This document shows positions 1-64,000 of a stretch of 64,000 nt of DNA, piece after piece. Within the stretch, counting starts at the first letter, position 1. The number at the start of each line of letters is the position of its first letter. Where the stretch lies: the NCBI GenBank assembly GCA_945787445.1, contig CALZHT010000002.1, positions 1 through 64,000 of the forward strand. The letters run 5' to 3'. The stretch is from an uncultured Desulfobulbaceae bacterium (GTDB taxonomy: Bacteria; Desulfobacterota; Desulfobulbia; Desulfobulbales; CALZHT01). The notes below the pieces were generated by a model. It was not told the DNA's origin and did not search any database. It saw only the letters and a program-made list of their open reading frames with translations. The translations under genes and the position numbers were made by a program.

Positions 1-392
1 TGCTGAAGTTGAATTCTTATACGCTTTGTACTGTCTGCTTTGCAAAATCCGCTACGCCGATGGTGAAAGGCGTAAAGCTACTAAAATTTTGCCGGAAATA
101 TATTTGTCGGCTTCGCAAAAATGCTGCTTCGCCGACGCTGCAACGCTTTGAGTCCTCGATTTGCGTGACGGAAAAATGACGAAAGTAATTTTTTGCGAGC
201 ATGTCATGTTTGGTTGGACTTATAATCCACAATTACAGGTGCGGCGATGTTTTATTCTCCAGGGAATTTTCATCTTTGCGGTTCAGGGCATGTTGAATTC
301 CCTTGATATCATAAGTCACAGAAGCCGAATTTCTGATTTTTTTAAGGAACAACATTACTACTAATCCTCTCAAACACTTTCAGGTCAAAAAA
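1..392. other. Leading stretch without a recognised gene
   Basis: Short open frames exist on both strands, but none has a convincing ribosome site or recognisable protein. A TATAAT-like hexamer near 221-226 could belong to a promoter for the lipoprotein gene at 393, but no well-spaced -35 box is visible. The stretch may include the 3' flank of a gene outside the window. Confidence 0.3.
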
Positions 393-1940
393 ATGAATAC
401 ACCAAAAATTTTCGGAAGAGCGTCCCTTGTTCTTCCTATCCTGCTATTGCTTATTATTATGCTTTTTAATGGTTGTGGCGACGCCGATCCCAACGCACTT
501 GGCACTCCCACCAATGTTACCGCCTCCTCTGCTAAAAACCAAGTGACCATCAGTTGGCAGGGGGCATCTAATGCCACCAGCTATACCCTCTATTGGAATA
601 CCAGCGGTAATGTGACCAATGCAGATGCCAGTATTACAAACGTCACTTCCCCCCACACCATTCCCGGCCTTACCAACGGCACCATCTATCATTATAGAGT
701 TGCCGCTTTGAACGATTTAGGCCAAGGAAATTTATCGTCGGAAGTAAGCGCTATGCCCACTTTATCAGCAAACGAGATACTAAAAATTACTGCGCCAGTT
801 CCTGGACAGAGTGACCTTTTCGGATGGTCTGTTGCAATAAATGGAGATTTTCTTATTGCTGGTGCTCCATTTGAAGACCAAATTGCACCAAATGACGACG
901 CTGGGGCAGCGTATATTTTTCAACGCACTGCCCTAAACACCTGGGGCAACGGAGTTCAAATATTGCCACAGATTTCCGAAGCAGGGGCCAGATTTGGCAG
1001 CGCAGTGGCAATAAAGGGCAATTATGCCATAGTTGGAGCCCCCTTTGGGGACATCAGCGGAGTGGATTCCGGAACTGTATATATTTTCCATTTCAACGGA
1101 ACCTCCTGGGATACCGGCACACAAATCACTGCAACAGATGCTGAAGCAGGTGACCAGTTCGGCACATCTGTTTCTATTGATGGAAACTTCGCCATAATCG
1201 GGGCGCAAAATGAAGACACAACCTTTAATGACGACGCCGGAGCCGCCTATATTTTTCAATTAACCAGCGCACCGAATAACTGGGGGGAAGTCGCTAAATT
1301 TCGGGCTGCAACGGCGCAAGTAGGCGCCAATTTTGGTAATTCTGTTGCCATAAGCGGCGATTATGCAATTGTAGGCGCACCATTTGAGAACGAAACAGGA
1401 GTTGGTGTTAACACCGGTTCAGCATACATTTTCCACAACACTGGACCAAATGCCTGGACTGACAGTATAAGAATAATACCTTCTGATTCTGAAGCAGGTG
1501 CCCAGTTCGGCAATGCCGTTTCCATTGACGGAGATTATGCGGTAATTGGGTCACAAAATAAAGATACAACCATTATTGACACAGGCGCGGCATATGTTTT
1601 TCATCGGACGGGAACAAACATTTGGGATGATGAATCCAGAATCTCTGCTTCTGATGCGGAAGCGGATGATCTTTTTGGTTCATCAGTTTCCATTAATGGA
1701 GATACTGCGTTCATAGGCGCTCCCAGTGAAAGCCAGGGCAGTCTGCTTACAGGAGCCGCGTATATCTTTTACCGAACAGGTACAAATACTTGGGACAGAA
1801 GCACAAAAATAACAGCTTCAGACACTCATGGTGACCAGGAATTCGGTTCATCTGTTTCAATCAGCGGGGATGATGTAGTTGTGGGCGCCCAGTTTGATAA
1901 CGCATCTGCATTAGATGCAGGAGCTGCGTATATCTTTTAA
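393..1940 (+). CDS. Lipoprotein with fibronectin III domain and seven FG-GAP repeats
   Basis: The 515-residue product starts with a charged N-terminus and a hydrophobic segment ending LFNGC, a slightly atypical lipobox, so it is probably a lipid-anchored envelope protein. Residues about 35-125 look like a fibronectin type III domain (IPGLTNGTIYHYRVAALND is typical). From about 140 to the end there are seven units of the form FG..V.I.GD..I.GAP..D, separated by strands such as GAAYIFQRTG. These match FG-GAP repeats, the blades of an integrin-alpha-type beta-propeller, and seven blades would close one propeller. The frame ends directly after a GAAYIF strand, so the fold looks complete. Role unknown; adhesion or protein binding is an inference. 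A clear terminator follows at about 1992-2037. Confidence 0.8.
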   Translation: MNTPKIFGRASLVLPILLLLIIMLFNGCGDADPNALGTPTNVTASSAKNQVTISWQGASNATSYTLYWNTSGNVTNADASITNVTSPHTIPGLTNGTIYHYRVAALNDLGQGNLSSEVSAMPTLSANEILKITAPVPGQSDLFGWSVAINGDFLIAGAPFEDQIAPNDDAGAAYIFQRTALNTWGNGVQILPQISEAGARFGSAVAIKGNYAIVGAPFGDISGVDSGTVYIFHFNGTSWDTGTQITATDAEAGDQFGTSVSIDGNFAIIGAQNEDTTFNDDAGAAYIFQLTSAPNNWGEVAKFRAATAQVGANFGNSVAISGDYAIVGAPFENETGVGVNTGSAYIFHNTGPNAWTDSIRIIPSDSEAGAQFGNAVSIDGDYAVIGSQNKDTTIIDTGAAYVFHRTGTNIWDDESRISASDAEADDLFGSSVSINGDTAFIGAPSESQGSLLTGAAYIFYRTGTNTWDRSTKITASDTHGDQEFGSSVSISGDDVVVGAQFDNASALDAGAAYIF

Positions 1941-1991
1941 AGCTTTAAGAATCATTAATTTTAGTTTAAGAATCGCTTATCATATTTTCAC

Positions 1992-2037
1992 AAAAAAAGC
2001 GCCTTCAGGGTTTTTGTTACCTGAGGCGCTTTTTTTT
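1992..2037 (+). terminator. Intrinsic terminator after the FG-GAP lipoprotein gene
   Basis: GCGCCTTCAGG (1999-2009) pairs with CCTGAGGCGC (2020-2029), with one bulged base, around a ten-base loop. Eight T follow. It lies about 60 bases after the stop codon. The A-run before it also gives a T-run on the other strand, so it may act in both directions and stop leftward transcription from the zraP remnant. Confidence 0.85.
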
Positions 2038-2057
2038 ATCATTTTTAAAGTCAAATT

Positions 2058-2380
2058 TTACTGACAGGCCCTATTCCAGCCTTTACCATGACGGCCATGA
2101 GGTCGTCCATAGCCTTTTCCAAGTGCGCCGGGATGGTCACCTAATTCGCGGGGACCAAGTTTCACACCGCTTTCCTTGGCCTTTTTGTGAAAATCGGCAC
2201 GGAGTTCAAAAAGCTCCCCGGCCAAGGCGCCGGCCTTTGTGGTATCAGCATTTTCCTGGGTCATTAAGGCACGGAGTTCAGCACGTTTCACAGCAATCTG
2301 CTTGCGTTCATCAGCGGTCTCTTCAAAAAACTTCTCACGGGCCTTGATATCTTCTTCACCAAGGCTCTTGCCACTTTGTA
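2058..2380 (-). pseudogene. ZraP-like periplasmic zinc-stress chaperone, 5'-truncated
   Basis: The leftward frame ending at 2058 encodes about 105 residues resembling the helical core and Gly/His-rich tail of ZraP/Spy-family periplasmic proteins. It runs from SLGEEDIKAREKFFEETADERKQ to a tail with HGRHGKG. ZraP binds zinc and supports the ZraSR envelope-stress system. The frame stays open upstream of about 2380, but there it is only antisense to a kinase H-box (WATPAAIFPRATNF). The signal peptide and natural start are therefore missing. This matches a deletion that removed the 5' parts of both this gene and the adjacent divergent kinase. Family assignment is from recalled similarity. Confidence 0.65.
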
Positions 2381-2528
2381 TTCCATTCCACGATCTTACG
2401 GAACTGAAAAACCTTGAAAAGAAAATGCAACGCCACGAAAAGTTCGTTGCTCTGGGAAAAATGGCGGCCGGCGTCGCCCATGAAGTCCGCAATCCCCTCA
2501 GTTCCATTAAGGGCCTTGCAACTCTTCT

Positions 2529-3903
2529 GATAACGTATAATATTTTTCGCACATTTTGAAAGAGGCATGGTGGCCCCGGTTATGGTTAATTGGCAATCGA
2601 CCAAAAAAACCAAAACCACAACACAAGGAGACCACCATGCAAAATCAGTATAACTCAAAGATGGACAAAATCATTCAGATTGATGAAGGGCAGATTAAGG
2701 ATCACCTGGGAGAGTTAGTCAAAGGCACGGTCGAGGAGACATTGAATAACCTTCTTGATGCAGAGGCCGACCAATTATGCAATGCTGCTCGTTATGAACG
2801 CTCTGGGGAGAGAAAAGACACCCGAGCTGGATACTATGAACGAGGCCTGCATACCAAGGCAGGAGAAGTGAAATTGAGGGTGCCGAAGTTACGCCAGCAA
2901 AAATTTGAGACAGCGATAATCGAGCGTTACAAACGGCGCGAGAGTTCGGTTGAGGAAGCTTTAATAGAGATGTATCTGGCTGGCGTTTCTGTCCGGCGGG
3001 TAGAAGATATCACCCAGGCTTTATGGGGTACAAAAGTTAGCCCCGGGACAGTGAGCAACCTCAACAAAAAAATATACAAACGTATAGAGGAATGGCGCAA
3101 CCGCCCAATAGAAGGCCATTTCCCGTATGTTTCCCTTGATGGCATAGTTTTGAAAAGGACATGGGCTGGTGAGGTCCGGAATGTCTCTGTCTTGGTGGCC
3201 ACCGGGGTATCTGCAACAGGATATCGCAAGATCCTCGGGGTTGCCGAAGGAGCAAAGGAAGACAAGGCTGGCTGGAGTAGCTTTTTACGACACTTAAAAA
3301 AACGTGGTTTGGCAGGGGTAAAAATGATCACCAGCGATGCTTGTCTTGGCTTGGTTGAATCCGTTGCCGATTTCTATCCAGAGGCCAAATGGCAACGTTG
3401 TACGGTACATTTTTACCGGAATATTTTTAGCGTGGTTCCCAACACGAAGATGAAAGAAGTGACCATAATGCTGAAGGCCATACACGCCTCTGAGGATCGA
3501 GAAGCCGCCCTTGAAAAGGCCGCTTCAGTAATAGAAAAACTCGAGAAGATGAAACTCCGCCAGGCTGCCCAGAAAATCAGAGAAAATATAAATGAAACTT
3601 TGAGCTACTATGATTTTCCAAGTGCTCACTGGCGCCGAATTCGAACGAATAATCCATTGGAGCGAATAATGCGGGAAATCAGGAGAAGAACCAATGTCGT
3701 AGGCGCTTTCCCAGATGGCAACTCTGCTTTAATGCTGGTTGCTGCCAGGCTTCGCCATATAGCCGGCACACGCTGGAGTACGAAACGCTACCTCAATATG
3801 GATCTGTTAAGAGAAATGGAATTAGAAAAGCAAATGGCAGTTGCCTGATAGCTATACCGAGGCCACTGCCAAATGAAATGTGCGAAAAATTCTTGACACT
3901 ACC
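2529..3903 (+). mobile_element. IS256-family insertion sequence, 1375 bp, with 8-bp target duplication
   Basis: The ends are imperfect inverted repeats: left GATAACGTATAATATTTTTC, and right (complement) GGTAGTGTCAAGAATTTTTC. Both continue GCACATTT. The octamer ACTCTTCT occurs directly outside both ends (2521-2528 and 3904-3911); counting one more base, 9 bp are shared. IS256-family elements usually make 8-9-bp duplications. One transposase gene fills the element. The intact duplication and intact transposase frame suggest a recent insertion. Confidence 0.9.
2637..3848 (+). CDS. IS256-family (mutator-type) transposase
   Basis: This DDE transposase mobilises the surrounding element. The start at 2637 is chosen for the AAGGAG site about 7 bases upstream; a longer frame from 2556 lacks one. 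The 403-residue length is usual for the family. Family marks include the N-terminal helical region, YERSGERKDTRAGYYERGL, and the catalytic Asp in SLDG. A second Asp lies in TSDACLG, followed by WQRCTVHFYRN, and the Glu lies in NNPLERIMREIRRRTNVVGAFPDGNS. No frameshift or missing catalytic residue is visible, so it is probably active. It lies inside the sensor-kinase gene in the same orientation. Confidence 0.95.
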   Translation: MQNQYNSKMDKIIQIDEGQIKDHLGELVKGTVEETLNNLLDAEADQLCNAARYERSGERKDTRAGYYERGLHTKAGEVKLRVPKLRQQKFETAIIERYKRRESSVEEALIEMYLAGVSVRRVEDITQALWGTKVSPGTVSNLNKKIYKRIEEWRNRPIEGHFPYVSLDGIVLKRTWAGEVRNVSVLVATGVSATGYRKILGVAEGAKEDKAGWSSFLRHLKKRGLAGVKMITSDACLGLVESVADFYPEAKWQRCTVHFYRNIFSVVPNTKMKEVTIMLKAIHASEDREAALEKAASVIEKLEKMKLRQAAQKIRENINETLSYYDFPSAHWRRIRTNNPLERIMREIRRRTNVVGAFPDGNSALMLVAARLRHIAGTRWSTKRYLNMDLLREMELEKQMAVA

Positions 3904-3921
3904 ACTCTTCTGTGCTCTAAA
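3893..3921 (+). promoter_or_regulatory. Possible hybrid promoter reading out of the IS into the kinase fragment
   Basis: The right end of the element carries TTGACA (3893-3898). Seventeen bases later the flanking DNA gives TCTAAA (3916-3921), a fair -10 box. IS elements often form such hybrid promoters with an outward -35. If active it would transcribe the kinase remnant. Sequence match only. Confidence 0.35.
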
Positions 3922-4646
3922 TTTCAAAAGGACACCGAAGAAAAAAAAGCAGCTGAATTGCTTATCAATGAAGTAAAGCGGCTTAATACAAGCATCACCG
4001 CCCTGCTTGATTATGCCAGGCCCTTACCGTTACATAAGCGCCAGGTTGAGCTGAACGAATTTCTCAGCAACTCCATAAATCTGATAGAATCCGATGCGCA
4101 AGAACTCGGCATTACAACCAGGTTGGAGATAGATCCCAAAGTATCCACTGCATTGGTTGATCCGGACAGAATAAACCAAGTGTTGTTGAATCTCTATCTC
4201 AATGGCTTGCAGGCAATGGGTAAAGATGGCAATTTGACGGTAAGGACAAAAAAAGGAAGAGAGAATGAAACGTTTCGTATTGAAATACACGATAGGGGCT
4301 GCGGCATACCCGAAGATCATTTAAAGCAGATACTCACCCAATATTTCACCACAAAACCTGACGGCACCGGTCTCAGCCTGGCAATGGCCAATAAGATTAT
4401 TGACGAACACGGAGGATCCATAAAATTCAGCCGCCGGGTGAATGAGGGAACTAAAGTTATAATAACCTTGCCAATTCAGTAAAGAATGCGGAACTACACC
4501 ATGCAAGCCGCGGGGTATCAACAACTATTTTTCAATAAGGAAAAGCAACAAGCTGCGAGGTATTGAAACCTAAAACAGAATAAAAGAAACAGGCCTTTAC
4601 TTTAACACTTTGTGCCTCTGTGCCTTCTGCCTTCTGCCTAAAAATA

Positions 4647-5903
4647 TTATTCTTTCTCTCTACGAATATTTACACCCACTCTTGCCAGTTTTCCCACCAG
4701 GTCATCATAGCCGCGATCTAGATGATAGACCCTGGAAATTTCCGTTATACCCTGGGCCGCAAGACCAGCAACTACCAGAGAAGCGCTGGCCCGCAAATCT
4801 GTTGCCATTACCGGGGCGCCGCTGAGCCGGCCTTTTCCCGATACAATTGCACTATTTCCATCCACCCGGATATCCGCCCCCATTCTGCATAATTCCGCCA
4901 CATGCATGAATCGATTTTCAAAAATGGTTTCATTGATAACGCTGAGACCATTGCTCAGAGTCATTAGAGCCATTATCTGTGCTTGCAGATCAGTGGGAAA
5001 ACCGGGATAAGGCATGGTTTTAACGTCGACACTGCGAATCGGCCCCTTGCGGGAAACATGGAGGGTATTAGCCCCTTCCTTAATGTGTAATCCTGCCCCT
5101 CTCAGTTTTTCGAGTAGAGAAGGGAGATGGGCAGGGTTGCAGTTGGTAATGGTTGCTTCACCACCGGTTGCACCTACGGCAATGAGGTATGTACCTGTTT
5201 CGATGCGGTCAGGAATCGTTGCAATGCTACTTGATTTAAGATTATTGACACCATGAATCACCAGTTTGTCTGTATCCCGCCCCTCAATCTTTGCACCCAT
5301 GCCAATGAGCATATCAATGAGATTGCCTATTTCCGGTTCCTTGGCTGCATTCTTGACTATTGTTGTACCCTTGGCCAGCACAGCAGCCATAAGGATATTT
5401 TCAGTGCCGGTGACAGATGGGATATCAAAATAAATGGTGCTCCCCTGCAATCGTCCATCTACCGTGGCATCCACATATCCCTCTTTGAGATCGATTTTCA
5501 CCCCTAGTTTTTCAAGGCCCTGCAGATGAAAATTAATGGGGCGCGCCCCAATTGCGCAACCGCCGGGCAAGGAAACTTTGGCCCTACCCAGACGGGCAAT
5601 CAATGGTCCCAGCACCAACACGGAAGCACGCATGGTTTTCACCAGATCATACGACGCTTCATGTTGTCCCAGATTGGATGAATCGATTGTAAGAGTGGTG
5701 CCATTCTTCTTCCAGGTAACTCCAAGCGATTGGAGCAATTTAAGAATTGTTCTCGTATCACGGAGGTCGGGAACATTCAATAAGGTCTGGGGTTCAGGTG
5801 TAAGGAGTGAAGCGGCGATAAGTGGCAAAGCCGCATTCTTGGCGCCGCTGATAGTAATTTCGCCCTGAATGGGCCGGCCACCTTCAATAACAATTTTATC
5901 CAT
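4647..5903 (-). CDS. murA: UDP-N-acetylglucosamine 1-carboxyvinyltransferase
   Basis: MurA transfers enolpyruvate from PEP to UDP-GlcNAc, the first committed step of peptidoglycan synthesis, in the cytoplasm. The 418-residue frame has the usual length and the N-terminal SGAKNA motif (Lys22). The loop [12 protein letters not shown] carries the catalytic Cys at about 116, the fosfomycin target. [11 protein letters not shown] near the end is typical of EPSP-synthase-fold MurA. It is the last gene of the leftward rho-rpmE-prfA-prmC-murA run and is convergent with the broken kinase. An unusual inverted repeat lies between it and prmC. Confidence 0.97.
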
Positions 5904-5979
5904 AATTACCTAAATTACCTATGACGATTTTTATGCCAGATCGCGGGGTGGACATCACGGCGGTATTACGATGAAAAAA

Positions 5980-6088
5980 GGTAAGTGCTCACAGGCACCG
6001 TAGATTCGTACAAGCGCGACTGTTCACTATAGCCCGCTATGTGGGCAGGAGCGATCGTGCGAAGATGCGGTGCCTGTGAGCACTTACC
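5980..6088. repeat. 21-bp perfect inverted repeat, 67 bp apart, overlapping the prmC 3' end
   Basis: Bases 5980-6000 are the exact reverse complement of 6068-6088 (GGTAAGTGCTCACAGGCACC and its complement). The 67 bases between them include a small hairpin GCCC/GGGC near 6032-6046. The right arm and part of the interior encode the last residues of prmC, after RVLQARL. It resembles a small non-autonomous element or REP-like hairpin rather than a terminator, since no T-run follows on either strand. Only one copy is in the window. Confidence 0.75.
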
Positions 6089-6936
6089 AATCTTGCCTGC
6101 AGCACCCTGGGCAGACCTGCGTAATCTTTGTAAACGTACACACTATCATATTTCTGCAGAGACTTAAATAATTCAAGAACATAATCGCCTTGATCCGCGC
6201 CGATCTCCATGAAAAACCAGCCGCCCGGCAACAACACCTTGTCGAGCCCTGAAGCAATACTATTAATGGTCTCAAGACCTTTGCTGCCGCCATCCAGGGC
6301 AAGGCGCGGTTCATAATCTCTGACCTCCGGCTGCAAGCCCGCCAATATCTCCTGGGCAACATAGGGCGGGTTGGAAACAACCAGGCTGAACCATGGCCTT
6401 GGATGCAATGCAGAGAACAAATCAGCGCAAAAAAACCGAACACGATCCTGAACCTTGTGCTGCGCACTATTCTGACAGGCAATTTTTAAGGCGGCAATGG
6501 ACCGGTCAACTCCATAGACCATACTATTACATAGCTCAAGGGCCAGAATGACCGCAATCACTCCGCTACCTGTGCAAAGGTCCAGGAGCGGCCCTTTCAC
6601 AGCGCCCTGTTCAGCCAGGGTCTGCAGTATTGTTTCGAGCAAAAATTCTGTTTCCGGTCGGGGGATCAGGACATCCGGCGAAACAACAAAAGGGAGTGAC
6701 CAGAATTCTTGTACACCGATAATATAGGCAAGGGGTTCACGTTCAAGGCGACGGCAAAGCAATTCTTCATAACGGTCAAAAACTTCCTGGGATACTGCAA
6801 AGTCAGCCAACAACAGTTGAGTCCTGCCCAGATCTAGAAGGCGTCCCAGCAGAAGTGCCGCATCTATTTCAGCATCCGGAACCCCACCCTTCCTAAGACG
6901 GCGGATTCCGGCATTGAGTAATTCCCCTACCTGCAT
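6037..6936 (-). CDS. prmC: Peptide chain release factor N5-glutamine methyltransferase
   Basis: PrmC (HemK) methylates the Gln of the GGQ motif in release factors RF1 and RF2 using S-adenosylmethionine. The 299-residue product has an N-terminal helical domain, IPRPETEFL, the SAM-binding loop LLDLCTGSGVIAV (about 118-130), and the catalytic NPPY at about 189-192. Its substrate gene prfA lies just upstream. The C-terminus is odd: the last ~19 residues after PRVLQARL are encoded within a 21-bp inverted-repeat element, so the tail is probably replaced or extended. Catalysis should be unaffected because all motifs are upstream. Confidence 0.95.
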   Translation of the reverse strand: MQVGELLNAGIRRLRKGGVPDAEIDAALLLGRLLDLGRTQLLLADFAVSQEVFDRYEELLCRRLEREPLAYIIGVQEFWSLPFVVSPDVLIPRPETEFLLETILQTLAEQGAVKGPLLDLCTGSGVIAVILALELCNSMVYGVDRSIAALKIACQNSAQHKVQDRVRFFCADLFSALHPRPWFSLVVSNPPYVAQEILAGLQPEVRDYEPRLALDGGSKGLETINSIASGLDKVLLPGGWFFMEIGADQGDYVLELFKSLQKYDSVYVYKDYAGLPRVLQARLVSAHRHRIFARSLLPT

Positions 6937-7003
6937 GGTTCATAAAAGATATTTAAGATGAAGGAAAATGACTAACAAAAAACTAAACAGTAATCACAGC
7001 ATG

Positions 7004-8071
7004 TTACTGTTGTGTATTCAAGGCCTTGGTCTGATAGTGGAGAATAAGAGGTTCGATTACCTCGTCGAGCTTTCCAAGAAGAATATTATCAAGTTTATAG
7101 AGGGTGAGATTAATGCGGTGATCACTCACCCGCCCCTGGGGAAAATTGTAGGTCCTGATGCGCTCGCTTCTATCGCCGGATCCAACCATGGTTTTCCGCT
7201 CCGCTGATATTTGATCATGCTGTTCCTGCTCCATCTTATCGAGCAGCCTTGCCCGTAACACCTTCAAAGCTTTGGCCTTGTTTTTATGTTGGGATTTCTC
7301 ATCCTGGCAAGAAACAACAAGGCCGGTGGGTAGATGATTAATGCGCACAGCTGAATCGGTAGTATTGACACTCTGACCGCCTGGACCGGAAGAACGGAAG
7401 ACATCAATGCGGATTTCGTTGGGATCGATCTTAACCTCGACATCTTCAGCTTCGGGAATGACCGCAACTGTTACCGCTGAAGTATGTATTCTCCCCTGGG
7501 CCTCTGTTTCCGGGACTCTCTGCACCCGATGCACCCCTGATTCATATTTGAGTTTGCTGTACACCTGATTGCCGGAAATGAGAGCGATAATTTCTTTGAA
7601 ACCACCAATGCCTGTGGGGTTGCTGCTCATGATCTCAACGTTCCAACGCTTTACTTCAGCGTATTTACTGTACATTCTGAAAAGATCTCCCACAAATAGG
7701 GCCGCCTCGTCTCCACCGGTGCCTGCCCGTATTTCGAGAAGTATATTTTTCTCATCGTTGGGATCCTTAGGAAGGAGAAGAATCCGCAGGTTAGTTTCAA
7801 GTTCTGCGATCTGGGTGGTTAGATCTTCGATCTCACTCCGGGCAAGTTCGATCATCTCCCCATCGTCTTCGGTTTTCAGCAGCTCCTGGTTTTCCTGGAG
7901 TTCCTTCTTTACCTTTTTATAGAGGGAATAACTCTCATGCAGCTTGAGAAGGTTGGCATGCTCTTTGGCCACATTTCGGTATTCGCTCTGATCAGCAATA
8001 ACTGCTGGGTCAGAAAGCCTGCTTTCAAGCTCAATACGTTTTTCGTCAATTTGTTCTAACTGTTCAAACAT
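7004..8071 (-). CDS. prfA: Peptide chain release factor 1
   Basis: RF1 ends translation at UAA and UAG. The 355-residue protein has the GGQ hydrolysis motif ([23 protein letters not shown] about 231-233). It also carries PET at about 187-189 in the position of the RF1 codon-recognition P-x-T tripeptide. The usual RF1 features [12 protein letters not shown] and [12 protein letters not shown] are present. It lies between rpmE and prmC in the common order. A stem-loop sits in the 180-base gap upstream. Confidence 0.97.
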
Positions 8072-8108
8072 GATTTTTTTATGAACTGAAAGGATGGGAA
8101 ATATTTGA

Positions 8109-8148
8109 GGGATTTCCGATCACAATATCAATTGCACACGGAAATCCC
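8109..8148. other. Stem-loop between rpmE and prfA
   Basis: GGGATTTCCG (8109-8118) is the exact complement of CGGAAATCCC (8139-8148), with a 20-base loop. No T-run follows on the leftward strand, so it is not a classic intrinsic terminator. It could be an mRNA processing or stability hairpin. The function is not shown by the sequence. Confidence 0.45.
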
Positions 8149-8251
8149 GGCAAGCCAGAAATGTAAAAAATCAGAAGATGCGCTAGAAGAGGTCTGACAG
8201 GGGGAATCGGCTCAATCTTGAAAGGAATACGAAGTGTATCAAAGCAATACC

Positions 8252-8461
8252 TTACTTGTTAAGGTGTTTTGCGTATTTTTTCATAAATTTTTCAACACGA
8301 CCTGCAGAGTCAACCAGCTTCTGTTTACCTGTAAAGAAGGGATGACAGGCTGAACAAATTTCTACTTTTATTTCTTTGTTCACAGATCCAAGCTCAACTT
8401 CATTGCCACAGGCGCATGTAGCAATAATTTTATTATACTCAGGATGAATGCCTTGCTTCAT
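8252..8461 (-). CDS. rpmE: 50S ribosomal protein L31, zinc-binding form
   Basis: L31 is a component of the large ribosomal subunit, forming an intersubunit bridge. The 69-residue length is normal. Four cysteines, CAC near residue 16 and CSAC near residue 36 ([18 protein letters not shown]), mark the zinc-binding C+ paralogue rather than the zinc-free form made under zinc limitation. A GGAGG site precedes the ATG. It sits between rho and prfA, as in many deltaproteobacteria. Confidence 0.97.
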
Positions 8462-8788
8462 AAAACTAACCTCCGGTCTTCAAAAGACGTTCCGCATATG
8501 CGTAATAATTACATAATGGTTTCGCGAAAAGCCACTATTACATTTTCATTAAAACACCAAGGCGGCAACTATAAATGATGGATGATTTTTTTTCAAGGTT
8601 TTGCAGAAAAAGATGCGATCAAGGCCATTTTAGGCTGGTGACTTTGTATGAACCATCAAACCAGTAAGCGATTACAAGGTGGGGTAGATGTACCCCGCAA
8701 GGGGGCATAAACTTGAAGGAGGCCTGTTCGCTATACATCGGTAGGGAATAAGGCCGATGACAAAACAGATGCCGTGTCCTGTGATTGT

Positions 8789-10042
8789 TTACCCATTCAT
8801 TGAATCAAAAAACTCCGCGTTAGTTCGTGTCCCTTTCATTTTGTCTTTTAAAAATTCCATTGCATCCACTGGATTCAAGGAAGAAAGAAGTTTCCGCAGT
8901 ATCCACACCCGATTGAGTTCGCCTGGCTCCAGGAGCAGGTCTTCTTTTCTCGTTCCAGAGCGGTTGATGTCCATGGCCGGAAATATTCTCCGGTCGGAAA
9001 GCTTGCGATCAAGAATAATTTCCATATTGCCGGTGCCTTTAAACTCCTCAAAAATGACTTCATCCATCCGGCTTCCCGTCTCAATAAGAGCAGAAGCAAT
9101 AATGGTAAGACTGCCTCCTTCCTCAATATTTCTCGCTGCGCCAAAAAATCTTTTGGGACGATGCAGGGCATTAGAATCAACACCACCGGAAAGGATCTTA
9201 CCGCTAGGCGGGACCAATGTATTGTATGCCCGGGCCAACCGGGTGATACTGTCGAGCAGAATCACCACATCGTATTTATGCTCAACAAGGCGTCTGGCTT
9301 TTTCCATTACCATTTCCGCAACCTGGACATGCCGTTGCGGCGGCTCGTCAAAGGTGGAACTGATCACTTCGGCATTGACGCTTCTGGCCATGTCCGTAAC
9401 CTCTTCCGGCCTTTCGTCAATGAGAAGTACGATCAGAATAATTTCCTTATGGTTCTTGATAATGCTGTTGGCAATATCTTTGATGAGCACCGTTTTTCCG
9501 GTTCGCGGCGGGGCAACGATAAGTCCCCTCTGACCTTTGCCGATCGGCGCCATGACATCCAAGATCCGCATGGATAGATTATCTGCCTGCGCCTCTAAAT
9601 GCACCCGCTCATTGGGATGGAGTGGGGTCAGATTCGTGAAAAGGGTTTTTTCTTTGACTTTTTCCGGGGGTTCAAAATTTACTGAATCAACTTTGAGCAG
9701 TGCAAAGTAGCGTTCGCCATCCTTGGGGGATCGGATTTGCCCCTCTATGGTATCACCAGTCCGGAGATTAAGGCGACGGATCTGAGAAGGAGATACATAT
9801 ATATCATCAGGTCCGGGCAGATAATTATAGTCAGGGGCACGCAAAAAGCCGAAACCGTCAGGCAACACTTCAAGTACACCGCTTCCCCGTGTTTGCCCAT
9901 TCTTTTCAGCCGACGCTTGGGCTTGCAAGATGGCAAAAATCAACTCCTGTTTCCGCAGGCCGCTGACGTCATCGATCTTTAGCTCTTTGGCCATCCTGGT
10001 CAGTTCGTTGATCTTTTTGAGTTTCAATTCGCTTAAATTCAT
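8789..10042 (-). CDS. rho: Transcription termination factor Rho
   Basis: Rho is the hexameric RNA-dependent ATPase that ends transcription at unstructured RNA. The 417-residue protein has the N-terminal Rho domain ([19 protein letters not shown]) and a cold-shock-like RNA-binding domain ([14 protein letters not shown], about 55-125). The RecA-like motor has Walker A APPRTGKT (177-184), [10 protein letters not shown] and the Q-loop region. The bicyclomycin-contact region is intact. A GGAGG-type site precedes the ATG. A 490-base gap separates it from coaE, so it probably has its own promoter. Confidence 0.97.
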
Positions 10043-10532
10043 GTGCGGTGATTTCCTCCAAGTTAAAAATAATTTACTTCTATTGCCATGACGGGCTCTT
10101 TTTGAGGGACAAAGGCTGTCGAAACAACTCTATAGTGCTTATTTTTGATTTTTTATAAATATTAATAAGTTAGGATATTTTACAATGAAAGCCCAATTAT
10201 CTTATTGTAGAAACAATTTGTTGCATCCCAATGCAAGCCCCCAAAAAACTCCAAGGTCATTAAACCTGTTATGCGGCATAGCATCGTTTGTCAAAAATTG
10301 ATTTGTAGAGAACCAAGGTAAAATAAAATTAAGGGAGAATAATGGATACCCAACCGTCCAGAGAAAGGTTATTTCTTCAAAGTTTCTGGATTATTTTTTT
10401 GACCTTACTCGGGAGGTTAATTCTCGTACAAAAAAGGAATGATCTGAATGGAATTTCAAAACCACATATAACGTATACTTTGAATTTATTTTTTTCTTGC
10501 TTTGCTGTCAAGAGTTTTTTCCATTCTCTGCC
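10043..10532. other. 490-bp gap between coaE and rho
   Basis: The stretch is AT-rich, especially 10140-10200. A 64-codon rightward frame at 10342-10536 has no ribosome site and an uninformative hydrophobic product. The gap presumably holds the rho promoter and leader. Rho leaders are often autoregulated, but I see no specific structure here. Confidence 0.4.
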
Positions 10533-11201
10533 TTAAGTTTCGAGGCCTTTTCTCAACTCATGCCCGAGAATCCTTCCAAGGTGAATTAACTGCAAACAGG
10601 TTTCAGGCCAGGGACCGGTATTGTCAATAACATGATCTGCTTTTAATGCCTTAGTTTCCAACGACTCCTGCGCAGCAAGAGCTTTCTGAGCATCACTAGG
10701 CGAGATCTTATCTCGTACCATTAAGCGCTCAAGGCATTGTGAGTACTCTGCATAGACAGTAATAATACCATCAAACATGTCGTCCCATTTTGCCTCAAAC
10801 AACAAAGGCACCTCAACTATATAATCACGCCTAATCTCCGGTGAATCAGTTTTCTCGTGAAGTTGTCTTAAAATGAAATCCTTTGCAAGGGGATGAAGAA
10901 GCGTGTTGAGTTTGACACGAAACGATTCATCGTCAAAAAGAATCTTCCGGAGAAAAGTCCTGTTTATTGAGGAGTCTGGATTGAAAAATTCGTCACCAAA
11001 TGCATTCTGCAATGCGACCCAGCCCTCATTTTTAGGCTCCAAAAGTTCCCGACAAACTTCATCGGAATCAATATAACCAAAACCCATTCTCTTTTTTAGA
11101 AATTGAGCTACCCGACTTTTCCCCGATCCTATGCCGCCGGTTAGGCCGAAAAGTTTCACTCGCGATAATCCGGACACAAACAATTTCATCCTCAAGGTCA
11201 T
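10533..11201 (-). CDS. coaE: Dephospho-CoA kinase
   Basis: CoaE phosphorylates the ribose 3'-OH of dephospho-CoA, the last step of coenzyme A synthesis. The P-loop LTGGIGSGKS is at about 20-29. DSDEVCRELLEP, VEVPLLFEAKWDDMFD and the C-terminal HVIDNTGP are family marks. At 222 residues it is slightly long at the N-terminus. The start is uncertain because no strong ribosome site is visible; Met5 or a Val (GTG) codon nearer the P-loop are alternatives. It lies 19 bases downstream of the pseudouridine synthase gene and is probably cotranscribed. Confidence 0.93.
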   Translation of the reverse strand: MTLRMKLFVSGLSRVKLFGLTGGIGSGKSRVAQFLKKRMGFGYIDSDEVCRELLEPKNEGWVALQNAFGDEFFNPDSSINRTFLRKILFDDESFRVKLNTLLHPLAKDFILRQLHEKTDSPEIRRDYIVEVPLLFEAKWDDMFDGIITVYAEYSQCLERLMVRDKISPSDAQKALAAQESLETKALKADHVIDNTGPWPETCLQLIHLGRILGHELRKGLET

Positions 11202-11220
11202 AAATGTTTACAACTCGTAT

Positions 11221-12183
11221 TCACTTAACAGAACGGTCCGGAGATTCACCTTCCCGCAACAATTCTAAATTTCGCACCATATCAGGCAAAAGAGGTGCTT
11301 GAAAGCGGACACGTTCACCACTCAGTGGATGGGTAAACGCCAGCATGAAAGAATGGAGGCACTGCCTCTTTATATCATACAGTGCATTAAACCTTCCCGC
11401 TGTTTTACCGTAAAGGGGGTCCCCAGCAACAGGATGCCCCTTTGCTGCCATATGCACCCTTATTTGATGGGTCCTGCCGGTTTCAAGACGCACTTCAATA
11501 TACGTAAATGGTGTTTGAAATTTTTCCAGCACCCGCCAGACTGTCACTGCCTCCCGGCCTCCCTTTTCCAGTATAGCCATTTTTTTTCTGTGAACAGGAT
11601 GTCTCCCTATCGGCAAATCAATATGTCCTTTCATTTCGGTCATTCGGCCGTTCACAATAGCGTGGTAGATCTTTTCGACATTTCTTTTTTTGAACTGTTC
11701 AGCCAACATGCGATGGACTTTATCATTTTTTGCCACAACCATTACCCCGGATGTATCTTTATCCAGCCTATGCACGATACCGGGTCGCTGTTCCCCACTT
11801 AGGTTGGAAAGGGCATTACAGTGATACAAAAGACCATGGACAAGTGTCCCAGAACCATGACCGCAGGAGGGATGAACAACTACTCCTGGTGGTTTATTCA
11901 AGACTACTATAACTGCATCTTCATGAATGATATTAAGAGAAATATTTTCTGGGTGTAATGTTGAAGGGATCTGGGGGGGGAAAGTCACTGAAATATAGTC
12001 GTTATATTGCACACTATATCCAGACTTGACTGCTTTCTCATTTACCAGAATCCTTTGGGACCGGATAAGACTCTGAATTGTTGCCCTGCTCACATCGCAA
12101 AAATTTTCATTTGTCGCAAGGAAAAGGTCCAGGCGCTGGCCCTTGTTCTTCCGGGGAACTTTAAGAGAAAAGGGCTTTTTCAA
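11221..12183 (-). CDS. RluA-family 23S rRNA pseudouridine synthase (RluD-like)
   Basis: The enzyme isomerises specific uridines in 23S rRNA. An N-terminal S4 RNA-binding domain (about 14-70, QRLDLFLATNENFCDVSRATIQSLI) precedes the catalytic domain. This has the signature GIVHRLDKDTSGVMVVAKN, with the catalytic Asp at about 141, and GRTHQIRVHMAAKGHPVAGDPLYG. The S4 plus RluA layout and the 320-residue length fit RluD (sites 1911/1915/1917), but RluC-type specificity cannot be excluded. It lies between the CarD-family gene and coaE. Confidence 0.88.
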   Translation of the reverse strand: MKKPFSLKVPRKNKGQRLDLFLATNENFCDVSRATIQSLIRSQRILVNEKAVKSGYSVQYNDYISVTFPPQIPSTLHPENISLNIIHEDAVIVVLNKPPGVVVHPSCGHGSGTLVHGLLYHCNALSNLSGEQRPGIVHRLDKDTSGVMVVAKNDKVHRMLAEQFKKRNVEKIYHAIVNGRMTEMKGHIDLPIGRHPVHRKKMAILEKGGREAVTVWRVLEKFQTPFTYIEVRLETGRTHQIRVHMAAKGHPVAGDPLYGKTAGRFNALYDIKRQCLHSFMLAFTHPLSGERVRFQAPLLPDMVRNLELLREGESPDRSVK

Positions 12184-12307
12184 GGATAGTCGAAATTATT
12201 ATATTTGCAGCAAGAAAGTACCAGGACAATATTTTCTTGCTGCAAATTACAGGTTAAAGCAAAAAAGTTAAAGGATCTGATAAAAGAAGTTCTAATCTAC
12301 CTAATGG

Positions 12308-12793
12308 CTAGCTGAAAATGTTTTCAATGCTTTCTTTCACATTGCCTTCTTTATCTTCATTGGCAATGGCAATTTCCTTTATAAGAAGATTCTTGGCGGT
12401 GTCCATCATCTTCCTTTCACCGAAAGATAAGGTTTTGTCCTCTTTTAAGAGATAAAGATCCCTTAAGACCGCGGCTATTTCATGAACGGCGCCTGTCTTT
12501 ATGCGTTCCATATACTCACGATAACGTTGATTCCAAGGTTGCTGTTGAATTTTTACGTTGTCGTCGCGGAGAATTTCAAAAATCTTTCCAACTTCATCGG
12601 TCGGAGTAATAGTCCGAAGCCCCACGTTTTTACTGTTTTCCGTGGGAATCATAATAACCATATTGGAGTCGACAATCCTCATCACATAAAAGGATTGAAC
12701 TATATCTCCTACCTGTCTCTGTTCAATGGATTCTATTTTACCAACGCCGTGGGCAGGATACACTGCCATATCCCCAACATTAAACATCTCCAC
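12308..12793 (-). CDS. CarD/CdnL-family RNA polymerase-binding regulator
   Basis: The 161-residue protein starts FNVGDMAVYPAHGVGKIESIEQRQVGD, the Tudor-like RNA polymerase-interaction domain of CarD/CdnL/TRCF proteins. A helical C-terminal DNA-binding domain follows (WNQRYREYMERIKTG, LLKEDKTLSFGERKMMDTAKNLLIKEIA). CarD-type proteins stabilise open promoter complexes, notably at rRNA genes. A GAGAGGTGTGG-like site lies before the ATG. It has its own 270-base AT-rich upstream region, so it is probably transcribed separately from pth. Confidence 0.9.
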   Translation of the reverse strand: MEMFNVGDMAVYPAHGVGKIESIEQRQVGDIVQSFYVMRIVDSNMVIMIPTENSKNVGLRTITPTDEVGKIFEILRDDNVKIQQQPWNQRYREYMERIKTGAVHEIAAVLRDLYLLKEDKTLSFGERKMMDTAKNLLIKEIAIANEDKEGNVKESIENIFS

Positions 12794-13066
12794 ACCTCTC
12801 TAAAAAATTTGAAAACCTTCATGGAAAGACCAACCCCTCCCCCAAGGTTTGTCTTCTCAACAGATCAAACTTTGTAATAAATTTGAATATTTAATCTTAT
12901 AACATATTTTTAATAAATTAGCAAAGATTCTGGAAAAATCTCTGAATTTCAGGAAATAAGGTCGTATTTCAAATAATACCTTCCGAGGATAGTTCGGAGA
13001 AATCTTCAATGATTAATTTGTCTCTGACAAGTAAGAGCAAATACGCCCCAAAAAACACGGTATACA

Positions 13067-13633
13067 TTAAATCCCGGCATTTATTTGATTCATTGCCACG
13101 GAAAGGTTTTCTTCAACGATTAGGTGGAGGGCATGTTCAATATTTTGCAAAAGCTCTGCAACAATTTTCTTTTCCTCCTTGCTGAATTTTGCGAGGACAT
13201 AAGCGGCAGCAGGAAGATCTTTTTGCGGTCGGTCAATCCCAACTCGTATTCTGATAAAATTTTTTCCGCCAATATGCTCTATAACGGATCGAACTCCATT
13301 GTGACCGCCGGCCCCCCTGTTAAACACGAGTCTCATTTTCCCCAAGGGCAAATCAAGGTCATCGTGCACTATAATGATTTTATCCACGTCAATATGATAA
13401 TACTGGGCGGCCCTGGCCACCGCCAAGCCGCTTAAATTCATATATGTTTCAGGCTTTATGATCAGGAAAGGATTCCCCCATAAGGAGGTCTTGGCAACGC
13501 TCGCCTTCCATTTACTGTTTCGCAAAGATAGACCGGTTTTATCGATGAGATAATCAATAAATATAAAACCTATGTTATGCCGTGTTAATGAATAATCCGG
13601 ACCAGGATTTCCAAGGCCTGCGAGTAAATACAC
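13067..13633 (-). CDS. pth: Peptidyl-tRNA hydrolase
   Basis: Pth releases tRNA from peptidyl-tRNA that drops off the ribosome. At 188 residues it has the usual length. GLGNPGPDYSLTRHNIGF holds the catalytic His (about 19). KPETYMNLSG, the Asp in IIVHDDLDLPLGKMR, and GGAGGHNGVRSV-like residues (RGAGGHNGVRS) are present. It follows rplY in the common prs-rplY-pth order, but a terminator lies between rplY and pth. Confidence 0.96.
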   Translation of the reverse strand: MYLLAGLGNPGPDYSLTRHNIGFIFIDYLIDKTGLSLRNSKWKASVAKTSLWGNPFLIIKPETYMNLSGLAVARAAQYYHIDVDKIIIVHDDLDLPLGKMRLVFNRGAGGHNGVRSVIEHIGGKNFIRIRVGIDRPQKDLPAAAYVLAKFSKEEKKIVAELLQNIEHALHLIVEENLSVAMNQINAGI

Positions 13634-13777
13634 CTAACATACTCCTTTGGGCAAATTCGGTTGCAAGCGCAAACTTTATTGGCTCCGTCATCGGCCACCC
13701 CATACAACCGTGGCGGTCCTCCGGCGCCTCCTCCATAGCGGTCTCACTATCAACTTGCCTGTAACTCCATACAAGAC

Positions 13778-13815
13778 AAAAAATGCCGGAAAAAGGAATA
13801 CCCTCTTCCGGCATT
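13778..13815 (-). terminator. Intrinsic terminator after rplY
   Basis: On the leftward strand AATGCCGGAA (13806-13815) pairs with TTCCGGCATT (13782-13791) and six T follow. It lies about 30 bases after the rplY stop and separates prs-rplY from pth. Confidence 0.85.
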
Positions 13816-13844
13816 GAGTTTACTTAAAATTTTTTTAGTTAACT

Positions 13845-14507
13845 TTATTCCGTTGCCGGTTCGTCGGCAGATTCCTGAGCAGAGCCCTCTTCCGCAACCG
13901 GTTCTGCAGTTTCTTCTTCTTCAACTTCTTCTTCCGGAAGCACGGTTGCTGTTTGCACGGAAACACATACTTTTTCAGGCTCTTCACGCAGAGTGACATT
14001 TTCGGGAATATTCAAGTCACCACAGGTAAGCTTATCTCCCAAATGCAATTCGGTTACATCAAGTTCTAAAAAATCCGGTATATCAAGGACCTTTCCTTCA
14101 AGGGACACCGTATGTTCAATGATGTGAAGCTCGCCCCCCAAATCAACGCCCTGAGCTATTCCAGTGAACTTAAGGAGAACATCGAGAACAATCGGCTCTT
14201 TGAGTGATACTTCACAAAAATCAGCGTGCACCAAGGTATCTCTTACAGGATCGGCTTGTAATTCTTTAATCATGACATGCCGTTTTAACTTTTTCTTGCC
14301 GTCTTTAATATCCAAATTAATAACGGCATTTTGTCGCTGAAATCCAAGAATTGCCTTGGTAAAACTACCTGTATCGACTTGTAAAGCTATGGGATCAGCT
14401 TTAGGACCATATAGAACCGCCGGAGTAAATCCCTCGCTTCGCAAAGATCTTGCAGCACCTTTTCCAAAGGTATTGCGCACTTGAGCATTTAAATCAATCT
14501 GTAACAT
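13845..14507 (-). CDS. rplY: 50S ribosomal protein L25, long (Ctc) form
   Basis: L25/Ctc binds 5S rRNA. The start at 14507 is chosen because GAGGAGG lies 7 bases upstream and the protein then begins MLQIDLNAQVRNTFGKGAAR; a start 12 codons earlier lacks a site. The 220-residue product has the L25 domain (about 1-90), the TL5/Ctc C-terminal domain (VLLKFTGIAQGVDLGGELHIIEHTVSLEG) and a Glu-rich tail. Ctc forms are linked to stress responses in some bacteria. It lies downstream of prs and ends in a terminator. Confidence 0.95.
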   Translation of the reverse strand: MLQIDLNAQVRNTFGKGAARSLRSEGFTPAVLYGPKADPIALQVDTGSFTKAILGFQRQNAVINLDIKDGKKKLKRHVMIKELQADPVRDTLVHADFCEVSLKEPIVLDVLLKFTGIAQGVDLGGELHIIEHTVSLEGKVLDIPDFLELDVTELHLGDKLTCGDLNIPENVTLREEPEKVCVSVQTATVLPEEEVEEEETAEPVAEEGSAQESADEPATE

Positions 14508-14581
14508 ATGCCTAACCTCCTCAATACCGGCAAAAATATTCAAAAGCCAAATCTATCAATAAGGCTTTTCTCAAATATCCA

Positions 14582-15523
14582 TTAAACAAAAAGAGAACTC
14601 ACTGAATCCTCATTGTGGATTCTCTTGATTGCCTCTCCTAATAAATTTGAAACTGATAGGACCTTGATTTTTTCGCATTCCCTTGCTGCTTTGTGTAAAG
14701 GAATACTATTAGTTACTACCAAGCTGTTAATCGCTGAATTTCCAAGACGTTCAATGGCTGGGCCTGAAAGAACAGGATGGGAACAACAGGCATGGACCTC
14801 TATGGCGCCGGCATTTTTTAGCATCTCGGCAGCAGCACATAATGTTCCAGCTGTATCGACCATGTCATCAAGAATAACTGCAGTTTTGCCGCTCACATCA
14901 CCGATAACGTTCATAGCCTGGGACTCGTTAGCCCTCTCACGTCTTTTATCGATTATAGCGAGACCAGTATCCAATCTCTTGGCAAAAGCGCGTGTCCTTT
15001 CAACCCCTCCAGCATCAGGTGAAACCATGATCAAATTATCTTTGAATGTCTTCCCTAAATAATCAATAAGAATTGGGGCAGCGTAAAGATGATCAACCGG
15101 TATATTGAAAAATCCTTGGATCTGGCCAGCGTGCAGATCCATGGCCAAAACCCGACGGACACCAACAACCATGAGCATTTCAGCAACAACCTTTGCGGTA
15201 ATAGGCACCCGGGGTGCAACCTTTCTGTCCTGCCGGCCATAACCGTAATATGGCATTACTGCTGTGATACGGCGAGCCGAGGCTCTGCGGAGCGCGTCAA
15301 CCATAATGACAAGTTCCATGAGGTGATCATTGACAGGCGGGCATGTCGGCTGGATCACGTAAACATCTTTGCCCCGAACGTTCTCCCCTACTTCTACAAA
15401 AATCTCACCATCACTAAATCTTCGAACCTCAACATTTGATAAAGGAATGGAGAGGGAGGCGCAAATATCTTCTGCCAGGTGGGGATTAGCGTTTCCGCTA
15501 AAAACCTTCATATCGTTTTGCAT
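14582..15523 (-). CDS. prs: Ribose-phosphate pyrophosphokinase
   Basis: Prs makes PRPP from ribose 5-phosphate and ATP for nucleotide, histidine, tryptophan and NAD synthesis. The start is set at [14 protein letters not shown], which gives the usual ~313 residues; ten extra in-frame residues upstream are doubtful. Motifs: [41 protein letters not shown], the binding signature [15 protein letters not shown], and the PRPP loop [14 protein letters not shown] tRNA-Gln and ispE are upstream, an order common in proteobacteria. Confidence 0.96.
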
Positions 15524-15655
15524 CTCAACTAAGCCAGTCTTTGTTATGAACAAAAAATATCGATTAATAAATTCTCATACCATTATGAGATATGAATATT
15601 TAAAAAATCTCTCACAAAAAAATAGAGAAAAAAAGAACCTTTGATGGCAATTAAT

Positions 15656-15730
15656 TGGCTGGGGCGGGAGGATTCGAACCTCCGATGCAGGAGTCAAAGT
15701 CCTGTGTCTTTACCACTTGACGACGCCCCA
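15656..15730 (-). tRNA. tRNA-Gln (anticodon TTG)
   Basis: Read on the minus strand, the acceptor TGGGGCG pairs with CGCCCCA, followed by G and an encoded CCA. The anticodon stem CAGGA/TCCTG encloses the loop CTTTGAC, giving anticodon TTG, which reads CAA and wobbles to CAG. The T arm GGAGGTTCGAATCCTCC is canonical. It lies between ispE and prs. Confidence 0.96.
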
Positions 15731-15748
15731 AAACCCAGGCATTAAATA

Positions 15749-16636
15749 CTAAGATTGATGCACCCTGGTGACAAACACATCCGAGTACAGCTTCACGAAT
15801 TTACTATAACTGCCGTCGGCGTCATCCTTATCTTTATAAAGACCAAACACGGTAGGCCCGCTTCCAGACATTAATACATCCCTTGCTCCACCTTCCAGCA
15901 ACTCCCTTTTTATCTCGTCAATTTCCGGATAGCGATCAATGGTAACAGATTCGAGATCATTGAAGAGTTCAAAGTCATCTTTGGCGAGCAAAGAGTCCTG
16001 CTTTTTACCATGTGTAAATTTGCGGCCTAAGATATATGGATTACCCCCTGTTGTCAACGCAAATTTCTCATAAACCCACTTTGTTGATACGGCAAATCCG
16101 GGATTTACCAAAACGCACCAAAAGTCCGTCGGCAAATCAAATTTTCTCAGTCTGTCTCCGATCCCGCTGCCTCGCGCCGCGATAAAATCCGTGACAAAAA
16201 AAGGCACATCAGCCCCCAGTTCCCTGGCAAGCACAACAAGCTTTTCTTCATTTAATTTCGTTTCAAACAAAAGATTGAGGCCGCGCAAGACGGCGGCTGC
16301 ATCACTGCTTCCTCCCCCAAGTCCTGCAGCCACAGGTATCTTTTTTTCAAGCACAATATCGACGCCAACCGAAACACCCTGATCGTGGAAAAAATTAGAA
16401 GCTGCACGATAGGCAAGATTAGACGCATCCTCGGGCAGGCTGCTCCCCGGACAACTGAGTCTGATATTTTTGCCTCTTTTCTTAATCGTTACAAGATCGG
16501 CAAGCTGCAGCTTTACCATCACGGTGTCAATTTCATGATAGCCGTCAGGGCGCCTTGCCAATACCTTCAGAAAAAGATTTACCTTGGCAGGGGCATAGAT
16601 GGTAATTGTTTGTCCCTGCTCAAATGATCTGATCAT
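15749..16636 (-). CDS. ispE: 4-diphosphocytidyl-2-C-methyl-D-erythritol kinase
   Basis: IspE phosphorylates CDP-methylerythritol with ATP in the MEP isoprenoid pathway. It is a GHMP kinase: YAPAKVNLFLKVLARRPDGYHEIDTV at the N-terminus, the ATP loop PVAAGLGGGSSDAAAVLRGLN, and VLMSGSGPTVFGLY near the end. The start at 16636 gives about 295 residues, close to the family. An in-frame start at 16681 exists, and neither has a strong ribosome site. It is followed by tRNA-Gln and prs. Confidence 0.93.
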   Translation of the reverse strand: MIRSFEQGQTITIYAPAKVNLFLKVLARRPDGYHEIDTVMVKLQLADLVTIKKRGKNIRLSCPGSSLPEDASNLAYRAASNFFHDQGVSVGVDIVLEKKIPVAAGLGGGSSDAAAVLRGLNLLFETKLNEEKLVVLARELGADVPFFVTDFIAARGSGIGDRLRKFDLPTDFWCVLVNPGFAVSTKWVYEKFALTTGGNPYILGRKFTHGKKQDSLLAKDDFELFNDLESVTIDRYPEIDEIKRELLEGGARDVLMSGSGPTVFGLYKDKDDADGSYSKFVKLYSDVFVTRVHQS

Positions 16637-16745
16637 ATTGCCCATGGATAATGAATTGCACCCCGAATTCCAGTGAATCAAAAAACAAAAGCCTGATCAC
16701 CAAAACATGGAAAATCAGGCAGTATCAATCAATGAGGAAAGAATA

Positions 16746-17060
16746 CTAATCGATCAATTTCAGATATCGCATCTTCAAATCATAAACGACGTCCTGTAAA
16801 ATCTTAAATTCATCCTCGGTTAAATTTCCCTTTGTTTTTTTCTCCAAGAGATCAAGCGTGTCGATAGTGTGCTTGGCTAATACCGGATCAGTTTCTTTTT
16901 TCCCGGTTGCCGGATCACTGATCTCGCCAAGGTGATATAGCGCTGAACTGTTTAAGGACATGACAAAAGCGGTAAAGGTGACCTCCGGGAGCCTACATTT
17001 ACCTTCTTTCCATATTTTACTGCCGCTACATTTTTTTTCTTTCTGATCGTCATCAACCAT
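16746..17060 (-). CDS. DUF1844 family protein
   Basis: The 104-residue protein matches the recalled DUF1844 pattern: TFTAFVMSLNSSALYHLGEISDPATGK, then LAKHTIDTLDLLEKKTKGNLTEDEFKILQDVVYDLKMRYLKL. The family is small, helical, common in deltaproteobacteria and has no established function. A CSGSKIWKEGKCRLP stretch with two cysteines precedes the domain. It lies between serA and ispE. Confidence 0.85.
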   Translation of the reverse strand: MVDDDQKEKKCSGSKIWKEGKCRLPEVTFTAFVMSLNSSALYHLGEISDPATGKKETDPVLAKHTIDTLDLLEKKTKGNLTEDEFKILQDVVYDLKMRYLKLID

Positions 17061-17144
17061 AACAGACCCTGCTACTCATTAAGATTCTTTTATACGATAA
17101 GTCTTGTTGCACGAATGATCAAAAATAAAACATGACGGCCCCGT

Positions 17145-17233
17145 AAAAAGTCGGGAAAGCGGTTAACGTGCCATGTAATTCCAAGGCTTTACACCGTAAT
17201 ACAACGATAAAACGTATTTTTTACGATTTTATC
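17145..17233. repeat. Dispersed repeat copy A, downstream of serA
   Basis: This is one of four copies in the window (others at 19144, 50042 and 63594). Shared blocks are AAAGTCGGGAAAGCGG, then TTAACGTGCCATG, TAATACA, and a terminal hairpin TCGTATTTTTTACGA-like sequence. This copy is the most diverged, with CCAAGGCTTTACACC in place of the usual TCAACTAGTTACAAC. Its terminal hairpin GATAAAACGTA/TACGATTTTATC lacks one base. It lies about 28 bases after the serA stop. Confidence 0.85.
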
Positions 17234-17261
17234 AAAAATGTCAAATCCAATAGACCATTGT

Positions 17262-18863
17262 TCAAAAGCCATTGGCAAAGACAGGAAGATCCAGAACCAT
17301 TGCATCATTTACCTTGGGAAGTTGCCGGACCGTATCCAGCAGATCTTTCTGGATCAGGGTATCAGTATTCAACAGGATTACGTTGCGCCCCCGTTCTTTT
17401 TCCAGGCCAACCGTCATTCTGGATATATTTACATCTCCACTGCCAATGGTGGTCCCCAAGGCACCTATAACCCCGGGCTCATCCTGATTAGAAACGAAAA
17501 GCATGGGACCGGAAGGCAATGCTTCCATCCTGAAGGTATTAAACCTTACAAGTCTGGGCTCTTTCTTGCCGAACACGGTCCCGGCCAGAGTGTTTTCCTC
17601 ATCCGTGGTTTTCACCCTTACTTTGAGAAGATTAGTAAAATCATCGGAGAACTGGGTTTTGGATTCCACCACCCTGATCCCTCTTTCCTTGGCAATCATA
17701 GGCGCGTTTACGAAATTTACTGCATCTTTCAAAATCGGGGTAAAGAGTCCCTTAAGGAATCCGACTGTAATGGGGCCGGTCTCCAAGTCAGCCAGATCAC
17801 CAATGTATTCTATGGTAACCTCTTCAACTCCTCCCTTGGCAATCTGCATATGGAATGAACCGAGCATTTCTGCCAGGTTTACATATGGACCGACCTTGGA
17901 AAGGACATCCGAGCTTACCGACGGTACATTAACGGCGTTGGTAATAATCCCTTTTAATAAATAATCAGCAACCTGCTTGGCGATAGCTGTTGCCACATTT
18001 TCCTGGGCTTCGGAGGTGGAAGCGCCTAAATGCGGCGTACAAATAAAGTTATCCAGCGACAAAAGAGGATTTTCAAGGGTGGTCGGTTCGACTGCAAAGA
18101 CATCCAAGGCAGCTCCGGCAATTTCGCCATCCTTCAAGGCATGATAGAGCGCTTCCTCGTCCACAACTCCGCCGCGGGCGCAGTCAATAAACATGGCGTC
18201 TTTTTTCATGTTTTTAAAGGCCTCGGTGGAGATGACGTGTTTTGTTTCCTTAGTCAAAGGTACATGGACAGAGATATAATCCGCTCGCTTACAGAGCTCC
18301 TCAAGACTGACCAGTTCTACGCCCATCTTTTCCACGAGATCTTTGGGCATATGGGGATCATAGGCGATGACTTTCATTTGAAGCCCCTGGGCTCTGTCGG
18401 CCACGATACCACCTATTCGGCCGATTCCTACGATACCCAGGATCTTACCGGTAAGCTCCCTGCCCATAAATTTTTTCTTTTCCCATTTCCCGGCTTTAAT
18501 TGACGCCGTTGCCTGGGGAATGTTTCTGGAAAGGGCCATCATCATGGAAATTGAATGTTCGGCAGCAGTGGTTGCGTTACCATCCGGGGCATTCATGACC
18601 ACAATACCTCTTGTACTTGCCATGGGAATATCAACATTATCAAGGCCGATACCGGCACGACCGACAACCTGGAGATTGTCAGCCGCTTCGATCAACTCAG
18701 CGGTTACTTTTGTTGCGCTTCTGATAACAAGCCCCTGGTACTCAGGTATGATTTTTTTCAATTCCTCCGGCGGTAAACCTGTTTTGACATCAACATCCAA
18801 CCCGGCGTCTTCAAGTATCGTAACTCCAGCTGGCGCCAGATTGTCACTGATCAGTACTTTCAT
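17262..18863 (-). CDS. serA: D-3-phosphoglycerate dehydrogenase
   Basis: SerA oxidises 3-phosphoglycerate to 3-phosphohydroxypyruvate with NAD, the first step of serine synthesis. The start at 18863 is chosen for AAAGGAG just upstream; the frame extends 51 codons further without support. The 533-residue product is the long type: substrate domain, NAD domain (GKILGIVGIGRIGGIVADRAQG, Arg in CARGGVVDEEAL, His in CTPHLGASTSEAQ), intervening ASB domain (TVGFLKGLFTPILKDAVNFVNAP) and a C-terminal ACT domain (FVSNQDEPGVIGALGTTIG). The ACT domain suggests serine feedback control. A dispersed repeat follows the stop. Confidence 0.96.
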   Translation of the reverse strand: MKVLISDNLAPAGVTILEDAGLDVDVKTGLPPEELKKIIPEYQGLVIRSATKVTAELIEAADNLQVVGRAGIGLDNVDIPMASTRGIVVMNAPDGNATTAAEHSISMMMALSRNIPQATASIKAGKWEKKKFMGRELTGKILGIVGIGRIGGIVADRAQGLQMKVIAYDPHMPKDLVEKMGVELVSLEELCKRADYISVHVPLTKETKHVISTEAFKNMKKDAMFIDCARGGVVDEEALYHALKDGEIAGAALDVFAVEPTTLENPLLSLDNFICTPHLGASTSEAQENVATAIAKQVADYLLKGIITNAVNVPSVSSDVLSKVGPYVNLAEMLGSFHMQIAKGGVEEVTIEYIGDLADLETGPITVGFLKGLFTPILKDAVNFVNAPMIAKERGIRVVESKTQFSDDFTNLLKVRVKTTDEENTLAGTVFGKKEPRLVRFNTFRMEALPSGPMLFVSNQDEPGVIGALGTTIGSGDVNISRMTVGLEKERGRNVILLNTDTLIQKDLLDTVRQLPKVNDAMVLDLPVFANGF

Positions 18864-19105
18864 TTCAACTCCTTTAGAAAACTGGAAAAACAGCGAAATA
18901 CCCGCCTGTCCAAAAAAATTATAAATTAACTGGAATTCCCTCGTGTTACCCCGTAAATAGACTGCCCTTGACAGTAAAATCTTCGCACTGGAAAGAGGGA
19001 AATATGATGCTATCACGTAAGTTTGTCAAGTACAATCCATGACTTCACCCAATCTCTAAAACACACGGCTGCAAAACAAAAGGACAATACTATTTTTTCA
19101 AATAA

Positions 19106-19126
19106 TACTTTTTACGATTTCATTAA
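19106..19126. repeat. Partial end of the dispersed repeat, upstream of copy B
   Basis: TACTTTTTACGATTTCATTA matches the terminal hairpin end of the dispersed repeat, about 18 bases before the full copy B begins. It suggests a second, truncated copy in tandem. Confidence 0.45.
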
Positions 19127-19143
19127 GCCTTGACAAACCTGGA

Positions 19144-19233
19144 AAAAAGTCGGGAAAGCGGTTAACGTGCCATGCAATTTCAACTAGTTACAACGCAATA
19201 CATCAATGAAATCGTATTTTTACGATTTCATTA
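19144..19233. repeat. Dispersed repeat copy B, overlapping the stop of the next gene
   Basis: The copy has the AAAAAGTCGGGAAAGCGG block, TTAACGTGCCATGCAATTTC, AACTAGTTACAACGCAATAC, and the terminal hairpin AATGAAATCGTA/TACGATTTCATT. The last bases (TTA on the plus strand, 19231-19233) are the TAA stop codon of the leftward hypothetical gene. Confidence 0.9.
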
Positions 19234-19680
19234 ATCCTTAAAGCAAAAAGAAAAATCGGCCGGACCGTCATCGTCTTGTATCTCCTCAGTACTATCCCTC
19301 AACAAGGATGATGTATCCTGTTTTCTTGTGATGAATTCTTTAAAGAGTTTATCAAAAAGCTTTTGGGGGAAAACCGGGCTCTCAAAATATCCCATTTTGG
19401 TCATATAGATGTTAGATACAAGTTCGCCAAGCACATTTTCTTTTTCATCTTCAGCAATGAAATGCCTCTCCATTATGGTGCAGTGTGACAAAATATTTTT
19501 CGTCTCATGCAAGAACGATGCGACGGATTCTGTGTCATCCGGATACCGTTTAGAAAAATCTTCGGATAATGATACTGCCACCTCACAGCGGAGCTTTACC
19601 AGCCATCTGTCCCCGGTAATTTTTCTTGATGCGTCAAAGAGCGTTAATCGTGCCCCATTGGAAAGTTCTTTTTTATTCAT
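19231..19680 (-). CDS. Hypothetical protein, 149 aa
   Basis: I do not recognise this soluble protein. It begins MNKKELSNGARLTLFDASRKITGDRWLVKLRCEVAVSL and ends in an acidic tail, DSTEEIQDDDGPADFSFCFKD. No signal peptide or membrane segment is visible. The start at 19680 has AAAGAG upstream; a start ten codons earlier is less likely. The coherent composition and position upstream of serA support a real gene. Its stop codon lies in a dispersed repeat, so the natural C-terminus may have been altered. Confidence 0.65.
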   Translation of the reverse strand: MNKKELSNGARLTLFDASRKITGDRWLVKLRCEVAVSLSEDFSKRYPDDTESVASFLHETKNILSHCTIMERHFIAEDEKENVLGELVSNIYMTKMGYFESPVFPQKLFDKLFKEFITRKQDTSSLLRDSTEEIQDDDGPADFSFCFKD

Positions 19681-19875
19681 AACTCTTTGTTCCGACTCGA
19701 TACAACACATAATATTCTGGCCCCGAGGGTTGCTTCAAAAATATGAAACGGTTATATAACAAAATTCTTTACATTGATTTGCACTCAACATCCAGGATGT
19801 GAGATCTCTATAGATAACAGGCCGGATATATAATTAAAAACTTTCTCTTTCACAAGAAAATATCATGGAGAAACC

Positions 19876-21348
19876 ATGTCCCTGATAATATTCAATACAA
19901 AGACAGGCCGCAAGATCCCCATAGAGCCATTGGAGCCAGGTCATATTAAGATGTATGTCTGCGGGATTACGGCCTATGACTATTGCCATATAGGCCATGC
20001 CCGTTCCGCCCTGGTCTTTGACATGATAGTAAAATATTTACGCTATCGCGGTTACCGTGTCACCTATGTCCGGAATTATACCGATATCGATGATAAGATT
20101 ATTAATCGAGCTAATGAGCAAAACATATCTTCCGAAGAACTGGCGGAAAAATTCATCCAGGCCTTTAACGAAGATATGGACGATCTTAGGGTGGCCAAGG
20201 CTGACATAGAACCTAAAGCAACGGAACATGTCACCGAAATCATTTCATTGATCCAAGGTCTTATTGACAAGGACCTCGCCTATCAGGTCGGCAACGATGT
20301 ATATTACGCCGTTGAAAAATTCGGCAATTACGGCCAACTATCAGGCCGCAATCTTGAAGAAATGCATGCCGGCGCTCGAGTTTCCATTAATGAACAAAAA
20401 ATAAATCCAATGGATTTCGCCCTCTGGAAAAGCAGCAAACCTGGAGAACCAACCTGGGACAGTCCCTGGGGTCCTGGCAGACCTGGATGGCACATCGAAT
20501 GTTCGGCAATGAGCCGCAAATACCTGGGAGATTCTTTTGATATCCACGGCGGCGGCAAAGACCTCATATTTCCCCATCATGAAAATGAAATTGCCCAAAG
20601 TGAAGGCGCCACTGGTGCGCCTTTTGTCAATCTATGGGTGCACCACGGCTTTGTTACCATTAAAGAAGAAAAAATGTCTAAATCCCTTGGCAATTTTCTT
20701 ACCATCAGAGAGGTGCTGGAAAAATATGAGGCAGAAGTGCTGCGGCTCTTTGTCTTTTCCACCCATTATCGCAATCCCCTTGATTATTCTGATACAACGA
20801 TGAAAGATGCTGTTGCCGGCCTTGATCGCCTCTATAATTGCCTGGCAGAAATTGAGCAATTACCGGATAAAATAGATAACAGCGCTTCACCTGTTGCCAC
20901 GGAAAAGGAAAAGCAAAAACTTGCCTCCGTTGTCGACCGCTTCCAAAAATCAATGGACAACGATTTCAATACTGCCCAAGGTCTTGGACATATCTTCGAT
21001 GCAGTAAAATCAATGAATAGGATCAAACAATCTCTGCCCTCGAACCCATCCCAGGTTGACCTTGATCTTCTTAAACATGGCGGGCGGACGATTAAGAAAC
21101 TTGCAACCATCATGGGGCTGCTGCAGGAAGAACCGACGTTATACATCAAAAAGAAAACAGAAGAAGTTCTCCAAAAGCTTGACATTGATCAAGCTGCCAT
21201 TGAACAATTAATCCAGGAAAGAGAATTGGCCAGACAGCAAAAGGACTGGGCCAAGGCCGATGCTATTAGAGACAAGCTCCTTGCCCAACAGATTGAGCTC
21301 AAAGATGGACCAAGCGGTACAGCCTGGAAAGTGAAGTTACCTGTATAG
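19876..21348 (+). CDS. cysS: Cysteinyl-tRNA synthetase
   Basis: CysS charges tRNA-Cys. The 490-residue class I synthetase has the zinc ligand Cys29 in [23 protein letters not shown] at 38-41, [23 protein letters not shown], and KMSKS at about 266-270. A C-terminal helical tRNA-binding domain ([35 protein letters not shown]) completes it. GGAGAAACC lies before the ATG. It starts a short rightward group with the Memo-like gene. Confidence 0.97.
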
Positions 21349-21455
21349 TTTATTTGGATTCTTCAGAAACGTATCCCAAATAAAACCTCTTTGGGCGCCC
21401 ACTTATATCTTTTTGTATCCTTGGTCTTTTGGAATGTAAAAAAGGAGGGCTCAAC

Positions 21456-22265
21456 ATGATACGTTCACCAGCCGTTGCTCACCAATTTTATCCCGGCGAT
21501 CCAGTCACACTGCAAAAAACACTCTCCGACCTTATTCCACCCATTGACAAGACAAAAAAGCGGCAGGCCTTTGCAGTTGTTTCGCCCCATGCCGGCTATA
21601 TATATTCAGGGGCATGCGCCGGAGAGACCTTTGCCAATGTCATCATTCCCGAAGATGTGGTCATCCTGGGCCCCAACCATCATGGACATGGTACCAGTGT
21701 TGCCCTCTATTCTGAAGGATCTTGGGATATGCCCATGGGCAGCGTACCTATTAATGAAGACCTGGCAAACTTGATAAACGATTCCGTTGCAGATGCTGCA
21801 GAAGACCATCTGGCCCATCGTTTCGAACACTCCCTGGAAGTGCAAGTACCCTTTCTGCAGTTTTTGCAGCCGGACATCAAGATTGTACCAATGGTCATTT
21901 CACATATACCATATACAATCTGCGAAGAAGTAGGCAAAGGTCTTGCCCAAGCCATAAAAAAATATAGCAAATCAGTTTTGGTGGTTGCCAGCAGCGATAT
22001 GACCCATTACGAATCACGGGAAACCGCAACCAAGAAGGACAGCTTCGCCATCCAAAGCATTGAAGCCATGGATCCTACCGGCCTGTACCAGACCATTCAG
22101 GAAAAGAATATCTCGATGTGCGGTTTCATCCCGGCAACCATAGCCTTGGTGGCAGCTATGGAGTTGGGTGCAACCAAGTCAGAACTGATCCGTTATACGG
22201 ATTCAGGAGAAACAAGCGGCGATACCTTGCAGGTGGTGGGGTATGCAGGATTTGTTATTTCGTGA
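21456..22265 (+). CDS. AmmeMemoRadiSam system protein B (Memo family)
   Basis: The 269-residue protein belongs to the MEMO1/AmmeMemoRadiSam-B family, recognised by RSPAVAHQFYPGDP at the N-terminus and VVSPHAGYIYSGACAGETF. GPNHHGHGTSVAL, LAHRFEHSLEVQVPFLQF and VVASSDMTHYE are also typical. Several conserved His residues form a metal-binding pocket like that of ring-cleaving dioxygenases. Bacterial members often neighbour AmmeMemoRadiSam-A and radical SAM partners, but none is adjacent here. The start at 21456 is set by AAGGAGGGC nine bases upstream. The biochemical role in bacteria is not well established. Confidence 0.9.
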   Translation: MIRSPAVAHQFYPGDPVTLQKTLSDLIPPIDKTKKRQAFAVVSPHAGYIYSGACAGETFANVIIPEDVVILGPNHHGHGTSVALYSEGSWDMPMGSVPINEDLANLINDSVADAAEDHLAHRFEHSLEVQVPFLQFLQPDIKIVPMVISHIPYTICEEVGKGLAQAIKKYSKSVLVVASSDMTHYESRETATKKDSFAIQSIEAMDPTGLYQTIQEKNISMCGFIPATIALVAAMELGATKSELIRYTDSGETSGDTLQVVGYAGFVIS

Positions 22266-22353
22266 TTTTTTAACTGTATTTCAAATCGGCTTCCTGGGTA
22301 AAAAATCTTGTGGCAAAAACGCAAAACACCAGTCAGGATCTCATATAATACAC

Positions 22354-22382
22354 TTGACATATCATGGAGGTTTCTCTATTTT
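22354..22382 (+). promoter_or_regulatory. Candidate sigma-70 promoter for tRNA-Gln (CTG)
   Basis: TTGACA (22354-22359) and TATTTT (22377-22382) are 17 bases apart, about 28 bases upstream of the tRNA 5' end. The -35 is perfect and the -10 matches four of six. Confidence 0.55.
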
Positions 22383-22409
22383 AGGGTCCTTGTTCTACGA
22401 TTTTTCTGC

Positions 22410-22483
22410 TGGGGGATCGTCTAACGGCAGGACAGCAGACTCTGACTCTGCTTATCGGGGTTCGAATCCCTGTCCCCCAGCCA
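22410..22483 (+). tRNA. tRNA-Gln (anticodon CTG)
   Basis: Acceptor TGGGGGA/TCCCCCA, then G and an encoded CCA. The anticodon stem GCAGA/TCTGC encloses CTCTGAC, anticodon CTG, reading CAG. The T arm CGGGGTTCGAATCCCTG is canonical. Together with the TTG species at 15.7 kb the window holds both glutamine isoacceptors. Confidence 0.96.
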
Positions 22484-22737
22484 CATTTCTATTTTTAATG
22501 TATTTTCATTCCAACATCTGAAACAGAAATCCACCAAAGATATCACCGTCGCAACTGACAATAATTGTCAGCCCCAGAGTCCCTGAATGACATTTTTTGT
22601 CACCAGCCTCTACCATTTCTGGTCATAAAACCTATAAGAAAATATTGCATAATGGAAACGAAAAATTATAATTTTTTTCAATATTTTCAATTATATTTAT
22701 AAACCATCCATAAATGTTTTTATATTTCTTGTGATTT

Positions 22738-22753
22738 TGGCCCCAAAAATGCA
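22738..22753 (+). promoter_or_regulatory. Candidate sigma-54 promoter upstream of the pilin gene
   Basis: TGGCCCCAAAAATGCA fits the -24/-12 pattern TGGCAC-N5-TTGCW with GG and GC twelve bases apart. It lies about 72 bases before the pilin ATG. Pilin genes are often RpoN-dependent. The rest of the 340-base gap after the tRNA is AT-rich and shows no gene. Confidence 0.5.
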
Positions 22754-22824
22754 GGTTAACGTATCATCGTATTTCATAGTACGACTAACAAGCGATCAAC
22801 AAACCTGTGAAAGGAGGAAGTGAC

Positions 22825-23265
22825 ATGCTCAAAATGCTACGAAAGAAAAATTCTGAAAAAGGTTTTACCTTGATCGAGTTGATGATCGTTGTGGCGATCA
22901 TCGGTATCCTGGCTGCCGTCGCCATCCCGGCCTACATGACCTACATCCAGAAATCAAGACTGACCGCGCTGGTCTTCCCGGGCATGCACGCCATCGAAAC
23001 AAATATCGGCCTGCGGTATGCTGCCCAAAATACTATACAAGGTGGACAGATGGCTATACTCGCTGCCGATGCTGACACCGCTTTCTTCATTCCAACTCTA
23101 GTCGGTGCACAGCTGCAGATTATTATTACAGCCGGCCCTGGTGGAAAAATGCAGAAACTCGCGGGCAGGACACTTGTGGCCTCGCCCATGTACTCCCAGG
23201 GTAAAATCGGTGAATGGGTAATAACCGGATTATTGGCACAGGAGCTTGGTCTTGGTACCCATTAA
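22825..23265 (+). CDS. Type IV major pilin-like protein
   Basis: The 146-residue prepilin has a 13-residue leader ending in Gly. Cleavage before Phe then gives [27 protein letters not shown], the N-methylated type IVa pilin helix with Glu5. AAAGGAGG lies before the ATG at 22825. The globular part is short and has no cysteine pair. A terminator follows immediately, so it is probably a monocistronic, strongly expressed gene. Two large membrane/TPR proteins that may glycosylate it are directly downstream. Confidence 0.93.
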
Positions 23266-23286
23266 TTGAAATAAATAATCTATTCA

Positions 23287-23328
23287 AACCGCATCCTGGC
23301 TATCGTGTCAGGATGCGGTTTTTTTTTA
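23287..23328 (+). terminator. Intrinsic terminator after the pilin gene
   Basis: AACCGCATCCTG (23287-23298) and CAGGATGCGGTT (23309-23320) form a perfect 12-bp stem with a ten-base loop. The run of T extends to 23327. Confidence 0.95.
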
Positions 23329-23358
23329 TAAACTATACATGAACGATGATCTGATTCT

Positions 23359-25725
23359 ATGAGTACCGGGGAGTTTGTACCATCGGAAAAAATATCAAAA
23401 TTGCCCGTTTGGGTGTTCTTGCTTATTCTTTTATTCTTTATTTTTTTCAGCTACAGCAACTCAATCTACTCTCCGTTCGTATTAGATGACGGGCACACCT
23501 TTTTATCTAACGGCAAGGTGTATCTGAATGAATTTTCTCTTGGTTCAATCCGAGAGCTGGGGCAAGGGTCAGTATTCGGCTTCAATCGTCTCCTGCCTTT
23601 AGTATCTTTTTCAGTGGATCATTATATATATTCGAAAACACAATCAATTGCCCAGTATCACCTTACCAATATACTCATCCACCTGTTAACGGCCTTAGCA
23701 GTTTTTTTCCTTCTCAAAGGTATATTTCGATGCCGGAAGGCAACCACATTCCTAACATTTTTTAGACCCCATCATTTTATTCTCTTTATTTGTGCACTTT
23801 GGGCACTCAATCCTGTACAAACCAATGCAGTGACCTATATTGTCCAGAGGATGGCCTCTTTAGTCGCCTTGTTTTATATAGCCAGCGTTGCCAGTTACTT
23901 GTTCGGACGAACCACGGCAACACCGTTTAAGAGGATTCTTTATTTTTCACTTTCTCTGGTGTTTGCAGTATGTGCATTTCTTTCAAAAGAGAATGCCTAT
24001 ACATTGCCAATAGCTATTGTGTTAGTTGAATATCTTTTTCTGTCACCTGACTTTTCCATACGCTCTTTTTTCAAATCGAGATGGCGATTAGCCGTCTTTG
24101 TTTTCGTTATCGGAGTTGTCCTTCTCCCATTATTGGAAACGAAATTCATTAGCAGTACAGCAGCCTATCAGACTAGACATTTTACAATGGTGGAAAGGCT
24201 TCTGACCGAGTCCAGAGTCATTCTATTCTATATAACCCTGCTGATATTTCCATTGCCAAGCAGGATGAACCTTGACCATGACTTCCAGGTCTCGAAATCT
24301 CTTTTTTCTCCGCCATCGACTTTTTTGGCTATTGTGCTCATTATATTTCTCGTGATAATTGCATGTCTGAATCGCAGAAAGAATCCATTGTTATGTTTTG
24401 GAATAGTATGGTTTTTTCTCAATTTAGTTATAGAATCCACAATAGTACCCCTGGAATTGGTTTTTGAGCACCGGGCGTATCTTCCTTCAATAGGATTATT
24501 TATTTCCTTACTCTATATTCTTGATAACCTGTTGGCTGGTGCAGCAAATAAAGTCGGCAAAAAAGAACTCTATTCATTTTCTGTACTGGCGCTCATTATT
24601 GTAAGTGTTGCTTTCTCACTACTAACAACCATTCGAAATCATGACTGGCGTGATTTTTTGTCAATCAATGGAGATTGTGCGAAAAAATCACCCCTTAAGG
24701 CGAGAACACAATCTAATTATGGCTTAGGGTTGGGTTACAACGGTATGCATGACCAAGCCTTAGAAAAATTTGAGTTAGCGCTGCGTCTTGGAAAAAACAA
24801 ACCTTTTGCAAAAAATTATAATGAATACGCAGTTGCTGCTAACAATATTATTAAAACCTTAGCAGAACAGGAGAAATATGATGAAGCTCTGTCAAGAGCT
24901 AAAGAGTTAATTAAAAATATGCCTCTTCAAATTGATAAGGACACCTTTCCTAAGATTTTATCGAACTTAGGATTTATATATATGAAACTTGAGAAATACT
25001 TATTGTCCTATGAATCTCTTTATAACGCTCTCCTTTTTGAAGAGGGGCAAAAAAATTTATATTTAGAGCAAGGCCTCTATAAAATCATGACGTTAATTTA
25101 TGATGATGAAAATTTACGGGAGGATTTTAATTTTTTACACGATGTTGATAAAGAAAGTGCGATATTCCTCAAGCTAGCTGAGTTATTGCTGGAAGTCAGA
25201 GATTATGAATCTGCAATAAAATATGCAACGCTTGCACATACGATGGATTCCAACAATACCAAAGCGCAACTTTTCATAGAAGAAATTGCGGATATTAAAA
25301 AGCAAAATCACGAAATCCTGCTTAAATCAGATATACATCACCACAAGACCTATCAGGAAGACATTAAGTATTATATTATAATGACAATTATTGAATTTAT
25401 TGATAAAAGCTATACTCCATTGCGACCCACAATAGGGTGGTTATTGCAGCAATTGGGAGAAAAATATACTAATGATCCCTTTTATATGTCGTATTATGCC
25501 CGTCATTTATTAGCACAAAGGCAGTATCAAGCTGCTGAAAAATTGCTGGAACGTGGAGAGAATCTGCATCCGGACTTTTTACCGCTCCTTACCCATAAAG
25601 TTGAGCTTGTCAGGACCATGAATAACAGGGATAAGCTGAAAGCAGTCTATAGTAAAATCATAGACAAACATCATGGATCGCCCAAATGGAGGTTACTGCA
25701 ATTTATGCATAGGAAGACAAGCTGA
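23359..25725 (+). CDS. Multi-pass membrane protein with TPR domain, GT-C/TMTC-like glycosyltransferase
   Basis: The 788-residue protein has about ten membrane helices in the first ~430 residues and a soluble TPR-like helical C-terminus. The first extracytoplasmic loop carries LDD (about 42-44), as expected for a GT-C lipid-linked-sugar transferase. Other marks are NPVQTNAVTYIVQRMASLVALFY, FLSKENAYTLPIAIVLVEYLF and PLELVFEHRAYLPSIG. This is the pattern of bacterial TPR proteins related to TMTC O-mannosyltransferases. Its position 95 bases after a pilin gene suggests pilin O-glycosylation; that is inference. A close paralogue follows. Confidence 0.75.
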   Translation: MSTGEFVPSEKISKLPVWVFLLILLFFIFFSYSNSIYSPFVLDDGHTFLSNGKVYLNEFSLGSIRELGQGSVFGFNRLLPLVSFSVDHYIYSKTQSIAQYHLTNILIHLLTALAVFFLLKGIFRCRKATTFLTFFRPHHFILFICALWALNPVQTNAVTYIVQRMASLVALFYIASVASYLFGRTTATPFKRILYFSLSLVFAVCAFLSKENAYTLPIAIVLVEYLFLSPDFSIRSFFKSRWRLAVFVFVIGVVLLPLLETKFISSTAAYQTRHFTMVERLLTESRVILFYITLLIFPLPSRMNLDHDFQVSKSLFSPPSTFLAIVLIIFLVIIACLNRRKNPLLCFGIVWFFLNLVIESTIVPLELVFEHRAYLPSIGLFISLLYILDNLLAGAANKVGKKELYSFSVLALIIVSVAFSLLTTIRNHDWRDFLSINGDCAKKSPLKARTQSNYGLGLGYNGMHDQALEKFELALRLGKNKPFAKNYNEYAVAANNIIKTLAEQEKYDEALSRAKELIKNMPLQIDKDTFPKILSNLGFIYMKLEKYLLSYESLYNALLFEEGQKNLYLEQGLYKIMTLIYDDENLREDFNFLHDVDKESAIFLKLAELLLEVRDYESAIKYATLAHTMDSNNTKAQLFIEEIADIKKQNHEILLKSDIHHHKTYQEDIKYYIIMTIIEFIDKSYTPLRPTIGWLLQQLGEKYTNDPFYMSYYARHLLAQRQYQAAEKLLERGENLHPDFLPLLTHKVELVRTMNNRDKLKAVYSKIIDKHHGSPKWRLLQFMHRKTS

Positions 25726-25736
25726 TTTTGCTCTTC

Positions 25737-28103
25737 ATGAACATGAGTATTTCTAGTACAAAAATTCGCCTCTTTTCTTCACCCAAATTCCATCTCCTCA
25801 TTTTATCATTTTTTATCTTTTGGAGTTATAGTAATACATTCCAATCTCCCTTTGTTTTAGACGATTTTCATTCTTTTATTGAAGATCCCAACCTCTATCT
25901 AAAGAACTTTTCCATAGATACTCTAAAACAACTGGCTGATACAAAATTCGGCACCTTACGAGTAATACCACTTGCAACATTTGCTTTAGACCACTATTTG
26001 ATGAATGGTAGTATAGCGCAATATCATATTACAAATATTGCAATCCATCTACTTGTCACATTCACCTTTTTTTTCTTCATTAAAGCTTTATTGTCCACAC
26101 CAAAAGGGGAAAAATCTTTATTTATAATAGATAATAGATTCTATATCGTATTTGCAACTGTACTTTGGTCATTGAATCCTATTCAAACTAATGCAGTGAC
26201 ATATGTAGTGCAAAGAATGACATCAATTGCAACCTTATTTTATTTATCTTCAATTACACTTTATATAAATGGGCGGATTAATCACAAACCAATAAAAAAG
26301 AAATTATTTTACATTTTTTCTGTTATAGCAGCAATATTAGCATTCCTTTCAAAGGAAAACACTGCCACCTTGCCCTTTGCTCTTTTATTAGTTGAATTCC
26401 TATTTATTTCTCCTGCAGGGTTGGGCTCTTTCATTAAAAAATTAAAATGGTATCACTATTCAGTTATTGTAATTCTTCTTCTCACTCTTTTACCTCTTTT
26501 GGAAACACCATTAAATTATATTCTCAAAGGCTATGATACAAGACATTTTACCCTTTCAGAGCGTCTGCTGACCGAAAGTAGAATTATACTACATTATATT
26601 TCACTACTAATGCTTCCTTTGCCTGGTAGGATGAATTTAGAGTATGACATTGCACTATCAACCTCCTTTCTTTCTCCGCCAACCACCATATTTTCGATAG
26701 TTGTGTTATGCCTCTTGTTATTCTTTGCTTTTCACTTAAGAAAACGAATTCCTCTGCTATCCTTTGGAATAATATGGTTTTTCCTCAATCTACTTATAGA
26801 GTCATCCATAGTTCCCTTAGAACTCGCATTCGAACATCGATTGTACCTGCCTTCTGCAGGTTTCTTTTTGGCCCTTATCGCCTTGCTCGACTATGGTTTT
26901 GCCCGTTTGCAATTTCGCAAATCCCGCCAAGAGATAAATACGCTATTTGTTGTTGGCATGATTATCCTGTCTTCCTGCTCATCTCTTCTAACAACAGTGC
27001 GTAATAATGACTGGAGAGATTCTCATTCTATTTATTACGATTGCATAAAAAAAGCGCCGAACAAGCCAAGAGCGTATACAAACCTTGGCGTAGTATTAGG
27101 CCGGGAGGGAAAACATGAAGAATCCATAAAGGTATCGGAAAAGGCAATACTACTTGGCAGATCTAAATATGAAAATCATTTCAAAACTGCAAATAATATT
27201 ATCGCCGCTCACATAAAACAGCAAAAATATGAAGATGCAATTAATCAAGGAGAAAAATATTTACGAGACGCCCCGCAAGATACTGATAGGGCTGGTTTTG
27301 CCAAATTTATGAGTAATCTTGGATTTGCATACTACAAAACCGGACGGTATTCAGAAGCAATGACAAATTTTGCCATAGGATTCGCCCATGAAAACCAAAA
27401 GTCAAATAATTATTTATTAGCAAGAATGGTCAACACTCTGCTGGCTGCATATGATGATGAAGAAAGCAGAAAAGAACTCAACCTGGGAGATTACCAGATT
27501 GCTAAAGAATCGGCGGTGGCCTTACGAATGGCTCCCTTAATGATGGACTTGCGGGCATATGATGAGGCAGATAAATTTCTCGAAATGGTGAAAAAATTGG
27601 CCCCCCGAAACGAACATTACCTAAAATATCTTGAAAGATACCAAATCGAAACAAAGAGAAATTCAGAACAATCGACATTAAAGAAGATTAATAATCATGA
27701 AATATTTCAAGCAAATATAACCTATCGTTCGATGATGATAATCTCGCATTTTATTCTACAATACTATTCCCCTCTTATTCCTTTTACTGATATTGTACTT
27801 GGAGAAGCCCGATCTGCATCTCCACAAAATGATCCATTTGTATCATTATATTATCTAAGATGGTTTCAAAAATGCCAAAAACAGGCTAAACTATCTACAG
27901 AACTCGAAATTTCATTGCAAAATTTTCCTGATTTCGTGCCGATTCTCGAATTTGCCAGTCGGTTTTATATTATTTCCGGCCAATACGAAAAAGCAGTTGA
28001 AATATGTAAACGGATTCTCGAAGTATACCCCGGACATCGGAGCTGGTTGCGCTATCAAGGAATAATCGCAAAATATGACGGAGAAACGACTATTGAACCA
28101 TAA
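25737..28103 (+). CDS. Second GT-C/TMTC-like membrane protein with TPR domain
   Basis: This is a tandem paralogue of the preceding gene, also about 788 residues, with the same order: LDD near 41-43, NPIQTNAVTYVVQRMTSIATLFYLSS, FLSKENTATLPFALLLVEFLF, and IESSIVPLELAFEHRLYLPSAG. The TPR part has diverged more than the membrane part. The start may be this ATG, an ATG two codons later or a TTG at 25728; no strong ribosome site is seen. The gene begins 11 bases after the first one ends and overlaps the following GT2 gene by 29 bases, so the three are probably cotranscribed. Confidence 0.75.
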   Translation: MNMSISSTKIRLFSSPKFHLLILSFFIFWSYSNTFQSPFVLDDFHSFIEDPNLYLKNFSIDTLKQLADTKFGTLRVIPLATFALDHYLMNGSIAQYHITNIAIHLLVTFTFFFFIKALLSTPKGEKSLFIIDNRFYIVFATVLWSLNPIQTNAVTYVVQRMTSIATLFYLSSITLYINGRINHKPIKKKLFYIFSVIAAILAFLSKENTATLPFALLLVEFLFISPAGLGSFIKKLKWYHYSVIVILLLTLLPLLETPLNYILKGYDTRHFTLSERLLTESRIILHYISLLMLPLPGRMNLEYDIALSTSFLSPPTTIFSIVVLCLLLFFAFHLRKRIPLLSFGIIWFFLNLLIESSIVPLELAFEHRLYLPSAGFFLALIALLDYGFARLQFRKSRQEINTLFVVGMIILSSCSSLLTTVRNNDWRDSHSIYYDCIKKAPNKPRAYTNLGVVLGREGKHEESIKVSEKAILLGRSKYENHFKTANNIIAAHIKQQKYEDAINQGEKYLRDAPQDTDRAGFAKFMSNLGFAYYKTGRYSEAMTNFAIGFAHENQKSNNYLLARMVNTLLAAYDDEESRKELNLGDYQIAKESAVALRMAPLMMDLRAYDEADKFLEMVKKLAPRNEHYLKYLERYQIETKRNSEQSTLKKINNHEIFQANITYRSMMIISHFILQYYSPLIPFTDIVLGEARSASPQNDPFVSLYYLRWFQKCQKQAKLSTELEISLQNFPDFVPILEFASRFYIISGQYEKAVEICKRILEVYPGHRSWLRYQGIIAKYDGETTIEP

Positions 28104-28983
28104 TATCCACGAAAAAAATGAAACCAATGAAAAGGAAGAAATAACTATCCTTCTCCCAGCCTACAACGAGGAGTCTAACATAGGGAATACTATTCTCAAG
28201 ATCAAAAAACTGTATCCAGCCTTTGAAATTCTCGTAGTCGATGATGGCTCAAATGATAAAACAGTTAGTACTGCTATGGAAGCAGGTGCTAATGTCTGGC
28301 CCCATCCGTATAATATGGGTAATGGTGCGGCCATAAAAACCGGATTACGTTGCGCCAAGGGGGACTGGGTTATAATGATGGACGCTGATGGTCAGCATGA
28401 TCCTGAAGATATTGCCCGGCTTCTTGAATTCAAAGATCAATATGACATGGTGGTGGGGGCACGATCAAAGGATTCAAAAACATCAATGCATAGAGATATT
28501 GCGAACTGGTTCTATAACGAGCTCGCATCATATGTTACGAAATTTAAAATTGAGGATCTTACATCGGGTTTCAGGTTGGTTAGCAAGGAAACTGCCCAAA
28601 AATTTATCTATTTGTTACCAAACACCTTTTCGTATCCTTCAACACTGACAATGGCATATTTGCGCAGTGGAAGAAGTTTAAAATATATCCCTATTCAGAC
28701 CAAAAAAAGGAAAGGAAAAAGTAAAATTAAGCTAGCACATGACGGAGCGCGCTTCTTACTAATAATTGCTAAAATAGCCACACTCTTTTCTCCTCTTCGC
28801 GTATTTTTACCAATCAGTTTCTTCTCCTTCCTGACTGGAATTTTATACTATATTTATACATTTATCACAGTTCATAGATTTTCTAATATGTCTGCATTGT
28901 TAATTACGACCTCAATAATCATTTTTATGATGGGCTTGATATCAGAACAAATTAATCAAATGAGATATGACAAAGTTGAGTGA
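28075..28983 (+). CDS. GT2 glycosyltransferase, dolichol/polyprenyl-phosphate type
   Basis: The 302-residue protein has a GT2 domain (ILLPAYNEESNIGNTI, VVDDGSNDKT, GNGAAIKTGLRCAKGDWVIMMDADGQHDPEDI, TSGFRLVSKE). Two C-terminal membrane helices follow. This is the layout of enzymes that load a sugar onto polyprenyl phosphate (DPM1/GtrB-like). Such a lipid-linked sugar is what a GT-C transferase uses, so it plausibly supplies the two upstream paralogues. It overlaps the upstream gene by 29 bases, suggesting coupled translation. Confidence 0.85.
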   Translation: MTEKRLLNHNIHEKNETNEKEEITILLPAYNEESNIGNTILKIKKLYPAFEILVVDDGSNDKTVSTAMEAGANVWPHPYNMGNGAAIKTGLRCAKGDWVIMMDADGQHDPEDIARLLEFKDQYDMVVGARSKDSKTSMHRDIANWFYNELASYVTKFKIEDLTSGFRLVSKETAQKFIYLLPNTFSYPSTLTMAYLRSGRSLKYIPIQTKKRKGKSKIKLAHDGARFLLIIAKIATLFSPLRVFLPISFFSFLTGILYYIYTFITVHRFSNMSALLITTSIIIFMMGLISEQINQMRYDKVE

Positions 28984-29069
28984 AACTCCCTTCCTGTTGG
29001 CTCGAATGATAATCATCTCTGCGTCAAGGTACAGAGTATTCCGTTCCTATTTTCGTAAAATGCTGCAAC

Positions 29070-29939
29070 ATGATCCAGAATAATGACAAACCGCAGGTTA
29101 CAGTTGCTCTTCCTGTCTATAATGAAGAAAGACATATTAGCAAAACATTAGATTCACTTATCGCACAGGATTATCCTAATTTAGAAATACTTATTTCAGA
29201 CAACTGTTCTACAGATAAAACCGGCGTCATATGTCAGGAATATGCAGAAAAAGACCAGCGAATAGTCTATAAACGCCACCATGAAAATATTGGCGTTGCC
29301 GCAAATCATATTTTAATTGCTAGAAGGGCCCAGGGGAAATATTTCATGTTTGCGGCTGGTCATGATTACTGGTCAAAAAATCTAGTGTCGCAAAGTGTTC
29401 AGTTACTGGAAAGGTTTGAAACAGCTACTGTTGCTTTTGGGACACCATCCTGGATCGGAGAAGAGGGCAAATCCATCAATAAGTTTCAAGGTTGGTATGA
29501 TACCCGCGGACTAAATCCAGTAGCCAGATTTTTCATGGTATTCTGGGGGAGTATGAATCCTATCCTCGGAATTATAAGGCGTAAAGAAATGCCCGACCTG
29601 GAAAATTATAACTTTGCAGGTGCCGACCTCGTTGTCTTAGCAGAACTCGCCTTTAAAGGTGAATTTCTGCATGCGGTCGATGCCAGTTTTTATAGACGGC
29701 AGAACCGTCCTGTCGAAGACTATAGCGAAAAAATGAAACGCTACAAAAGCCGGGAAATGAAAATAGAAGGTGCTTTTTTTTACAGGCTCTTTCCCCTGAC
29801 TAGATTACCGCTTGAGTTGCTTCGCGTTGTCTTGCAGGCAAAATTAAGACCCTTGGAAAAAATCTTAACCATTGCTCTTTTGCTACCTTCATTGCCAATT
29901 AGATATATCCTCGGTAAAAAAGATAGCACGTTAAAATAG
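29070..29939 (+). CDS. GT2 glycosyltransferase
   Basis: The 289-residue protein has a typical GT-A fold start: VTVALPVYNEERHISKTLDSLIAQDYPNLEILISDNCSTDKT. FMFAAGHDYW stands where the metal-binding DxD motif is expected. No membrane helices are obvious, so it probably acts at the inner face of the membrane on a glycan precursor. The sugar donor cannot be told. It lies between the polyprenyl-type GT2 gene and a flippase-like membrane protein. Confidence 0.85.
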   Translation: MIQNNDKPQVTVALPVYNEERHISKTLDSLIAQDYPNLEILISDNCSTDKTGVICQEYAEKDQRIVYKRHHENIGVAANHILIARRAQGKYFMFAAGHDYWSKNLVSQSVQLLERFETATVAFGTPSWIGEEGKSINKFQGWYDTRGLNPVARFFMVFWGSMNPILGIIRRKEMPDLENYNFAGADLVVLAELAFKGEFLHAVDASFYRRQNRPVEDYSEKMKRYKSREMKIEGAFFYRLFPLTRLPLELLRVVLQAKLRPLEKILTIALLLPSLPIRYILGKKDSTLK

Positions 29940-29965
29940 TTAACTTTTATTTTTTATCGAGAAGC

Positions 29966-30904
29966 ATGGAAAAACCCTCTCAACTGGCTACCAAAATAAT
30001 AAATCTCGTCAAAATTCTATACACGCCTGTTTCGCTTTTCTTTATAATCTACTTTTCTTGGCTCAACAGGCTGCTGTTAGCAAAAATGTTAGATGTTGCT
30101 GACATCAGCTATATCTTTCTTGCTGTATGCCTTTGGAGCCTGTTGCACCTGCTTTCGCCCTTTTCCCCAAAAATCATTTTTGCCTGTCTTGGCTTATCAA
30201 TTACCTATAAAGATTTGCTGAATATTCATATAATAAGACTTCCGGCTCGCTACTTGCCCGGCGGCATATGGCACACGGTGGGCCGACTGGCAGATTACCA
30301 TGCATTCGGCATATCAAAGATGCACTTAACCATATTAGCACTGGTTGAAACCATATTCCCTTGTGCAATCACCCTTTTTATCGGTGGAGGATATCTGTGG
30401 TTAACCGGGGAAAAAAACATGCTCACAACAGTTGAAGGTGCCCTGGCATTATTAAGTTTATGCACCATACTCTTGACCCCGATCGTTATGAAGTGGCGAT
30501 TTACTTCTTATTTTAACAAAAAATTCACCCTTCTTTATGCACTGCTCGTTTTGATATCGATACTCTTTTGGATTATTGTATCAATCTCTTTCTTATTCTA
30601 CTACTCGTCAGTCTCTATTAATCCGTCTGAAATGTCTTTATTGAATATAGGCGCAACCTATGTTTTTTCCTGGGGAATAGGGTATATAAGTATTTTTGCC
30701 CCTCAGGGAATCGGAGTTTTGGAAGTAGTTGCTGGAAAATTGATGGCGTTACCCATGTCCCTTGGCGGGGCAGTGGCTTTTCTTGCAGGGTTTAGAATAA
30801 TTGCCCTGGCTGCTGATTGTCTAACCTGGCTTTCCTATCGTTTTTTCCTGTTTATCTCCTCGAGGCTGCCAAGAAAATCACAAGATGGTATAACTCACAA
30901 GTAA
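29966..30904 (+). CDS. Flippase-like (UPF0104 / LPG synthase transmembrane-type) protein
   Basis: The 312-residue protein has about eight hydrophobic segments, the motif RLPARYLPGGIWHTVGRLADY, and FAPQGIGVLEVVAGKLM near the C-terminus. These are seen in the lysylphosphatidylglycerol-synthase transmembrane/UPF0104 family found in many glycan clusters. Transport or presentation of a lipid-linked glycan is an inference from context. It is the third of three closely spaced rightward genes. Confidence 0.7.
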   Translation: MEKPSQLATKIINLVKILYTPVSLFFIIYFSWLNRLLLAKMLDVADISYIFLAVCLWSLLHLLSPFSPKIIFACLGLSITYKDLLNIHIIRLPARYLPGGIWHTVGRLADYHAFGISKMHLTILALVETIFPCAITLFIGGGYLWLTGEKNMLTTVEGALALLSLCTILLTPIVMKWRFTSYFNKKFTLLYALLVLISILFWIIVSISFLFYYSSVSINPSEMSLLNIGATYVFSWGIGYISIFAPQGIGVLEVVAGKLMALPMSLGGAVAFLAGFRIIALAADCLTWLSYRFFLFISSRLPRKSQDGITHK

Positions 30905-31043
30905 ATTGACAAAAACTCAACGTATTTTGATTTTGGAGTCTTCTCGAACATATATTATAATAAAATAATATTTTTATGCCTCTCTGATATGCCATTTTAT
31001 TAATTCAGACCATTCCGGAAACTTATATAGCTGAGGAAGCACT

Positions 31044-32480
31044 ATGAATGTACTTTTAATAGCACCTACAAAACTTACTGGCTTGAAGGAATCAAAAGGG
31101 ACGGTTCCAGTGCCACTCATTCATTTAGCGGCGATTCTAAGAAAAAATGGCCATGAGCCCTCAATTCTTGATTTCTCCACCCTCTCCCATAAACAAGACG
31201 TTCCTGATTATGGCCTTATTCAAAAATTGCTTGAAGAAAAATTCTTAGAAAAAAAGCCGGATCTTGTTGGGATTAACTGCTTTACAACACTCCATTTCCC
31301 TTTTACGGAGAAAATCAGTGAAATAATAAAATCCTTGCAGCCAAATCTACCAGTCGTTATTGGTGGCGCCCACCCCAGTCTTTTTGCTAAGGAAATTTTA
31401 GAGAATGTACCCAGCGTAGATTATATTGTTGTCGGCGAAGGTGAGGAGCAGATGGCTAAGCTTGCCAATGCCCTCCATACACAAAACACATCTGAATTTA
31501 AAAATATTCCCTCTTTCACATACAGAAATGATCAAGGCATTATTATCTTCAACGAACGAAAAGGGTATATTGGCGACCTTGACTCTCTTCCCGAACCGGC
31601 CTGGGACCTGATTAACATTTCCGAATACTACAATGATCTATCCAGCTGGTACAATCCAAAGAACCTTTCCTTCAACACCTGCATACCGATTTTAACCAGC
31701 CGATCATGCCCTTTCTCATGTAATTTCTGCGCGTGCTACGCCACCATGGGGAGAAAATTTCGCAAACGATCTCCCCAAAAGGTAGTTGATGAAATTCAGA
31801 TGCTCCATGAAAAATATGGCCAGAACTATTTTGGTTTCATTGATGACAATGTCAACCTGGACAAAAAGCACATTCTGGAAATCTGTGGGGAGATAAGAAA
31901 ACGTAACCTTGACATTCAATATGAAACTACATGCGGAACCCATATAGCCTCATTAAACGAAGAGGTAATAGATGCATTGGCCGACTCGGGATGTGTTTTT
32001 GTCCGCCTCCCTGTTGAACATGGCAATGACTACATCCGAAATAAAGTTATTGGGAAAAATCTTGATAGAGAAAAAATATATACTGCTGCATCGTATTTGA
32101 AGAAAAGAGATATTTTCACTTCCAGCATGTTTATTATGGGTTTTCCTGAAGACACCATGGATTCTCTTGAAGATACTTACAAAATAATTTGCGAGTTGCA
32201 GCTGGATCTTAATTATGTTTTCAACCTCATCCCTTTCCCCGGCACCAGAGTCTTTAAACAAGCCATGGATGATGGTCTCTTTATTGGTGATTTTGATTTT
32301 AATAATTTATGGAAAGGCGTGATAAATCTCGATCCGGTCCAAGATGAATGCAGATTTTTTATTAAACCTTACGAGATGGTGATTGATGAACTCATGCACT
32401 ATCGCAACTTGTTTGATTCAGTGCAATTTTTCAGCGATCATGCGAAAGAACTCAACCAGCATGTCTGTGAATCTTTATAG
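31044..32480 (+). CDS. B12-binding-domain radical SAM protein
   Basis: The 478-residue protein has an N-terminal cobalamin-binding-like Rossmann domain (about 1-150, including VIGGAHPSLFAKEIL and VDYIVVGEGEEQM). The radical SAM core follows, with the CxxxCxxC motif in TSRSCPFSCNFCACY. Later residues (FIDDNVNLDKKH, FVRLPVEHGNDYIRNKVIGKNL, SMFIMGFPEDTMDSLEDTY) are typical of the class. Members catalyse methylation, ring formation and other radical reactions, so the substrate cannot be predicted. It has its own 140-base upstream region and faces the leftward sugar cluster. Confidence 0.88.
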   Translation: MNVLLIAPTKLTGLKESKGTVPVPLIHLAAILRKNGHEPSILDFSTLSHKQDVPDYGLIQKLLEEKFLEKKPDLVGINCFTTLHFPFTEKISEIIKSLQPNLPVVIGGAHPSLFAKEILENVPSVDYIVVGEGEEQMAKLANALHTQNTSEFKNIPSFTYRNDQGIIIFNERKGYIGDLDSLPEPAWDLINISEYYNDLSSWYNPKNLSFNTCIPILTSRSCPFSCNFCACYATMGRKFRKRSPQKVVDEIQMLHEKYGQNYFGFIDDNVNLDKKHILEICGEIRKRNLDIQYETTCGTHIASLNEEVIDALADSGCVFVRLPVEHGNDYIRNKVIGKNLDREKIYTAASYLKKRDIFTSSMFIMGFPEDTMDSLEDTYKIICELQLDLNYVFNLIPFPGTRVFKQAMDDGLFIGDFDFNNLWKGVINLDPVQDECRFFIKPYEMVIDELMHYRNLFDSVQFFSDHAKELNQHVCESL

Positions 32481-32525
32481 TAGACCAGGACTATCACTCT
32501 AAATTAAAACAAAGAGAATTGGTAC

Positions 32526-33749
32526 CTATAAGAGGCGAATAATATCGCCCTTAAATCCCTGATTACGAAGTTGTTCCATCATCGCACGGGATGAGGGCCC
32601 AACACCTATTACGATCGTAATATCATCGTTGAGAGAGTTTAAAATATCAGGAGAAATAACATTCTTATTTAATAATGTCTTTTCTTGTTTTCGAGGATCT
32701 ATATCTATAAAAGCCTTGATATTGCAATCTTTCAGTGGACTCATCGCAAGATACATGGCAGTCCTGTATGAGAGCCCCCATACAAAAATTTCTCTCTGAC
32801 TCTTTTGCAGGTTTTCTAATTCTTTGTTGCTGAGGCTGTCTGAAGTTTCAAGCCAATGTATCATGTTTTCTGCCAGTTCAAAATTCGGTTTCAACTCAAC
32901 AGCTTCCGGGTTAATAGGTTTACTAAACAAGCAGGACATTATCGGAACCGGATAATCCTCCGATATGTCTAACATTCGAGTAACCGAATTTTCCAGTTTC
33001 AATCCATAGGTACCAAAAAGCGATTCAATATGATGCAAATCGAAATGATTTATGTGCTCAATGGTCAAATAGTGCAACGAAGAATACTCTTTACAACTAT
33101 TATAAAATGCTGCATCAGGTACAGCTACGAATAGATATCCCCCCGGTGCAATATGTTCATATGCAGCTTTGGCAGCTGAGTGCAAATCGTAAAAATGCTC
33201 AAAAATATGCTTGTAGATAAGGAGGTCTGCCTCTTCTTTCCTAATAGGCATATCAAGAGCTGATCCCAAGTACGCTTCCATACCTTCAGCTTTTAGCCCC
33301 TTAACATAATCCTGACAAAGTTCAATTCCGGTAATATTATCAAAACCGTAATGCTTCAGGCTACGAATCAACTGTCCCTTTCCACAACCCACATCGACGA
33401 TACGTGAAGTGCTACTTAAACCGTAGTTTTTAAGCAACTGAGCAATATCACTATAGCACTCTGTATCAGACTGATAGTCGTGTGAAACAGAATAATAAGC
33501 ATGAATGAAATAGTGATTACTATAAAAGTTTCTAAAATCATCCTCTTTTGACACGGTGTCATAGAAAACGAAACCGCAATGACCACAGGCGCTCAGGTGC
33601 ATTCGAGAATCAATTGGGCTGTCATCAAATAAAGCGTATTCGAGATCAATTAATCTATTACTTTGACTATAATGACACAACGGACATTGGCGAATAGATT
33701 CTATTTGCCGGAAATTTTGCAGTTTGGGTAGATGCATCAATGTATTCAC
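32526..33749 (-). CDS. SAM-dependent methyltransferase with zinc finger and C-terminal Rossmann domain
   Basis: The 407-residue protein has three parts: an N-terminal zinc-site-like region (CPLCHYSQ...LSACGHCGFVFYD), a class I SAM domain (IVDVGCGKGQLIRSLKHYGFDNITGIELC), and a C-terminal Rossmann-like domain (EIFVWGLSYRTAMYLAMSPLKDCNIKAFIDIDPRKQEKTLLNKNVISPDIL). The same layout is known from sugar C-methyltransferases of the TylC3/TcaB9 type, in which I recall the third domain helping to bind the nucleotide sugar. C-methylation of a CDP-sugar is therefore plausible here. The GTG start overlaps the stop of the upstream CmcI-like gene. It is last in the leftward cluster. Confidence 0.75.
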   Translation of the reverse strand: MNTLMHLPKLQNFRQIESIRQCPLCHYSQSNRLIDLEYALFDDSPIDSRMHLSACGHCGFVFYDTVSKEDDFRNFYSNHYFIHAYYSVSHDYQSDTECYSDIAQLLKNYGLSSTSRIVDVGCGKGQLIRSLKHYGFDNITGIELCQDYVKGLKAEGMEAYLGSALDMPIRKEEADLLIYKHIFEHFYDLHSAAKAAYEHIAPGGYLFVAVPDAAFYNSCKEYSSLHYLTIEHINHFDLHHIESLFGTYGLKLENSVTRMLDISEDYPVPIMSCLFSKPINPEAVELKPNFELAENMIHWLETSDSLSNKELENLQKSQREIFVWGLSYRTAMYLAMSPLKDCNIKAFIDIDPRKQEKTLLNKNVISPDILNSLNDDITIVIGVGPSSRAMMEQLRNQGFKGDIIRLL

Positions 33750-34480
33750 TTCAGGCGAATAAGATAACCGGCCGGGGCAGCAGTAATGAGAAGTTTTTGT
33801 TCAATTTCTGTATCCACCGCAAAATTATTATTGCTTTTCAAGAACTGCTCTACAGCAGTTCTGGGATTATTACCCTTATCCCAGGGTCTATCAGGGAACG
33901 AACCAGAAGCCATCTCTTCTATGACGGTATCAAACACCACACAATAACAACCCTTACTTACAAATGGAGAATATAATTCCAGCTCCTTTAGCACATGAGC
34001 ATGAGTATGGTTTGAATCAAGCGAAACCATGATCTTTTTCTTTCCTTCCGACAACCTCTTAATCGCTTCAATTGTGCTTTTCTCTATTGACGAGCTTTCA
34101 AGGAGTCGAATCCGGTGACTCAAGGGGTGCTCAACTATTTTCTTTCTATTATGTTTACGGATATCAATATCAATACCAATAACTGTACCGTTCCCATTAA
34201 TCATCTCCAGCAATGATGCGAAGAGGAGTAAAGATCCCCCTCTTGCAACACCGGTTTCAATAATCAAGTCCGGCTTTGTCTCCCAAATTATCTCCTGAAG
34301 CGCAACAATGTCCTGTGGATACTGTATTATTGGCAGCCCCATCCAGTTGAAATTGTACGAATAGTCCTCTTTAAGTGTCTCTAAAAGAAAATGCTGCCCA
34401 CTTTCACGTAATCCACTTTTGTGGACATACGAGTTTATCCGTTTTTTCCGTTCATCAAAAAACATTTTAGTGTCATCCAT
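33746..34480 (-). CDS. CmcI / cephalosporin hydroxylase-family methyltransferase
   Basis: The 244-residue protein matches the CmcI family (rhamnosyl O-methyltransferase/CmcI): YNFNWMGLPIIQYPQDIVALQEIIWETKPDLIIETGVARGGSLLLFAS, IGIDIDIRKHNR, MVSLDSNHTHAHVLKELELYSPFV. Members are SAM-dependent O-methyltransferases in antibiotic and surface-glycan pathways. O-methylation of a glycan sugar is inferred. It starts 2 bases after the FkbM-type gene and overlaps the next gene by 4 bases, so translation is coupled. Confidence 0.85.
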   Translation of the reverse strand: MDDTKMFFDERKKRINSYVHKSGLRESGQHFLLETLKEDYSYNFNWMGLPIIQYPQDIVALQEIIWETKPDLIIETGVARGGSLLLFASLLEMINGNGTVIGIDIDIRKHNRKKIVEHPLSHRIRLLESSSIEKSTIEAIKRLSEGKKKIMVSLDSNHTHAHVLKELELYSPFVSKGCYCVVFDTVIEEMASGSFPDRPWDKGNNPRTAVEQFLKSNNNFAVDTEIEQKLLITAAPAGYLIRLK

Positions 34481-34482
34481 AG

Positions 34483-35208
34483 TTATACACTCTTCTTGAA
34501 ATTCTTTTCACTGGCGAGCATCGCATTTCGACTGAGGAAAATAGTGTTGGCATACCAGAGTCGTCCTGTGCGTGTATAAAGGAAAGGAGAAATATCCCAT
34601 AATTGATAACCATACCGCGAACAATAACTGAGTAAATCCTTAAGTTCCATCTGGTTACAGTAGGTTTCCGCAAAATTCACCTCAACATATAGAAGAGGAA
34701 TCATTTCGGAACTGAGTATATTTTCTGCGCCCTTAAGGACCTCCAGCTCAGCTCCCTGGACGTCAAGTTTCAAAATATCGATTGCTGAGATCTTATTATC
34801 ACTGCAAAACTGATCAAGGGTAACACACTCAACATCAATTTTTTTCGAACCGTATTTATTGTCTGCACTCAACCTCATCAACTTAGGATCTGGATGAAGC
34901 AGAGAGCTCGCTTCAGGAACATTAGTCACATGAAAAGGAAAAATACCGGAGCTACTGTTCAGCGCTAGAGAATACAAAAAAACTGTTTCTTCAGAATTCC
35001 ACTTTTTCTCAAGTATCCGGAACATTTCAGGGTTGGGTTCAAAAGAATGAATCGTACACTCTGGGAAAGATTCCCTATAAAGTTCAATGCTTTGGCCAAT
35101 GTTTGCCCCGACATCAAAAACTACGGGTCCAGATATTTCCAGGAGCCGCACTAAAGCTCGGAGCTTTTCAAATGATTCCTTTTCTCGATCTTCAAAATAT
35201 GTTGTCAT
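34483..35208 (-). CDS. FkbM-family methyltransferase
   Basis: The 241-residue protein has the FkbM SAM-binding start VVFDVGANIGQSIELYRESFPECTIHSFEPNPEMFRIL. Later comes CVTLDQFCSDNKISAIDILKLDVQGAELEVLKGAENIL, typical of the family. FkbM-type enzymes O-methylate polyketides and sugars, and they are common in surface-polysaccharide clusters. It is the second of four consecutive methyltransferase-type genes. Confidence 0.88.
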   Translation of the reverse strand: MTTYFEDREKESFEKLRALVRLLEISGPVVFDVGANIGQSIELYRESFPECTIHSFEPNPEMFRILEKKWNSEETVFLYSLALNSSSGIFPFHVTNVPEASSLLHPDPKLMRLSADNKYGSKKIDVECVTLDQFCSDNKISAIDILKLDVQGAELEVLKGAENILSSEMIPLLYVEVNFAETYCNQMELKDLLSYCSRYGYQLWDISPFLYTRTGRLWYANTIFLSRNAMLASEKNFKKSV

Positions 35209-35225
35209 ATGGATTCCCTTATGGG

Positions 35226-36362
35226 CTAGAACGGGACTACTTGCCCCATAAAACCAATATTCCCTAAAATTTCCCTCATCTCAATAACATAGGGTGAGGC
35301 TGGAATAAGCAAAATATCCTCCGCCCCCAATAGTGCTAATTTATTAGAGGACATGATCTCAACCCCACTAATTGCTCTGCCTATTTTCGCAGGGGAACTG
35401 TCAAAAAGATACTTCACTTTTTTCAAAAGGTCCGGATAACTGCCAAGAACTAATTGCGTGTATTGGGAAATACCCCATATTGAAAGGGGACCACTACCCT
35501 TCAGAACTTCAGAAATAGTATTTTGAGCAGGGAGGGTTTCTGATTGTGCTGGACCTGATAAAGAAAACAAGTTTTCATCGACCTCCGCCTCCCCTATTTT
35601 GGCTGTACAGTATTGACATTCAGATGTATTGACATCATCCTCATAAAAGCGGCCATCACCTCTATCGAGTATTTGCAGTCCAGACAAAGCCATCATGTTG
35701 CTCAAGCCCGCCCTTGAAAAATGATTAATATGTTCAAAATAGAGTTCTCGCCAATTGAAAGGTGGAGAAAGGTATGCTTCTGCTTTGGGAACTTCGACAT
35801 AGAACACCGTGTTGTCATGTGAGATACTTTTCAAATTCTCTAAAAGCTGTAATGGTGAGTAAACATGTTCCAGGACATGCGAAAGAATGACAACATCAAC
35901 CTTACCTACTATATCTGACAATGCCCCATAAATTGGTATTGAAAGAGCATTTTCCACAAATGATCTGCATTTCGAACTAGTTTCTATTCCGATTAATTTA
36001 CTTTCAACATTGTCTTTAAGCCAAAAGAGCATGCCTCCTTTACCACAGCCTAGGTCAACTATCGTAGGCTTAGACATTGAAACAAATGGCTTTATTTTAT
36101 TGAAAATTCGAGCATATCTCCTGGCATCCCTCTCCGAATATCCACCGGACCCTGCTGACCTGGTATCGAGATAATATTCATTTGACCTGTAGTAGTAAGA
36201 AAAATCATCGTCCCGCAATGCAGTATTGTTGTATATAAAATGGCATCTATTACAACTAACAAGCTGCATTTCCCCCGACAACTTCAAATCATCAAATAAT
36301 GCATAATGAAGGTCTGCAATTAGGGTAGATTCTTTTTGAGCACATACGGGACATGATCTCAT
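35226..36362 (-). CDS. SAM-dependent methyltransferase, paralogue with C-terminal Rossmann domain
   Basis: The 378-residue protein has the same layout as the gene at 32526: CPVCAQKESTLIADLHYALFDD with VSCNRCHFIYN (zinc-type cysteines), the SAM domain (TIVDLGCGKGGMLFWLKDN, VDVVILSHVLEHVYSPLQLLENL), and the final Rossmann-like part (SIWGISQYTQLVLGSYPDLLKKVKYLFDSSPAKIGRAISGVEIMSS). Both share LxYALFDD after the first cysteine pair. The pair may act on different carbons or sugars of one glycan. It lies downstream of the GT4 gene after a 90-base gap. Confidence 0.75.
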   Translation of the reverse strand: MRSCPVCAQKESTLIADLHYALFDDLKLSGEMQLVSCNRCHFIYNNTALRDDDFSYYYRSNEYYLDTRSAGSGGYSERDARRYARIFNKIKPFVSMSKPTIVDLGCGKGGMLFWLKDNVESKLIGIETSSKCRSFVENALSIPIYGALSDIVGKVDVVILSHVLEHVYSPLQLLENLKSISHDNTVFYVEVPKAEAYLSPPFNWRELYFEHINHFSRAGLSNMMALSGLQILDRGDGRFYEDDVNTSECQYCTAKIGEAEVDENLFSLSGPAQSETLPAQNTISEVLKGSGPLSIWGISQYTQLVLGSYPDLLKKVKYLFDSSPAKIGRAISGVEIMSSNKLALLGAEDILLIPASPYVIEMREILGNIGFMGQVVPF

Positions 36363-36452
36363 ATGACAAATAGAAATGCAGTTGATCCTGTTGATTTATA
36401 ATGTCTGCTTTGCAATCCTGGAAAATGCATATGCTCCAAGGCATACCCATTA

Positions 36453-37811
36453 TTAATTGATGATTTGTTCATGCAGGAGACCGTTTGTCAGAAATCGACA
36501 GATCTTCTCCAATATGGGATCATCGGGAAGAGCATTTTGATAGTGAAACGGCGACCCTCTTGTCTTTGAAAAACAGGCAGGCGGCATATCAGACAGATCT
36601 TCTTTGTAATTGGCGTTCCCATTGAGAAATGAAAGTAGTTTTTCAGTTTCTTTTGAATCTCCGTATGAATTCAACATGAGTGTTGTGGTAGAATCTTTGG
36701 GAACGTTTTCAAACCGAATCAACTCAAGGTGATGTTTTCGCTTTTTGCGTTTCAACACCTCATTATACAACCTATGCCACTGGTGAACCGTCCCTTCTAT
36801 GCCAAAATTATCTTGCACATACTCTCTTGCCTCTTCAGCCATTTTTTGCCTAATATGAGGATTATTTTTCAAGAATAGAATCGCACGGACAAAATCATCT
36901 TTATCAGTGGCGACAATTCCGGTTTTGCCGTCCTGCACCACAAATCTCTCGCTGCCGTTATTCATAACTACCGGCACTGCACCAAATGCCATTGCCTCCA
37001 ATAGAACCTGCTCACCAGTTCCATAATGGGTGCTGTTTAAAGGATACATAAATACATGAAGATCCGAGAGTATCTCCGGAACATTAGTAACATTGCCGCG
37101 TATATCAAAAAGATGCGCAACACCTTTTTCGGAGACCTCTTGTATCAACTCGCGATAGGATGGCCCCCCACATACAATTAACGGCAATTCGGTAATTTCC
37201 GTTGCGCACCAGAATGAAATAAAATCATCATGCATTTTACAGTAATCAACAGTACCGATGTACCCAACTCTGAATTTTTCCGGCTTACTATTTTTCCCCG
37301 GAACTCCGGAGGGGATACCTGCATTGCTTTGAATGATTCTGATTTTATCAGACCATTCTGCTTTATTTTTTTCAAGAAGTGAGGACTCCTGACTATAGGG
37401 AGTTGCCAAAACAAAAAAATCAGGAAAATCGACAAGGGACTTAAAAAATATTTGCGGCACGAACATGCCATTGACATGGGACCATAAGATTGTACGCATC
37501 TCCGGCAGTGAATCGGAAGAGAATAAAGAATGTAACAGTGGGTGATTCCACCAGTGAATGTGAACAATATCGCAATTCGCAAGACGGGAGTGGAGCTCAT
37601 TTCTCTTAGTCCAGCCGTTTTCCAGATATTCAACATTGTTTGCAGCGCACCACTTCTTTATACTGGTATTAAGTGGTTCCAAAGTGCACAGTGTATGTAT
37701 AAATGTCCCACCCTTTCTACTTGCTTTGATAATTGCCCGTAATACTGTCCCCACACCTCCACCGGCGTGTGGTGACAAATGCAAGACATTACGCTGCGAA
37801 CGGCTACTCAT
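36453..37811 (-). CDS. GT4-type glycosyltransferase
   Basis: The 452-residue protein starts with an N-terminal GT-B half (VLHLSPHAGGGVGTVLRAIIKAS). The donor-binding half reads RVGYIGTVDYCKMHDDF, then DLHVFMYPLNSTHYGTGEQVLLEAMAFGAVPVVMNNGSERFVVQDGKTGIVA, the E-x7-E region of the GT4 family. A ~90-residue tail after the catalytic domain has no recognised similarity. The start overlaps the end of the upstream radical SAM gene by 8 bases. The donor sugar is unknown, possibly the CDP-sugar made by this cluster. Confidence 0.87.
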   Translation of the reverse strand: MSSRSQRNVLHLSPHAGGGVGTVLRAIIKASRKGGTFIHTLCTLEPLNTSIKKWCAANNVEYLENGWTKRNELHSRLANCDIVHIHWWNHPLLHSLFSSDSLPEMRTILWSHVNGMFVPQIFFKSLVDFPDFFVLATPYSQESSLLEKNKAEWSDKIRIIQSNAGIPSGVPGKNSKPEKFRVGYIGTVDYCKMHDDFISFWCATEITELPLIVCGGPSYRELIQEVSEKGVAHLFDIRGNVTNVPEILSDLHVFMYPLNSTHYGTGEQVLLEAMAFGAVPVVMNNGSERFVVQDGKTGIVATDKDDFVRAILFLKNNPHIRQKMAEEAREYVQDNFGIEGTVHQWHRLYNEVLKRKKRKHHLELIRFENVPKDSTTTLMLNSYGDSKETEKLLSFLNGNANYKEDLSDMPPACFSKTRGSPFHYQNALPDDPILEKICRFLTNGLLHEQIIN

Positions 37812-39090
37812 TTTTTATCAACGTATCAATATCAGGTTCATAAGTCGAATATACACCACAATAACGATGAATCCCGAACTTCATACATCTTTTGCAGAGA
37901 TCGCATTTTCTGCGTATTGACATGATCTCATCTATGGTTGTGTCAAGAAAGTTTTCTACGGCACGATTTTCTTCCGGATAAAAAAACATCATACAGTTAC
38001 TTACCGAAAGATCTGCATTGATATGAATTGAACGGAATGCATCACAAGGGAGGGAAGCTTCGCTTTGCGCGATCTTCAAACCGTCCTCAAGATCAAGAAG
38101 CATAAGGCACTGAGCTTCTTTTGCCGTTGCTGGTAGTGGGATACCTTCCTTGTATTGTAAAACATCGTCAAGTGATATCAGGTAGGCATAAACTGGATGG
38201 AATTCTATAGATAACTCCTCACACAGGTTATGGAATTTCTTGAGATCATTGCCGATGCTGTGCTTGTAAAGGTGGTAGTACAGCTCCACCTTCATCTCCG
38301 GATGTACTTCTTTTCTAAGCATCGCAACCCGTTCTAAGTTTTTAATAAATACATTCCAGCGACCACCTGTATGAGTTATTTCATACTGTTCACCCCAACC
38401 CGAAGCAGAAATACGAAACCATTCTGGCTTGGACTCGATAATTGTTTGAAAATCAATGTTATTATTATTGAGATTGCTTGAAACTGCACAGCATATGCCT
38501 TTCTGCCTGGCATAGCGTATCATCTCCGGCAAATGTCTATTGAGTGTAGGTTCACCCCACTGGTAAAGCTGAATATTCCCGACAAAAGGGTCCTCTATCT
38601 TAATCTTGTCAATGACTTCACGGAAGGTTTCAAATGGCATGCCCAAGCCAGGCGGCTTTACTTTGCCCTTGGACGCACGCGGACAGGAAATACAGCGCAG
38701 GTTGCAACTCCCGGAAACATCTATGGAATAGTCTCTTGGCTTTAGGGAAGAATAGTGAATAAAATTTTTCCCTTGCACCAGCCTACCCTCCCGGCAATAG
38801 TCACTGATCTCTTGCTCATAAAAAAATACAGCTATGATAATAAACAGATCATCAACAGGCAGCTTTGAGATGATATCAGGACTCTCTACCTTTATCCCTG
38901 AAATTTTCTGCCCGATCATTTTGGGAGAAGCGTCAATATAGCCGACTGGGTCTATGCCGTTATCCTGCAAAACCCGGGTTATTCCTCGACCCTGGTTCCC
39001 GGCTCCCCATACATAGAGCGTTCTATCACCTATGATAATGCGGAGTTTATCAAGAGATATATTTTCAACTATTTTATGCAATCCATTCAT
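37804..39090 (-). CDS. Radical SAM protein with N-terminal Rossmann-like domain (paralogue 1)
   Basis: The 428-residue protein starts at the ATG at 39090, five bases after the upstream stop; a longer frame to 39159 would overlap that gene by 64 bases. N-terminal part (about 15-120): LYVWGAGNQGRGITRVLQDNGIDPVGYIDASPKMIGQKISGIKV, Rossmann-like. Radical SAM core: DVSGSCNLRCISCPR with CxxxCxxC, then QLYQWGEPTLNRHLPEMI and FRISASGWGEQYEITHTGGRW. C-terminal cysteines (NCMMFFYPE, RRKCDLCKRCMKFGIHRYCGVY) suggest an auxiliary cluster of SPASM or twitch type. No function can be named; action on a nucleotide sugar is proposed from domain sharing and context. Confidence 0.8.
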   Translation of the reverse strand: MNGLHKIVENISLDKLRIIIGDRTLYVWGAGNQGRGITRVLQDNGIDPVGYIDASPKMIGQKISGIKVESPDIISKLPVDDLFIIIAVFFYEQEISDYCREGRLVQGKNFIHYSSLKPRDYSIDVSGSCNLRCISCPRASKGKVKPPGLGMPFETFREVIDKIKIEDPFVGNIQLYQWGEPTLNRHLPEMIRYARQKGICCAVSSNLNNNNIDFQTIIESKPEWFRISASGWGEQYEITHTGGRWNVFIKNLERVAMLRKEVHPEMKVELYYHLYKHSIGNDLKKFHNLCEELSIEFHPVYAYLISLDDVLQYKEGIPLPATAKEAQCLMLLDLEDGLKIAQSEASLPCDAFRSIHINADLSVSNCMMFFYPEENRAVENFLDTTIDEIMSIRRKCDLCKRCMKFGIHRYCGVYSTYEPDIDTLIKNE

Positions 39091-39095
39091 AGCCG

Positions 39096-40325
39096 CTAAG
39101 ACAATATTTTTTCCGCAAGATAAACACCGGTAAATTGATGCAGTCCCCTCTCTATACATTGTTGACAGAATTTGCTGGTAATCCGATTTTTTAATATCTC
39201 GTCTACAGGGGCAGTCAGAAAATCTTCACAAATATAAGGCTTATAATAAACTCCACAGAATCGGACCTTACGGTCCCACATAATTGGCAGGCACCGTTCT
39301 TCAGGGCAACGGTTCTTTTTGCGCTTAAGAGCTTTTTCGATACCTTCATCAAGGCCCATAAGAAGTAATTCCAGAGTTTTCTCTGCTTCTTCGGAAAGAG
39401 GTCTGCCATCGATGTAATCACGGACATTATCCAGGGGATAGAGATACGCCGGACTGGGTCGAAATATAAAGTCCAGCTTCTCACACAACTCCTCCATCCT
39501 GTGATAATCATCGCCTATATTGTGTTTGTATAGATGATAATTTAAGACTACCTGCATATCCGGGTGATACCGTTCCCGCAAGTTTGCCAATCCATAAAGA
39601 TTGTCCAAAAAAACTTCCCAGTTTCCTCCGGTATGGGTAACTTCGTAGCTTTCATCGAATCCGGATGCAGAAATCTTGAACCAGTCCAGCTTCGCTTCAA
39701 CAACTTCTTTGTAACCTCTTTTAACATTAAGATTAGAAGATAAAGCTGTAAGTACTTTCGCGTCTCTTGTAATTCGTATAATTTCAGGAAGTTCTCTGTT
39801 AAGAAGCGGTTCTCCCCATGTATAAAGCTGTATACTCCCGAGAAAAGGCAATTCTCGCAGAAGCTTGTCCAAGACCGATTTATATTCTTCGCTGCTCATA
39901 AAACCTACAGATGAGTGTTCATCCATATTGCCACGAGGACAAGAAATGCACTTCAGGTTGCATATACCTGAGATATCAATACTTGGATCAACGTCATTCA
40001 AATCATAACTCATTACATAATGAATACCCTTCATGAGTCCTGCTTCAATACAAATTTGCTCAATTTCGAGGTCATAGTGGCCCGAGGAAATAATTATTAC
40101 CTGTTCATCAAACGGATTTTCATTAATAGTTTTCTGGGCTGAAAGTATCGGGTAGCCTAAGGCTTTCCTCCCCTGCAAAGATTCACTGGAATCTATAAAT
40201 GCATTAATGGATATGCCACATCGCTCAAATGCGCGGCATACCCCTTGACCAACTATCATTGCCCCCCAGATGTAAACCTGCTTACCAGCAATAATCTTTC
40301 GTATATCTTTGATATTTGTTTTCAT
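39096..40325 (-). CDS. Radical SAM protein with N-terminal Rossmann-like domain (paralogue 2)
   Basis: The 409-residue paralogue has QVYIWGAMIVGQGVCRAFERCGISINAFIDSSESLQGRKALGYPIL at the N-terminus. The core follows: DISGICNLKCISCPRGNMDEHSSVGFMSSEEY, SIQLYTWGEPLLNRELPEIIRI, FKISASGFDESYEVTHTGGNW. C-terminal cysteines are in VRFCGVYYKPYICED and SKFCQQCIERGLHQFTGVY. It overlaps the stop of the preceding paralogue (ATGA), so synthesis is coupled. It is closest in pattern to paralogue 3, and retention of all motifs in all three argues that each is functional. Confidence 0.8.
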   Translation of the reverse strand: MKTNIKDIRKIIAGKQVYIWGAMIVGQGVCRAFERCGISINAFIDSSESLQGRKALGYPILSAQKTINENPFDEQVIIISSGHYDLEIEQICIEAGLMKGIHYVMSYDLNDVDPSIDISGICNLKCISCPRGNMDEHSSVGFMSSEEYKSVLDKLLRELPFLGSIQLYTWGEPLLNRELPEIIRITRDAKVLTALSSNLNVKRGYKEVVEAKLDWFKISASGFDESYEVTHTGGNWEVFLDNLYGLANLRERYHPDMQVVLNYHLYKHNIGDDYHRMEELCEKLDFIFRPSPAYLYPLDNVRDYIDGRPLSEEAEKTLELLLMGLDEGIEKALKRKKNRCPEERCLPIMWDRKVRFCGVYYKPYICEDFLTAPVDEILKNRITSKFCQQCIERGLHQFTGVYLAEKILS

Positions 40326-41605
40326 GAATGATCTTTTTTAAGAGACTCTCTTTGCGCAATGAGTTTTTCATCACCGTACACACAGTATACACGGTGAATA
40401 CCTCTTTCCTTGCAAGCTGTACAAAATTCACTCTCATTCCTGGCTAAGATTAACTCTTCTGGTGAAACGGAAAGAAAATCTTTTTCGACCAAATTCAATC
40501 CAGGGCGATACCATTCCATACACTGGGCAATATGCAGATCCCAGTTTATCCAAAGGTGATCCTCGTAATAGCAAGGGCGGTTTTTCTCTTCAGGAGATTC
40601 TGCAATTCCAATAGCCTCTTCGACCTTAAGGATCTGAAGTTCCCTGGTTCGTTCAACCTCTGAGCTGGCAGGAATGTTCGCCATTATCTTTTCTATATTA
40701 TCAAGGGGTGCCAGAGCCGCGTGACGGTAACGGATGGTGAAATCAAGTGAATCGCAAAGTTCTTTTACTTTGAGAAAATCATCCTGATTATGATTATAAA
40801 TATGAAAAAAGAGTTCGACTATCATTTCAGGGTGATGCTGCTCGCGATACTCCTTCAATTTAAAAAGATTCTTGTAGAACAGGTCCCATTTACCACCTGT
40901 GTGGGTAATTTCATAGTTTTCCCCCCACCCTGAATTCGATACTCGAAACCAAGTTGGTTTTGCTGCAACTACGGCTTCAAAATCAATAGTTACATTGAGA
41001 TTACTAGAGATAGCGCTTAAAAGGGAGTATCTGTTGGTCAGTCTCACTATCTTTGGCAATGATTTGTTAAGAAGTGGCTCCCCCCAATTATACAGTGAGA
41101 TAATGCCGGTATAAGGATCATCCCTTAATATTTTTAGAAGGAGTTTTTCATAAGTCTGAGGAGACATAAAGCCGGATTTTCTATGATCAGGGTAGTTACC
41201 CCGGGGGCAGGAAATGCATCTTAGGTTACAACTACCGGAAACATCAACTTGGTAATTAAACCTTCGTAATTCTCCATACACCAGAACGCTTTCCATTTTC
41301 TGAAAGCCTTGTTCCCGGCAATTTCCCAAAATCTCGTCAGCATAAAAACCTGACGCTATTACAATAAAAGCATTATCTTTTGAGTACTTTGCAAAAAACT
41401 CATCCGGCAATAAAATTGGATATCCAAAGGCCTCTTTCCCTTGAAGTGAGATACTGCTGTCAATAAATGCCTTTTGCTTAATACCCATTCTTTTAAAAAC
41501 CAGGCTTGCTGCGTAGCCGTCGTGGCGAGCCCCCCAGATAAAAAGTTTTCTAGCACCCACCATCTCCTTAAGAGCTTCTGGCTCAATATACGTTTTTTCA
41601 ATCAT
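40322..41605 (-). CDS. Radical SAM protein with N-terminal Rossmann-like domain (paralogue 3)
   Basis: The 427-residue protein is the first of the three to be translated. N-terminal part: KLFIWGARHDGYAASLVFKRMGIKQKAFIDSSISLQGKEAFGYPIL. Core: DVSGSCNLRCISCPRGNYPDHRKSGFMSPQTYEKLL, IISLYNWGEPLLNKSLPKIV, FRVSNSGWGENYEITHTGGKW. C-terminal cysteines: IAQCMEWYRPG and SEFCTACKERGIHRVYCVY. It overlaps the upstream SDR gene by 4 bases (ATGA), so an SDR acting on a nucleotide sugar and three radical enzymes are made from one coupled message. Confidence 0.8.
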   Translation of the reverse strand: MIEKTYIEPEALKEMVGARKLFIWGARHDGYAASLVFKRMGIKQKAFIDSSISLQGKEAFGYPILLPDEFFAKYSKDNAFIVIASGFYADEILGNCREQGFQKMESVLVYGELRRFNYQVDVSGSCNLRCISCPRGNYPDHRKSGFMSPQTYEKLLLKILRDDPYTGIISLYNWGEPLLNKSLPKIVRLTNRYSLLSAISSNLNVTIDFEAVVAAKPTWFRVSNSGWGENYEITHTGGKWDLFYKNLFKLKEYREQHHPEMIVELFFHIYNHNQDDFLKVKELCDSLDFTIRYRHAALAPLDNIEKIMANIPASSEVERTRELQILKVEEAIGIAESPEEKNRPCYYEDHLWINWDLHIAQCMEWYRPGLNLVEKDFLSVSPEELILARNESEFCTACKERGIHRVYCVYGDEKLIAQRESLKKDHS

Positions 41606-42459
41606 AAGTTTTTATCATGTAAAAGGAATTGATCTAGTTTATTTCTATCACCCCAAAAGGCCATAGGCTCATACTCGGGATAAGGGTAATATCCTAAATT
41701 AAGTTTGATCCCCCCCCCTAACTCTTCAATTCTCCTTTCTACAAGGTTTCTTATTGAGATCGGTTGGCCTGAACATATATTAAATATGCAACTCTCCTGC
41801 GCCTGTGTCGCAAGTATTGAAGTAAGTCGAGCAACTTCTTTCACTGGCAAATAATCCCGCAGTTGGTCTCCTCCCGACATGTTAAAGACAGAATCACCAC
41901 GGGATAATGCAGAATCAAGCTGAGAAAAAAGTGCTTTTTTACTTTGTCCTTCTCCGTACATATAAAAGTAGCGAAGCCACACCAGGGAAAAGTTTTCTCT
42001 CTGTTGCAATATTATCAGGTAGCGATGTAAAACATCCTTTGCAATGCCATATGGAGTAAGAGGGGCTGTATTTCTGTCTTCCGAGAGCTTTCCTTCCTGA
42101 AGGCCGTACTCAAAACATGTACCAGCCACAACAATCTTCTTGACGCCATCAGCAATGATCCTCTTTAAAAAAGAGCAATGAGCTGGTAATTCAACCTCTA
42201 TGTGAGACAAGCTGTTAAAATCATCAAGTGATCCCCATGCCAAGTGAATCAAGACATCTGGCTTTCTTAAAGCAGGATACCAACTCCCCTCTGAGGATTT
42301 TATGTCTATACAATATGTAGGAATGCCATAGTTTTCATGAAAAGCATCTAATTTCGACTTGTTTCTTCCGACAGCAACAGGTTGATAATCGTGATGGACA
42401 AGTTCTTTGATAAGCTGTGTTCCTATAAAACCGGTTGCTCCGGTAACAACTATCCTCAT
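41602..42459 (-). CDS. NAD-dependent epimerase/dehydratase (extended SDR), likely nucleotide-sugar enzyme
   Basis: The 285-residue SDR has the cofactor motif MRIVVTGATGFIG, VLIHLAWG, the Ser/Thr region VVAGTCFEYG, and the catalytic YxxxK in TPYGIAK. RYFYMYGEGQ and FNICSGQPISIRNLV are typical. In CDP-sugar clusters such proteins often reduce the C4 ketone (abequose/paratose-synthase-like). Whether it is a reductase, epimerase or dehydratase is not decidable by eye. It is coupled to the first radical SAM gene. Confidence 0.82.
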   Translation of the reverse strand: MRIVVTGATGFIGTQLIKELVHHDYQPVAVGRNKSKLDAFHENYGIPTYCIDIKSSEGSWYPALRKPDVLIHLAWGSLDDFNSLSHIEVELPAHCSFLKRIIADGVKKIVVAGTCFEYGLQEGKLSEDRNTAPLTPYGIAKDVLHRYLIILQQRENFSLVWLRYFYMYGEGQSKKALFSQLDSALSRGDSVFNMSGGDQLRDYLPVKEVARLTSILATQAQESCIFNICSGQPISIRNLVERRIEELGGGIKLNLGYYPYPEYEPMAFWGDRNKLDQFLLHDKNL

Positions 42460-42505
42460 TCAACAATCCTAGAGTGCTGGTCTTTTCTTGGTGATGAACC
42501 ATCAT

Positions 42506-43036
42506 TCATAGCTCTAACCTCGGCCAGGACCTATCTTTGTCTGAAATTAATGGTTGAGCCATTGGCCACGCTATGCCAATCAAAGGATCATCCCATCGAA
42601 CTCCTCTTTCACTCTCAGGATGGTAACTTTCAGAAACCTGGTAAAAAATCTCTGAGTCATCTTCCATTGTCTGATAACCATGGGCAAATCCCTCGGGGAC
42701 ATATAGCATTCGCCTGTTATCGGCGCTTAGTTCAATTCCAATCCACTCTCTAAAAGTTTCCGATTCTAAACGCATATCAATAATTACGTCGTAAATATTT
42801 CCTTTTGTGCAGCGTACCAGTTTTGCTTCCTGGTGAGGAGAAAGTTGAAAATGCATTCCCCGCAATGTCCCATTTTTCTTATTGAAAGATATATTGCATT
42901 GTTCCAGTCTTGGATTAAGAGCATGTCTTTTAAATTCTTCCTGACACCAACTGCGGGCAAAGAAACCGCGGGCGTCTTCAATGGGTTCAATATCCACAAT
43001 GAAAGCCCCCTTTAACTTCGTCTCGGAAAAAATCAT
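42506..43036 (-). CDS. dTDP-4-dehydrorhamnose 3,5-epimerase-like protein (RmlC family)
   Basis: The 176-residue cupin has RmlC marks: EDARGFFARSW, NGTLRGMHFQLSPHQEAKLVRCTKGNIYDVIIDMR with the catalytic His in RGMHFQ, and LYVPEGFAHGYQTMEDDSEIFYQVSESYHPESERGVRWDDP with the Tyr/Asp region. RmlC-type enzymes epimerise C3 and/or C5 of 4-keto-6-deoxy nucleotide sugars. Next to a CDP-glucose dehydratase, the substrate is probably CDP-linked rather than dTDP-linked. It lies between the dehydratase (248-base gap) and the SDR. Confidence 0.88.
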   Translation of the reverse strand: MIFSETKLKGAFIVDIEPIEDARGFFARSWCQEEFKRHALNPRLEQCNISFNKKNGTLRGMHFQLSPHQEAKLVRCTKGNIYDVIIDMRLESETFREWIGIELSADNRRMLYVPEGFAHGYQTMEDDSEIFYQVSESYHPESERGVRWDDPLIGIAWPMAQPLISDKDRSWPRLEL

Positions 43037-43284
43037 CTGTATAGAAACTCCAATGTAAAAAAATGGATATGCTGAAACGCCCCCGCCTTCTGCGATATCA
43101 GTAGATTATTTTATCACAGCAATCTACAAAACTCCAGGAAGGCGTGTGCTGGCTAGATGTGAAAAAACTGAAAGATTTTATTTACCGCAATTGCAAAACT
43201 GAAAAAATTGGCGATCGAGAGCAAGCTTTTTACTGAATCGGCAAAAAAACACCGAACAGAGATCCCCAGTCAGCCGATTTGCAA

Positions 43285-44361
43285 TTACGCATCACTACGG
43301 GTGTTCTCGTAACGAGCGATCTGTTGTTCGGTCATTTCTCTTATGTCTGCTTTTGCCTGGTAAGCACGATACCACTCTATCGTCCAGTCAAGGGCTGTGG
43401 TTAGGGTAAGTTTAGGGCGCCAACCCAGCTTATTTTTCGCCTTACTGCAGTCCAGTTTGAGATAACCGGCCTCATGGGGCTGCTCCTGGCCGTAATGTTG
43501 CCAGGTAGCTGTTTCACCACACTGTGAACACAAATAATCAGCTATCCAGGCAACTGGCTGGGTATCATCCTCGCTTGGCCCAAAATTCCAGGCTTCAGAG
43601 AACTCACTGCCCTCTTTCCACATTCTTTCAGCCAACATGAGATATCCACGCAATGGTTCACAGACAAACTGCCATGGACGAACAGCATTCGGATATCGTA
43701 AAATTACGGGGGTTTTATTCAGCAAGCCCTGCATAAGATCGGGGATCAACCTATCCTCCCCCCAATCACCGCCACCTATGACATTACCGGCACGTACCGT
43801 AGCGAGCCTAATTCCCTTTTCCTGCAAAAAGGACCGACGATAAGCACTGCTGACAAGCTCAGCACATCCTTTGCTACATGAGTATGGATCATAGCCCCCC
43901 AGGGGATCGGATTCACGATAGCCCCAGACCCACTCACGGTTCTCGTAACATTTATCGCTTGTGACATTAACTATAACTCGAACCGAATCGTTATGGCGCA
44001 GGACCTCCAGAAGATTTACAGTACCCATGACATTGGTTGCAAACGTATCAACCGGATCAACATAAGAAGCTCTAACATACGCCTGGGCTGCCATGTGGAA
44101 TATTATCTCCGGCTGACAGGATTTTATTGCCTTGTGTAACTGCTCCATTATTCGGATATCACCGAGAATAGAAGTCATGCTATTTGCCACTTTGCCAATA
44201 TGAAAAAGACTTAAATCATCCGCAGGCAGGGAAAATCCTGTGACATCAGCACCGAGCTTCTGGAGCCAAATGGATAGCCAACCACCTTTGAAGCCTGTAT
44301 GCCCGGTTATCAGTACTTTTTTGTTTTTCCAGAAATGCATCCCCGTCACCATATCTTCCAT
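43285..44361 (-). CDS. rfbG: CDP-glucose 4,6-dehydratase
   Basis: The enzyme converts CDP-glucose to CDP-4-keto-6-deoxyglucose. The 358-residue SDR has KVLITGHTGFKGGWLSIWLQKLGADVTGFSLPAD, a start typical of RfbG, and FHMAAQAYVRASYVDPVDTFATNVMGTVNLLEV. NVTSDKCYENREWVWGYRESDPLGGYDPYSCSKGCAEL contains the catalytic Tyr and Lys (YSCSK). WRPKLTLTTALDWTIEWY is near the end. It overlaps the cytidylyltransferase gene by 16 bases. No rfbH-type C3 dehydrase is present, so the pathway is not the classical 3,6-dideoxyhexose route. Confidence 0.94.
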   Translation of the reverse strand: MEDMVTGMHFWKNKKVLITGHTGFKGGWLSIWLQKLGADVTGFSLPADDLSLFHIGKVANSMTSILGDIRIMEQLHKAIKSCQPEIIFHMAAQAYVRASYVDPVDTFATNVMGTVNLLEVLRHNDSVRVIVNVTSDKCYENREWVWGYRESDPLGGYDPYSCSKGCAELVSSAYRRSFLQEKGIRLATVRAGNVIGGGDWGEDRLIPDLMQGLLNKTPVILRYPNAVRPWQFVCEPLRGYLMLAERMWKEGSEFSEAWNFGPSEDDTQPVAWIADYLCSQCGETATWQHYGQEQPHEAGYLKLDCSKAKNKLGWRPKLTLTTALDWTIEWYRAYQAKADIREMTEQQIARYENTRSDA

Positions 44362-45113
44362 GGTGCTTTACCTGTGCTCCATAATTCATCTAAATGGATT
44401 TTGTCACGAAGAGTATCAAGGGGTTTCCAGAAACCAGAATGTGTATATGCGGTGAGCTGTCCTTCATTAGCCAAGCGTTCCAGGGACTTTTTTTCCCATG
44501 AAGTTTTATCTCCATCAATATATTCAAAAACTTTTGGAGACAAGACGAAATAACCGCCGCTTACCCAAGTGCCATCTCCGGCAGGTTTTTCATCAAACCT
44601 GACAATTCTATTCTGCTCTACATCAAGAGCACCGAATCTGCCAGGTGGTTGGACGGCAGTAACTGTGGCAAGAGTTTTCTGTTGCTTATGAAATTCGATC
44701 AATTTAATAATATTGACATCGCCTAAGCCATCACCGTAAGTGAAACAAAAATCTTCATCATCCAAATATTGTTGAATACGTTTGAGACGCCCACCCGTCA
44801 TTGTATATTCGCCGGTGTCAATCAAGGTAACGCGCCATGGTTCAGCATTCCTTTGATGGACTTCCATCTTATTATCGGTAAAATCAAAAGTTATGTCTGA
44901 CATGTGGAGAAAATAATTGGAAAAATATTCTTTTATCACAAAACCTTTGTATCCTAAACAGATAATAAAATCGTTTAAGCCATACGTAGAATAAATTTTC
45001 ATGATGTGCCAGAGCACAGGTTTGCCACCAATTTCAACCATAGGTTTGGGCCGAAGGTGTGTTTCTTCACTGATTCTTGTTCCAAGACCACCTGCCAGGA
45101 TTACTGTTTTCAT
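44346..45113 (-). CDS. rfbF: Glucose-1-phosphate cytidylyltransferase
   Basis: RfbF makes CDP-glucose from CTP and glucose 1-phosphate. The 255-residue protein starts MKTVILAGGLGTRISEETHLRPKPMVEIGGKPVLWHIMKIYS, the nucleotidyltransferase signature with the cytidylyl-type ISEET. FCFTYGDGLGDVNI and FWKPLDTLRDKIHLDELW are RfbF-like. It is the first gene of the leftward CDP-sugar cluster, with an AT-rich ~80-base upstream region that should hold the promoter. Confidence 0.95.
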   Translation of the reverse strand: MKTVILAGGLGTRISEETHLRPKPMVEIGGKPVLWHIMKIYSTYGLNDFIICLGYKGFVIKEYFSNYFLHMSDITFDFTDNKMEVHQRNAEPWRVTLIDTGEYTMTGGRLKRIQQYLDDEDFCFTYGDGLGDVNIIKLIEFHKQQKTLATVTAVQPPGRFGALDVEQNRIVRFDEKPAGDGTWVSGGYFVLSPKVFEYIDGDKTSWEKKSLERLANEGQLTAYTHSGFWKPLDTLRDKIHLDELWSTGKAPWKIW

Positions 45114-45192
45114 TAATGATCCTCAGAAAATTTATACTATATATTATTGAAATATATCATATTTTTCTAAATATTTCCATTAATAAAACCAA

Positions 45193-46026
45193 TTAATTTA
45201 CTCTCGAAAACGAATTCAACGACCAATCATAATCCAGATGTTTAATCTGATAATTCCCGGAAGCCAGATATTTGGCATCTTCTTCGCTCACAAAGCGCTT
45301 GATAAGTCCTACCGCATCTTTGGCGCCTTGTGGAAACGTCTTCTTGTCAAACTTGAAAATCTGCGAAAAATGAACAACCCCGGACTTTCGGTCTATTCGT
45401 AAACCCTTCTGCGGATCGTTTAAAAAATCCGTTGCCTGGATTTCAAGCTGCTCCATGAGTGTGGTGCCTCGGTAGACTTTGGTGTTGATCTCCGGACAGC
45501 TCAATGATGCGCAGACAATGGCAAAATGGATCATAGGCTCCTTGAATTTTCCTAAGAGAATGTCATGTTCAATTTCGCTCAAGCTATACATCTTTCCACC
45601 GACATCAAGGATTTTTTTCCCCCACGGCAGCTTAAAGAAATTAATCTTTCTGCTGCGGATGCTGTCCACCGGATAATGATCCAGTATCATCTTAATCGCC
45701 CCGACATTATAAGCATTTATCCAAAATGCGATTTGATCTTCTCGGTTCTGTATCAATTCAGGTTTCGCTTCCGAAAACTGTGCAAGAATCTTGCTATAGA
45801 GTGATCCCTTTTTTTTGCGCTCTTCCCAAATAGATTGATAATCCACAACATTGAGGGTAAATTCCTCAATCAGTTTATCAGGCATAACAAATTTATCGTA
45901 AAGTATTTGTAAAACTGAATCGTCTATGGCCTGGGCCCTCACCCTAACCATGCTCCCGAAAGGAGATGCCACAAGCAACACAACAAAAAGCGCCACTAAA
46001 CCAAATTGTTTTAGGATTCTCATCAA
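45193..46026 (-). CDS. DUF547 domain protein, exported
   Basis: The 277-residue protein has a signal-peptide-like start (MMRILKQFGLVALFVVLLVASPFGSMVRVRAQA) and then a DUF547 domain: WINAYNVGAIKMILDHYPVDSIRS, FAIVCASLSCPEI, YRGTTLMEQLEIQATDFLNDP. The family's biochemical function is not established to my knowledge. It stands alone between the cytidylyltransferase gene (80 bases away) and a 335-base gap. Confidence 0.85.
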   Translation of the reverse strand: MMRILKQFGLVALFVVLLVASPFGSMVRVRAQAIDDSVLQILYDKFVMPDKLIEEFTLNVVDYQSIWEERKKKGSLYSKILAQFSEAKPELIQNREDQIAFWINAYNVGAIKMILDHYPVDSIRSRKINFFKLPWGKKILDVGGKMYSLSEIEHDILLGKFKEPMIHFAIVCASLSCPEINTKVYRGTTLMEQLEIQATDFLNDPQKGLRIDRKSGVVHFSQIFKFDKKTFPQGAKDAVGLIKRFVSEEDAKYLASGNYQIKHLDYDWSLNSFSRVN

Positions 46027-46361
46027 TCCCCTCCCTATTATTTTGAAAATGATTCATCTCTTGAAGAAAGTAATATACCATACTCAACTGATACCTCAGT
46101 GTATGGTCATTCCAAGCAACAAAGCAAGTCAGATCAGAGCACACTTTAAGGACCACAAACAGCAATCATAATTAATTCAGCAACAACGGTGGGGATATGA
46201 GGGAAAAAAGGAATTATTGAGAATGGTAATGGCTGTAATGTTTGACGCCATCTACTGATGCATAAAAGAGATATGATCCCCCTCAGAGTAAATCTCTTAA
46301 AACGAGGTTTTGGATGGTCATCTCTGACAATGGGCTAAATTTGGTACAGTTATACTGATGG
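46027..46361. other. 335-bp gap with no recognised gene
   Basis: The stretch probably carries the promoter of the DUF547 gene and the end of the inositol-phosphatase message. A weak hairpin with AAGAGAT near 46266 and ATCTCTT near 46290 could be a leftward terminator, but its T-run is poor. Nothing else is evident. Confidence 0.3.
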
Positions 46362-47189
46362 TTATCTGAATTGCTCCAGAATTCTGGTGAGTTCATTGTG
46401 AATACTTCCATTTGTGGCAACAACTTCAGACAAGAAAGGATTAAAAGGTTTTCCGCTGAAATCCGAGAGCCTGCCACCGGCCTCTTCAACGATAATTTTC
46501 CCGGCTGCGGTATCCCATGGTTTTAAGGTTATTTCCCAAAAGCCATCCAGCCGTCCGCAGGCCACATATGCCAAATCAAGGGCCGCAGCTCCAGCCCTTC
46601 GCACCCCTTGGCACCGGGTAAGCACAGCCTCCAGAGCCCCGATGACCTTTGTGGAATCCTGGCGGATGGTGTATGGGAATCCGGTGGCCATAAGAGAATC
46701 TCCTAGAGAATCCTCTGTTGATACTCTTATCGTCTTTCCATTCAACCATGCCCCTCCTCCTGTGGTGGCGCAAAACAATTCATCCTGGACAGGCGAATAA
46801 ATCACTCCTGCCATGGGAATTCCCTCTTCAGCGTAAGCTATAGACACACCGAACCAGGGAAAGCCATGGGCATAATTTGTTGTGCCATCCAGTGGATCAA
46901 TTATCCACAAGGGCCCGGCGGGGACACTTTCACCTAATGTACTGGATTCTTCCGACATGATGCCTATTGGGGGATTTTCTGAAGCCAGGATGTCGAGAAT
47001 AATTTTTTCCGCGGCCACATCAGCTTCGGTGACCAGATCAATCTCACCCTTATGCTTAATCTGATGGGGCTTATCGTACAAATCCCTGAGTACAGATCCG
47101 GCCTTAAGAGCGGCTTTTCCGGCTATTTGCACTATCTCAGCAAGATATGCATTTGTGCATTCTTTAATACAACCTGAGATTCTTTTCAC
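46362..47189 (-). CDS. Inositol monophosphatase family protein
   Basis: The 275-residue protein has the metal-binding marks of the IMPase/SuhB family: the EE of GIMSEESSTLGE, WIIDPLDGTTNYAHGFPWFGVSIAY (DPLDGTTNY), and KPWDTAAGKIIVEEAGGRLSDFSGKPFNPF. Members hydrolyse inositol 1-phosphate or related phosphates, and some act in transcription antitermination. The start is a GTG at 47189. The family call is strong, but the substrate is uncertain. Confidence 0.88.
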   Translation of the reverse strand: MKRISGCIKECTNAYLAEIVQIAGKAALKAGSVLRDLYDKPHQIKHKGEIDLVTEADVAAEKIILDILASENPPIGIMSEESSTLGESVPAGPLWIIDPLDGTTNYAHGFPWFGVSIAYAEEGIPMAGVIYSPVQDELFCATTGGGAWLNGKTIRVSTEDSLGDSLMATGFPYTIRQDSTKVIGALEAVLTRCQGVRRAGAAALDLAYVACGRLDGFWEITLKPWDTAAGKIIVEEAGGRLSDFSGKPFNPFLSEVVATNGSIHNELTRILEQFR

Positions 47190-47261
47190 TGGTAATCCTC
47201 AATGGCAGCACTTCGGATCAAGATAAAATCCTGCTATCAATATAAAAAAGTAAGGCCCAAA

Positions 47262-47292
47262 TAAAAAAGGCACGCTTGGAAAAACGTGCCTT
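47262..47292 (-). terminator. Intrinsic terminator after the 62-codon gene
   Basis: On the leftward strand AAGGCACG (47285-47292) pairs with CGTGCCTT (47267-47274), followed by a T-run (TTTTATT). It ends the message of the small gene at 47322. Confidence 0.75.
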
Positions 47293-47321
47293 AAATAGTT
47301 GCGTTATTTTTGGTGGGATTG

Positions 47322-47510
47322 CTATGCATTGCCCTTGGGATAAAAATGGACTGTCCCATTTATCTCCGATGTATCACAGATCTTACCTACCCCGAAATCA
47401 AGGAACTGCTCAAGGCCTTCCACCTCAACTTCATATGACTTGCCGTCAGGTAGGTGGTACACAACAGTACGCACTTTGGAAAGATCTATTTGTTTGCTTA
47501 TCGTATTCAT
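47322..47510 (-). CDS. Small hypothetical protein, 62 aa
   Basis: I do not recognise the family. The product (MNTISKQIDLSKVRTVVYHLPDGKSYEVEVEGLEQFLDF and on) looks like a small soluble beta-rich protein without a signal peptide. Support for a real gene: AGGTGAAGG just before the ATG, a terminator after it and coherent composition. Confidence 0.6.
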   Translation of the reverse strand: MNTISKQIDLSKVRTVVYHLPDGKSYEVEVEGLEQFLDFGVGKICDTSEINGTVHFYPKGNA

Positions 47511-47781
47511 ACCTTCACCTAAAATAGGATTATCGAATACTAAAAATGTAACCTAAAAACATAAAAGCGTTTCGTAAAGAGGATTCCCAATACAACCGCA
47601 TTACATAGATTTTGCTGGAATATAAGCGTTACATTTCCATTCGTCAATCAAAGAATTTTTTATTTTTTGCTCTATTTTTTTCAAATTACCAATATGTTAC
47701 AATACAAACGCAACATCAATAAAATAAATCTTTCAAGATGCATGCAGTGCTTAGAATTCAAGAAGGGAATATTGAAAAATT

Positions 47782-49041
47782 TTAAAAAAACAACCTGTAT
47801 TCCAGAGAGATGGATTGGGGAAGTGTGCCGAATTCGGAGCGGATTTCTGTCATGACCGGCTCGTCTCCATACGGGATATTTATACCAAGGGCCAGTTCGG
47901 ATTCATCAGATACGGAATAGACAAGATTGAGGGCAAGGAGTCTGGAATGGTCCCTCCAATTATATAGAAACACTGTGTCCCCAAAGAGCAGCGGGGAAAA
48001 TTCATAGCCAATACCAAGGGCTGAATAATTACTGCCCAGATAGCCGCCGGTGAAGCTTCCTGCTATCAAGGCGGCATTGGCCTCTGCAATGCTGTTGTAG
48101 CCGCTGCCATGATAAAACTGCTCGAATCTGACATCGAGACTGCTGGCAAACCGGTGTTCGAGCCCTACGGTTAACTCGGAATAATGGTTTTCTCCATCCT
48201 TTTCCGGCGAACCATAATGCCCTTCCGCCCGCACACCGAGCCAGTCGAACACTTCCCCTTGCAGTGACCCGCCTATGATGGTATGATCGCGCACCGTACC
48301 GCCAAGCAAAGCCCATTCAAAATCATATCTGGATGCAGAGATCCTGGCCAGAAGCGACGATCCAGACCAGTCCGGTTCCTCGCTCCAGCCGGAATCAGGT
48401 ACCATTTCCTGTTCATACCCCAACACCCCTATCAGGGACAACTGTGACAACTCTTGTATGCGATACTCAGCCCGGAAACCGTCCACTCCGGGCTTGTAAA
48501 CCCGAAAAAAGGCAACGGCGACAAAAGGGGCAAAGAAATCATTGGGGGTAAAAAAAAAGGTTGTGGCGAGATTGATCGGCTGTCGCCCCACAGTTATATC
48601 GAGCCGATCCGTGGCCCATTTGGCCTGCAATACATCCAGGGTGAGAAAAGCAAGAACGTCCTGGTTGTCCTTCTGCTCCCAGGTAAAGAGACTGCTGCGT
48701 TCCGGTTCATTGGCAAGATTTACTCCCCGGGTAATGCTAATTGTTTGAGCGGACTGCACAGTTTGCAACAGGTTTATCTCAAAAGAAAGATCCTCAGAAA
48801 CCACTCCATCTCCAAGGAGCCGCAAATCCCCTCCCCATAGTTCATTCGACCTTTCTGGAAAAAACGATTCGTTATCAGGGTTACGCAAATAGCCGCCGAA
48901 AAGGGCTGTGAAGCCGGAAAGATTGAGGATTGTGTTATCAAGATTCGAATTGGCTGCCGCGAAAGCCGGGGGTGGGGAAATAATGAACCCGCCAATGAAA
49001 AACAGCACGCAGAAGGTGCTGGCAAAGATACCGAATTTCAC
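47782..49041 (-). CDS. Outer-membrane beta-barrel-like protein
   Basis: The 419-residue protein begins with a signal peptide (MKFGIFASTFCVLFFIGGFIISPPPAFAAA) and consists of alternating short amphipathic strands (DLRLLGDGVVSEDLSFEINLL, LLALNLVYSVSDESELALGINI). It ends in Phe (ISLEYRLFF), the usual beta-assembly signal for outer-membrane proteins. The GTG start overlaps the stop of the ABC ATPase gene by 4 bases. It therefore belongs to the transporter operon and could be its outer-membrane component; that role is inferred. Confidence 0.75.
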   Translation of the reverse strand: MKFGIFASTFCVLFFIGGFIISPPPAFAAANSNLDNTILNLSGFTALFGGYLRNPDNESFFPERSNELWGGDLRLLGDGVVSEDLSFEINLLQTVQSAQTISITRGVNLANEPERSSLFTWEQKDNQDVLAFLTLDVLQAKWATDRLDITVGRQPINLATTFFFTPNDFFAPFVAVAFFRVYKPGVDGFRAEYRIQELSQLSLIGVLGYEQEMVPDSGWSEEPDWSGSSLLARISASRYDFEWALLGGTVRDHTIIGGSLQGEVFDWLGVRAEGHYGSPEKDGENHYSELTVGLEHRFASSLDVRFEQFYHGSGYNSIAEANAALIAGSFTGGYLGSNYSALGIGYEFSPLLFGDTVFLYNWRDHSRLLALNLVYSVSDESELALGINIPYGDEPVMTEIRSEFGTLPQSISLEYRLFF

Positions 49042-49745
49042 CTTTTTACCTCATCGGCACAGAGCTTGCCGTCCCGCATACCGACAACCCGCCCTGCCCT
49101 CTCCATCACCCGATGATCGTGGGTTGAGAATAAAAAAGTAATGCCTTTTTCACGATTCAAACCTTCCATGAGGTCAAGGAGGGAAGATGCGGTGGCCGAG
49201 TCCACATTGGCCGTGGGCTCATCGGCAAGAACAATGGCAGGTTCCGCCGCAATGGCCCGGGCAATGGCGACCCGCTGCTGCTGGCCGCCGGACAGCTCAT
49301 CAGGCCTGCGGTCTTCCAGCCCTGCCAGACCGACCTGTCCCAGAATATTCATTACCCTTGCCTTCCTTTCCTTTTCCGGCACATTCTGGAGAGCAAGGAC
49401 AAATTCCGCATTCTCATAAGCAGTCAATACCTGGACAAGATTATAGGCCTGAAACACAAAGCCGATCCGATCTCTACGCAAACTGGACAATTCACTACGG
49501 CTGAGACTGCCGAGGTCCTGACCTTCAAGATATACCGTGCCGCTGGTCGGGACATCCAGGGCGCCGATCAGATTGAGAATCGTTGTCTTGCCTGAACCGG
49601 ATGGACCGCTTAAGACCGTGAATTCGCCTTGGCGGATGTTGAGGGTAAACGCATCCACCGCAGTGACATCCACCTTGCCCTGACGATACATCTTGCTCAC
49701 TTCTTTGAGCTCCACAATGGCTTGTTGTTCCATAGCTTTTACCAT
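49038..49745 (-). CDS. ABC transporter ATPase, LolD/MacB type
   Basis: The 235-residue ATPase has Walker A LSGPSGSGKTTILNLIG, the Q-loop GFVFQAYNLVQVLTAYENAEF, signature LSGGQQQRVAIARAI, Walker B IVLADEPTANVD and a switch His in STHD. The LolD/MacB/FtsE-like pattern fits the two FtsX/MacB-type permeases encoded upstream. A 476-base spacer with a dispersed repeat separates it from the permease gene, unusual for such an operon. It overlaps the barrel gene by 4 bases. Confidence 0.93.
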   Translation of the reverse strand: MVKAMEQQAIVELKEVSKMYRQGKVDVTAVDAFTLNIRQGEFTVLSGPSGSGKTTILNLIGALDVPTSGTVYLEGQDLGSLSRSELSSLRRDRIGFVFQAYNLVQVLTAYENAEFVLALQNVPEKERKARVMNILGQVGLAGLEDRRPDELSGGQQQRVAIARAIAAEPAIVLADEPTANVDSATASSLLDLMEGLNREKGITFLFSTHDHRVMERAGRVVGMRDGKLCADEVKR

Positions 49746-50041
49746 ACCTTTTCTGTAAGCGAATAAATGCTACAGCGACAATTCCTTCCATGCCCGGCCG
49801 TTAGAGTTGAAAATTGCGCAGGAATACTTGGCCCGTGGCTGGGGACTCCTTACAAGTGCTGCTGAAGCCGCTTCGGTAATAGGCGCGTTATTTAAGCAAG
49901 AACCGCTTTTCATCTGAATCGGGTGCCCGTAGCTCGAACGGGGCTTCCGCCAGCATCACTTTCCAGGAGCACCCAGCCACTCGTAAAGTTATTTTACTTC
50001 AAAGTGTCATTGCAGCATTAATCAATCCTGATGATCCCATA
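49746..50041. other. Unexplained 296-bp segment inside the ABC operon
   Basis: This stretch is richer in GC than the surrounding spacers and precedes repeat copy C. It holds a 47-codon leftward frame (49770-49913, MKSGSCLNNAPITEAASAAL and on) without a clear ribosome site. It also has inverted hexamers GGGTGC (49921-49926) and GCACCC (49969-49974) that could close a structured element. I cannot assign it. Confidence 0.35.
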
Positions 50042-50223
50042 GAAAGTTGGGAAAGCGGTTAACGTGCCATGTAATTTCAACTAGTTATAACGTAATACAT
50101 CGATGAACTGACAATAGCATGGCAAGAAGTACATGCTGTGCTTATCGCCTTTTTCATCGCAAGGGGCCATAACGGTTAACGCGTCCGCGCAGCAGACAAA
50201 TCGTATTTTTTAACGATTTCATC
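50042..50223. repeat. Dispersed repeat copy C with a ~91-bp insertion
   Basis: The left part GAAAGTTGGGAAAGCGG, TTAACGTGCCATGTAATTTC, AACTAGTTATAACGTAATAC matches the other copies. After CGATGA (to 50106) about 91 foreign bases follow (50107-50197), then AAATCGTATTTTTTAACGAT and TTCATC complete the terminal hairpin. The final bases overlap the TGA stop of the permease gene at 50222. The insert itself contains another AACGGTTAACGCG. Confidence 0.85.
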
Positions 50224-51460
50224 AATCCTGTTTAATGCTCTCGCAAGGTGGTATCCTTCCTGCCCTGAAGGCCGGATACAGGCCTGAAAGCAGGGTCAGA
50301 CCAAAGACTCCGGTCAATATGGCGATCACACTTTCCTTAAAAAGCCGAATTTTAAGAACAGGGTCAAACAACACGCCGCCGACACTGTAATCGTCACCGA
50401 TCAGAGATTCCAGGTTGATACCTGTTTTACTCATGAAGATATACCATGGCGCGGTAATAACAATCCCTAAGACTAGCCCCATAACCCCGATCCAGAATGA
50501 TTCAATGATCACAAGTTTTACAACCTGGCTCGGCGCCATGCCCATGGCCATCATAATGCCGAACTCCCTGGTTCGTTCCATGACGGACATCAGCAGGGTG
50601 TTGAAAATCCCGGCTGCAATGAGCAGGCCTATCAAAAACTGCAGCAGATAGTTACTGGCCCGGTCAACGGCAATCAATCCGGCAAGCTCCGCCTGGGTCT
50701 CGTTCCAAGTCAGCACTTCATGTTGACCCGTGCCTATTGTCTGTATTATCTCCAGCCGCCTTCCATCGGCCCGCCGTTGATCTTCAATGAAAACCGCGAC
50801 CATGGATGCATCCTGTTCTGCGTAATGAAGCGTCTTCCGCAGCCGGTCTATGGGAAGCAGCACAATGGTACTGTCCACCATATCCTCGCCGGTTCTGAAA
50901 AGACCGGAAACCCTGCTCACTTGACTGACCATTTCGCCGTTTTTATCGGTCACCGTATATACCAGCTTTTTGCCGAGCCGCAAGCCCAGCCTTTCAGCCA
51001 TCTTTTCTCCGATAACAATCTCCCGCCCCCCTGTTTCAGCAAACATCTTCCCCTTGGTGATGGACCGCAGAAAAATGTTGTGCTCTTCTGTTTCGTTCCC
51101 CGGATGAACACCGAGGAACATTCCGCCCACGCTTTTTGCGCCGCTCGCGAACATGGCCTGCCCCATGATGCGAACCTGGGCGTCTGTTATGCCGGGAATA
51201 TCCAAAACTCTTTTGCGGATATCATCCGCATCTCCAATTGTTTTGGCCAGGGTCGGGGAATCGTTGTATCCGGGCGGCTCAATGGTCAGGTGTCCGAGCC
51301 CCATGGTGACGCTGGTGTCAATCATATTGGTATAGCTGTAATCCCCGGATCCGGTGAAGGTTACGGTGAGCAGAACCCCGAAGGCCACGGAAAAGGAGGT
51401 TATAGAGGTCCTCCTTTTATGCCGCAACAGGTTGCGCCAAGCCATTTTACCTAACCGCAT
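50222..51460 (-). CDS. ABC transporter permease, FtsX/MacB (LolE-like) type
   Basis: The start at 51460 is chosen for AAAGGAG about 6 bases upstream, giving MRLGKMAWRNLLRHKRRTSITSFSVAFGVLL and 412 residues. There is an N-terminal membrane helix, a large periplasmic domain (about 45-280) and three C-terminal helices, the FtsX/MacB/LolC-E layout. VMERTREFGIMMAMGMAPSQVVKLVIIE is the typical cytoplasmic loop. The stop TGA is formed in a dispersed repeat (KQD then stop). It probably pairs with the next permease and the ATPase. Confidence 0.92.
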   Translation of the reverse strand: MRLGKMAWRNLLRHKRRTSITSFSVAFGVLLTVTFTGSGDYSYTNMIDTSVTMGLGHLTIEPPGYNDSPTLAKTIGDADDIRKRVLDIPGITDAQVRIMGQAMFASGAKSVGGMFLGVHPGNETEEHNIFLRSITKGKMFAETGGREIVIGEKMAERLGLRLGKKLVYTVTDKNGEMVSQVSRVSGLFRTGEDMVDSTIVLLPIDRLRKTLHYAEQDASMVAVFIEDQRRADGRRLEIIQTIGTGQHEVLTWNETQAELAGLIAVDRASNYLLQFLIGLLIAAGIFNTLLMSVMERTREFGIMMAMGMAPSQVVKLVIIESFWIGVMGLVLGIVITAPWYIFMSKTGINLESLIGDDYSVGGVLFDPVLKIRLFKESVIAILTGVFGLTLLSGLYPAFRAGRIPPCESIKQD

Positions 51461-51503
51461 TGTTGCTCCTTTTCGAATTGTGCATCCACTCCACGGCAAA
51501 ACA

Positions 51504-52727
51504 TTACCGGTGATAAATAGCTTGTACCGGCCTTATAACCGCCGCCTTTCCTGCCGGGTACAGCACGGCAAACAAGGCCATACCGAAGAGTACGGCAACC
51601 GGGGTAAAAACAGATTCAAAAGTGACCCGGGAATACCAGACCGGGTCAATGGCAATGCCGGCAAAGGTGAGTGATGCACTGGCAAGCTTTGAAAGATCAA
51701 TGGGATGGCTTTCACAATAATAGGAAAGCGGCACCCCGCCGGCCAAGGCCAACAACGAAGCAATGGATACCTGCATCACGGTTTCAAGGAGGATCAGCGA
51801 AAAAACACGCCATGGTGCAATACCGAGGGCCTTCATGATGCCGAATTCCCGTATCCGTTCATAGACACTCATCAACATGGCATTTAAGGCCAATATACCG
51901 ATGGCGGTATAGGTTATCATGAGCATGATGATCAATGAATACCGGGAAGTATCGACAATTCGGGCGACCACCGGTCGCAGCTGCCGCCAATTTTTCACTT
52001 CCAGATCAGGTACAAGATCGCCAAGATTTTGGGTAAGCTGTTCTAAGGGTGTTTCCCGGCCCTGCCAGCGCACTACTATCTCATGGACTCCAGCCTCAAG
52101 AGCCATAAGGTCTCGGAAACTGCTGGCATTTAAAAAAAATCCATTGGCATCAATACCCTCGCCAATGGATTTTAATATTCCCCGCACCGCATATAAATCA
52201 TTGGCCATGGAACCATCCGCGGCCTGGCTGACAACGACGACTTCATCACCAACCCCGACGTTCAGCGTTTTTGCGAGTTTACGGCCGATCACCACACCAA
52301 ATGGATCCCTTTCATCCAGCCACTTTCCTGTCATGATATGGCCATAGGCCTCAGTAACCAAGGATTCCCTTTCAAGATCAACGCCGCGGAGGCGCACCCC
52401 TGCAGAGGCCTTGCCGGCTGCCGCCAGTCCAAAGGCATAGAGCCTGGGAGTGCCGATAAAACCAGCACCCTCTATAGTTTGGAGCAAGGCAATATCCTGA
52501 TAAATGAGGGTGTATAGATCAGGATCTGTTCTGTAGCCAGGCACATGGATCTGGAACTGGCCAAGTTCCATAGAGATGGCGTTTCTTTCCGTGGCATCTA
52601 TAATCCCTTCCATTAATGAGGCATAGAAAATCATGATGAAGCCGGCAAAAGCCATGGCGCTGATGGTAATCCAGGCTCGGTGACGTTGCCTGGCGACATT
52701 TCGAAAGGCAAAGGATACAAGATTCAT
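51504..52727 (-). CDS. ABC transporter permease, FtsX/MacB (LolC-like) type
   Basis: The 407-residue protein has the same topology as the permease downstream: MNLVSFAFRNVARQRHRAWITISAMAFAGFIMIFYASLM, a periplasmic domain to about 270, and a three-helix C-terminus with VYERIREFGIMKALGIAPWRVFSLILLE. Two different permeases with one ATPase recall a heterodimeric LolCDE-type transporter. It starts 6 bases after the LolA-like gene ends. Lipoprotein or lipid transport is the best guess; a MacB-like exporter is the alternative. Confidence 0.92.
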   Translation of the reverse strand: MNLVSFAFRNVARQRHRAWITISAMAFAGFIMIFYASLMEGIIDATERNAISMELGQFQIHVPGYRTDPDLYTLIYQDIALLQTIEGAGFIGTPRLYAFGLAAAGKASAGVRLRGVDLERESLVTEAYGHIMTGKWLDERDPFGVVIGRKLAKTLNVGVGDEVVVVSQAADGSMANDLYAVRGILKSIGEGIDANGFFLNASSFRDLMALEAGVHEIVVRWQGRETPLEQLTQNLGDLVPDLEVKNWRQLRPVVARIVDTSRYSLIIMLMITYTAIGILALNAMLMSVYERIREFGIMKALGIAPWRVFSLILLETVMQVSIASLLALAGGVPLSYYCESHPIDLSKLASASLTFAGIAIDPVWYSRVTFESVFTPVAVLFGMALFAVLYPAGKAAVIRPVQAIYHR

Positions 52728-52733
52728 AAAAAT

Positions 52734-53510
52734 TTATCTGCGGCGCAGTTGATGGAGCGAGAAAAAAGAGTCCGCTATTTCCAAGTCAAATTGGATGGAT
52801 TGGTAGACCATTTCGGTAAATTCCTCAGGCTTGTCCGTCGGCACCACATGCATTAGTGCAGGAACCTTGCGCCCTCCCATTTCCTTGATATCACTGAAGG
52901 TGAACGTTCGGGCAAGAACCATATCTTCATCAAAATATTGCGAGACAATGGGCAGATGGTCCTGAGCTGTTATAGTAAAAACTATTTTGCCCCAGACCAC
53001 CGGGGCATCCGGTTTTGGTATGAGTCCAAACTCGATAATGCTCCGGCCGTCCCGCTCACCTTCAAAAACTATCTCGGGATCATAGTCCTCGGAAAGTCGT
53101 GATTCCTTGACCAGGTCGTCATTGGTGAAATGGCTGCCCATCCATGAGCCCATCATCATGGACGAAGTCAGCCGGATGGTGCGGTCGGTTTTGGGAAGGT
53201 AGGTATACACATTGTTTCCGGACTTCAGGGTGGCGGTGTCTTTTTCCTTGCGTGGGGAAAGGATACGGACCAGCGACTTTTCCTTGCCTTTGGTCCAGTT
53301 TTCCATGGTGACCGTCCGGGTATAATGCCTGGTCTTTACCCTCATTGAAAGAATTGAATGCGAAGATTGCGAGCGCCAGAGATCATCAACCTCTTCAAGT
53401 ATCTGCCGCGCCCTCATGGTTGTGGAGCTTGACCCACCATATACATCCTGACCAATAACCAAGAACAGAAAAAAAACACCAATTATCGTCATTCGTAAGA
53501 TGGTTGCCAC
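52734..53510 (-). CDS. LolA-like outer-membrane lipoprotein-sorting protein
   Basis: The 258-residue exported protein has a hydrophobic signal region (MTIIGVFFLFLVIGQDVYG) followed by a LolA-fold-like sequence: TMENWTKGKEKSLVRILSPRKEKDTATLKSGNNVYTYLPKTDRTIRLTSSMMMGSWMGSHFTNDDLV. GGRKVPALMHVVPTDKP is near the end. These match proteins annotated as outer-membrane lipoprotein-sorting protein, which usually neighbour MacB-type permeases. It probably shuttles a lipidic substrate across the periplasm for the ABC transporter. Start GTG at 53510, with GAGG upstream; the ATG six codons later is an alternative. Confidence 0.82.
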   Translation of the reverse strand: MATILRMTIIGVFFLFLVIGQDVYGGSSSTTMRARQILEEVDDLWRSQSSHSILSMRVKTRHYTRTVTMENWTKGKEKSLVRILSPRKEKDTATLKSGNNVYTYLPKTDRTIRLTSSMMMGSWMGSHFTNDDLVKESRLSEDYDPEIVFEGERDGRSIIEFGLIPKPDAPVVWGKIVFTITAQDHLPIVSQYFDEDMVLARTFTFSDIKEMGGRKVPALMHVVPTDKPEEFTEMVYQSIQFDLEIADSFFSLHQLRRR

Positions 53511-53660
53511 CTTGAACCTCTTTTTTGAAAAAATATGATGCCGCTGCTCCTTTTATTTGAGGCCTAAACCGCATATAACGGTTAAAAAATCATACTGAAG
53601 GACAATTCGAAACTCAAGAGCGAACAATGGCAACATGCAAGAATTTAGCGTTTTCACAAT

Positions 53661-53698
53661 AAAAAAAAAGCCCCTCGATTTTCTCGAGGGGCTTTTCT
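53661..53698 (-). terminator. Intrinsic terminator after the first ImcH-like cytochrome gene
   Basis: AAGCCCCTCGA (53668-53678) and TCGAGGGGCTT (53684-53694) form a perfect 11-bp stem with a 5-base loop. On the leftward strand a run of nine T follows. It lies 35 bases after the cytochrome stop codon. Confidence 0.93.
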
Positions 53699-53732
53699 AT
53701 GGTTATTATTTACGATTTAGGAGATCTAAGTG

Positions 53733-55172
53733 TCACTCAGGCTCGTCATGACAGAGGCTGCAATCCTGCGTAATGGTATCGCCATTGGCGTTCTCATGCT
53801 CCTCATCATGACAGCGGAAGCAGCCATAGCCTTCATCAGCGTACTGATGGCCAAGGTGCATTTGATAGGTACCCCAGCCGATGTTCATTGCCGGCCAGAC
53901 ATTGGCGTTGTATACCTCGAGGATGAATTCGCCGGCCCGTTTGATATCTTCTTCATATTTTTTGGCCGTTTCCACATCACGCTGGGTCTGCAGTTCAAGT
54001 AGATACGAAACAATCTGCTCATTGGCCTCATCCTTTGTTGCATAGTTTTTCCTGATAACGGTGAGACTGTCTTCCCGGATACCGGGAATCTCAGGATTGA
54101 TGCGTTTGCTGAGCAGGCCGAAATCAACCCGTTCTTCAGGCATATCATAAACATGGGTGGGCCGGTTGTGGCAGTCGATGCAGTCCATGATCCGCCATTC
54201 AACATCTTCTCCCTCAGGAACCTCGATATCACTCTTCACAAACTCATCTTCAGTGCCGTCGGGGCGTTTTACTCTGACCTTGGCAATCTGTGTTCTCTTT
54301 TTGTCCACTGCAAGGTAACTAACCTCGACATTGTTACTGACGTGCCAGTGGATGCCTTCAAAAGCATCGGTTTTCGGATTGCGGCCCCCAATATGCAGGG
54401 CAATTTCATTGACCTCGGGATTTACCTGATCATCATTGTCAAAATGAGTAAAAATCTTGATCTTTTTCCCATGAAATTTCTCGGGCCAATGGCAATGCTC
54501 ACAGGTATCCCGTGCAGGACGCAGATGCTCAACCGGAGCCGGAACCGGCCTGCTGAAGCTGTCAGTAGCCACGGCAAGCACCTGCCTCAGACCGGAAATT
54601 TTGGCGCGCACAAACCATTGGGCGCCGGGACCTATATGGCATTCGACACAAGCGACCCTGGCATGGGGAGAGCGCTGATATGCGGTGTACTCGGGATCCA
54701 TTACCGTATGGCACACCTTGCCGCAGAAATAGGAGGAATCGGTAAAGTGATAGCCCTCATAGCCAATGATGGCAAGAATGGCAAAATTGATAACTGTAAG
54801 AGCTATAAAACCGATCACCCATCGCCTGTGCTTGTGGTCGCTGAGATTGATATGAAGATGCTCTTTGGAGATACCGAACTTATAAAATTGCCTGCGTCTG
54901 AGAAATGCCGCGATGGGAATGATGGCAAGGCCCAACATCATACCTGCCGGCAAGATCATATAGGTAAAGATAGCTGCATAGGGATTATCCACCAATCCAA
55001 GGGTGTCAACGATAAAACCGATTATCATTAAGGTGATGCTTACCGTGGTTATGACAACACCGATAAGACCGAGCGGTGTGCGCCACATGCCCCTTATGAT
55101 ATGGCCCCAGGGTCCTTTATGCACATGCACCTCAGATTCTTTTTCTTTTGAATTAATGTCATCAGCGCTCAT
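53733..55172 (-). CDS. NapC/NirT-family multihaem cytochrome c, ImcH-like (copy 1)
   Basis: The 479-residue protein has three membrane helices in the first ~145 residues and a periplasmic multihaem domain. Five CxxCH sites are visible (CVECH, CEHCH, CIDCH, CFRCH, CSLCH), plus a first site CGKVCHTVM with three residues between the cysteines. The sequence around SPHARVACVECHIGPGAQWFVRAKISGLRQV strongly recalls ImcH of Geobacter, a quinol-oxidising inner-membrane cytochrome for extracellular electron transfer. Electron export from the quinone pool is therefore inferred. It is the last gene of a leftward unit with MerR and a second copy upstream, ending in a strong terminator. Confidence 0.88.
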   Translation of the reverse strand: MSADDINSKEKESEVHVHKGPWGHIIRGMWRTPLGLIGVVITTVSITLMIIGFIVDTLGLVDNPYAAIFTYMILPAGMMLGLAIIPIAAFLRRRQFYKFGISKEHLHINLSDHKHRRWVIGFIALTVINFAILAIIGYEGYHFTDSSYFCGKVCHTVMDPEYTAYQRSPHARVACVECHIGPGAQWFVRAKISGLRQVLAVATDSFSRPVPAPVEHLRPARDTCEHCHWPEKFHGKKIKIFTHFDNDDQVNPEVNEIALHIGGRNPKTDAFEGIHWHVSNNVEVSYLAVDKKRTQIAKVRVKRPDGTEDEFVKSDIEVPEGEDVEWRIMDCIDCHNRPTHVYDMPEERVDFGLLSKRINPEIPGIREDSLTVIRKNYATKDEANEQIVSYLLELQTQRDVETAKKYEEDIKRAGEFILEVYNANVWPAMNIGWGTYQMHLGHQYADEGYGCFRCHDEEHENANGDTITQDCSLCHDEPE

Positions 55173-55372
55173 CTAACACGTATCCTCCATATAACATTTT
55201 AATTTTTGATTATTTAGGCTGAAAATAAAAATGGGCAATGGGTAAAATATCTATCCGGCCGAGAACAGGTATAAACAACCTATCTCGTCTTGCATACCAA
55301 AAATTATGGGCAAATGGGCAAAAGGCTTGCTTAAGGCCGAATATAATTCGTTAAGCGTGGGGCTCTCTCGGA

Positions 55373-55798
55373 TTATTTCGTTTTTGCGGAAGCTGCTGAT
55401 CGGGCTTGCTTCATGGCCTCAATATAATAGTCGCAGTTAGCGCATTCCTTCATTTCCCGATTGCAGGCGGTGGTGGCGCGCTCCCAACAGGGAATGGTTC
55501 TGTCCATAAAAGCGGAACATTTCTCTCGTATTTCAGGCGGGCAGTCTTTGATCTCCCAACAGGGAGTAAGGTCAAGGAGCATTTTAATGCCCGGAATGCT
55601 AATTCCCTTATCATGAATTAGGGACCGGATGCATTTAATCCATTCGATATCATCATTGGAGTAATAACGCTTGTTGCCTTTTCGGGCGGGCTTAATAAGT
55701 CCTTCATCCTCGTAAATCCTTAGGGTCCGAGGATGCACCGATAAAAGTTTTGATGCAACACTTATGGGATATATCGACTCACTGCTTTCAATGGGCAT
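55373..55798 (-). CDS. MerR-family regulator with cysteine-rich C-terminus
   Basis: The 141-residue protein begins with a MerR winged-helix domain (YPISVASKLLSVHPRTLRIYEDEGLIKPARKGNKRYYSNDDIEWIKCIRSLI), similar to HspR-like regulators. The C-terminal 60 residues hold eight cysteines in a pattern like CWEIKDC, KC, PCWE, AC, ECANCDYY. Such spacing suggests a metal or iron-sulphur site, possibly a redox or metal sensor. It sits between two ImcH-like cytochrome genes in the same direction and is the obvious candidate to control them. A 240-base AT-rich region lies upstream. Confidence 0.87.
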   Translation of the reverse strand: MPIESSESIYPISVASKLLSVHPRTLRIYEDEGLIKPARKGNKRYYSNDDIEWIKCIRSLIHDKGISIPGIKMLLDLTPCWEIKDCPPEIREKCSAFMDRTIPCWERATTACNREMKECANCDYYIEAMKQARSAASAKTK

Positions 55799-56039
55799 TC
55801 ATTTCTCCTAAATCGAAACATCTGGCAAAGTTATTCCTTAACTGTAGAGGATGGATGACTAAAAACAACTGAATTAACCAAAAGGAAAGGGTAATTGTCA
55901 ACAAAAAAGGTAGTCGAGAACTATAACGCCCCTAGATTATGAGAAAAATATTTTTTATGAAAACACAGTCGGAAGCTCATAACGAAAATACCTGATCAAG
56001 TAAGGGGAATTCCCTTTTTATAGTTGTATTGCCCTGTTT

Positions 56040-57512
56040 CTATTCCTCCATTGCACAGATGTTGAGGACCTCTGAAGCAGGTTGCTCCTTGGCGAGGATT
56101 GTATGACAGGATTCGCAGGTAGTTGAAATAAATTCACCGCTTTCAGACCGGTGGGAACCATCATGGCAGCGGAAACAGCCGCCGTTGTCATCGTGGCCGA
56201 TAAAATCCTTGTAGGTTCCCCATTCGACGTTCATCTCCGGAAAAACATTCTCAACATAAGCCATCTGTACGCCACGCACCGCCTTGGCCAACAGGGAAGA
56301 TTGCTTCTCAGTTATTTCCGGATAATGTTCTCTGTACCAGCCAAGAAGCTGAATATTGATACCATTTCTTGCCTTTTCAGCGGTTGCGTATTTCTTGGTA
56401 ATGGCTGCAAGTGCCTCCCTCTTAATAAAGGGGAGTTCCCGGGGAATCTCGCCCGTAAACAGTTTCAGGTCAAGAGCTTCATCCGGCGACAGATAAATGT
56501 GGGTGGGTCGGTTATGGCAGTCCATGCAGTCCATTTCACTCTCCCCGCCCTGCTGGGAGTCCGGATTTCCTGAATCCCTGCTATTCCCAGCTTCACTTTC
56601 CGTTTTTGCATAGACCACTTCAGTGCCGTCAGCCTTGATCAGCTTGACTTCAACAATATTCTGCCGTTCCCTGTCTGTATACCGGTAAACAATCTTGTTT
56701 TCAGGGGAAACATGCCAGTGGATCCCATGGGCCTCTTGCCCCCTGTATCCGCCGGATCCCACCTTAATGAGCATTGCTGTCTGCAAATGGGTGTTTTCCT
56801 CATCAGGCAAGAATTTGTCTTTTACATACAATTTGGCGCCATGAAACATTTCTGGACGGTGACACTCTTCACAGGTCTGCCGCCGAGGTCTCAATCCGCC
56901 AATAGGTGTTTTGATCGGTTTGCTGTAGGTATCGAATGCCACGGCAAAAAGCTGCTTGACCCCGGAAAATTTAGAGCGGGTAAACCATTCGGCATCCTCG
57001 CCGATGTGGCACTCGACGCAGGAAACCCGTGAATGAGGGGAATTCTGAAATGTTACATATTCCGGGTTCATGACCCTATGGCAGAACTGCCCGCAGAAGG
57101 CCACTGATTCGGTGTAATGGAAAGCAGAGTAAGAAAAAACAAGGACAACAATGATGGTGATATTTATTATGAGAGTGATCAAGATGATGAGACGCCGGAC
57201 TCTACTGACGCGGCCCGGCTTGGTAAATTGTTCTTTGAGGTATTCGTAGGTATAGATCCCGATGTCTTCGGTGCCCTTGAAGAAAATAATGCCCAGCAGA
57301 AGGAGGAGGAGACCCAGACCAAAGAGGGGCCCCATCACCATATAGGTGAGAAAACCAAAATAGGGATTCTTGATGATCCCTTGCATATCAAGGGCGGCAG
57401 CAACAAAGAGAAAAGGAAAAATAACCGTGGATATCAAGGCCCCGATCAAGGAGACCTTGCTGCGCGCAATGCTATTTACAACAACCCTGAAAACTTCCCC
57501 GACATTAACCAT
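56040..57512 (-). CDS. NapC/NirT-family multihaem cytochrome c, ImcH-like (copy 2)
   Basis: The 490-residue paralogue of the gene at 53733 has the same layout: three N-terminal membrane helices, CGQFCHRVMNPEY (again three residues between the cysteines), CVECH, CEECH, CMDCH, CFRCH and CESCH. A low-complexity insert near residue 310 (ESEAGNSRDSGNPDSQQGGESE) precedes the CMDCH site and is absent from copy 1. The two copies may serve acceptors of different potential, as proposed for Geobacter inner-membrane cytochromes. ftsH follows downstream in the window order but is transcribed upstream of it. Confidence 0.88.
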   Translation of the reverse strand: MVNVGEVFRVVVNSIARSKVSLIGALISTVIFPFLFVAAALDMQGIIKNPYFGFLTYMVMGPLFGLGLLLLLLGIIFFKGTEDIGIYTYEYLKEQFTKPGRVSRVRRLIILITLIINITIIVVLVFSYSAFHYTESVAFCGQFCHRVMNPEYVTFQNSPHSRVSCVECHIGEDAEWFTRSKFSGVKQLFAVAFDTYSKPIKTPIGGLRPRRQTCEECHRPEMFHGAKLYVKDKFLPDEENTHLQTAMLIKVGSGGYRGQEAHGIHWHVSPENKIVYRYTDRERQNIVEVKLIKADGTEVVYAKTESEAGNSRDSGNPDSQQGGESEMDCMDCHNRPTHIYLSPDEALDLKLFTGEIPRELPFIKREALAAITKKYATAEKARNGINIQLLGWYREHYPEITEKQSSLLAKAVRGVQMAYVENVFPEMNVEWGTYKDFIGHDDNGGCFRCHDGSHRSESGEFISTTCESCHTILAKEQPASEVLNICAMEE

Positions 57513-57570
57513 ACTCAGGCCTCAATACCTCCTGTTAATATACCCAGTAACATAAATCAGATCTATCCCA

Positions 57571-59418
57571 TCAAGCGGGGAATTCCGTCTGGCATGCATC
57601 ACCCTCTAATTCAGAGTTTTCTTTATTGTCCTTCATCTGTTTTTGGGTACATTCATAAATGATATCCATTTCTTCCTTATCGAGCATTTCCGTCTGCAGA
57701 AGTATTTCAGCAAGCTGGTCGAGAAAATCCTTTTCCCGCGCCAATATTTCAACTGCCTCCTGGTAACAGCCTTCAACCAATTTCCTGATTTCATGATCGA
57801 TATCTTGGGCGGTCTGCTCACTAAAAGTCAAGTTTGTGGACTGCTCGCCCAAAAAACCTGCTTCGCCCTGTGAATATGACATTGGGCCGATCACATCGTC
57901 CATTCCCCATTTACATACCATGTTAGCGGCAATGCCGATGGCCTGGGCCAGATCGTCTTCAGCTCCAGTGGTGCGCTGATTAAGCGCCACCTCTTCGGCG
58001 GCCCGACCGCCGAGCAATATGGATATTCGATTTTTAAGATACTCTTTGGAATACACATGGCGGTCATGCAGAGGGAGCTGCTGGGTGTGCCCCATGGCCT
58101 TACCCCTGGGTATGATGGTTATTTTATGCAAAGGGTCGGTTTCGGGCATGAACCGGGCAACGATGGCGTGACCGGCCTCATGATAGGCCATGGTTTTTCT
58201 ATCCTTGTCATTGATTACAAAGCCCTTTCGTTCGACTCCCATGAGAATCCTGTCTTTTGCCGCCTCAAAATCGCTTTTGGCTATGGCATCCTTTTCAGCG
58301 CGGCCGGCAATCAAGGCGGCTTCATTCACCAGGCTTGCCAGTTCAGCGCCAGTGAAACCAGGGGTCGCTTTAGCAAGTTCGTCCAGCTCTACATCTTCCG
58401 CCATCCGGACCCGGCGGGTATGAACTTCGAGAATTTGCTGACGGCCTTTCACATCCGGGGAAAGCACGGTAATCTGGCGGTCAAATCGGCCTGGTCGCAG
58501 TAGGGCCGGGTCAAGAATATCCGGCCGGTTCGTGGCGGCAAGCAAAATGATTGTTTCGTCAGAACCAAAGCCATCCATTTCAACAAGCAGGGCATTTAAG
58601 GTTTGGCCGCGTTCGTCCTGGCCGCCAACCGCGCCGCCGGCAGCGCGATGGCCGCCAACCGCGTCAATTTCATCAATAAAAATGATGCAGGGTGTATTTT
58701 TCTTTGCATCCTGAAAAAGATCCCGAACACGTGATGCACCGACACCGACAAACATTTCGACAAAATCGGAACCGCTGATGCTGTAAAACGGCACCCCTGC
58801 TTCCCCGGCAACCGCCTGAGCAAGCAACGTCTTGCCCGTTCCGGGAGGACCTTGAAATAGAATACCTTTGGGAATAATGGCGCCCAGCTTGCTGTATTTC
58901 TTCGGTTTCTGGAGAAAATCTACAATTTCAAGCAATTCCTCCTTTACCTCGGGTATGCCTGCCACGTCACGAAAGGTTACCTGTTTTCCTGAGGAGGCGA
59001 AATTGATAGCCTTCCCTTTTGCAAAGTCGGATCCTCCCTCGCCTTGCCCTTGTTTCCGCATAACTAAAAACCATACAAGCAGAATAAGTGCTACAGGAAT
59101 GGTAATGGAAATAATATTCCATAGTGGAGAGGGCCTGTCGGATTGACCGTAAATCACAATTTCCTTTTCCGATAGTTTAGGCAGCACACCTGCAATATCC
59201 GGAACAAAAGTTCTGTACTGTCGGTCATAGATGTCGGTCAGAGTTACTTCTCCTCCACGGATCCTGACCTCGGAAATCTCATTGTTGTCAAGGCTTAAGA
59301 GAAATTCATTATAGCTTATGGAAGGCACCTTGCTTTCCATGTTCCAGAAAATCAGAACAGTGATGCCCAATACCGCAATTACAATGATGGCAAATAAAGT
59401 CCGGAAAAAAGTTCCCAC
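57571..59418 (-). CDS. ftsH: ATP-dependent zinc metalloprotease FtsH
   Basis: FtsH is the membrane-bound AAA+ protease that degrades short-lived and misassembled membrane proteins. The 615-residue protein has two N-terminal membrane helices flanking a periplasmic domain, Walker A GPPGTGKT (about 195), Walker [14 protein letters not shown] and the SRH with arginine fingers ([19 protein letters not shown]). The zinc site is HEAGH (about 421). The pore loop [17 protein letters not shown] is intact. The acidic tail ([16 protein letters not shown]) is unremarkable. The start is at the rightmost ATG before a 305-base gap. Confidence 0.97.
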
Positions 59419-59723
59419 GCGACTCCTCTTTTTATGCGCTCACATAAATCCTGGGTGAATGTATCCCTATGTTGCTTTAGTTATTACGTATAATACCCCA
59501 AGTGCGCCTCCTCTGCTATAACCAAATAAAAAAGCCGGGGAACACATGATACCATCCCCAGCTCTTGAAGAAAAAAGGATTACCCAACAAATGAACAAGT
59601 CTGCAGTACGACACTACGGAGGAACAAAAGCACCCTTGCAACACCCCGCAACGGAGTGTAAAAGCAAAAAAGTCACAAGGTACGTGAAGAGTGTCTAAAA
59701 ATTTGAAACGCTTAATTTAGGTG
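59419..59723. other. 305-bp gap upstream of ftsH
   Basis: It contains the terminator of the small membrane protein gene (59531-59562) and presumably the ftsH promoter. No other gene or repeat is seen. Confidence 0.4.
59529..59562 (-). terminator. Intrinsic terminator after the 76-codon gene
   Basis: On the leftward strand GCTGGGGA (59555-59562) pairs with TTCCCCGGC (59534-59541), including one G-T pair, and six T follow. It stops transcription from the small gene before ftsH. Confidence 0.75.
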
Positions 59724-59954
59724 TCATATACCGGCGACAGCGCTGAGCCAATGACGAAAAAGATTCAACGGCCCATCATTTCCGCACATCCCGGCAACAA
59801 AACAAATCAAAGCCCATAGTCCGACTACCAATGTAATGCCGCCGAAGAGAATAACTCCACCTTTGGAGAACACTTCGGCACCCACATGTGCCTCACCCCC
59901 TTCTTGTTGTTGTACTACGACGGATCTTTTCCTAACAAGTATCGTATCGTTCAC
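59724..59954 (-). CDS. Small membrane protein, 76 aa
   Basis: I do not recognise the family. The GTG start at 59954 is chosen because AAGGAGG lies five bases upstream; the frame extends 14 codons further without support. The N-terminal ~35 residues are polar (VRKRSVVVQQQEGGEAHVGAEVFSKGG), followed by one long hydrophobic segment (VILFGGITLVVGLWALICFVAGMCG). It may be a small inner-membrane protein. It has its own terminator. Confidence 0.6.
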   Translation of the reverse strand: MNDTILVRKRSVVVQQQEGGEAHVGAEVFSKGGVILFGGITLVVGLWALICFVAGMCGNDGPLNLFRHWLSAVAGI

Positions 59955-60538
59955 ATCTTCCTCCTTGACAGCGAAACAAGCGGCATAGTAGAGCACTCAT
60001 CGATAATCAGAGAAAGCCACATGCGTTCCTCCTGCAAACTTACCCTGGGTTTGCCGGAGTCATTGATGAGATCCTGTGCCCAAACTCGATCTGCAAAGAC
60101 GCAATCGAGATCCACTTCACCGAGAAAAGATCCCACCATTACAACAAATACGACTGGTAAACGAAAAGCCCAGGAGCACCCATTAAAAGAATGCAGGCCC
60201 GAAATTCAGATCAACCTGAGCCATGCCTGTTATAATGCATTTGCCATTACGTTTACGTACGATTGTTGCGGCAATGGTTTTACAAAAACCATTGCCCTTG
60301 TCCCACCTATATTTTCAGTCATTGCTCCACCACAAGATATAGTGAAGGCAGCCCATTTTTGCCTTCACTATATCTTAAGGAAACGATAATAATGGCTTAT
60401 TGGCAAATGTCAATAAAAAAAATAATAAAATCAAGAGGTTAGTAACATCTCAAGGTGTCACTATTACACCAAATCAAACTCGTCTCAAATTTTTACATAA
60501 AATTCTTTTCGTAATAGTGAAAATTACTGTTGGCAATA
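59955..60538. other. 584-bp gap with a hairpin
   Basis: Open frames on both strands here look unnatural and lack ribosome sites. A 17-bp perfect inverted repeat lies at 60334-60350 and 60360-60376 and is listed separately. The stretch 60390-60538 is very AT-rich. The promoter of the small membrane protein gene should lie here. Confidence 0.4.
60334..60376. other. 17-bp perfect hairpin downstream of the U32 gene
   Basis: AAGATATAGTGAAGGCA (60334-60350) is exactly complementary to TGCCTTCACTATATCTT (60360-60376) with a nine-base loop. No T-run follows on either strand. It is about 160 bases beyond the stop of the leftward U32 gene. It may protect or end a transcript, or be part of a mobile repeat. 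Confidence 0.55.
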
Positions 60539-62749
60539 TTACTGCAGTGTATGGAAAAAATTAAAGGTGGAGTCTTTTGTTGTTTTGCGAGGCTTTGTGA
60601 TTTTTTCGAATATCCTGGCGATTTGATTCCGTGATAAAGATTGACGGCAAAGATCAATAACCGCAAACCGAACACCCATTTCTGCAAGGTCGGAAAGCCA
60701 AGGCAGAAGAGAAAAAGTCCTCTCCGGAACGGCTATTGTCTGCCCCCATGCCTTGTGGAGCAAGAATTTTTCTCCCTTTGGGCTTACAAAGGAATGTCTA
60801 TAGGAAAACCAATCTTGAGAAGCACGGGATATGAATACTGGAGGGTGGCCATAAACCGTGAGGCCTCCTTCCATAATGGGTTTGGTAGCAAGGATGTTCT
60901 TTACGTTCTGCCTGTCGGTCTCGATGGCAATCTGCGATTTCATTACCCCGATATCTTTTAAGCCCAAAAGAGCCAGACCATTCAAAGCATTGATTGTATA
61001 ATCCCCAATTATGGTAATTCTGCTGTCTATATAATTGCTTTTAGCAAAATAGTTGGGATTATTAATAGGTAAACCATTTTTTACGAAAAATTGTACCTGA
61101 CTGACATGGCCGATCTGCCAAAATAAATACCGTTTTCCTAACAAGCGCGATATTGCCTTCTGGAAGAACTCCACATCTTCTTCAAGAATTATTGGCGGCA
61201 ATGACCAGATAATTTTTTTGGCAAAGGAAGAAAGAGATTTCCCCTTTTGCAAAAACTGCTTAAAGGTACGGCGTTCGAGGCTCACCACAAATTTGGCCAC
61301 AGGAACAGGGAAATTGTGGCTGAGAACTCTCAAATCATCTATTTTAAGCCACAATTCCATCCCCTTCTTTTTCCTGCTCTTGTAGCGCTTTGTCTTGCCA
61401 GGCGGGGAAAACCCGGTTTCTTTATTTGTTGTCAGCGTAATTCCCTCGCGTAACAGGTCATTCCGGATTTTTGCTACCCTGTCCTGCAGTTTAAACCGGG
61501 CTATCTTTTTCTGGAATGTACCGGCGCGGGAAACGCCCCTTGCCGAAGCCGAACCTCGGATGTGGGGAGTATCGACCTTATACAAACAATCACCAGGCCG
61601 GGCAGTAAAGGGCAGTGCAAGAGACGCGAACATGCCGGCTTGCACGGATGCAACTTCTTTCCCTTTTACGACGAGATTTTTTACTCTGAAGGACTGGCGC
61701 TCTCCGGTTTTTTCATGATGGACACGCAATCGGTCGCCAACCGTTACTGCAACTTTAGGAGCAAATTCTGCCCTGTTTCTCGTATATTTTTTAATTTTCC
61801 CGAGAAACAGGCCAATATTTCCCGAATGGCCGGGCGAGAGGATATCTTGAGGACTTGAAGAAACAAAATATCCTTTGATTGTTTTCCGGCCCATAGCCTC
61901 GCCCAACAGCTCCTGAGCATGCTCCATGACCTCAGTGTCGCCCTCCGGGGCGTCAAGCACCATTCGGTAGGCCCGGACCACTGATTGGACATAGTGGACG
62001 CTGCGCATCCTGCCTTCAATCTTCAGGGAAGATACCCCGGCCTCCTTGAGCCGGGGAAGGATCTCAATGGCGCAAAGATCATTCATGGAAAAAAAATATC
62101 CCTGCCGCAATCCTCTTCCTTTGCCGGAAAGGCTATAGCGTCTACGACACGGCTGCACACATCTACCCCGCAGTCCGCTCTTCCCACCAAGGAAACTGCT
62201 GAAAAGGCATAAACCTGAATAGCTGAAGCACATAGCGCCATGAACAAACACCTCAATCTCAGCTTCAACACTCCTGTGTATCGTGCTTATTTCCGGCAGG
62301 GTTAATTCACGGGCAAGCACAATACGGCTGAAACCCACAGCGGCAAAATGTTTTACAGCCAGGGAATTATGGGCGGCAAGCAGCGTACTTGCATGAATCC
62401 GCAATTGGGGGAAAAACCTCTTTGCAAGGTAATGAACACCCAAGTCCTGAATGATCAGAGCATCGGCTTTTAAAGCTGAAAAGGCAGCAAGGAGTTCCAG
62501 CACCCGGTCTGCCTCTCCCTCCTTCATGAGGCTGTTCATGGCAATATACACCTTTACCCCCGATTTATGGGCGTATTGGATCATTGCGGCAATCTCAGCC
62601 ATGCTGAAATGTTTGGCTAACGCACGGGCGTTCAACCAGGGCGCCCCGATATACACGGCATCAGCGCCTTCCTTTACAGCGGCTTCAAAAACCGCAACAG
62701 TGCCGGCCGGCGCCAACAGCTCCATGGCATTGTTCTTTTTGGTGGTCAT
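60539..62749 (-). CDS. U32 family peptidase-type protein (RlhA/TrhP-like)
   Basis: The 736-residue protein starts MTTKKNNAMELLAPAGTVAVFEAAVKEGADAVYIGAPWLNARA, then VFVHGAMCFSYSGLCLFSSFLGGKSGLRGRCVQPCRRRY, in which four cysteines probably bind an Fe-S cluster. SSLKIEGRMRSVHYVQSVVRAYR completes the U32 pattern. Once called collagenase-like peptidases, several U32 proteins are now known to hydroxylate RNA (TrhP on tRNA, RlhA on 23S rRNA) or act in ubiquinone synthesis. The long C-terminal extension fits the larger RlhA-like branch. It starts 22 bases after the rhomboid gene ends, a likely operon. Confidence 0.88.
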   Translation of the reverse strand: MTTKKNNAMELLAPAGTVAVFEAAVKEGADAVYIGAPWLNARALAKHFSMAEIAAMIQYAHKSGVKVYIAMNSLMKEGEADRVLELLAAFSALKADALIIQDLGVHYLAKRFFPQLRIHASTLLAAHNSLAVKHFAAVGFSRIVLARELTLPEISTIHRSVEAEIEVFVHGAMCFSYSGLCLFSSFLGGKSGLRGRCVQPCRRRYSLSGKGRGLRQGYFFSMNDLCAIEILPRLKEAGVSSLKIEGRMRSVHYVQSVVRAYRMVLDAPEGDTEVMEHAQELLGEAMGRKTIKGYFVSSSPQDILSPGHSGNIGLFLGKIKKYTRNRAEFAPKVAVTVGDRLRVHHEKTGERQSFRVKNLVVKGKEVASVQAGMFASLALPFTARPGDCLYKVDTPHIRGSASARGVSRAGTFQKKIARFKLQDRVAKIRNDLLREGITLTTNKETGFSPPGKTKRYKSRKKKGMELWLKIDDLRVLSHNFPVPVAKFVVSLERRTFKQFLQKGKSLSSFAKKIIWSLPPIILEEDVEFFQKAISRLLGKRYLFWQIGHVSQVQFFVKNGLPINNPNYFAKSNYIDSRITIIGDYTINALNGLALLGLKDIGVMKSQIAIETDRQNVKNILATKPIMEGGLTVYGHPPVFISRASQDWFSYRHSFVSPKGEKFLLHKAWGQTIAVPERTFSLLPWLSDLAEMGVRFAVIDLCRQSLSRNQIARIFEKITKPRKTTKDSTFNFFHTLQ

Positions 62750-62770
62750 ATCAGACAGTAGGAATTTACT

Positions 62771-63472
62771 TTATTTGAAAAATTTGGATCTTCGGCTCCC
62801 TGGAGGCTTATGCCGAAAAAAATAAATCATGCCGACCCCTGCTGCAAACCCGCCGATATGGGCCCACCAAGCCACCCCACCTTCCGCCAGGGAACCGAAG
62901 CTGAGCTGAAAATATCCCTGGACAAACTGGATCAAAAACCAGAAGCCGAGAAAGAAAAAAGCCGGAATTTCCACAATGTAGAAAAAAATAAAAATGGGCA
63001 CCAATGTAAGAATTCGCGCACGGGGATACTGAATAAAATAAGCGCCCAGCACACCGGCGATAGCACCGCTGGCTCCCAGCATGGGAAGATGGGACTCCCG
63101 GCTCAATATTGCCTGCACAAATACGGAAGCTATCCCGCACAGAAGGTAAAAGACAAGATAACGGCCATGGCCCATACTGTCTTCCACATTATCACCGAAT
63201 ATCCATAACATCCACATGTTGGAAAGTAAGTGCAATATGCCGCCGTGCAGAAACATGGAGGTCAGCACCGGAACAAAGCGGCTCATGTCCAGCCAATTCA
63301 CATCCTGGAGATGATAAAAGCGCGCCGGCACAAAACCGTAATCAATGATAAATCCCTCCAGGTGCGGCCCCAGTTTCAGTTCGTACAAAAAGCAGAGCAC
63401 GTTAACCGCTATCAACCAAAGATTAACAGCGGGGAAACTTTTTGCCGGGATATCATCTTTAAGAGGAAACAT
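62771..63472 (-). CDS. Rhomboid-family intramembrane serine protease
   Basis: The 233-residue protein has about six membrane helices and the rhomboid catalytic pair: Ser in MLGASGAIAGVLG and His in AWWAHIGGFAAG. The loop motif HGGILHLLSNMWMLWIFGDNVED (His and Asn of the oxyanion side) is present. Rhomboids cut substrates inside the membrane; the substrate here is unknown. The upstream flank contains dispersed repeat copy D, so the gene likely has its own promoter in the ~120 bases between. Confidence 0.9.
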   Translation of the reverse strand: MFPLKDDIPAKSFPAVNLWLIAVNVLCFLYELKLGPHLEGFIIDYGFVPARFYHLQDVNWLDMSRFVPVLTSMFLHGGILHLLSNMWMLWIFGDNVEDSMGHGRYLVFYLLCGIASVFVQAILSRESHLPMLGASGAIAGVLGAYFIQYPRARILTLVPIFIFFYIVEIPAFFFLGFWFLIQFVQGYFQLSFGSLAEGGVAWWAHIGGFAAGVGMIYFFRHKPPGSRRSKFFK

Positions 63473-63593
63473 ACAATACGTCTAGCATAGGCGAACGAAA
63501 CGCTCTTTGAAAACAGGATGGCTTGCTGAGTTGATAAGAAAACTTTTTGGAAAATAGGTTACAGGAAAAGCTAAAATACTTCGATATCAATCA

Positions 63594-63696
63594 TGATGAT
63601 CCCGCAAAAAGTCGGGAAAGCGGTTAACGTGCCATGTAATTTCAACTAGTTACAACGTAACACATCGATGAAATCGTATTTTTTACGATTTCATCA
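63594..63696. repeat. Dispersed repeat copy D, overlapping the kinase stop codon
   Basis: This is the cleanest full copy, 103 bp: TGATGATCCCGCAAAAAGTC, GGGAAAGCGGTTAACGTGCC, ATGTAATTTCAACTAGTTAC, AACGTAACACATC, then the perfect hairpin GATGAAATCGTA/TACGATTTCATC. The outer ends TGATGA and TCATCA are inverted. The TGA stop of the kinase fragment (LDY then stop) lies in its last bases. Confidence 0.9.
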
Positions 63697-64000
63697 ATAA
63701 TCTAAAACAAGTTGTGGTTCCACATCATGCAGAGGCAGGACAAAATAAAAATTGTTCCCTTCAGCTGTCGGTTCATAACCGGCAACACCGCCGTGAATTT
63801 CTACGACATGTCGAATAAAGGAAAGACCATGCCCTTCGCCGGATACAGTGGATCTGCTTGCGACACGGTACCCGTCTTCAAAAATATTTAGCGCATCGGT
63901 TGGGCTGATATGCTCTCCTGTGGTAAATACATTGAACTTGATGCCGTCCTTGCCATCGCCAAAAAAGTCTATTATATATTCTCGGCCATAAGCCATGGCC
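63694..64000 (-). CDS. Histidine kinase C-terminal ATPase domain (partial, runs off the window)
   Basis: About 100 residues of a HATPase_c domain are visible: GIKFNVFTTGEHISPTDALNIFEDGYRVASRST, then the G2-like VSGEGHGLSFIRHVVEIHGGVAGYEPTAEGNNFYFVLPL, typical of the end of a sensor kinase. The frame stays open to the window edge at 64000, so the N-terminal sensor and H-box lie outside. Its stop codon is formed within a dispersed repeat. Confidence 0.8.
   Translation of the reverse strand, partial: AMAYGREYIIDFFGDGKDGIKFNVFTTGEHISPTDALNIFEDGYRVASRSTVSGEGHGLSFIRHVVEIHGGVAGYEPTAEGNNFYFVLPLHDVEPQLVLDY

Follow-up and report, generated by a model that had tools for sequence, protein, structure and literature searches.

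Why should a bacterial operon for a CDP-linked sugar encode three consecutive radical SAM enzymes, each beginning with the kind of Rossmann-like domain that ends the operon's two zinc-finger methyltransferases? The question arises from the window analysed here, a 64,000-nucleotide stretch of DNA from an uncultured Desulfobulbaceae bacterium, in whose open reading frame listing RS3 (40322..41605), RS2 (39096..40325) and RS1 (37804..39090) follow one another on the minus strand at 37804-41605. Our main reading, to which we assign a probability of roughly 0.6, is that the operon produces a heavily modified CDP-linked deoxysugar, with the N-terminal domain serving as a docking module that holds the CDP-sugar while each RS enzyme performs a different radical step. 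Upstream, on the same strand, lie genes for a glucose-1-phosphate cytidylyltransferase (RfbF, 44346..45113; TIGR02623, 461 bits), a CDP-glucose 4,6-dehydratase (RfbG, 43285..44361; TIGR02622, 489 bits), an RmlC-type sugar epimerase (42506..43036; TIGR01221 above cut-off) and an SDR-family NDP-sugar reductase/epimerase (41602..42459). The two CDP-deoxysugar entry enzymes, RfbF and RfbG, both exceed their NCBIfam equivalog cut-offs, which bears out the original prediction that the trio lies inside a CDP-sugar cluster. The RS3 and RS2 reading frames share 4 bases, and the 3' end of RS1 runs 8 bases into GT1 (36453..37811, minus strand), a GT4-type glycosyltransferase gene directly downstream. An apparent 64-base overlap between RS1 and RS2 is probably a start-codon artefact: the ORF caller's RS1 start at 39159 is probably too early and the true start 39090, because the N-terminus from there aligns with those of RS2 and RS3. 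The minus strand continues with MT2 (35226..36362), which combines a Cys4 zinc site, a methyltransferase domain and a docking domain (~35229-35525), an FkbM-type methyltransferase (34483..35208), a CmcI/rhamnosyl O-methyltransferase family protein (33746..34480) and MT1 (32526..33749), a second zinc-finger methyltransferase with a C-terminal docking domain (~32529-32849). Convergent with the cluster is a BchE-like, B12-binding-type radical SAM gene (31044..32480, plus strand), which in several relatives lies within the gene run.

Pairwise identity among the three enzymes is 37-43%, and the genome has no further copies. As originally predicted, they are tandem paralogues with a common N-terminal motif (WGA...G...FID.S...QG...G), a CxxxCxxC core (SGxCNLxCISCPR) and a group of C-terminal cysteines, all intact in each protein. 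Across 58 homologues, the exactly spaced CxxxCxxC and a single four-cysteine auxiliary-cluster motif of the Twitch type (C-x16/17-C-x29..35-C-x2-C) occur without exception, and the seven cluster cysteines are invariant (58/58). Residues G26 and D45 of the N-terminal domain are equally fixed (58/58); since none of these positions ever varies, the pattern does not reflect chance. The auxiliary motif places RS1, RS2 and RS3 in the Twitch subgroup, with the bound cluster predicted from the cysteine pattern. Membership of the SPASM subgroup, with its seven-cysteine motif and two auxiliary clusters, was rejected, as just four C-terminal cysteines are conserved throughout the homologues, and inactive paralogues were ruled out by the intact cluster cysteines of all three proteins. 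Scores for PF04055 (cut-off 29.5) lie above the threshold for RS1 (31.1) and RS2 (37.1) and below it for RS3 (20.6; E 5.5e-4). The AF2 model of RS2 (pLDDT 94.6) contains a partial TIM barrel that Foldseek matches to radical SAM structures (E 1e-9 to 1e-10), including BlsE, BtrN and viperin with CTP, which act on sugars or nucleotides. The best barrel matches are the peptide enzymes EpeE and SuiB. No curated family covers the trio; among NCBIfam models a tungsten-oxidoreductase maturase comes nearest, with 49 bits at most where the cut-off is 380. The barrel matches and the maturase model would both suit enzymes that modify a peptide or protein, in the manner of RiPP or metalloenzyme maturases, and reside in a sugar operon for some other reason. 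We regard this as highly improbable, given that a nucleotide-sugar-like N-terminal domain replaces any known peptide-leader domain and that the sugar operon context is conserved over three major bacterial groups. Among the papers searched, none described a relevant radical SAM, CDP-glucose or O-antigen system.

The N-terminal domain, at ~41264-41578 in RS3, ~39996-40310 in RS2 and ~38740-39051 in RS1, is Rossmann-like and, in agreement with the original prediction, homologous to the C-terminal domains of both MT1 and MT2 (hhalign E 1e-15 to 1e-9; best 98.6%). A generic Rossmann resemblance was rejected as the explanation: the SDR, RfbG and methyltransferase catalytic domains of the same loci reached 8-38%, against 98.6% for the methyltransferase C-terminal domain. 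Further copies of the domain are carried by FkbM methyltransferases and by additional radical SAM proteins in the loci compared. The members in the window fall short of the Pfam gathering scores of PglD_N and Methyltransf_14, which counts against the docking reading. The domain profile matches nucleotide-sugar proteins (3nkl, 4e-7; VioB, 7e-5; also the NeuD model), while the top match, the designed TIM barrel 7mcd, was discarded as a repeat artefact built from four weak matches. The homologous N-terminal domain of the nucleotide-sugar acetyltransferases PglD, NeuD and VioB binds the sugar-nucleotide, albeit joined to a left-handed beta-helix acetyltransferase, and an aspartate in beta2, the position of D45, is a typical ribose contact. 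From these sequence relationships we predict that the RS domain binds a CDP-sugar. The same searches also return Rex (5e-4) and the CoA_binding family, and the fact that this domain family binds NAD (as in Rex) and other nucleotides too counts against the CDP-sugar model. Since radical SAM enzymes require electrons, the domain might instead be a Rossmann fold that binds NAD(P)H or another cofactor and supplies electrons or senses redox state, with no sugar dock. This seems to us distinctly unlikely: the strongest local relatives are methyltransferase C-terminal domains, which need no NAD, and no match is seen for the NAD-binding domains of SDR (17.6%) and RfbG (38%) from the same loci.

Further support for the docking reading comes from the methyltransferases. 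The 18 best PDB matches of the predicted MT2 structure are the sugar C-3-methyltransferases MtmC, TcaB9 and KijD1; the zinc-site cysteines C4/C7/C37/C40 are invariant, and the catalytic Y208-x-E210-H211 is present as in TcaB9, whereas MT1 keeps the E-H and not the Y. Neither PF08421 nor PF08484 is listed above cut-off in MT2, which has diverged; the modelled structure nevertheless indicates an enzyme of the TcaB9/MtmC/KijD1 type, with the same three-domain fold. In TcaB9-type methyltransferases the third domain, the counterpart of the RS N-terminal domain, is thought to bind the nucleotide-sugar. The known enzymes act on dTDP-sugars by ordinary SAM chemistry, whereas the RS proteins carry the domain at the N-terminus, attached to a radical SAM barrel. 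The anticipated fold relationship is supported for the N-terminal domain and the methyltransferase C-terminal domains by hhalign and for MT2 by its model; RS2 and MT2 being the two folded models, the connection from the RS domain to TcaB9 is profile-based and runs through the methyltransferase C-terminal domains.

Conservation of the locus also bears on its function. The whole-genome survey covered the window's own phylum, and the loci compared span three groups (Desulfobacterota, Gammaproteobacteria and Zetaproteobacteria). Over 15 loci the order RfbF-RfbG-RmlC-SDR-RS3-RS2-RS1-GT1-MT is kept, with GT1 after RS1 in 15/15, and RS3, RS2 and RS1 form separate orthologous families, or clades, whose internal groupings largely agree. 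Each clade has fixed residues next to the common barrel motifs (Q177/Y271/I305 in RS1, N262/Y296 in RS2, N173/F266/A299 in RS3), as expected if one scaffold hosts three reactions. Co-occurrence with CDP-glucose genes, likewise predicted, is found at every close-homologue locus with enough upstream DNA, and fails for a few divergent domain-bearing homologues (L056-L058 and L061), which have no such genes nearby. The idea of a shared docking module is supported in part, by domain homology and CDP-sugar operon context, with the qualification that in some homologues the module may dock something other than CDP. None of 14 more distant radical SAM relatives, 13 of which lack the N-terminal domain, has adjoining CDP-glucose genes. 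Pairwise distances for RS1, RS2, RS3, GT1 and MT2 are correlated (r 0.78-0.93), with r 0.88 between RS1 and the adjoining GT1. This proximity and covariation would also fit enzymes that act after transfer, when the glycan is already attached to lipid or protein, the N-terminal domain recognising another part of the glycan or a partner protein; a related protein at locus L047 joins a radical SAM/Twitch core to a GT2 glycosyltransferase, which could point the same way and against the CDP-sugar model. We consider post-transfer action fairly unlikely, because the N-terminal domain is homologous to nucleotide-sugar-protein domains and carries the ribose-type aspartate in 58/58 homologues, whereas the L047 fusion lacks the domain and may therefore be a separate case.

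Co-inheritance of the trio, with its docking module, inside a CDP-sugar pathway suggests that RS3, RS2 and RS1 probably remodel that CDP-linked sugar in consecutive steps; we infer the substrate, how it is bound, and the type and order of the reactions. In the proposed scheme, RfbF and RfbG would form CDP-4-keto-6-deoxyglucose, which RmlC, the SDR enzyme and TcaB9-like MT2 would epimerise, reduce and C-methylate; each RS enzyme would contribute one distinct radical step on the nucleotide-sugar before transfer by GT1. The N-terminal module would grip CDP, with its glycine loop at the phosphates and the invariant beta2 aspartate at the ribose, and offer the sugar to the barrel, where the CxxxCxxC cluster would cleave SAM and the resulting 5'-deoxyadenosyl radical abstract hydrogen from one of the sugar's carbons. 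Either an electron would then pass to the four-cysteine Twitch cluster, in a BtrN-like oxidation of alcohol to ketone, or a protein thiol would return a hydrogen, in a NeoN/HygY-like epimerisation. Oxidation or epimerisation is most likely, and the auxiliary cluster favours these over dehydration.

Precedents exist for parts of this scheme. DesII, a radical SAM deaminase of dTDP-sugars, demonstrates such chemistry on a nucleotide-sugar, although its NCBIfam similarity to the trio is weak (RS1, 15 bits against a cut-off of 450). The aminoglycoside epimerases NeoN and HygY resemble the proposed role, by description, in radical SAM sugar epimerisation. BtrN, which acts on a sugar-like cyclitol (PMC9012708), is the best PDB profile match (1e-8) and shares the radical SAM core and one four-cysteine auxiliary cluster; it differs in lacking the docking domain, in using a free rather than nucleotide-linked substrate, and in being a single enzyme rather than three paralogues. 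The likeness to this alcohol dehydrogenase type is one of sequence and fold, a similar reaction being one candidate. The title of Besandre 2021 (cited in PMC10991966) describes HygY as a Twitch enzyme in which mutation of one cysteine confers dehydrogenase activity. In the trio, C411 of RS1 and C345 of RS2 are candidates for a comparable hydrogen-donating residue.

Within one locus the domain recurs on radical SAM enzymes, on C-methyltransferases and on FkbM methyltransferases, and we therefore tentatively raise the possibility of a sugar assembly line: one interchangeable CDP-sugar docking module would let the activated sugar pass from one catalytic head to the next, each recognising it by this common handle, and three dedicated radical steps would yield an undescribed sugar. 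To our knowledge, most radical SAM enzymes that act on sugars occur singly, in antibiotic pathways. The trio lends itself to testing through its substrate handle, a single key aspartate and assays of the three enzymes. A conserved set with a built-in dock, common to sulfate reducers, purple sulfur bacteria and iron oxidisers, would, if our reading is correct, suggest that a class of bacterial sugars has gone unrecognised and that a portable module can direct radical chemistry to nucleotide-sugars.

The N-terminal 110 residues (N-domain) of the three radical SAM paralogues RS1 (37804-39090), RS2 (39096-40325) and RS3 (40322-41605) match the C-terminal domains of the zinc-finger methyltransferases MT1 (32526-33749) and MT2 (35226-36362), both in pairwise phmmer searches (E 3e-7 to 3e-3) and profile against profile (98.6%, E 1e-15). 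Among same-locus controls, neither the NAD-binding domains of SDR and RfbG nor the catalytic domain of the methyltransferase, GT1, FkbM, CmcI or the B12 domain exceeded 38% against the N-domain in profile-profile comparison. In the PDB, the N-domain matches VioB and 3nkl, a domain of WbpM/CapD type whose deposited name is UDP-D-quinovosamine 4-dehydrogenase, with weaker matches to Rex and PglD. Glycine G26 and aspartate D45 are invariant in 58/58 family members, and D45 sits at the end of strand beta2, a position from which an aspartate classically contacts the ribose in Rossmann folds (PMC4777477). From homology we infer that the N-domain binds CDP. Judged from its predicted structure, MT2 resembles TcaB9: all of the top 18 fold matches, across the whole chain, are MtmC, TcaB9 or KijD1, and Y222-x-E224-H225 of TcaB9 aligns with Y208-x-E210-H211 of MT2. 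In TcaB9, the third domain contacts the nucleotide sugar. Elsewhere, the docking domain lies N-terminally on FkbM-type methyltransferases (L054:3982-5130, L050:14058-15206, L048:5561-6697, L060:7725-8825) and occurs in a short protein of 206 residues (L046:4473-5093). An ORF of 1160 residues (L047:17751-21230) that lacks the docking domain combines glycosyltransferase family 2 domains with a radical SAM/Twitch core (residues 36-330) that is a relative of RS1-3.

RS1, RS2 and RS3 all retain CxxxCxxC, and their four C-terminal cysteines (C-x16/17-C-x29..35-C-x2-C) have the spacing of a Twitch pattern, which would ligate a single auxiliary cluster. The confident RS2 model (pLDDT 94.6, pTM 0.92) matches the radical SAM structures EpeE, SuiB, anSME, BlsE, BtrN and viperin, and by sequence profile BtrN and the tetraether synthase Tes come closest. 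In the oxidation by BtrN, its fully ligated auxiliary cluster has been proposed to accept the electron (PMC9012708). The RS proteins fit none of the NCBIfam equivalogs; the best model, TIGR04317, matches 58/58 homologues, with the window proteins scoring only 39-49 bits against a cut-off of 380. Polar and aromatic residues common to RS1-3 (LYxWGEP, N198, S221, Y227, H231, H264, Y266 and H268, RS2 numbering) are flanked by clade-fixed differences (Q177, Y271 and I305 in RS1; N262 and Y296 in RS2; N173, F266 and A299 in RS3), a combination consistent with three reactions on a single class of substrate. RS1 and RS2 carry an additional conserved cysteine in the C-terminal region (C411 and C345, respectively), whereas RS3 has none there.

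The paralogues, the only family copies in the source genome, lie in a compact minus-strand gene run from 45113 down to 32526: glucose-1-phosphate cytidylyltransferase (RfbF), CDP-glucose 4,6-dehydratase (RfbG), RmlC-type epimerase, SDR, RS3, RS2, RS1, the glycosyltransferase GT1, MT2, FkbM-type and CmcI-type methyltransferases, and MT1. RS3 shares 4 bases with RS2, and RS1 shares 8 with GT1; a B12-type radical SAM gene (31044-32480) is convergent to the run. A single scan across 84,980 species genomes found the full triple in 14 further loci (L042-L055) from Desulfobacterota, Chromatiaceae, Methylococcaceae, Competibacteraceae and Mariprofundus, and one more (G224) came from sampling the window's phylum. 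The order RS3, RS2, RS1, GT1 holds in every triple locus, with an extra gene interposed in a few. RfbG is present in 10/15 loci, the window included; in the other five the sequence stops at most 7.4 kb upstream of RS3, and RmlC, SDR or both are still visible in four of these. Strong RfbG matches occur in 53 of 297 genomes of the phylum and in 4/4 triple-bearing ones (hypergeometric p 9e-4, uncorrected for kinship). Since the triple loci are related by descent, locus counts are not independent events, and most surveyed genomes are metagenome-assembled. In 13 of the 297 genomes, 14 distant radical SAM relatives have no adjacent RfbF/RfbG orthologue, and 13 of the 14 lack the N-domain. Divergent domain-bearing members accompany RfbF and RfbG in Marinitoga and a polysaccharide-type dehydratase in an Aquificales genome; near those of gut and other Deltaproteobacteria and Riflebacteria, CDP-glucose genes were not found. 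A deltaproteobacterium from cockroach gut carries several members, annotated as hypothetical proteins, on a plasmid of 65 kb (L084, CP026658.1), near a perosamine synthetase and a CmcI-type gene. In two loci, RmlC and SDR flank a canonical C-methyltransferase of the TylC3 type (PF08421+PF13489+PF08484; L044:5390-6613 and L050:5319-6545). In L089, which covers the same locus as L052, a CDP-glucose-dehydratase-like gene (G278:C38:47880-48848) misses the TIGR02622 cut-off with only 217 bits, so the sugar may be attached there to a carrier other than CDP.

In a maximum-likelihood tree (quick search, some deep forks unsupported), RS1, RS2 and RS3 resolve as orthologous families whose internal groupings largely match each other. 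Desulfamplus clusters with Syntrophus, away from other Desulfobacterales, which suggests possible movement of the block from one lineage to another. Among RS1, RS2, RS3, GT1 and MT2, pairwise distances correlate highly (0.78-0.93), and less between SDR, RmlC or the B12 radical SAM protein and the RS/GT1 proteins (0.42-0.69), pointing to a tightly linked core of the three RS enzymes, GT1 and MT2. A fourth paralogue lies between RS3 and RS2 at L052:7189-8664, L053:7438-8712 and L051:3098-3613, the last a piece open for only 171 residues; another related radical SAM clade lies downstream in three loci (L043:14980-16221, L050:12570-14051, L055:12557-13792).

We propose a model in which the N-domain probably holds the CDP-sugar while each RS barrel would take hydrogen from a different sugar position. 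More speculatively, the analogy with NeoN (PMC10991966) and with HygY, cited in the same paper, together with the extra cysteine C411/C345 and its absence from RS3, would make RS1 and RS2 possible epimerases and RS3 a possible dehydrogenase. Beside the operon (23359-28983) lie a GT2 similar to dolichol-phosphate-mannose synthase and two long proteins of TPR type, and L055 contains a TPR/GT41 protein of 1494 residues. The sugar may be destined for protein glycosylation.

Follow-up and report, generated by a model that had tools for sequence, protein, structure and literature searches.

A gene lying between two multihaem cytochrome genes of an uncultured Desulfobulbaceae bacterium encodes a MerR-family regulator whose cysteine-rich C-terminal part, hereafter the tail, is best read from its sequence as a shortened two-CW domain with seven cysteines and two tryptophans. 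Such a tail naturally suggests a metal-, Fe-S- or thiol-based role, and the regulator is probably a metal- or Fe-S-based switch for anaerobic electron-transfer genes. The complete proposal, to which we give about an even chance, is a MerR-family transcription factor with a compact two-CW effector half, through which the state of a metal centre, likely an Fe-S one, adjusts the adjacent electron-transfer genes. The features on which this proposal is built are collected in Table 1, in coordinates of the window, that is, of the whole 64,000-nucleotide stretch of DNA that was analysed.

Table 1. Features of the regulator locus in the window.
Feature	Position	Strand	Evidence
LolA-like protein, two FtsX/LolCE-type permeases and LolD-type ATPase, downstream of cytA	49038..53510	(-)	Pfam, NCBIfam
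cytA, multihaem NapC/NirT-type cytochrome, directly downstream of the regulator	53733..55172	(-)	PF03264, 29.3 bits vs 24.1
MerR-type regulator gene, 141 aa	55373..55798	(-)	ORF and translation; MerR_1 match
Compact two-CW-like domain, residues ~77-131	55406..55570	(-)	Conserved columns; hhalign with controls; weak NF045718 match
Winged-helix DNA-binding domain, residues 10-76	55571..55771	(-)	PF13411; AlphaFold confidence
Likely regulator promoter, TTGACA, 18 nt, TTAATT	55872..55901	(-)	Suggested by conserved blocks in three genera
cytB, multihaem NapC/NirT-type cytochrome, directly upstream of the regulator	56040..57512	(-)	PF03264, 33.9 bits vs 24.1
FtsH protease gene, upstream of cytB	57571..59418	(-)	TIGR01241, 757.5 bits; order shared with L048, L049

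The regulator and its cysteines

The reading frame of the regulator is preceded by AGGAG, six bases 5' of the ATG. Its product belongs to the MerR superfamily, since the Pfam model MerR_1 (PF13411) matches residues 10-76 with 69.7 bits, for a gathering cut-off of 21.6. Orthologues in the two other genera of the family are 75% identical to it, and a search of plasmids with the regulator returned only partial matches, none of which went past query residue 110 and all with less than 60% identity. An AlphaFold model, computed with the window's regulator and 52 relatives as input, has block-mean confidences of 87-96 for residues 11-70, and pLDDT values below 50 at residues 79-86 and 93-116.

The protein contains eight cysteines in total, at positions 56, 80, 86, 94, 104, 112, 119 and 122. 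Cys56 lies in the DNA-binding (HTH) half, within helix 48-63, and the other seven are found in the last 62 residues, six of them in the last 60. They are arranged as PCW-x4-C-x7-C-x9-CW-x6-C-x6-C-x2-C, with the tryptophans at 81 and 105. A first, sequence-only reading of this DNA had counted eight cysteines in the C-terminal 60 residues, a number that is right for the whole protein and too high for that segment. All the motifs it listed (CWEIKDC, KC, PCWE, AC and ECANCDYY) are found in the tail and together hold seven cysteines, so that with Cys56 of the HTH half its eight is a whole-protein count.

The tail resembles a two-CW domain

The NCBIfam model of the two-CW domain (NF045718) matched the tail alone with 16.7 bits, and with 12 bits in a genome scan, both of which are below its curated cut-off of 35. 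Profiles were then compared with hhalign, and 60 MerR tails aligned with 36 two-CW domains, taken from the same genome and its relatives, with a probability of 96.2 and a score of 51.1. Both sets had been excised by cysteine patterns, and the guard against cysteine bias lies in the controls. The best score was 13.3 in 60 shuffles of all columns and 9.5 in 60 shuffles that left the cysteine columns fixed, a reversed alignment scored 8.6, and the probability in controls was at most 1.6%. Because the controls are far below 51.1, the match between tail and two-CW domain is not due to cysteine content or cysteine positions alone. The more distant subgroup E of the regulators (see below) scored 31.0 against two-CW domains, compared with 8.1 in 40 shuffles. 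For subgroup D the match to two-CW domains was weak (19.6 against 14.9 in 40 shuffles), and its match to subgroup A was strong (59.4).

Conservation of the cysteines

At a threshold of 1e-15 the regulator found matches in 33 of 58 related genomes, and these fall into three types. In the A-type all seven tail cysteines are kept, whereas in the B- and C-types only the first three are at their positions and the tail is otherwise different (called hereafter the half-domain form). When matches outside the window were ranked by score alone, the best 20 were all A-type, 19 of them whole and one cut at a contig end. The eight cysteines, Trp81 and Trp105 do not vary among 20 aligned A-type proteins, which come from 19 genomes and were picked by a pattern that already requires four tail cysteines. 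In a scan of genome contigs (80 loci kept of 165 relatives), the seven-cysteine pattern was present at 45 of the 46 loci whose match reached query residue 125 or beyond, the exception being L132, which looks frame-shifted.

A larger comparison comprised 160 distinct sequences, identical copies having been dropped and the A-type being defined by a cysteine at position 104; the contig-cut rows L067/L127 and L130 and the frame-shifted L132 were retained in it as named exceptions. Cys80 was present in all 160 sequences, Cys86 and Cys94 in 159. All eight cysteines and both tryptophans were found in 65 of 69 A-type rows; two of the incomplete rows are cut by contig ends and two (L165_34 and L236_27) are probably mis-sorted by way of one aligned cysteine. 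Half-domain rows had Cys56 and Cys80 in 76 of 76 cases, and Cys86 and Cys94 in 75, with L132 again the exception. Just the three tail cysteines occur in 39 of these 76 rows, and at least one additional, unaligned tail cysteine in 36. The more distant D- and E-types (10 and five rows, respectively) are built alike, except that loop lengths differ and the tail cysteines number six to eight. All ten D-type rows and two of the five E-type rows lack Cys56, and the tail of two D-type rows holds six cysteines. The sequence-only reading had named, as an outcome that would speak against it, cysteines that are not conserved among orthologues next to ImcH-like genes; in the orthologues encoded beside NapC/NirT-type cytochrome genes they are conserved.

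When the D-type is used as root, a tree of the DNA-binding half nests the half-domain forms within the seven-cysteine forms, with several low supports. Seven tail cysteines are therefore probably the older state. The four cysteines retained after loss of the second half include Cys56, in the DNA-binding helix. Two identical copies of a C-type regulator are present 3.6 kb apart on one contig (L070:1548-1910 and 5110-5472).

Such a pattern could also be produced by structural zinc, held by the cysteines in a zinc ribbon or treble clef, with a tail that does no more than help dimerisation or bind another molecule, in an otherwise ordinary regulator that senses no redox change. The four cysteines kept in the half-domain form would suffice for one zinc, and the nearly rigid cysteine spacing of the aligned A-type proteins fits zinc as well as Fe-S, as is the case for any cysteine pairs of fixed spacing. 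We nevertheless consider structural zinc rather unlikely, given the distribution of the two-CW domain and the genes that surround the regulators.

Two-CW domains on other proteins

The genome from which the window comes encodes five two-CW domains that exceed the cut-off, on a HisKA kinase, an MCP, an HTH-like protein, an epimerase-like protein and a small stand-alone protein encoded at G000:C68:2833-3072. Below it are two more, one belonging to a kinase with receiver domains and the other to a GGDEF protein. Among the 58 related genomes, 51 have a two-CW domain over the cut-off. Found in one genome with so many kinds of output, the domain looks like an input domain, which suggests a sensory or input module. 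This diversity of partners is commoner for an input domain than for a structural zinc site. Moreover, Pfam searches matched no family, zinc-binding or other, to the tail of the regulator, nor any to the stand-alone two-CW protein, and redox and Fe-S genes are abundant among the neighbours of the regulators in several lineages; both observations speak against structural zinc. By sequence, the stand-alone protein had no convincing relative among solved structures (best E value 0.72).

Some of the two-CW proteins have other features. The HTH-like protein (126 aa, G000:C4:24800-24970, L013), which matches HTH_19 with 24.1 bits for a cut-off of 30.2, is possibly a second fusion of a DNA-binding and a two-CW domain. 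A chemoreceptor (L012:479-2248, on G000:C153) combines a CZB zinc-binding domain with a C-terminal two-CW domain. Tandem pairs of two-CW domains are present in some reading frames (G033:C98:2204-2728 and G016:C106:3649-4038).

Gene neighbourhoods

The gene order in the window is ftsH, cytB, merR, cytA, lolA-like, two ftsX-type permease genes and a lolD-type gene. CytB resembles NrfH of PDB entry 2j7a (E value 1.6e-5), and CytA had no match among PDB sequences at 0.001. The LolA_like model (PF17131) exceeded its Pfam cut-off, as did FtsX for the one permease that was searched, and the matches to the LolCE and LolD models stayed under their NCBIfam cut-offs. It is odd to find a multihaem cytochrome linked to an exporter of the lipoprotein type. 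Other families of the order share the arrangement of cytA followed by LolA-like, FtsX-type and LolD-type genes (49038-55172), L059 and L065 in full and L063 without the ATPase.

Neighbours were surveyed for 151 anchors minus six (five D-type and one E-type); the window itself was left out of the counts, and unmatched reading frames of fewer than 140 aa were passed over in naming the nearest neighbour. In the main lineage of the A-type (A_main), a NapC/NirT-type cytochrome gene directly adjoins the regulator at 34 of 48 loci. Nineteen of the 34 are cytB-like and upstream, nine are cytA-like and downstream, and the rest are cytA-like upstream or cytB-like downstream (three on the opposite strand). 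An adjacent cytochrome is missing at 14 of the 48 loci, and contig ends take up nine of the neighbour slots of all 48. A conserved protein of about 600 residues is encoded immediately upstream of the regulator at seven of the 48 loci; its representative (L065:7274-9079) matched no Pfam or NCBIfam model. The half-domain regulators of the B- and C-types are located directly downstream of an NrfD-family gene at 60 of 73 loci. Genes for DsrO-like Fe-S proteins and triheme c7 cytochromes recur nearby.

Other lineages have other neighbours. In the A-prime lineage a radical-SAM gene follows the regulator at 10 of 11 loci, and ilvD and M16 peptidase genes are near. No NapC/NirT-type cytochrome gene was found in the locus stretches of any of the 11 A-prime or the four cyanobacterial-lineage loci, and hence the two-CW tail is not specific to cytochromes. 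The link to adjacent cytochromes that had been drawn from the window alone thus holds only for the main A lineage. Two E-type loci were searched, with matches mostly under the curated cut-offs: L225 has DsrO-like and NrfD-type genes, and L226 NrfD, sulfur-transport-like and rhodanese-like genes. At the D-type locus L219 the regulator is preceded by sufC- and sufB-like genes and followed by mobB and mobA; mob-like genes, recognised by sequence only, are present at L220 as well. Two cyanobacterial-lineage regulators are divergent from genes with Nitro_FeMo-Co domains. A nearby gene at L131 fuses an Mrp/NBP35-type ATPase to a Nitro_FeMo-Co domain, which is the architecture of MrpORP, a protein that binds and transfers Fe-S clusters (PMC6345978).

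Most of the relatives that carry names are Desulfobulbaceae, Desulfurivibrio and Desulfuromonas MAGs or unassigned Deltaproteobacteria, and these hosts are likely anaerobic. Half-domain regulators were also found in Desulfosediminicola flagellatus (L166).

MerR proteins are classical metal sensors, and the regulator could be one of them, its thiols directly binding a toxic or trace metal ion or reacting with sulfide or polysulfide without any Fe-S cluster. The sulfur-transport-like and rhodanese-like genes that precede an E-type regulator gene would suit this possibility, as would the Mo-cofactor genes that follow a D-type one. We judge it improbable, however. The MerR, CueR, ZntR and CadR-PbrR models gave 20 to 26 bits with the regulator, far under their cut-offs of 147 to 168, and the sensors themselves use two or three cysteines, fewer than the seven conserved here. 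In addition, there was no metal efflux gene among the recurring neighbours that were identified, part of the neighbour clusters having been searched.

Promoters and operators

Two blocks upstream of the regulator, TTGTTGACAA and TGGTTwATTC, are conserved in three genera of the family; they are missing from a stricter consensus list. Judging from these upstream letters, the regulator gene seems to have its own promoter. The sequence-only reading had also suggested that a dyad operator might be shared by the regions upstream of 55172 and 57512. Repeat searches, dyad counts and an alignment with the two nearest genera revealed no convincing one, the alignment covering the upstream regions of cytA and the regulator, and repeats and counts that of cytB.

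The operator of the heat-shock repressor HspR, called HAIR, is CTTGAGT-N7-ACTCAAG. None was detected in the regulator region, and the window as a whole contained one at three mismatches, at 8912, against 2.4 expected. That the regulator is an HspR-like repressor with an incidental cysteine-rich tail is highly improbable: among NCBIfam models HspR (NF047375) matches the DNA-binding half best (5.5e-21), and the ftsH gene lies two genes upstream, but the 74.4 bits fall short of the cut-off of 105, none of 18 genomes has a match above it, the HAIR operator is not at the gene, and the tail is conserved.

A palindrome of 20 bp, TTGACAATT-N2-AATTGTCAA, lies 5' of the regulator at all four cyanobacterial-lineage loci (0, 0, 2 and 2 mismatches of 18). 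It is perfect at L131:6218-6237 and L149:2794-2813, between the regulator and divergent Nitro_FeMo-Co/ORP-like genes, where it overlaps the likely -35 box, and near-perfect at L163:2568-2587 and L167:9909-9928. With up to three mismatches it occurred in none of 300 shuffled upstream regions of A-type genes, a test that is not independent because the motif was chosen after the same loci had been viewed. At the same stringency it was found in none of 75 upstream regions of B- and C-type genes and none of 41 of cytochrome genes, and among the other 56 A-type upstream regions only in L202, with three mismatches. Its best match in the window has six mismatches and consists of the left arm only, which doubles as a -35 box.

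Proposed mechanism and significance

The cysteines probably bind metal, and we give about an even chance to this being one or two Fe-S clusters, which we favour over structural zinc. Fe-S is the first choice because of the neighbouring genes and the likely anaerobic hosts, with zinc as its main rival, and an Fe-S or redox reading of the regulator is plausible. Haem, which the sequence-only reading had offered as a second option, is unlikely, as the tail contains neither CxxCH nor any histidine.

On the Fe-S reading, the regulator would act as a dimer and would bind near its own promoter and the promoters of the adjacent cytochrome genes. One candidate four-cysteine site, made up of Cys56, Cys80, Cys86 and Cys94, would link the tail with the DNA-binding helix; a second candidate site comprises Cys104, Cys112, Cys119 and Cys122. 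Since Cys56 is missing in the D-type and part of the E-type, and two D-type rows have six tail cysteines, such a scheme of four plus four is not universal. A change in redox state or cluster occupancy may alter DNA binding, and the adjacent electron-transfer genes, probably together with the regulator's own gene, would be adjusted as a consequence.

The MerR fold and the two-CW domain are each already catalogued. For the two-CW domain, its fusion to MerR, and the conservation and operon logic of this fusion, no description was found in the literature searched, which covered few subscription papers, and none of the papers in it names the domain. A broader and more tentative idea is that a widespread, undescribed MerR class of anaerobes reads the cytoplasmic Fe-S or redox state through a two-CW domain with seven or eight cysteines and two clusters. 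Kinases, chemotaxis receptors and cyclases might then take their redox input from the same module, and sub-classes of the regulators might control multihaem quinol dehydrogenases, NrfD complexes, Mo-cofactor genes and Fe-S assembly genes. Abundant as two-CW domains are in these bacteria, the stand-alone copy has neither a Pfam match nor a convincing solved relative by sequence. Should the domain prove to be a redox or Fe-S input, this would account for the way in which sulfur- and metal-respiring bacteria tune their cytochromes and NrfD complexes. The regulator, a soluble protein of 141 aa, is an easy test object for a domain that is also carried by large signalling proteins.

Comparison with known systems

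The tail has the same order of seven cysteines and two CW pairs as the two-CW domain of NF045718. It differs from it in length, about 55 residues with shorter loops versus about 80, and in being joined to a MerR domain.

Among MerR proteins, the closest DNA-binding domains found were those of HspR and of the GlnR/TnrA type, neither of which is known to have a two-CW tail. With the metal sensors CueR, ZntR, CadR and MerR the regulator has the DNA-binding superfamily in common. The effector half had been described from its sequence as unusual for HspR-like or metal-sensing MerR proteins, and the NCBIfam scores, all under their cut-offs, agree with this.

SoxR is a MerR regulator with a [2Fe-2S] cluster, whose ligand motif is CxxCxC-x5-C. 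This motif is absent from the sequence of the regulator, which the SoxR model matched with 17.2 bits for a cut-off of 116.9, and the tail has seven cysteines versus four in SoxR. The two proteins would nevertheless work alike if the cysteine-rich tail of the regulator holds an Fe-S cluster beside its MerR DNA-binding domain.
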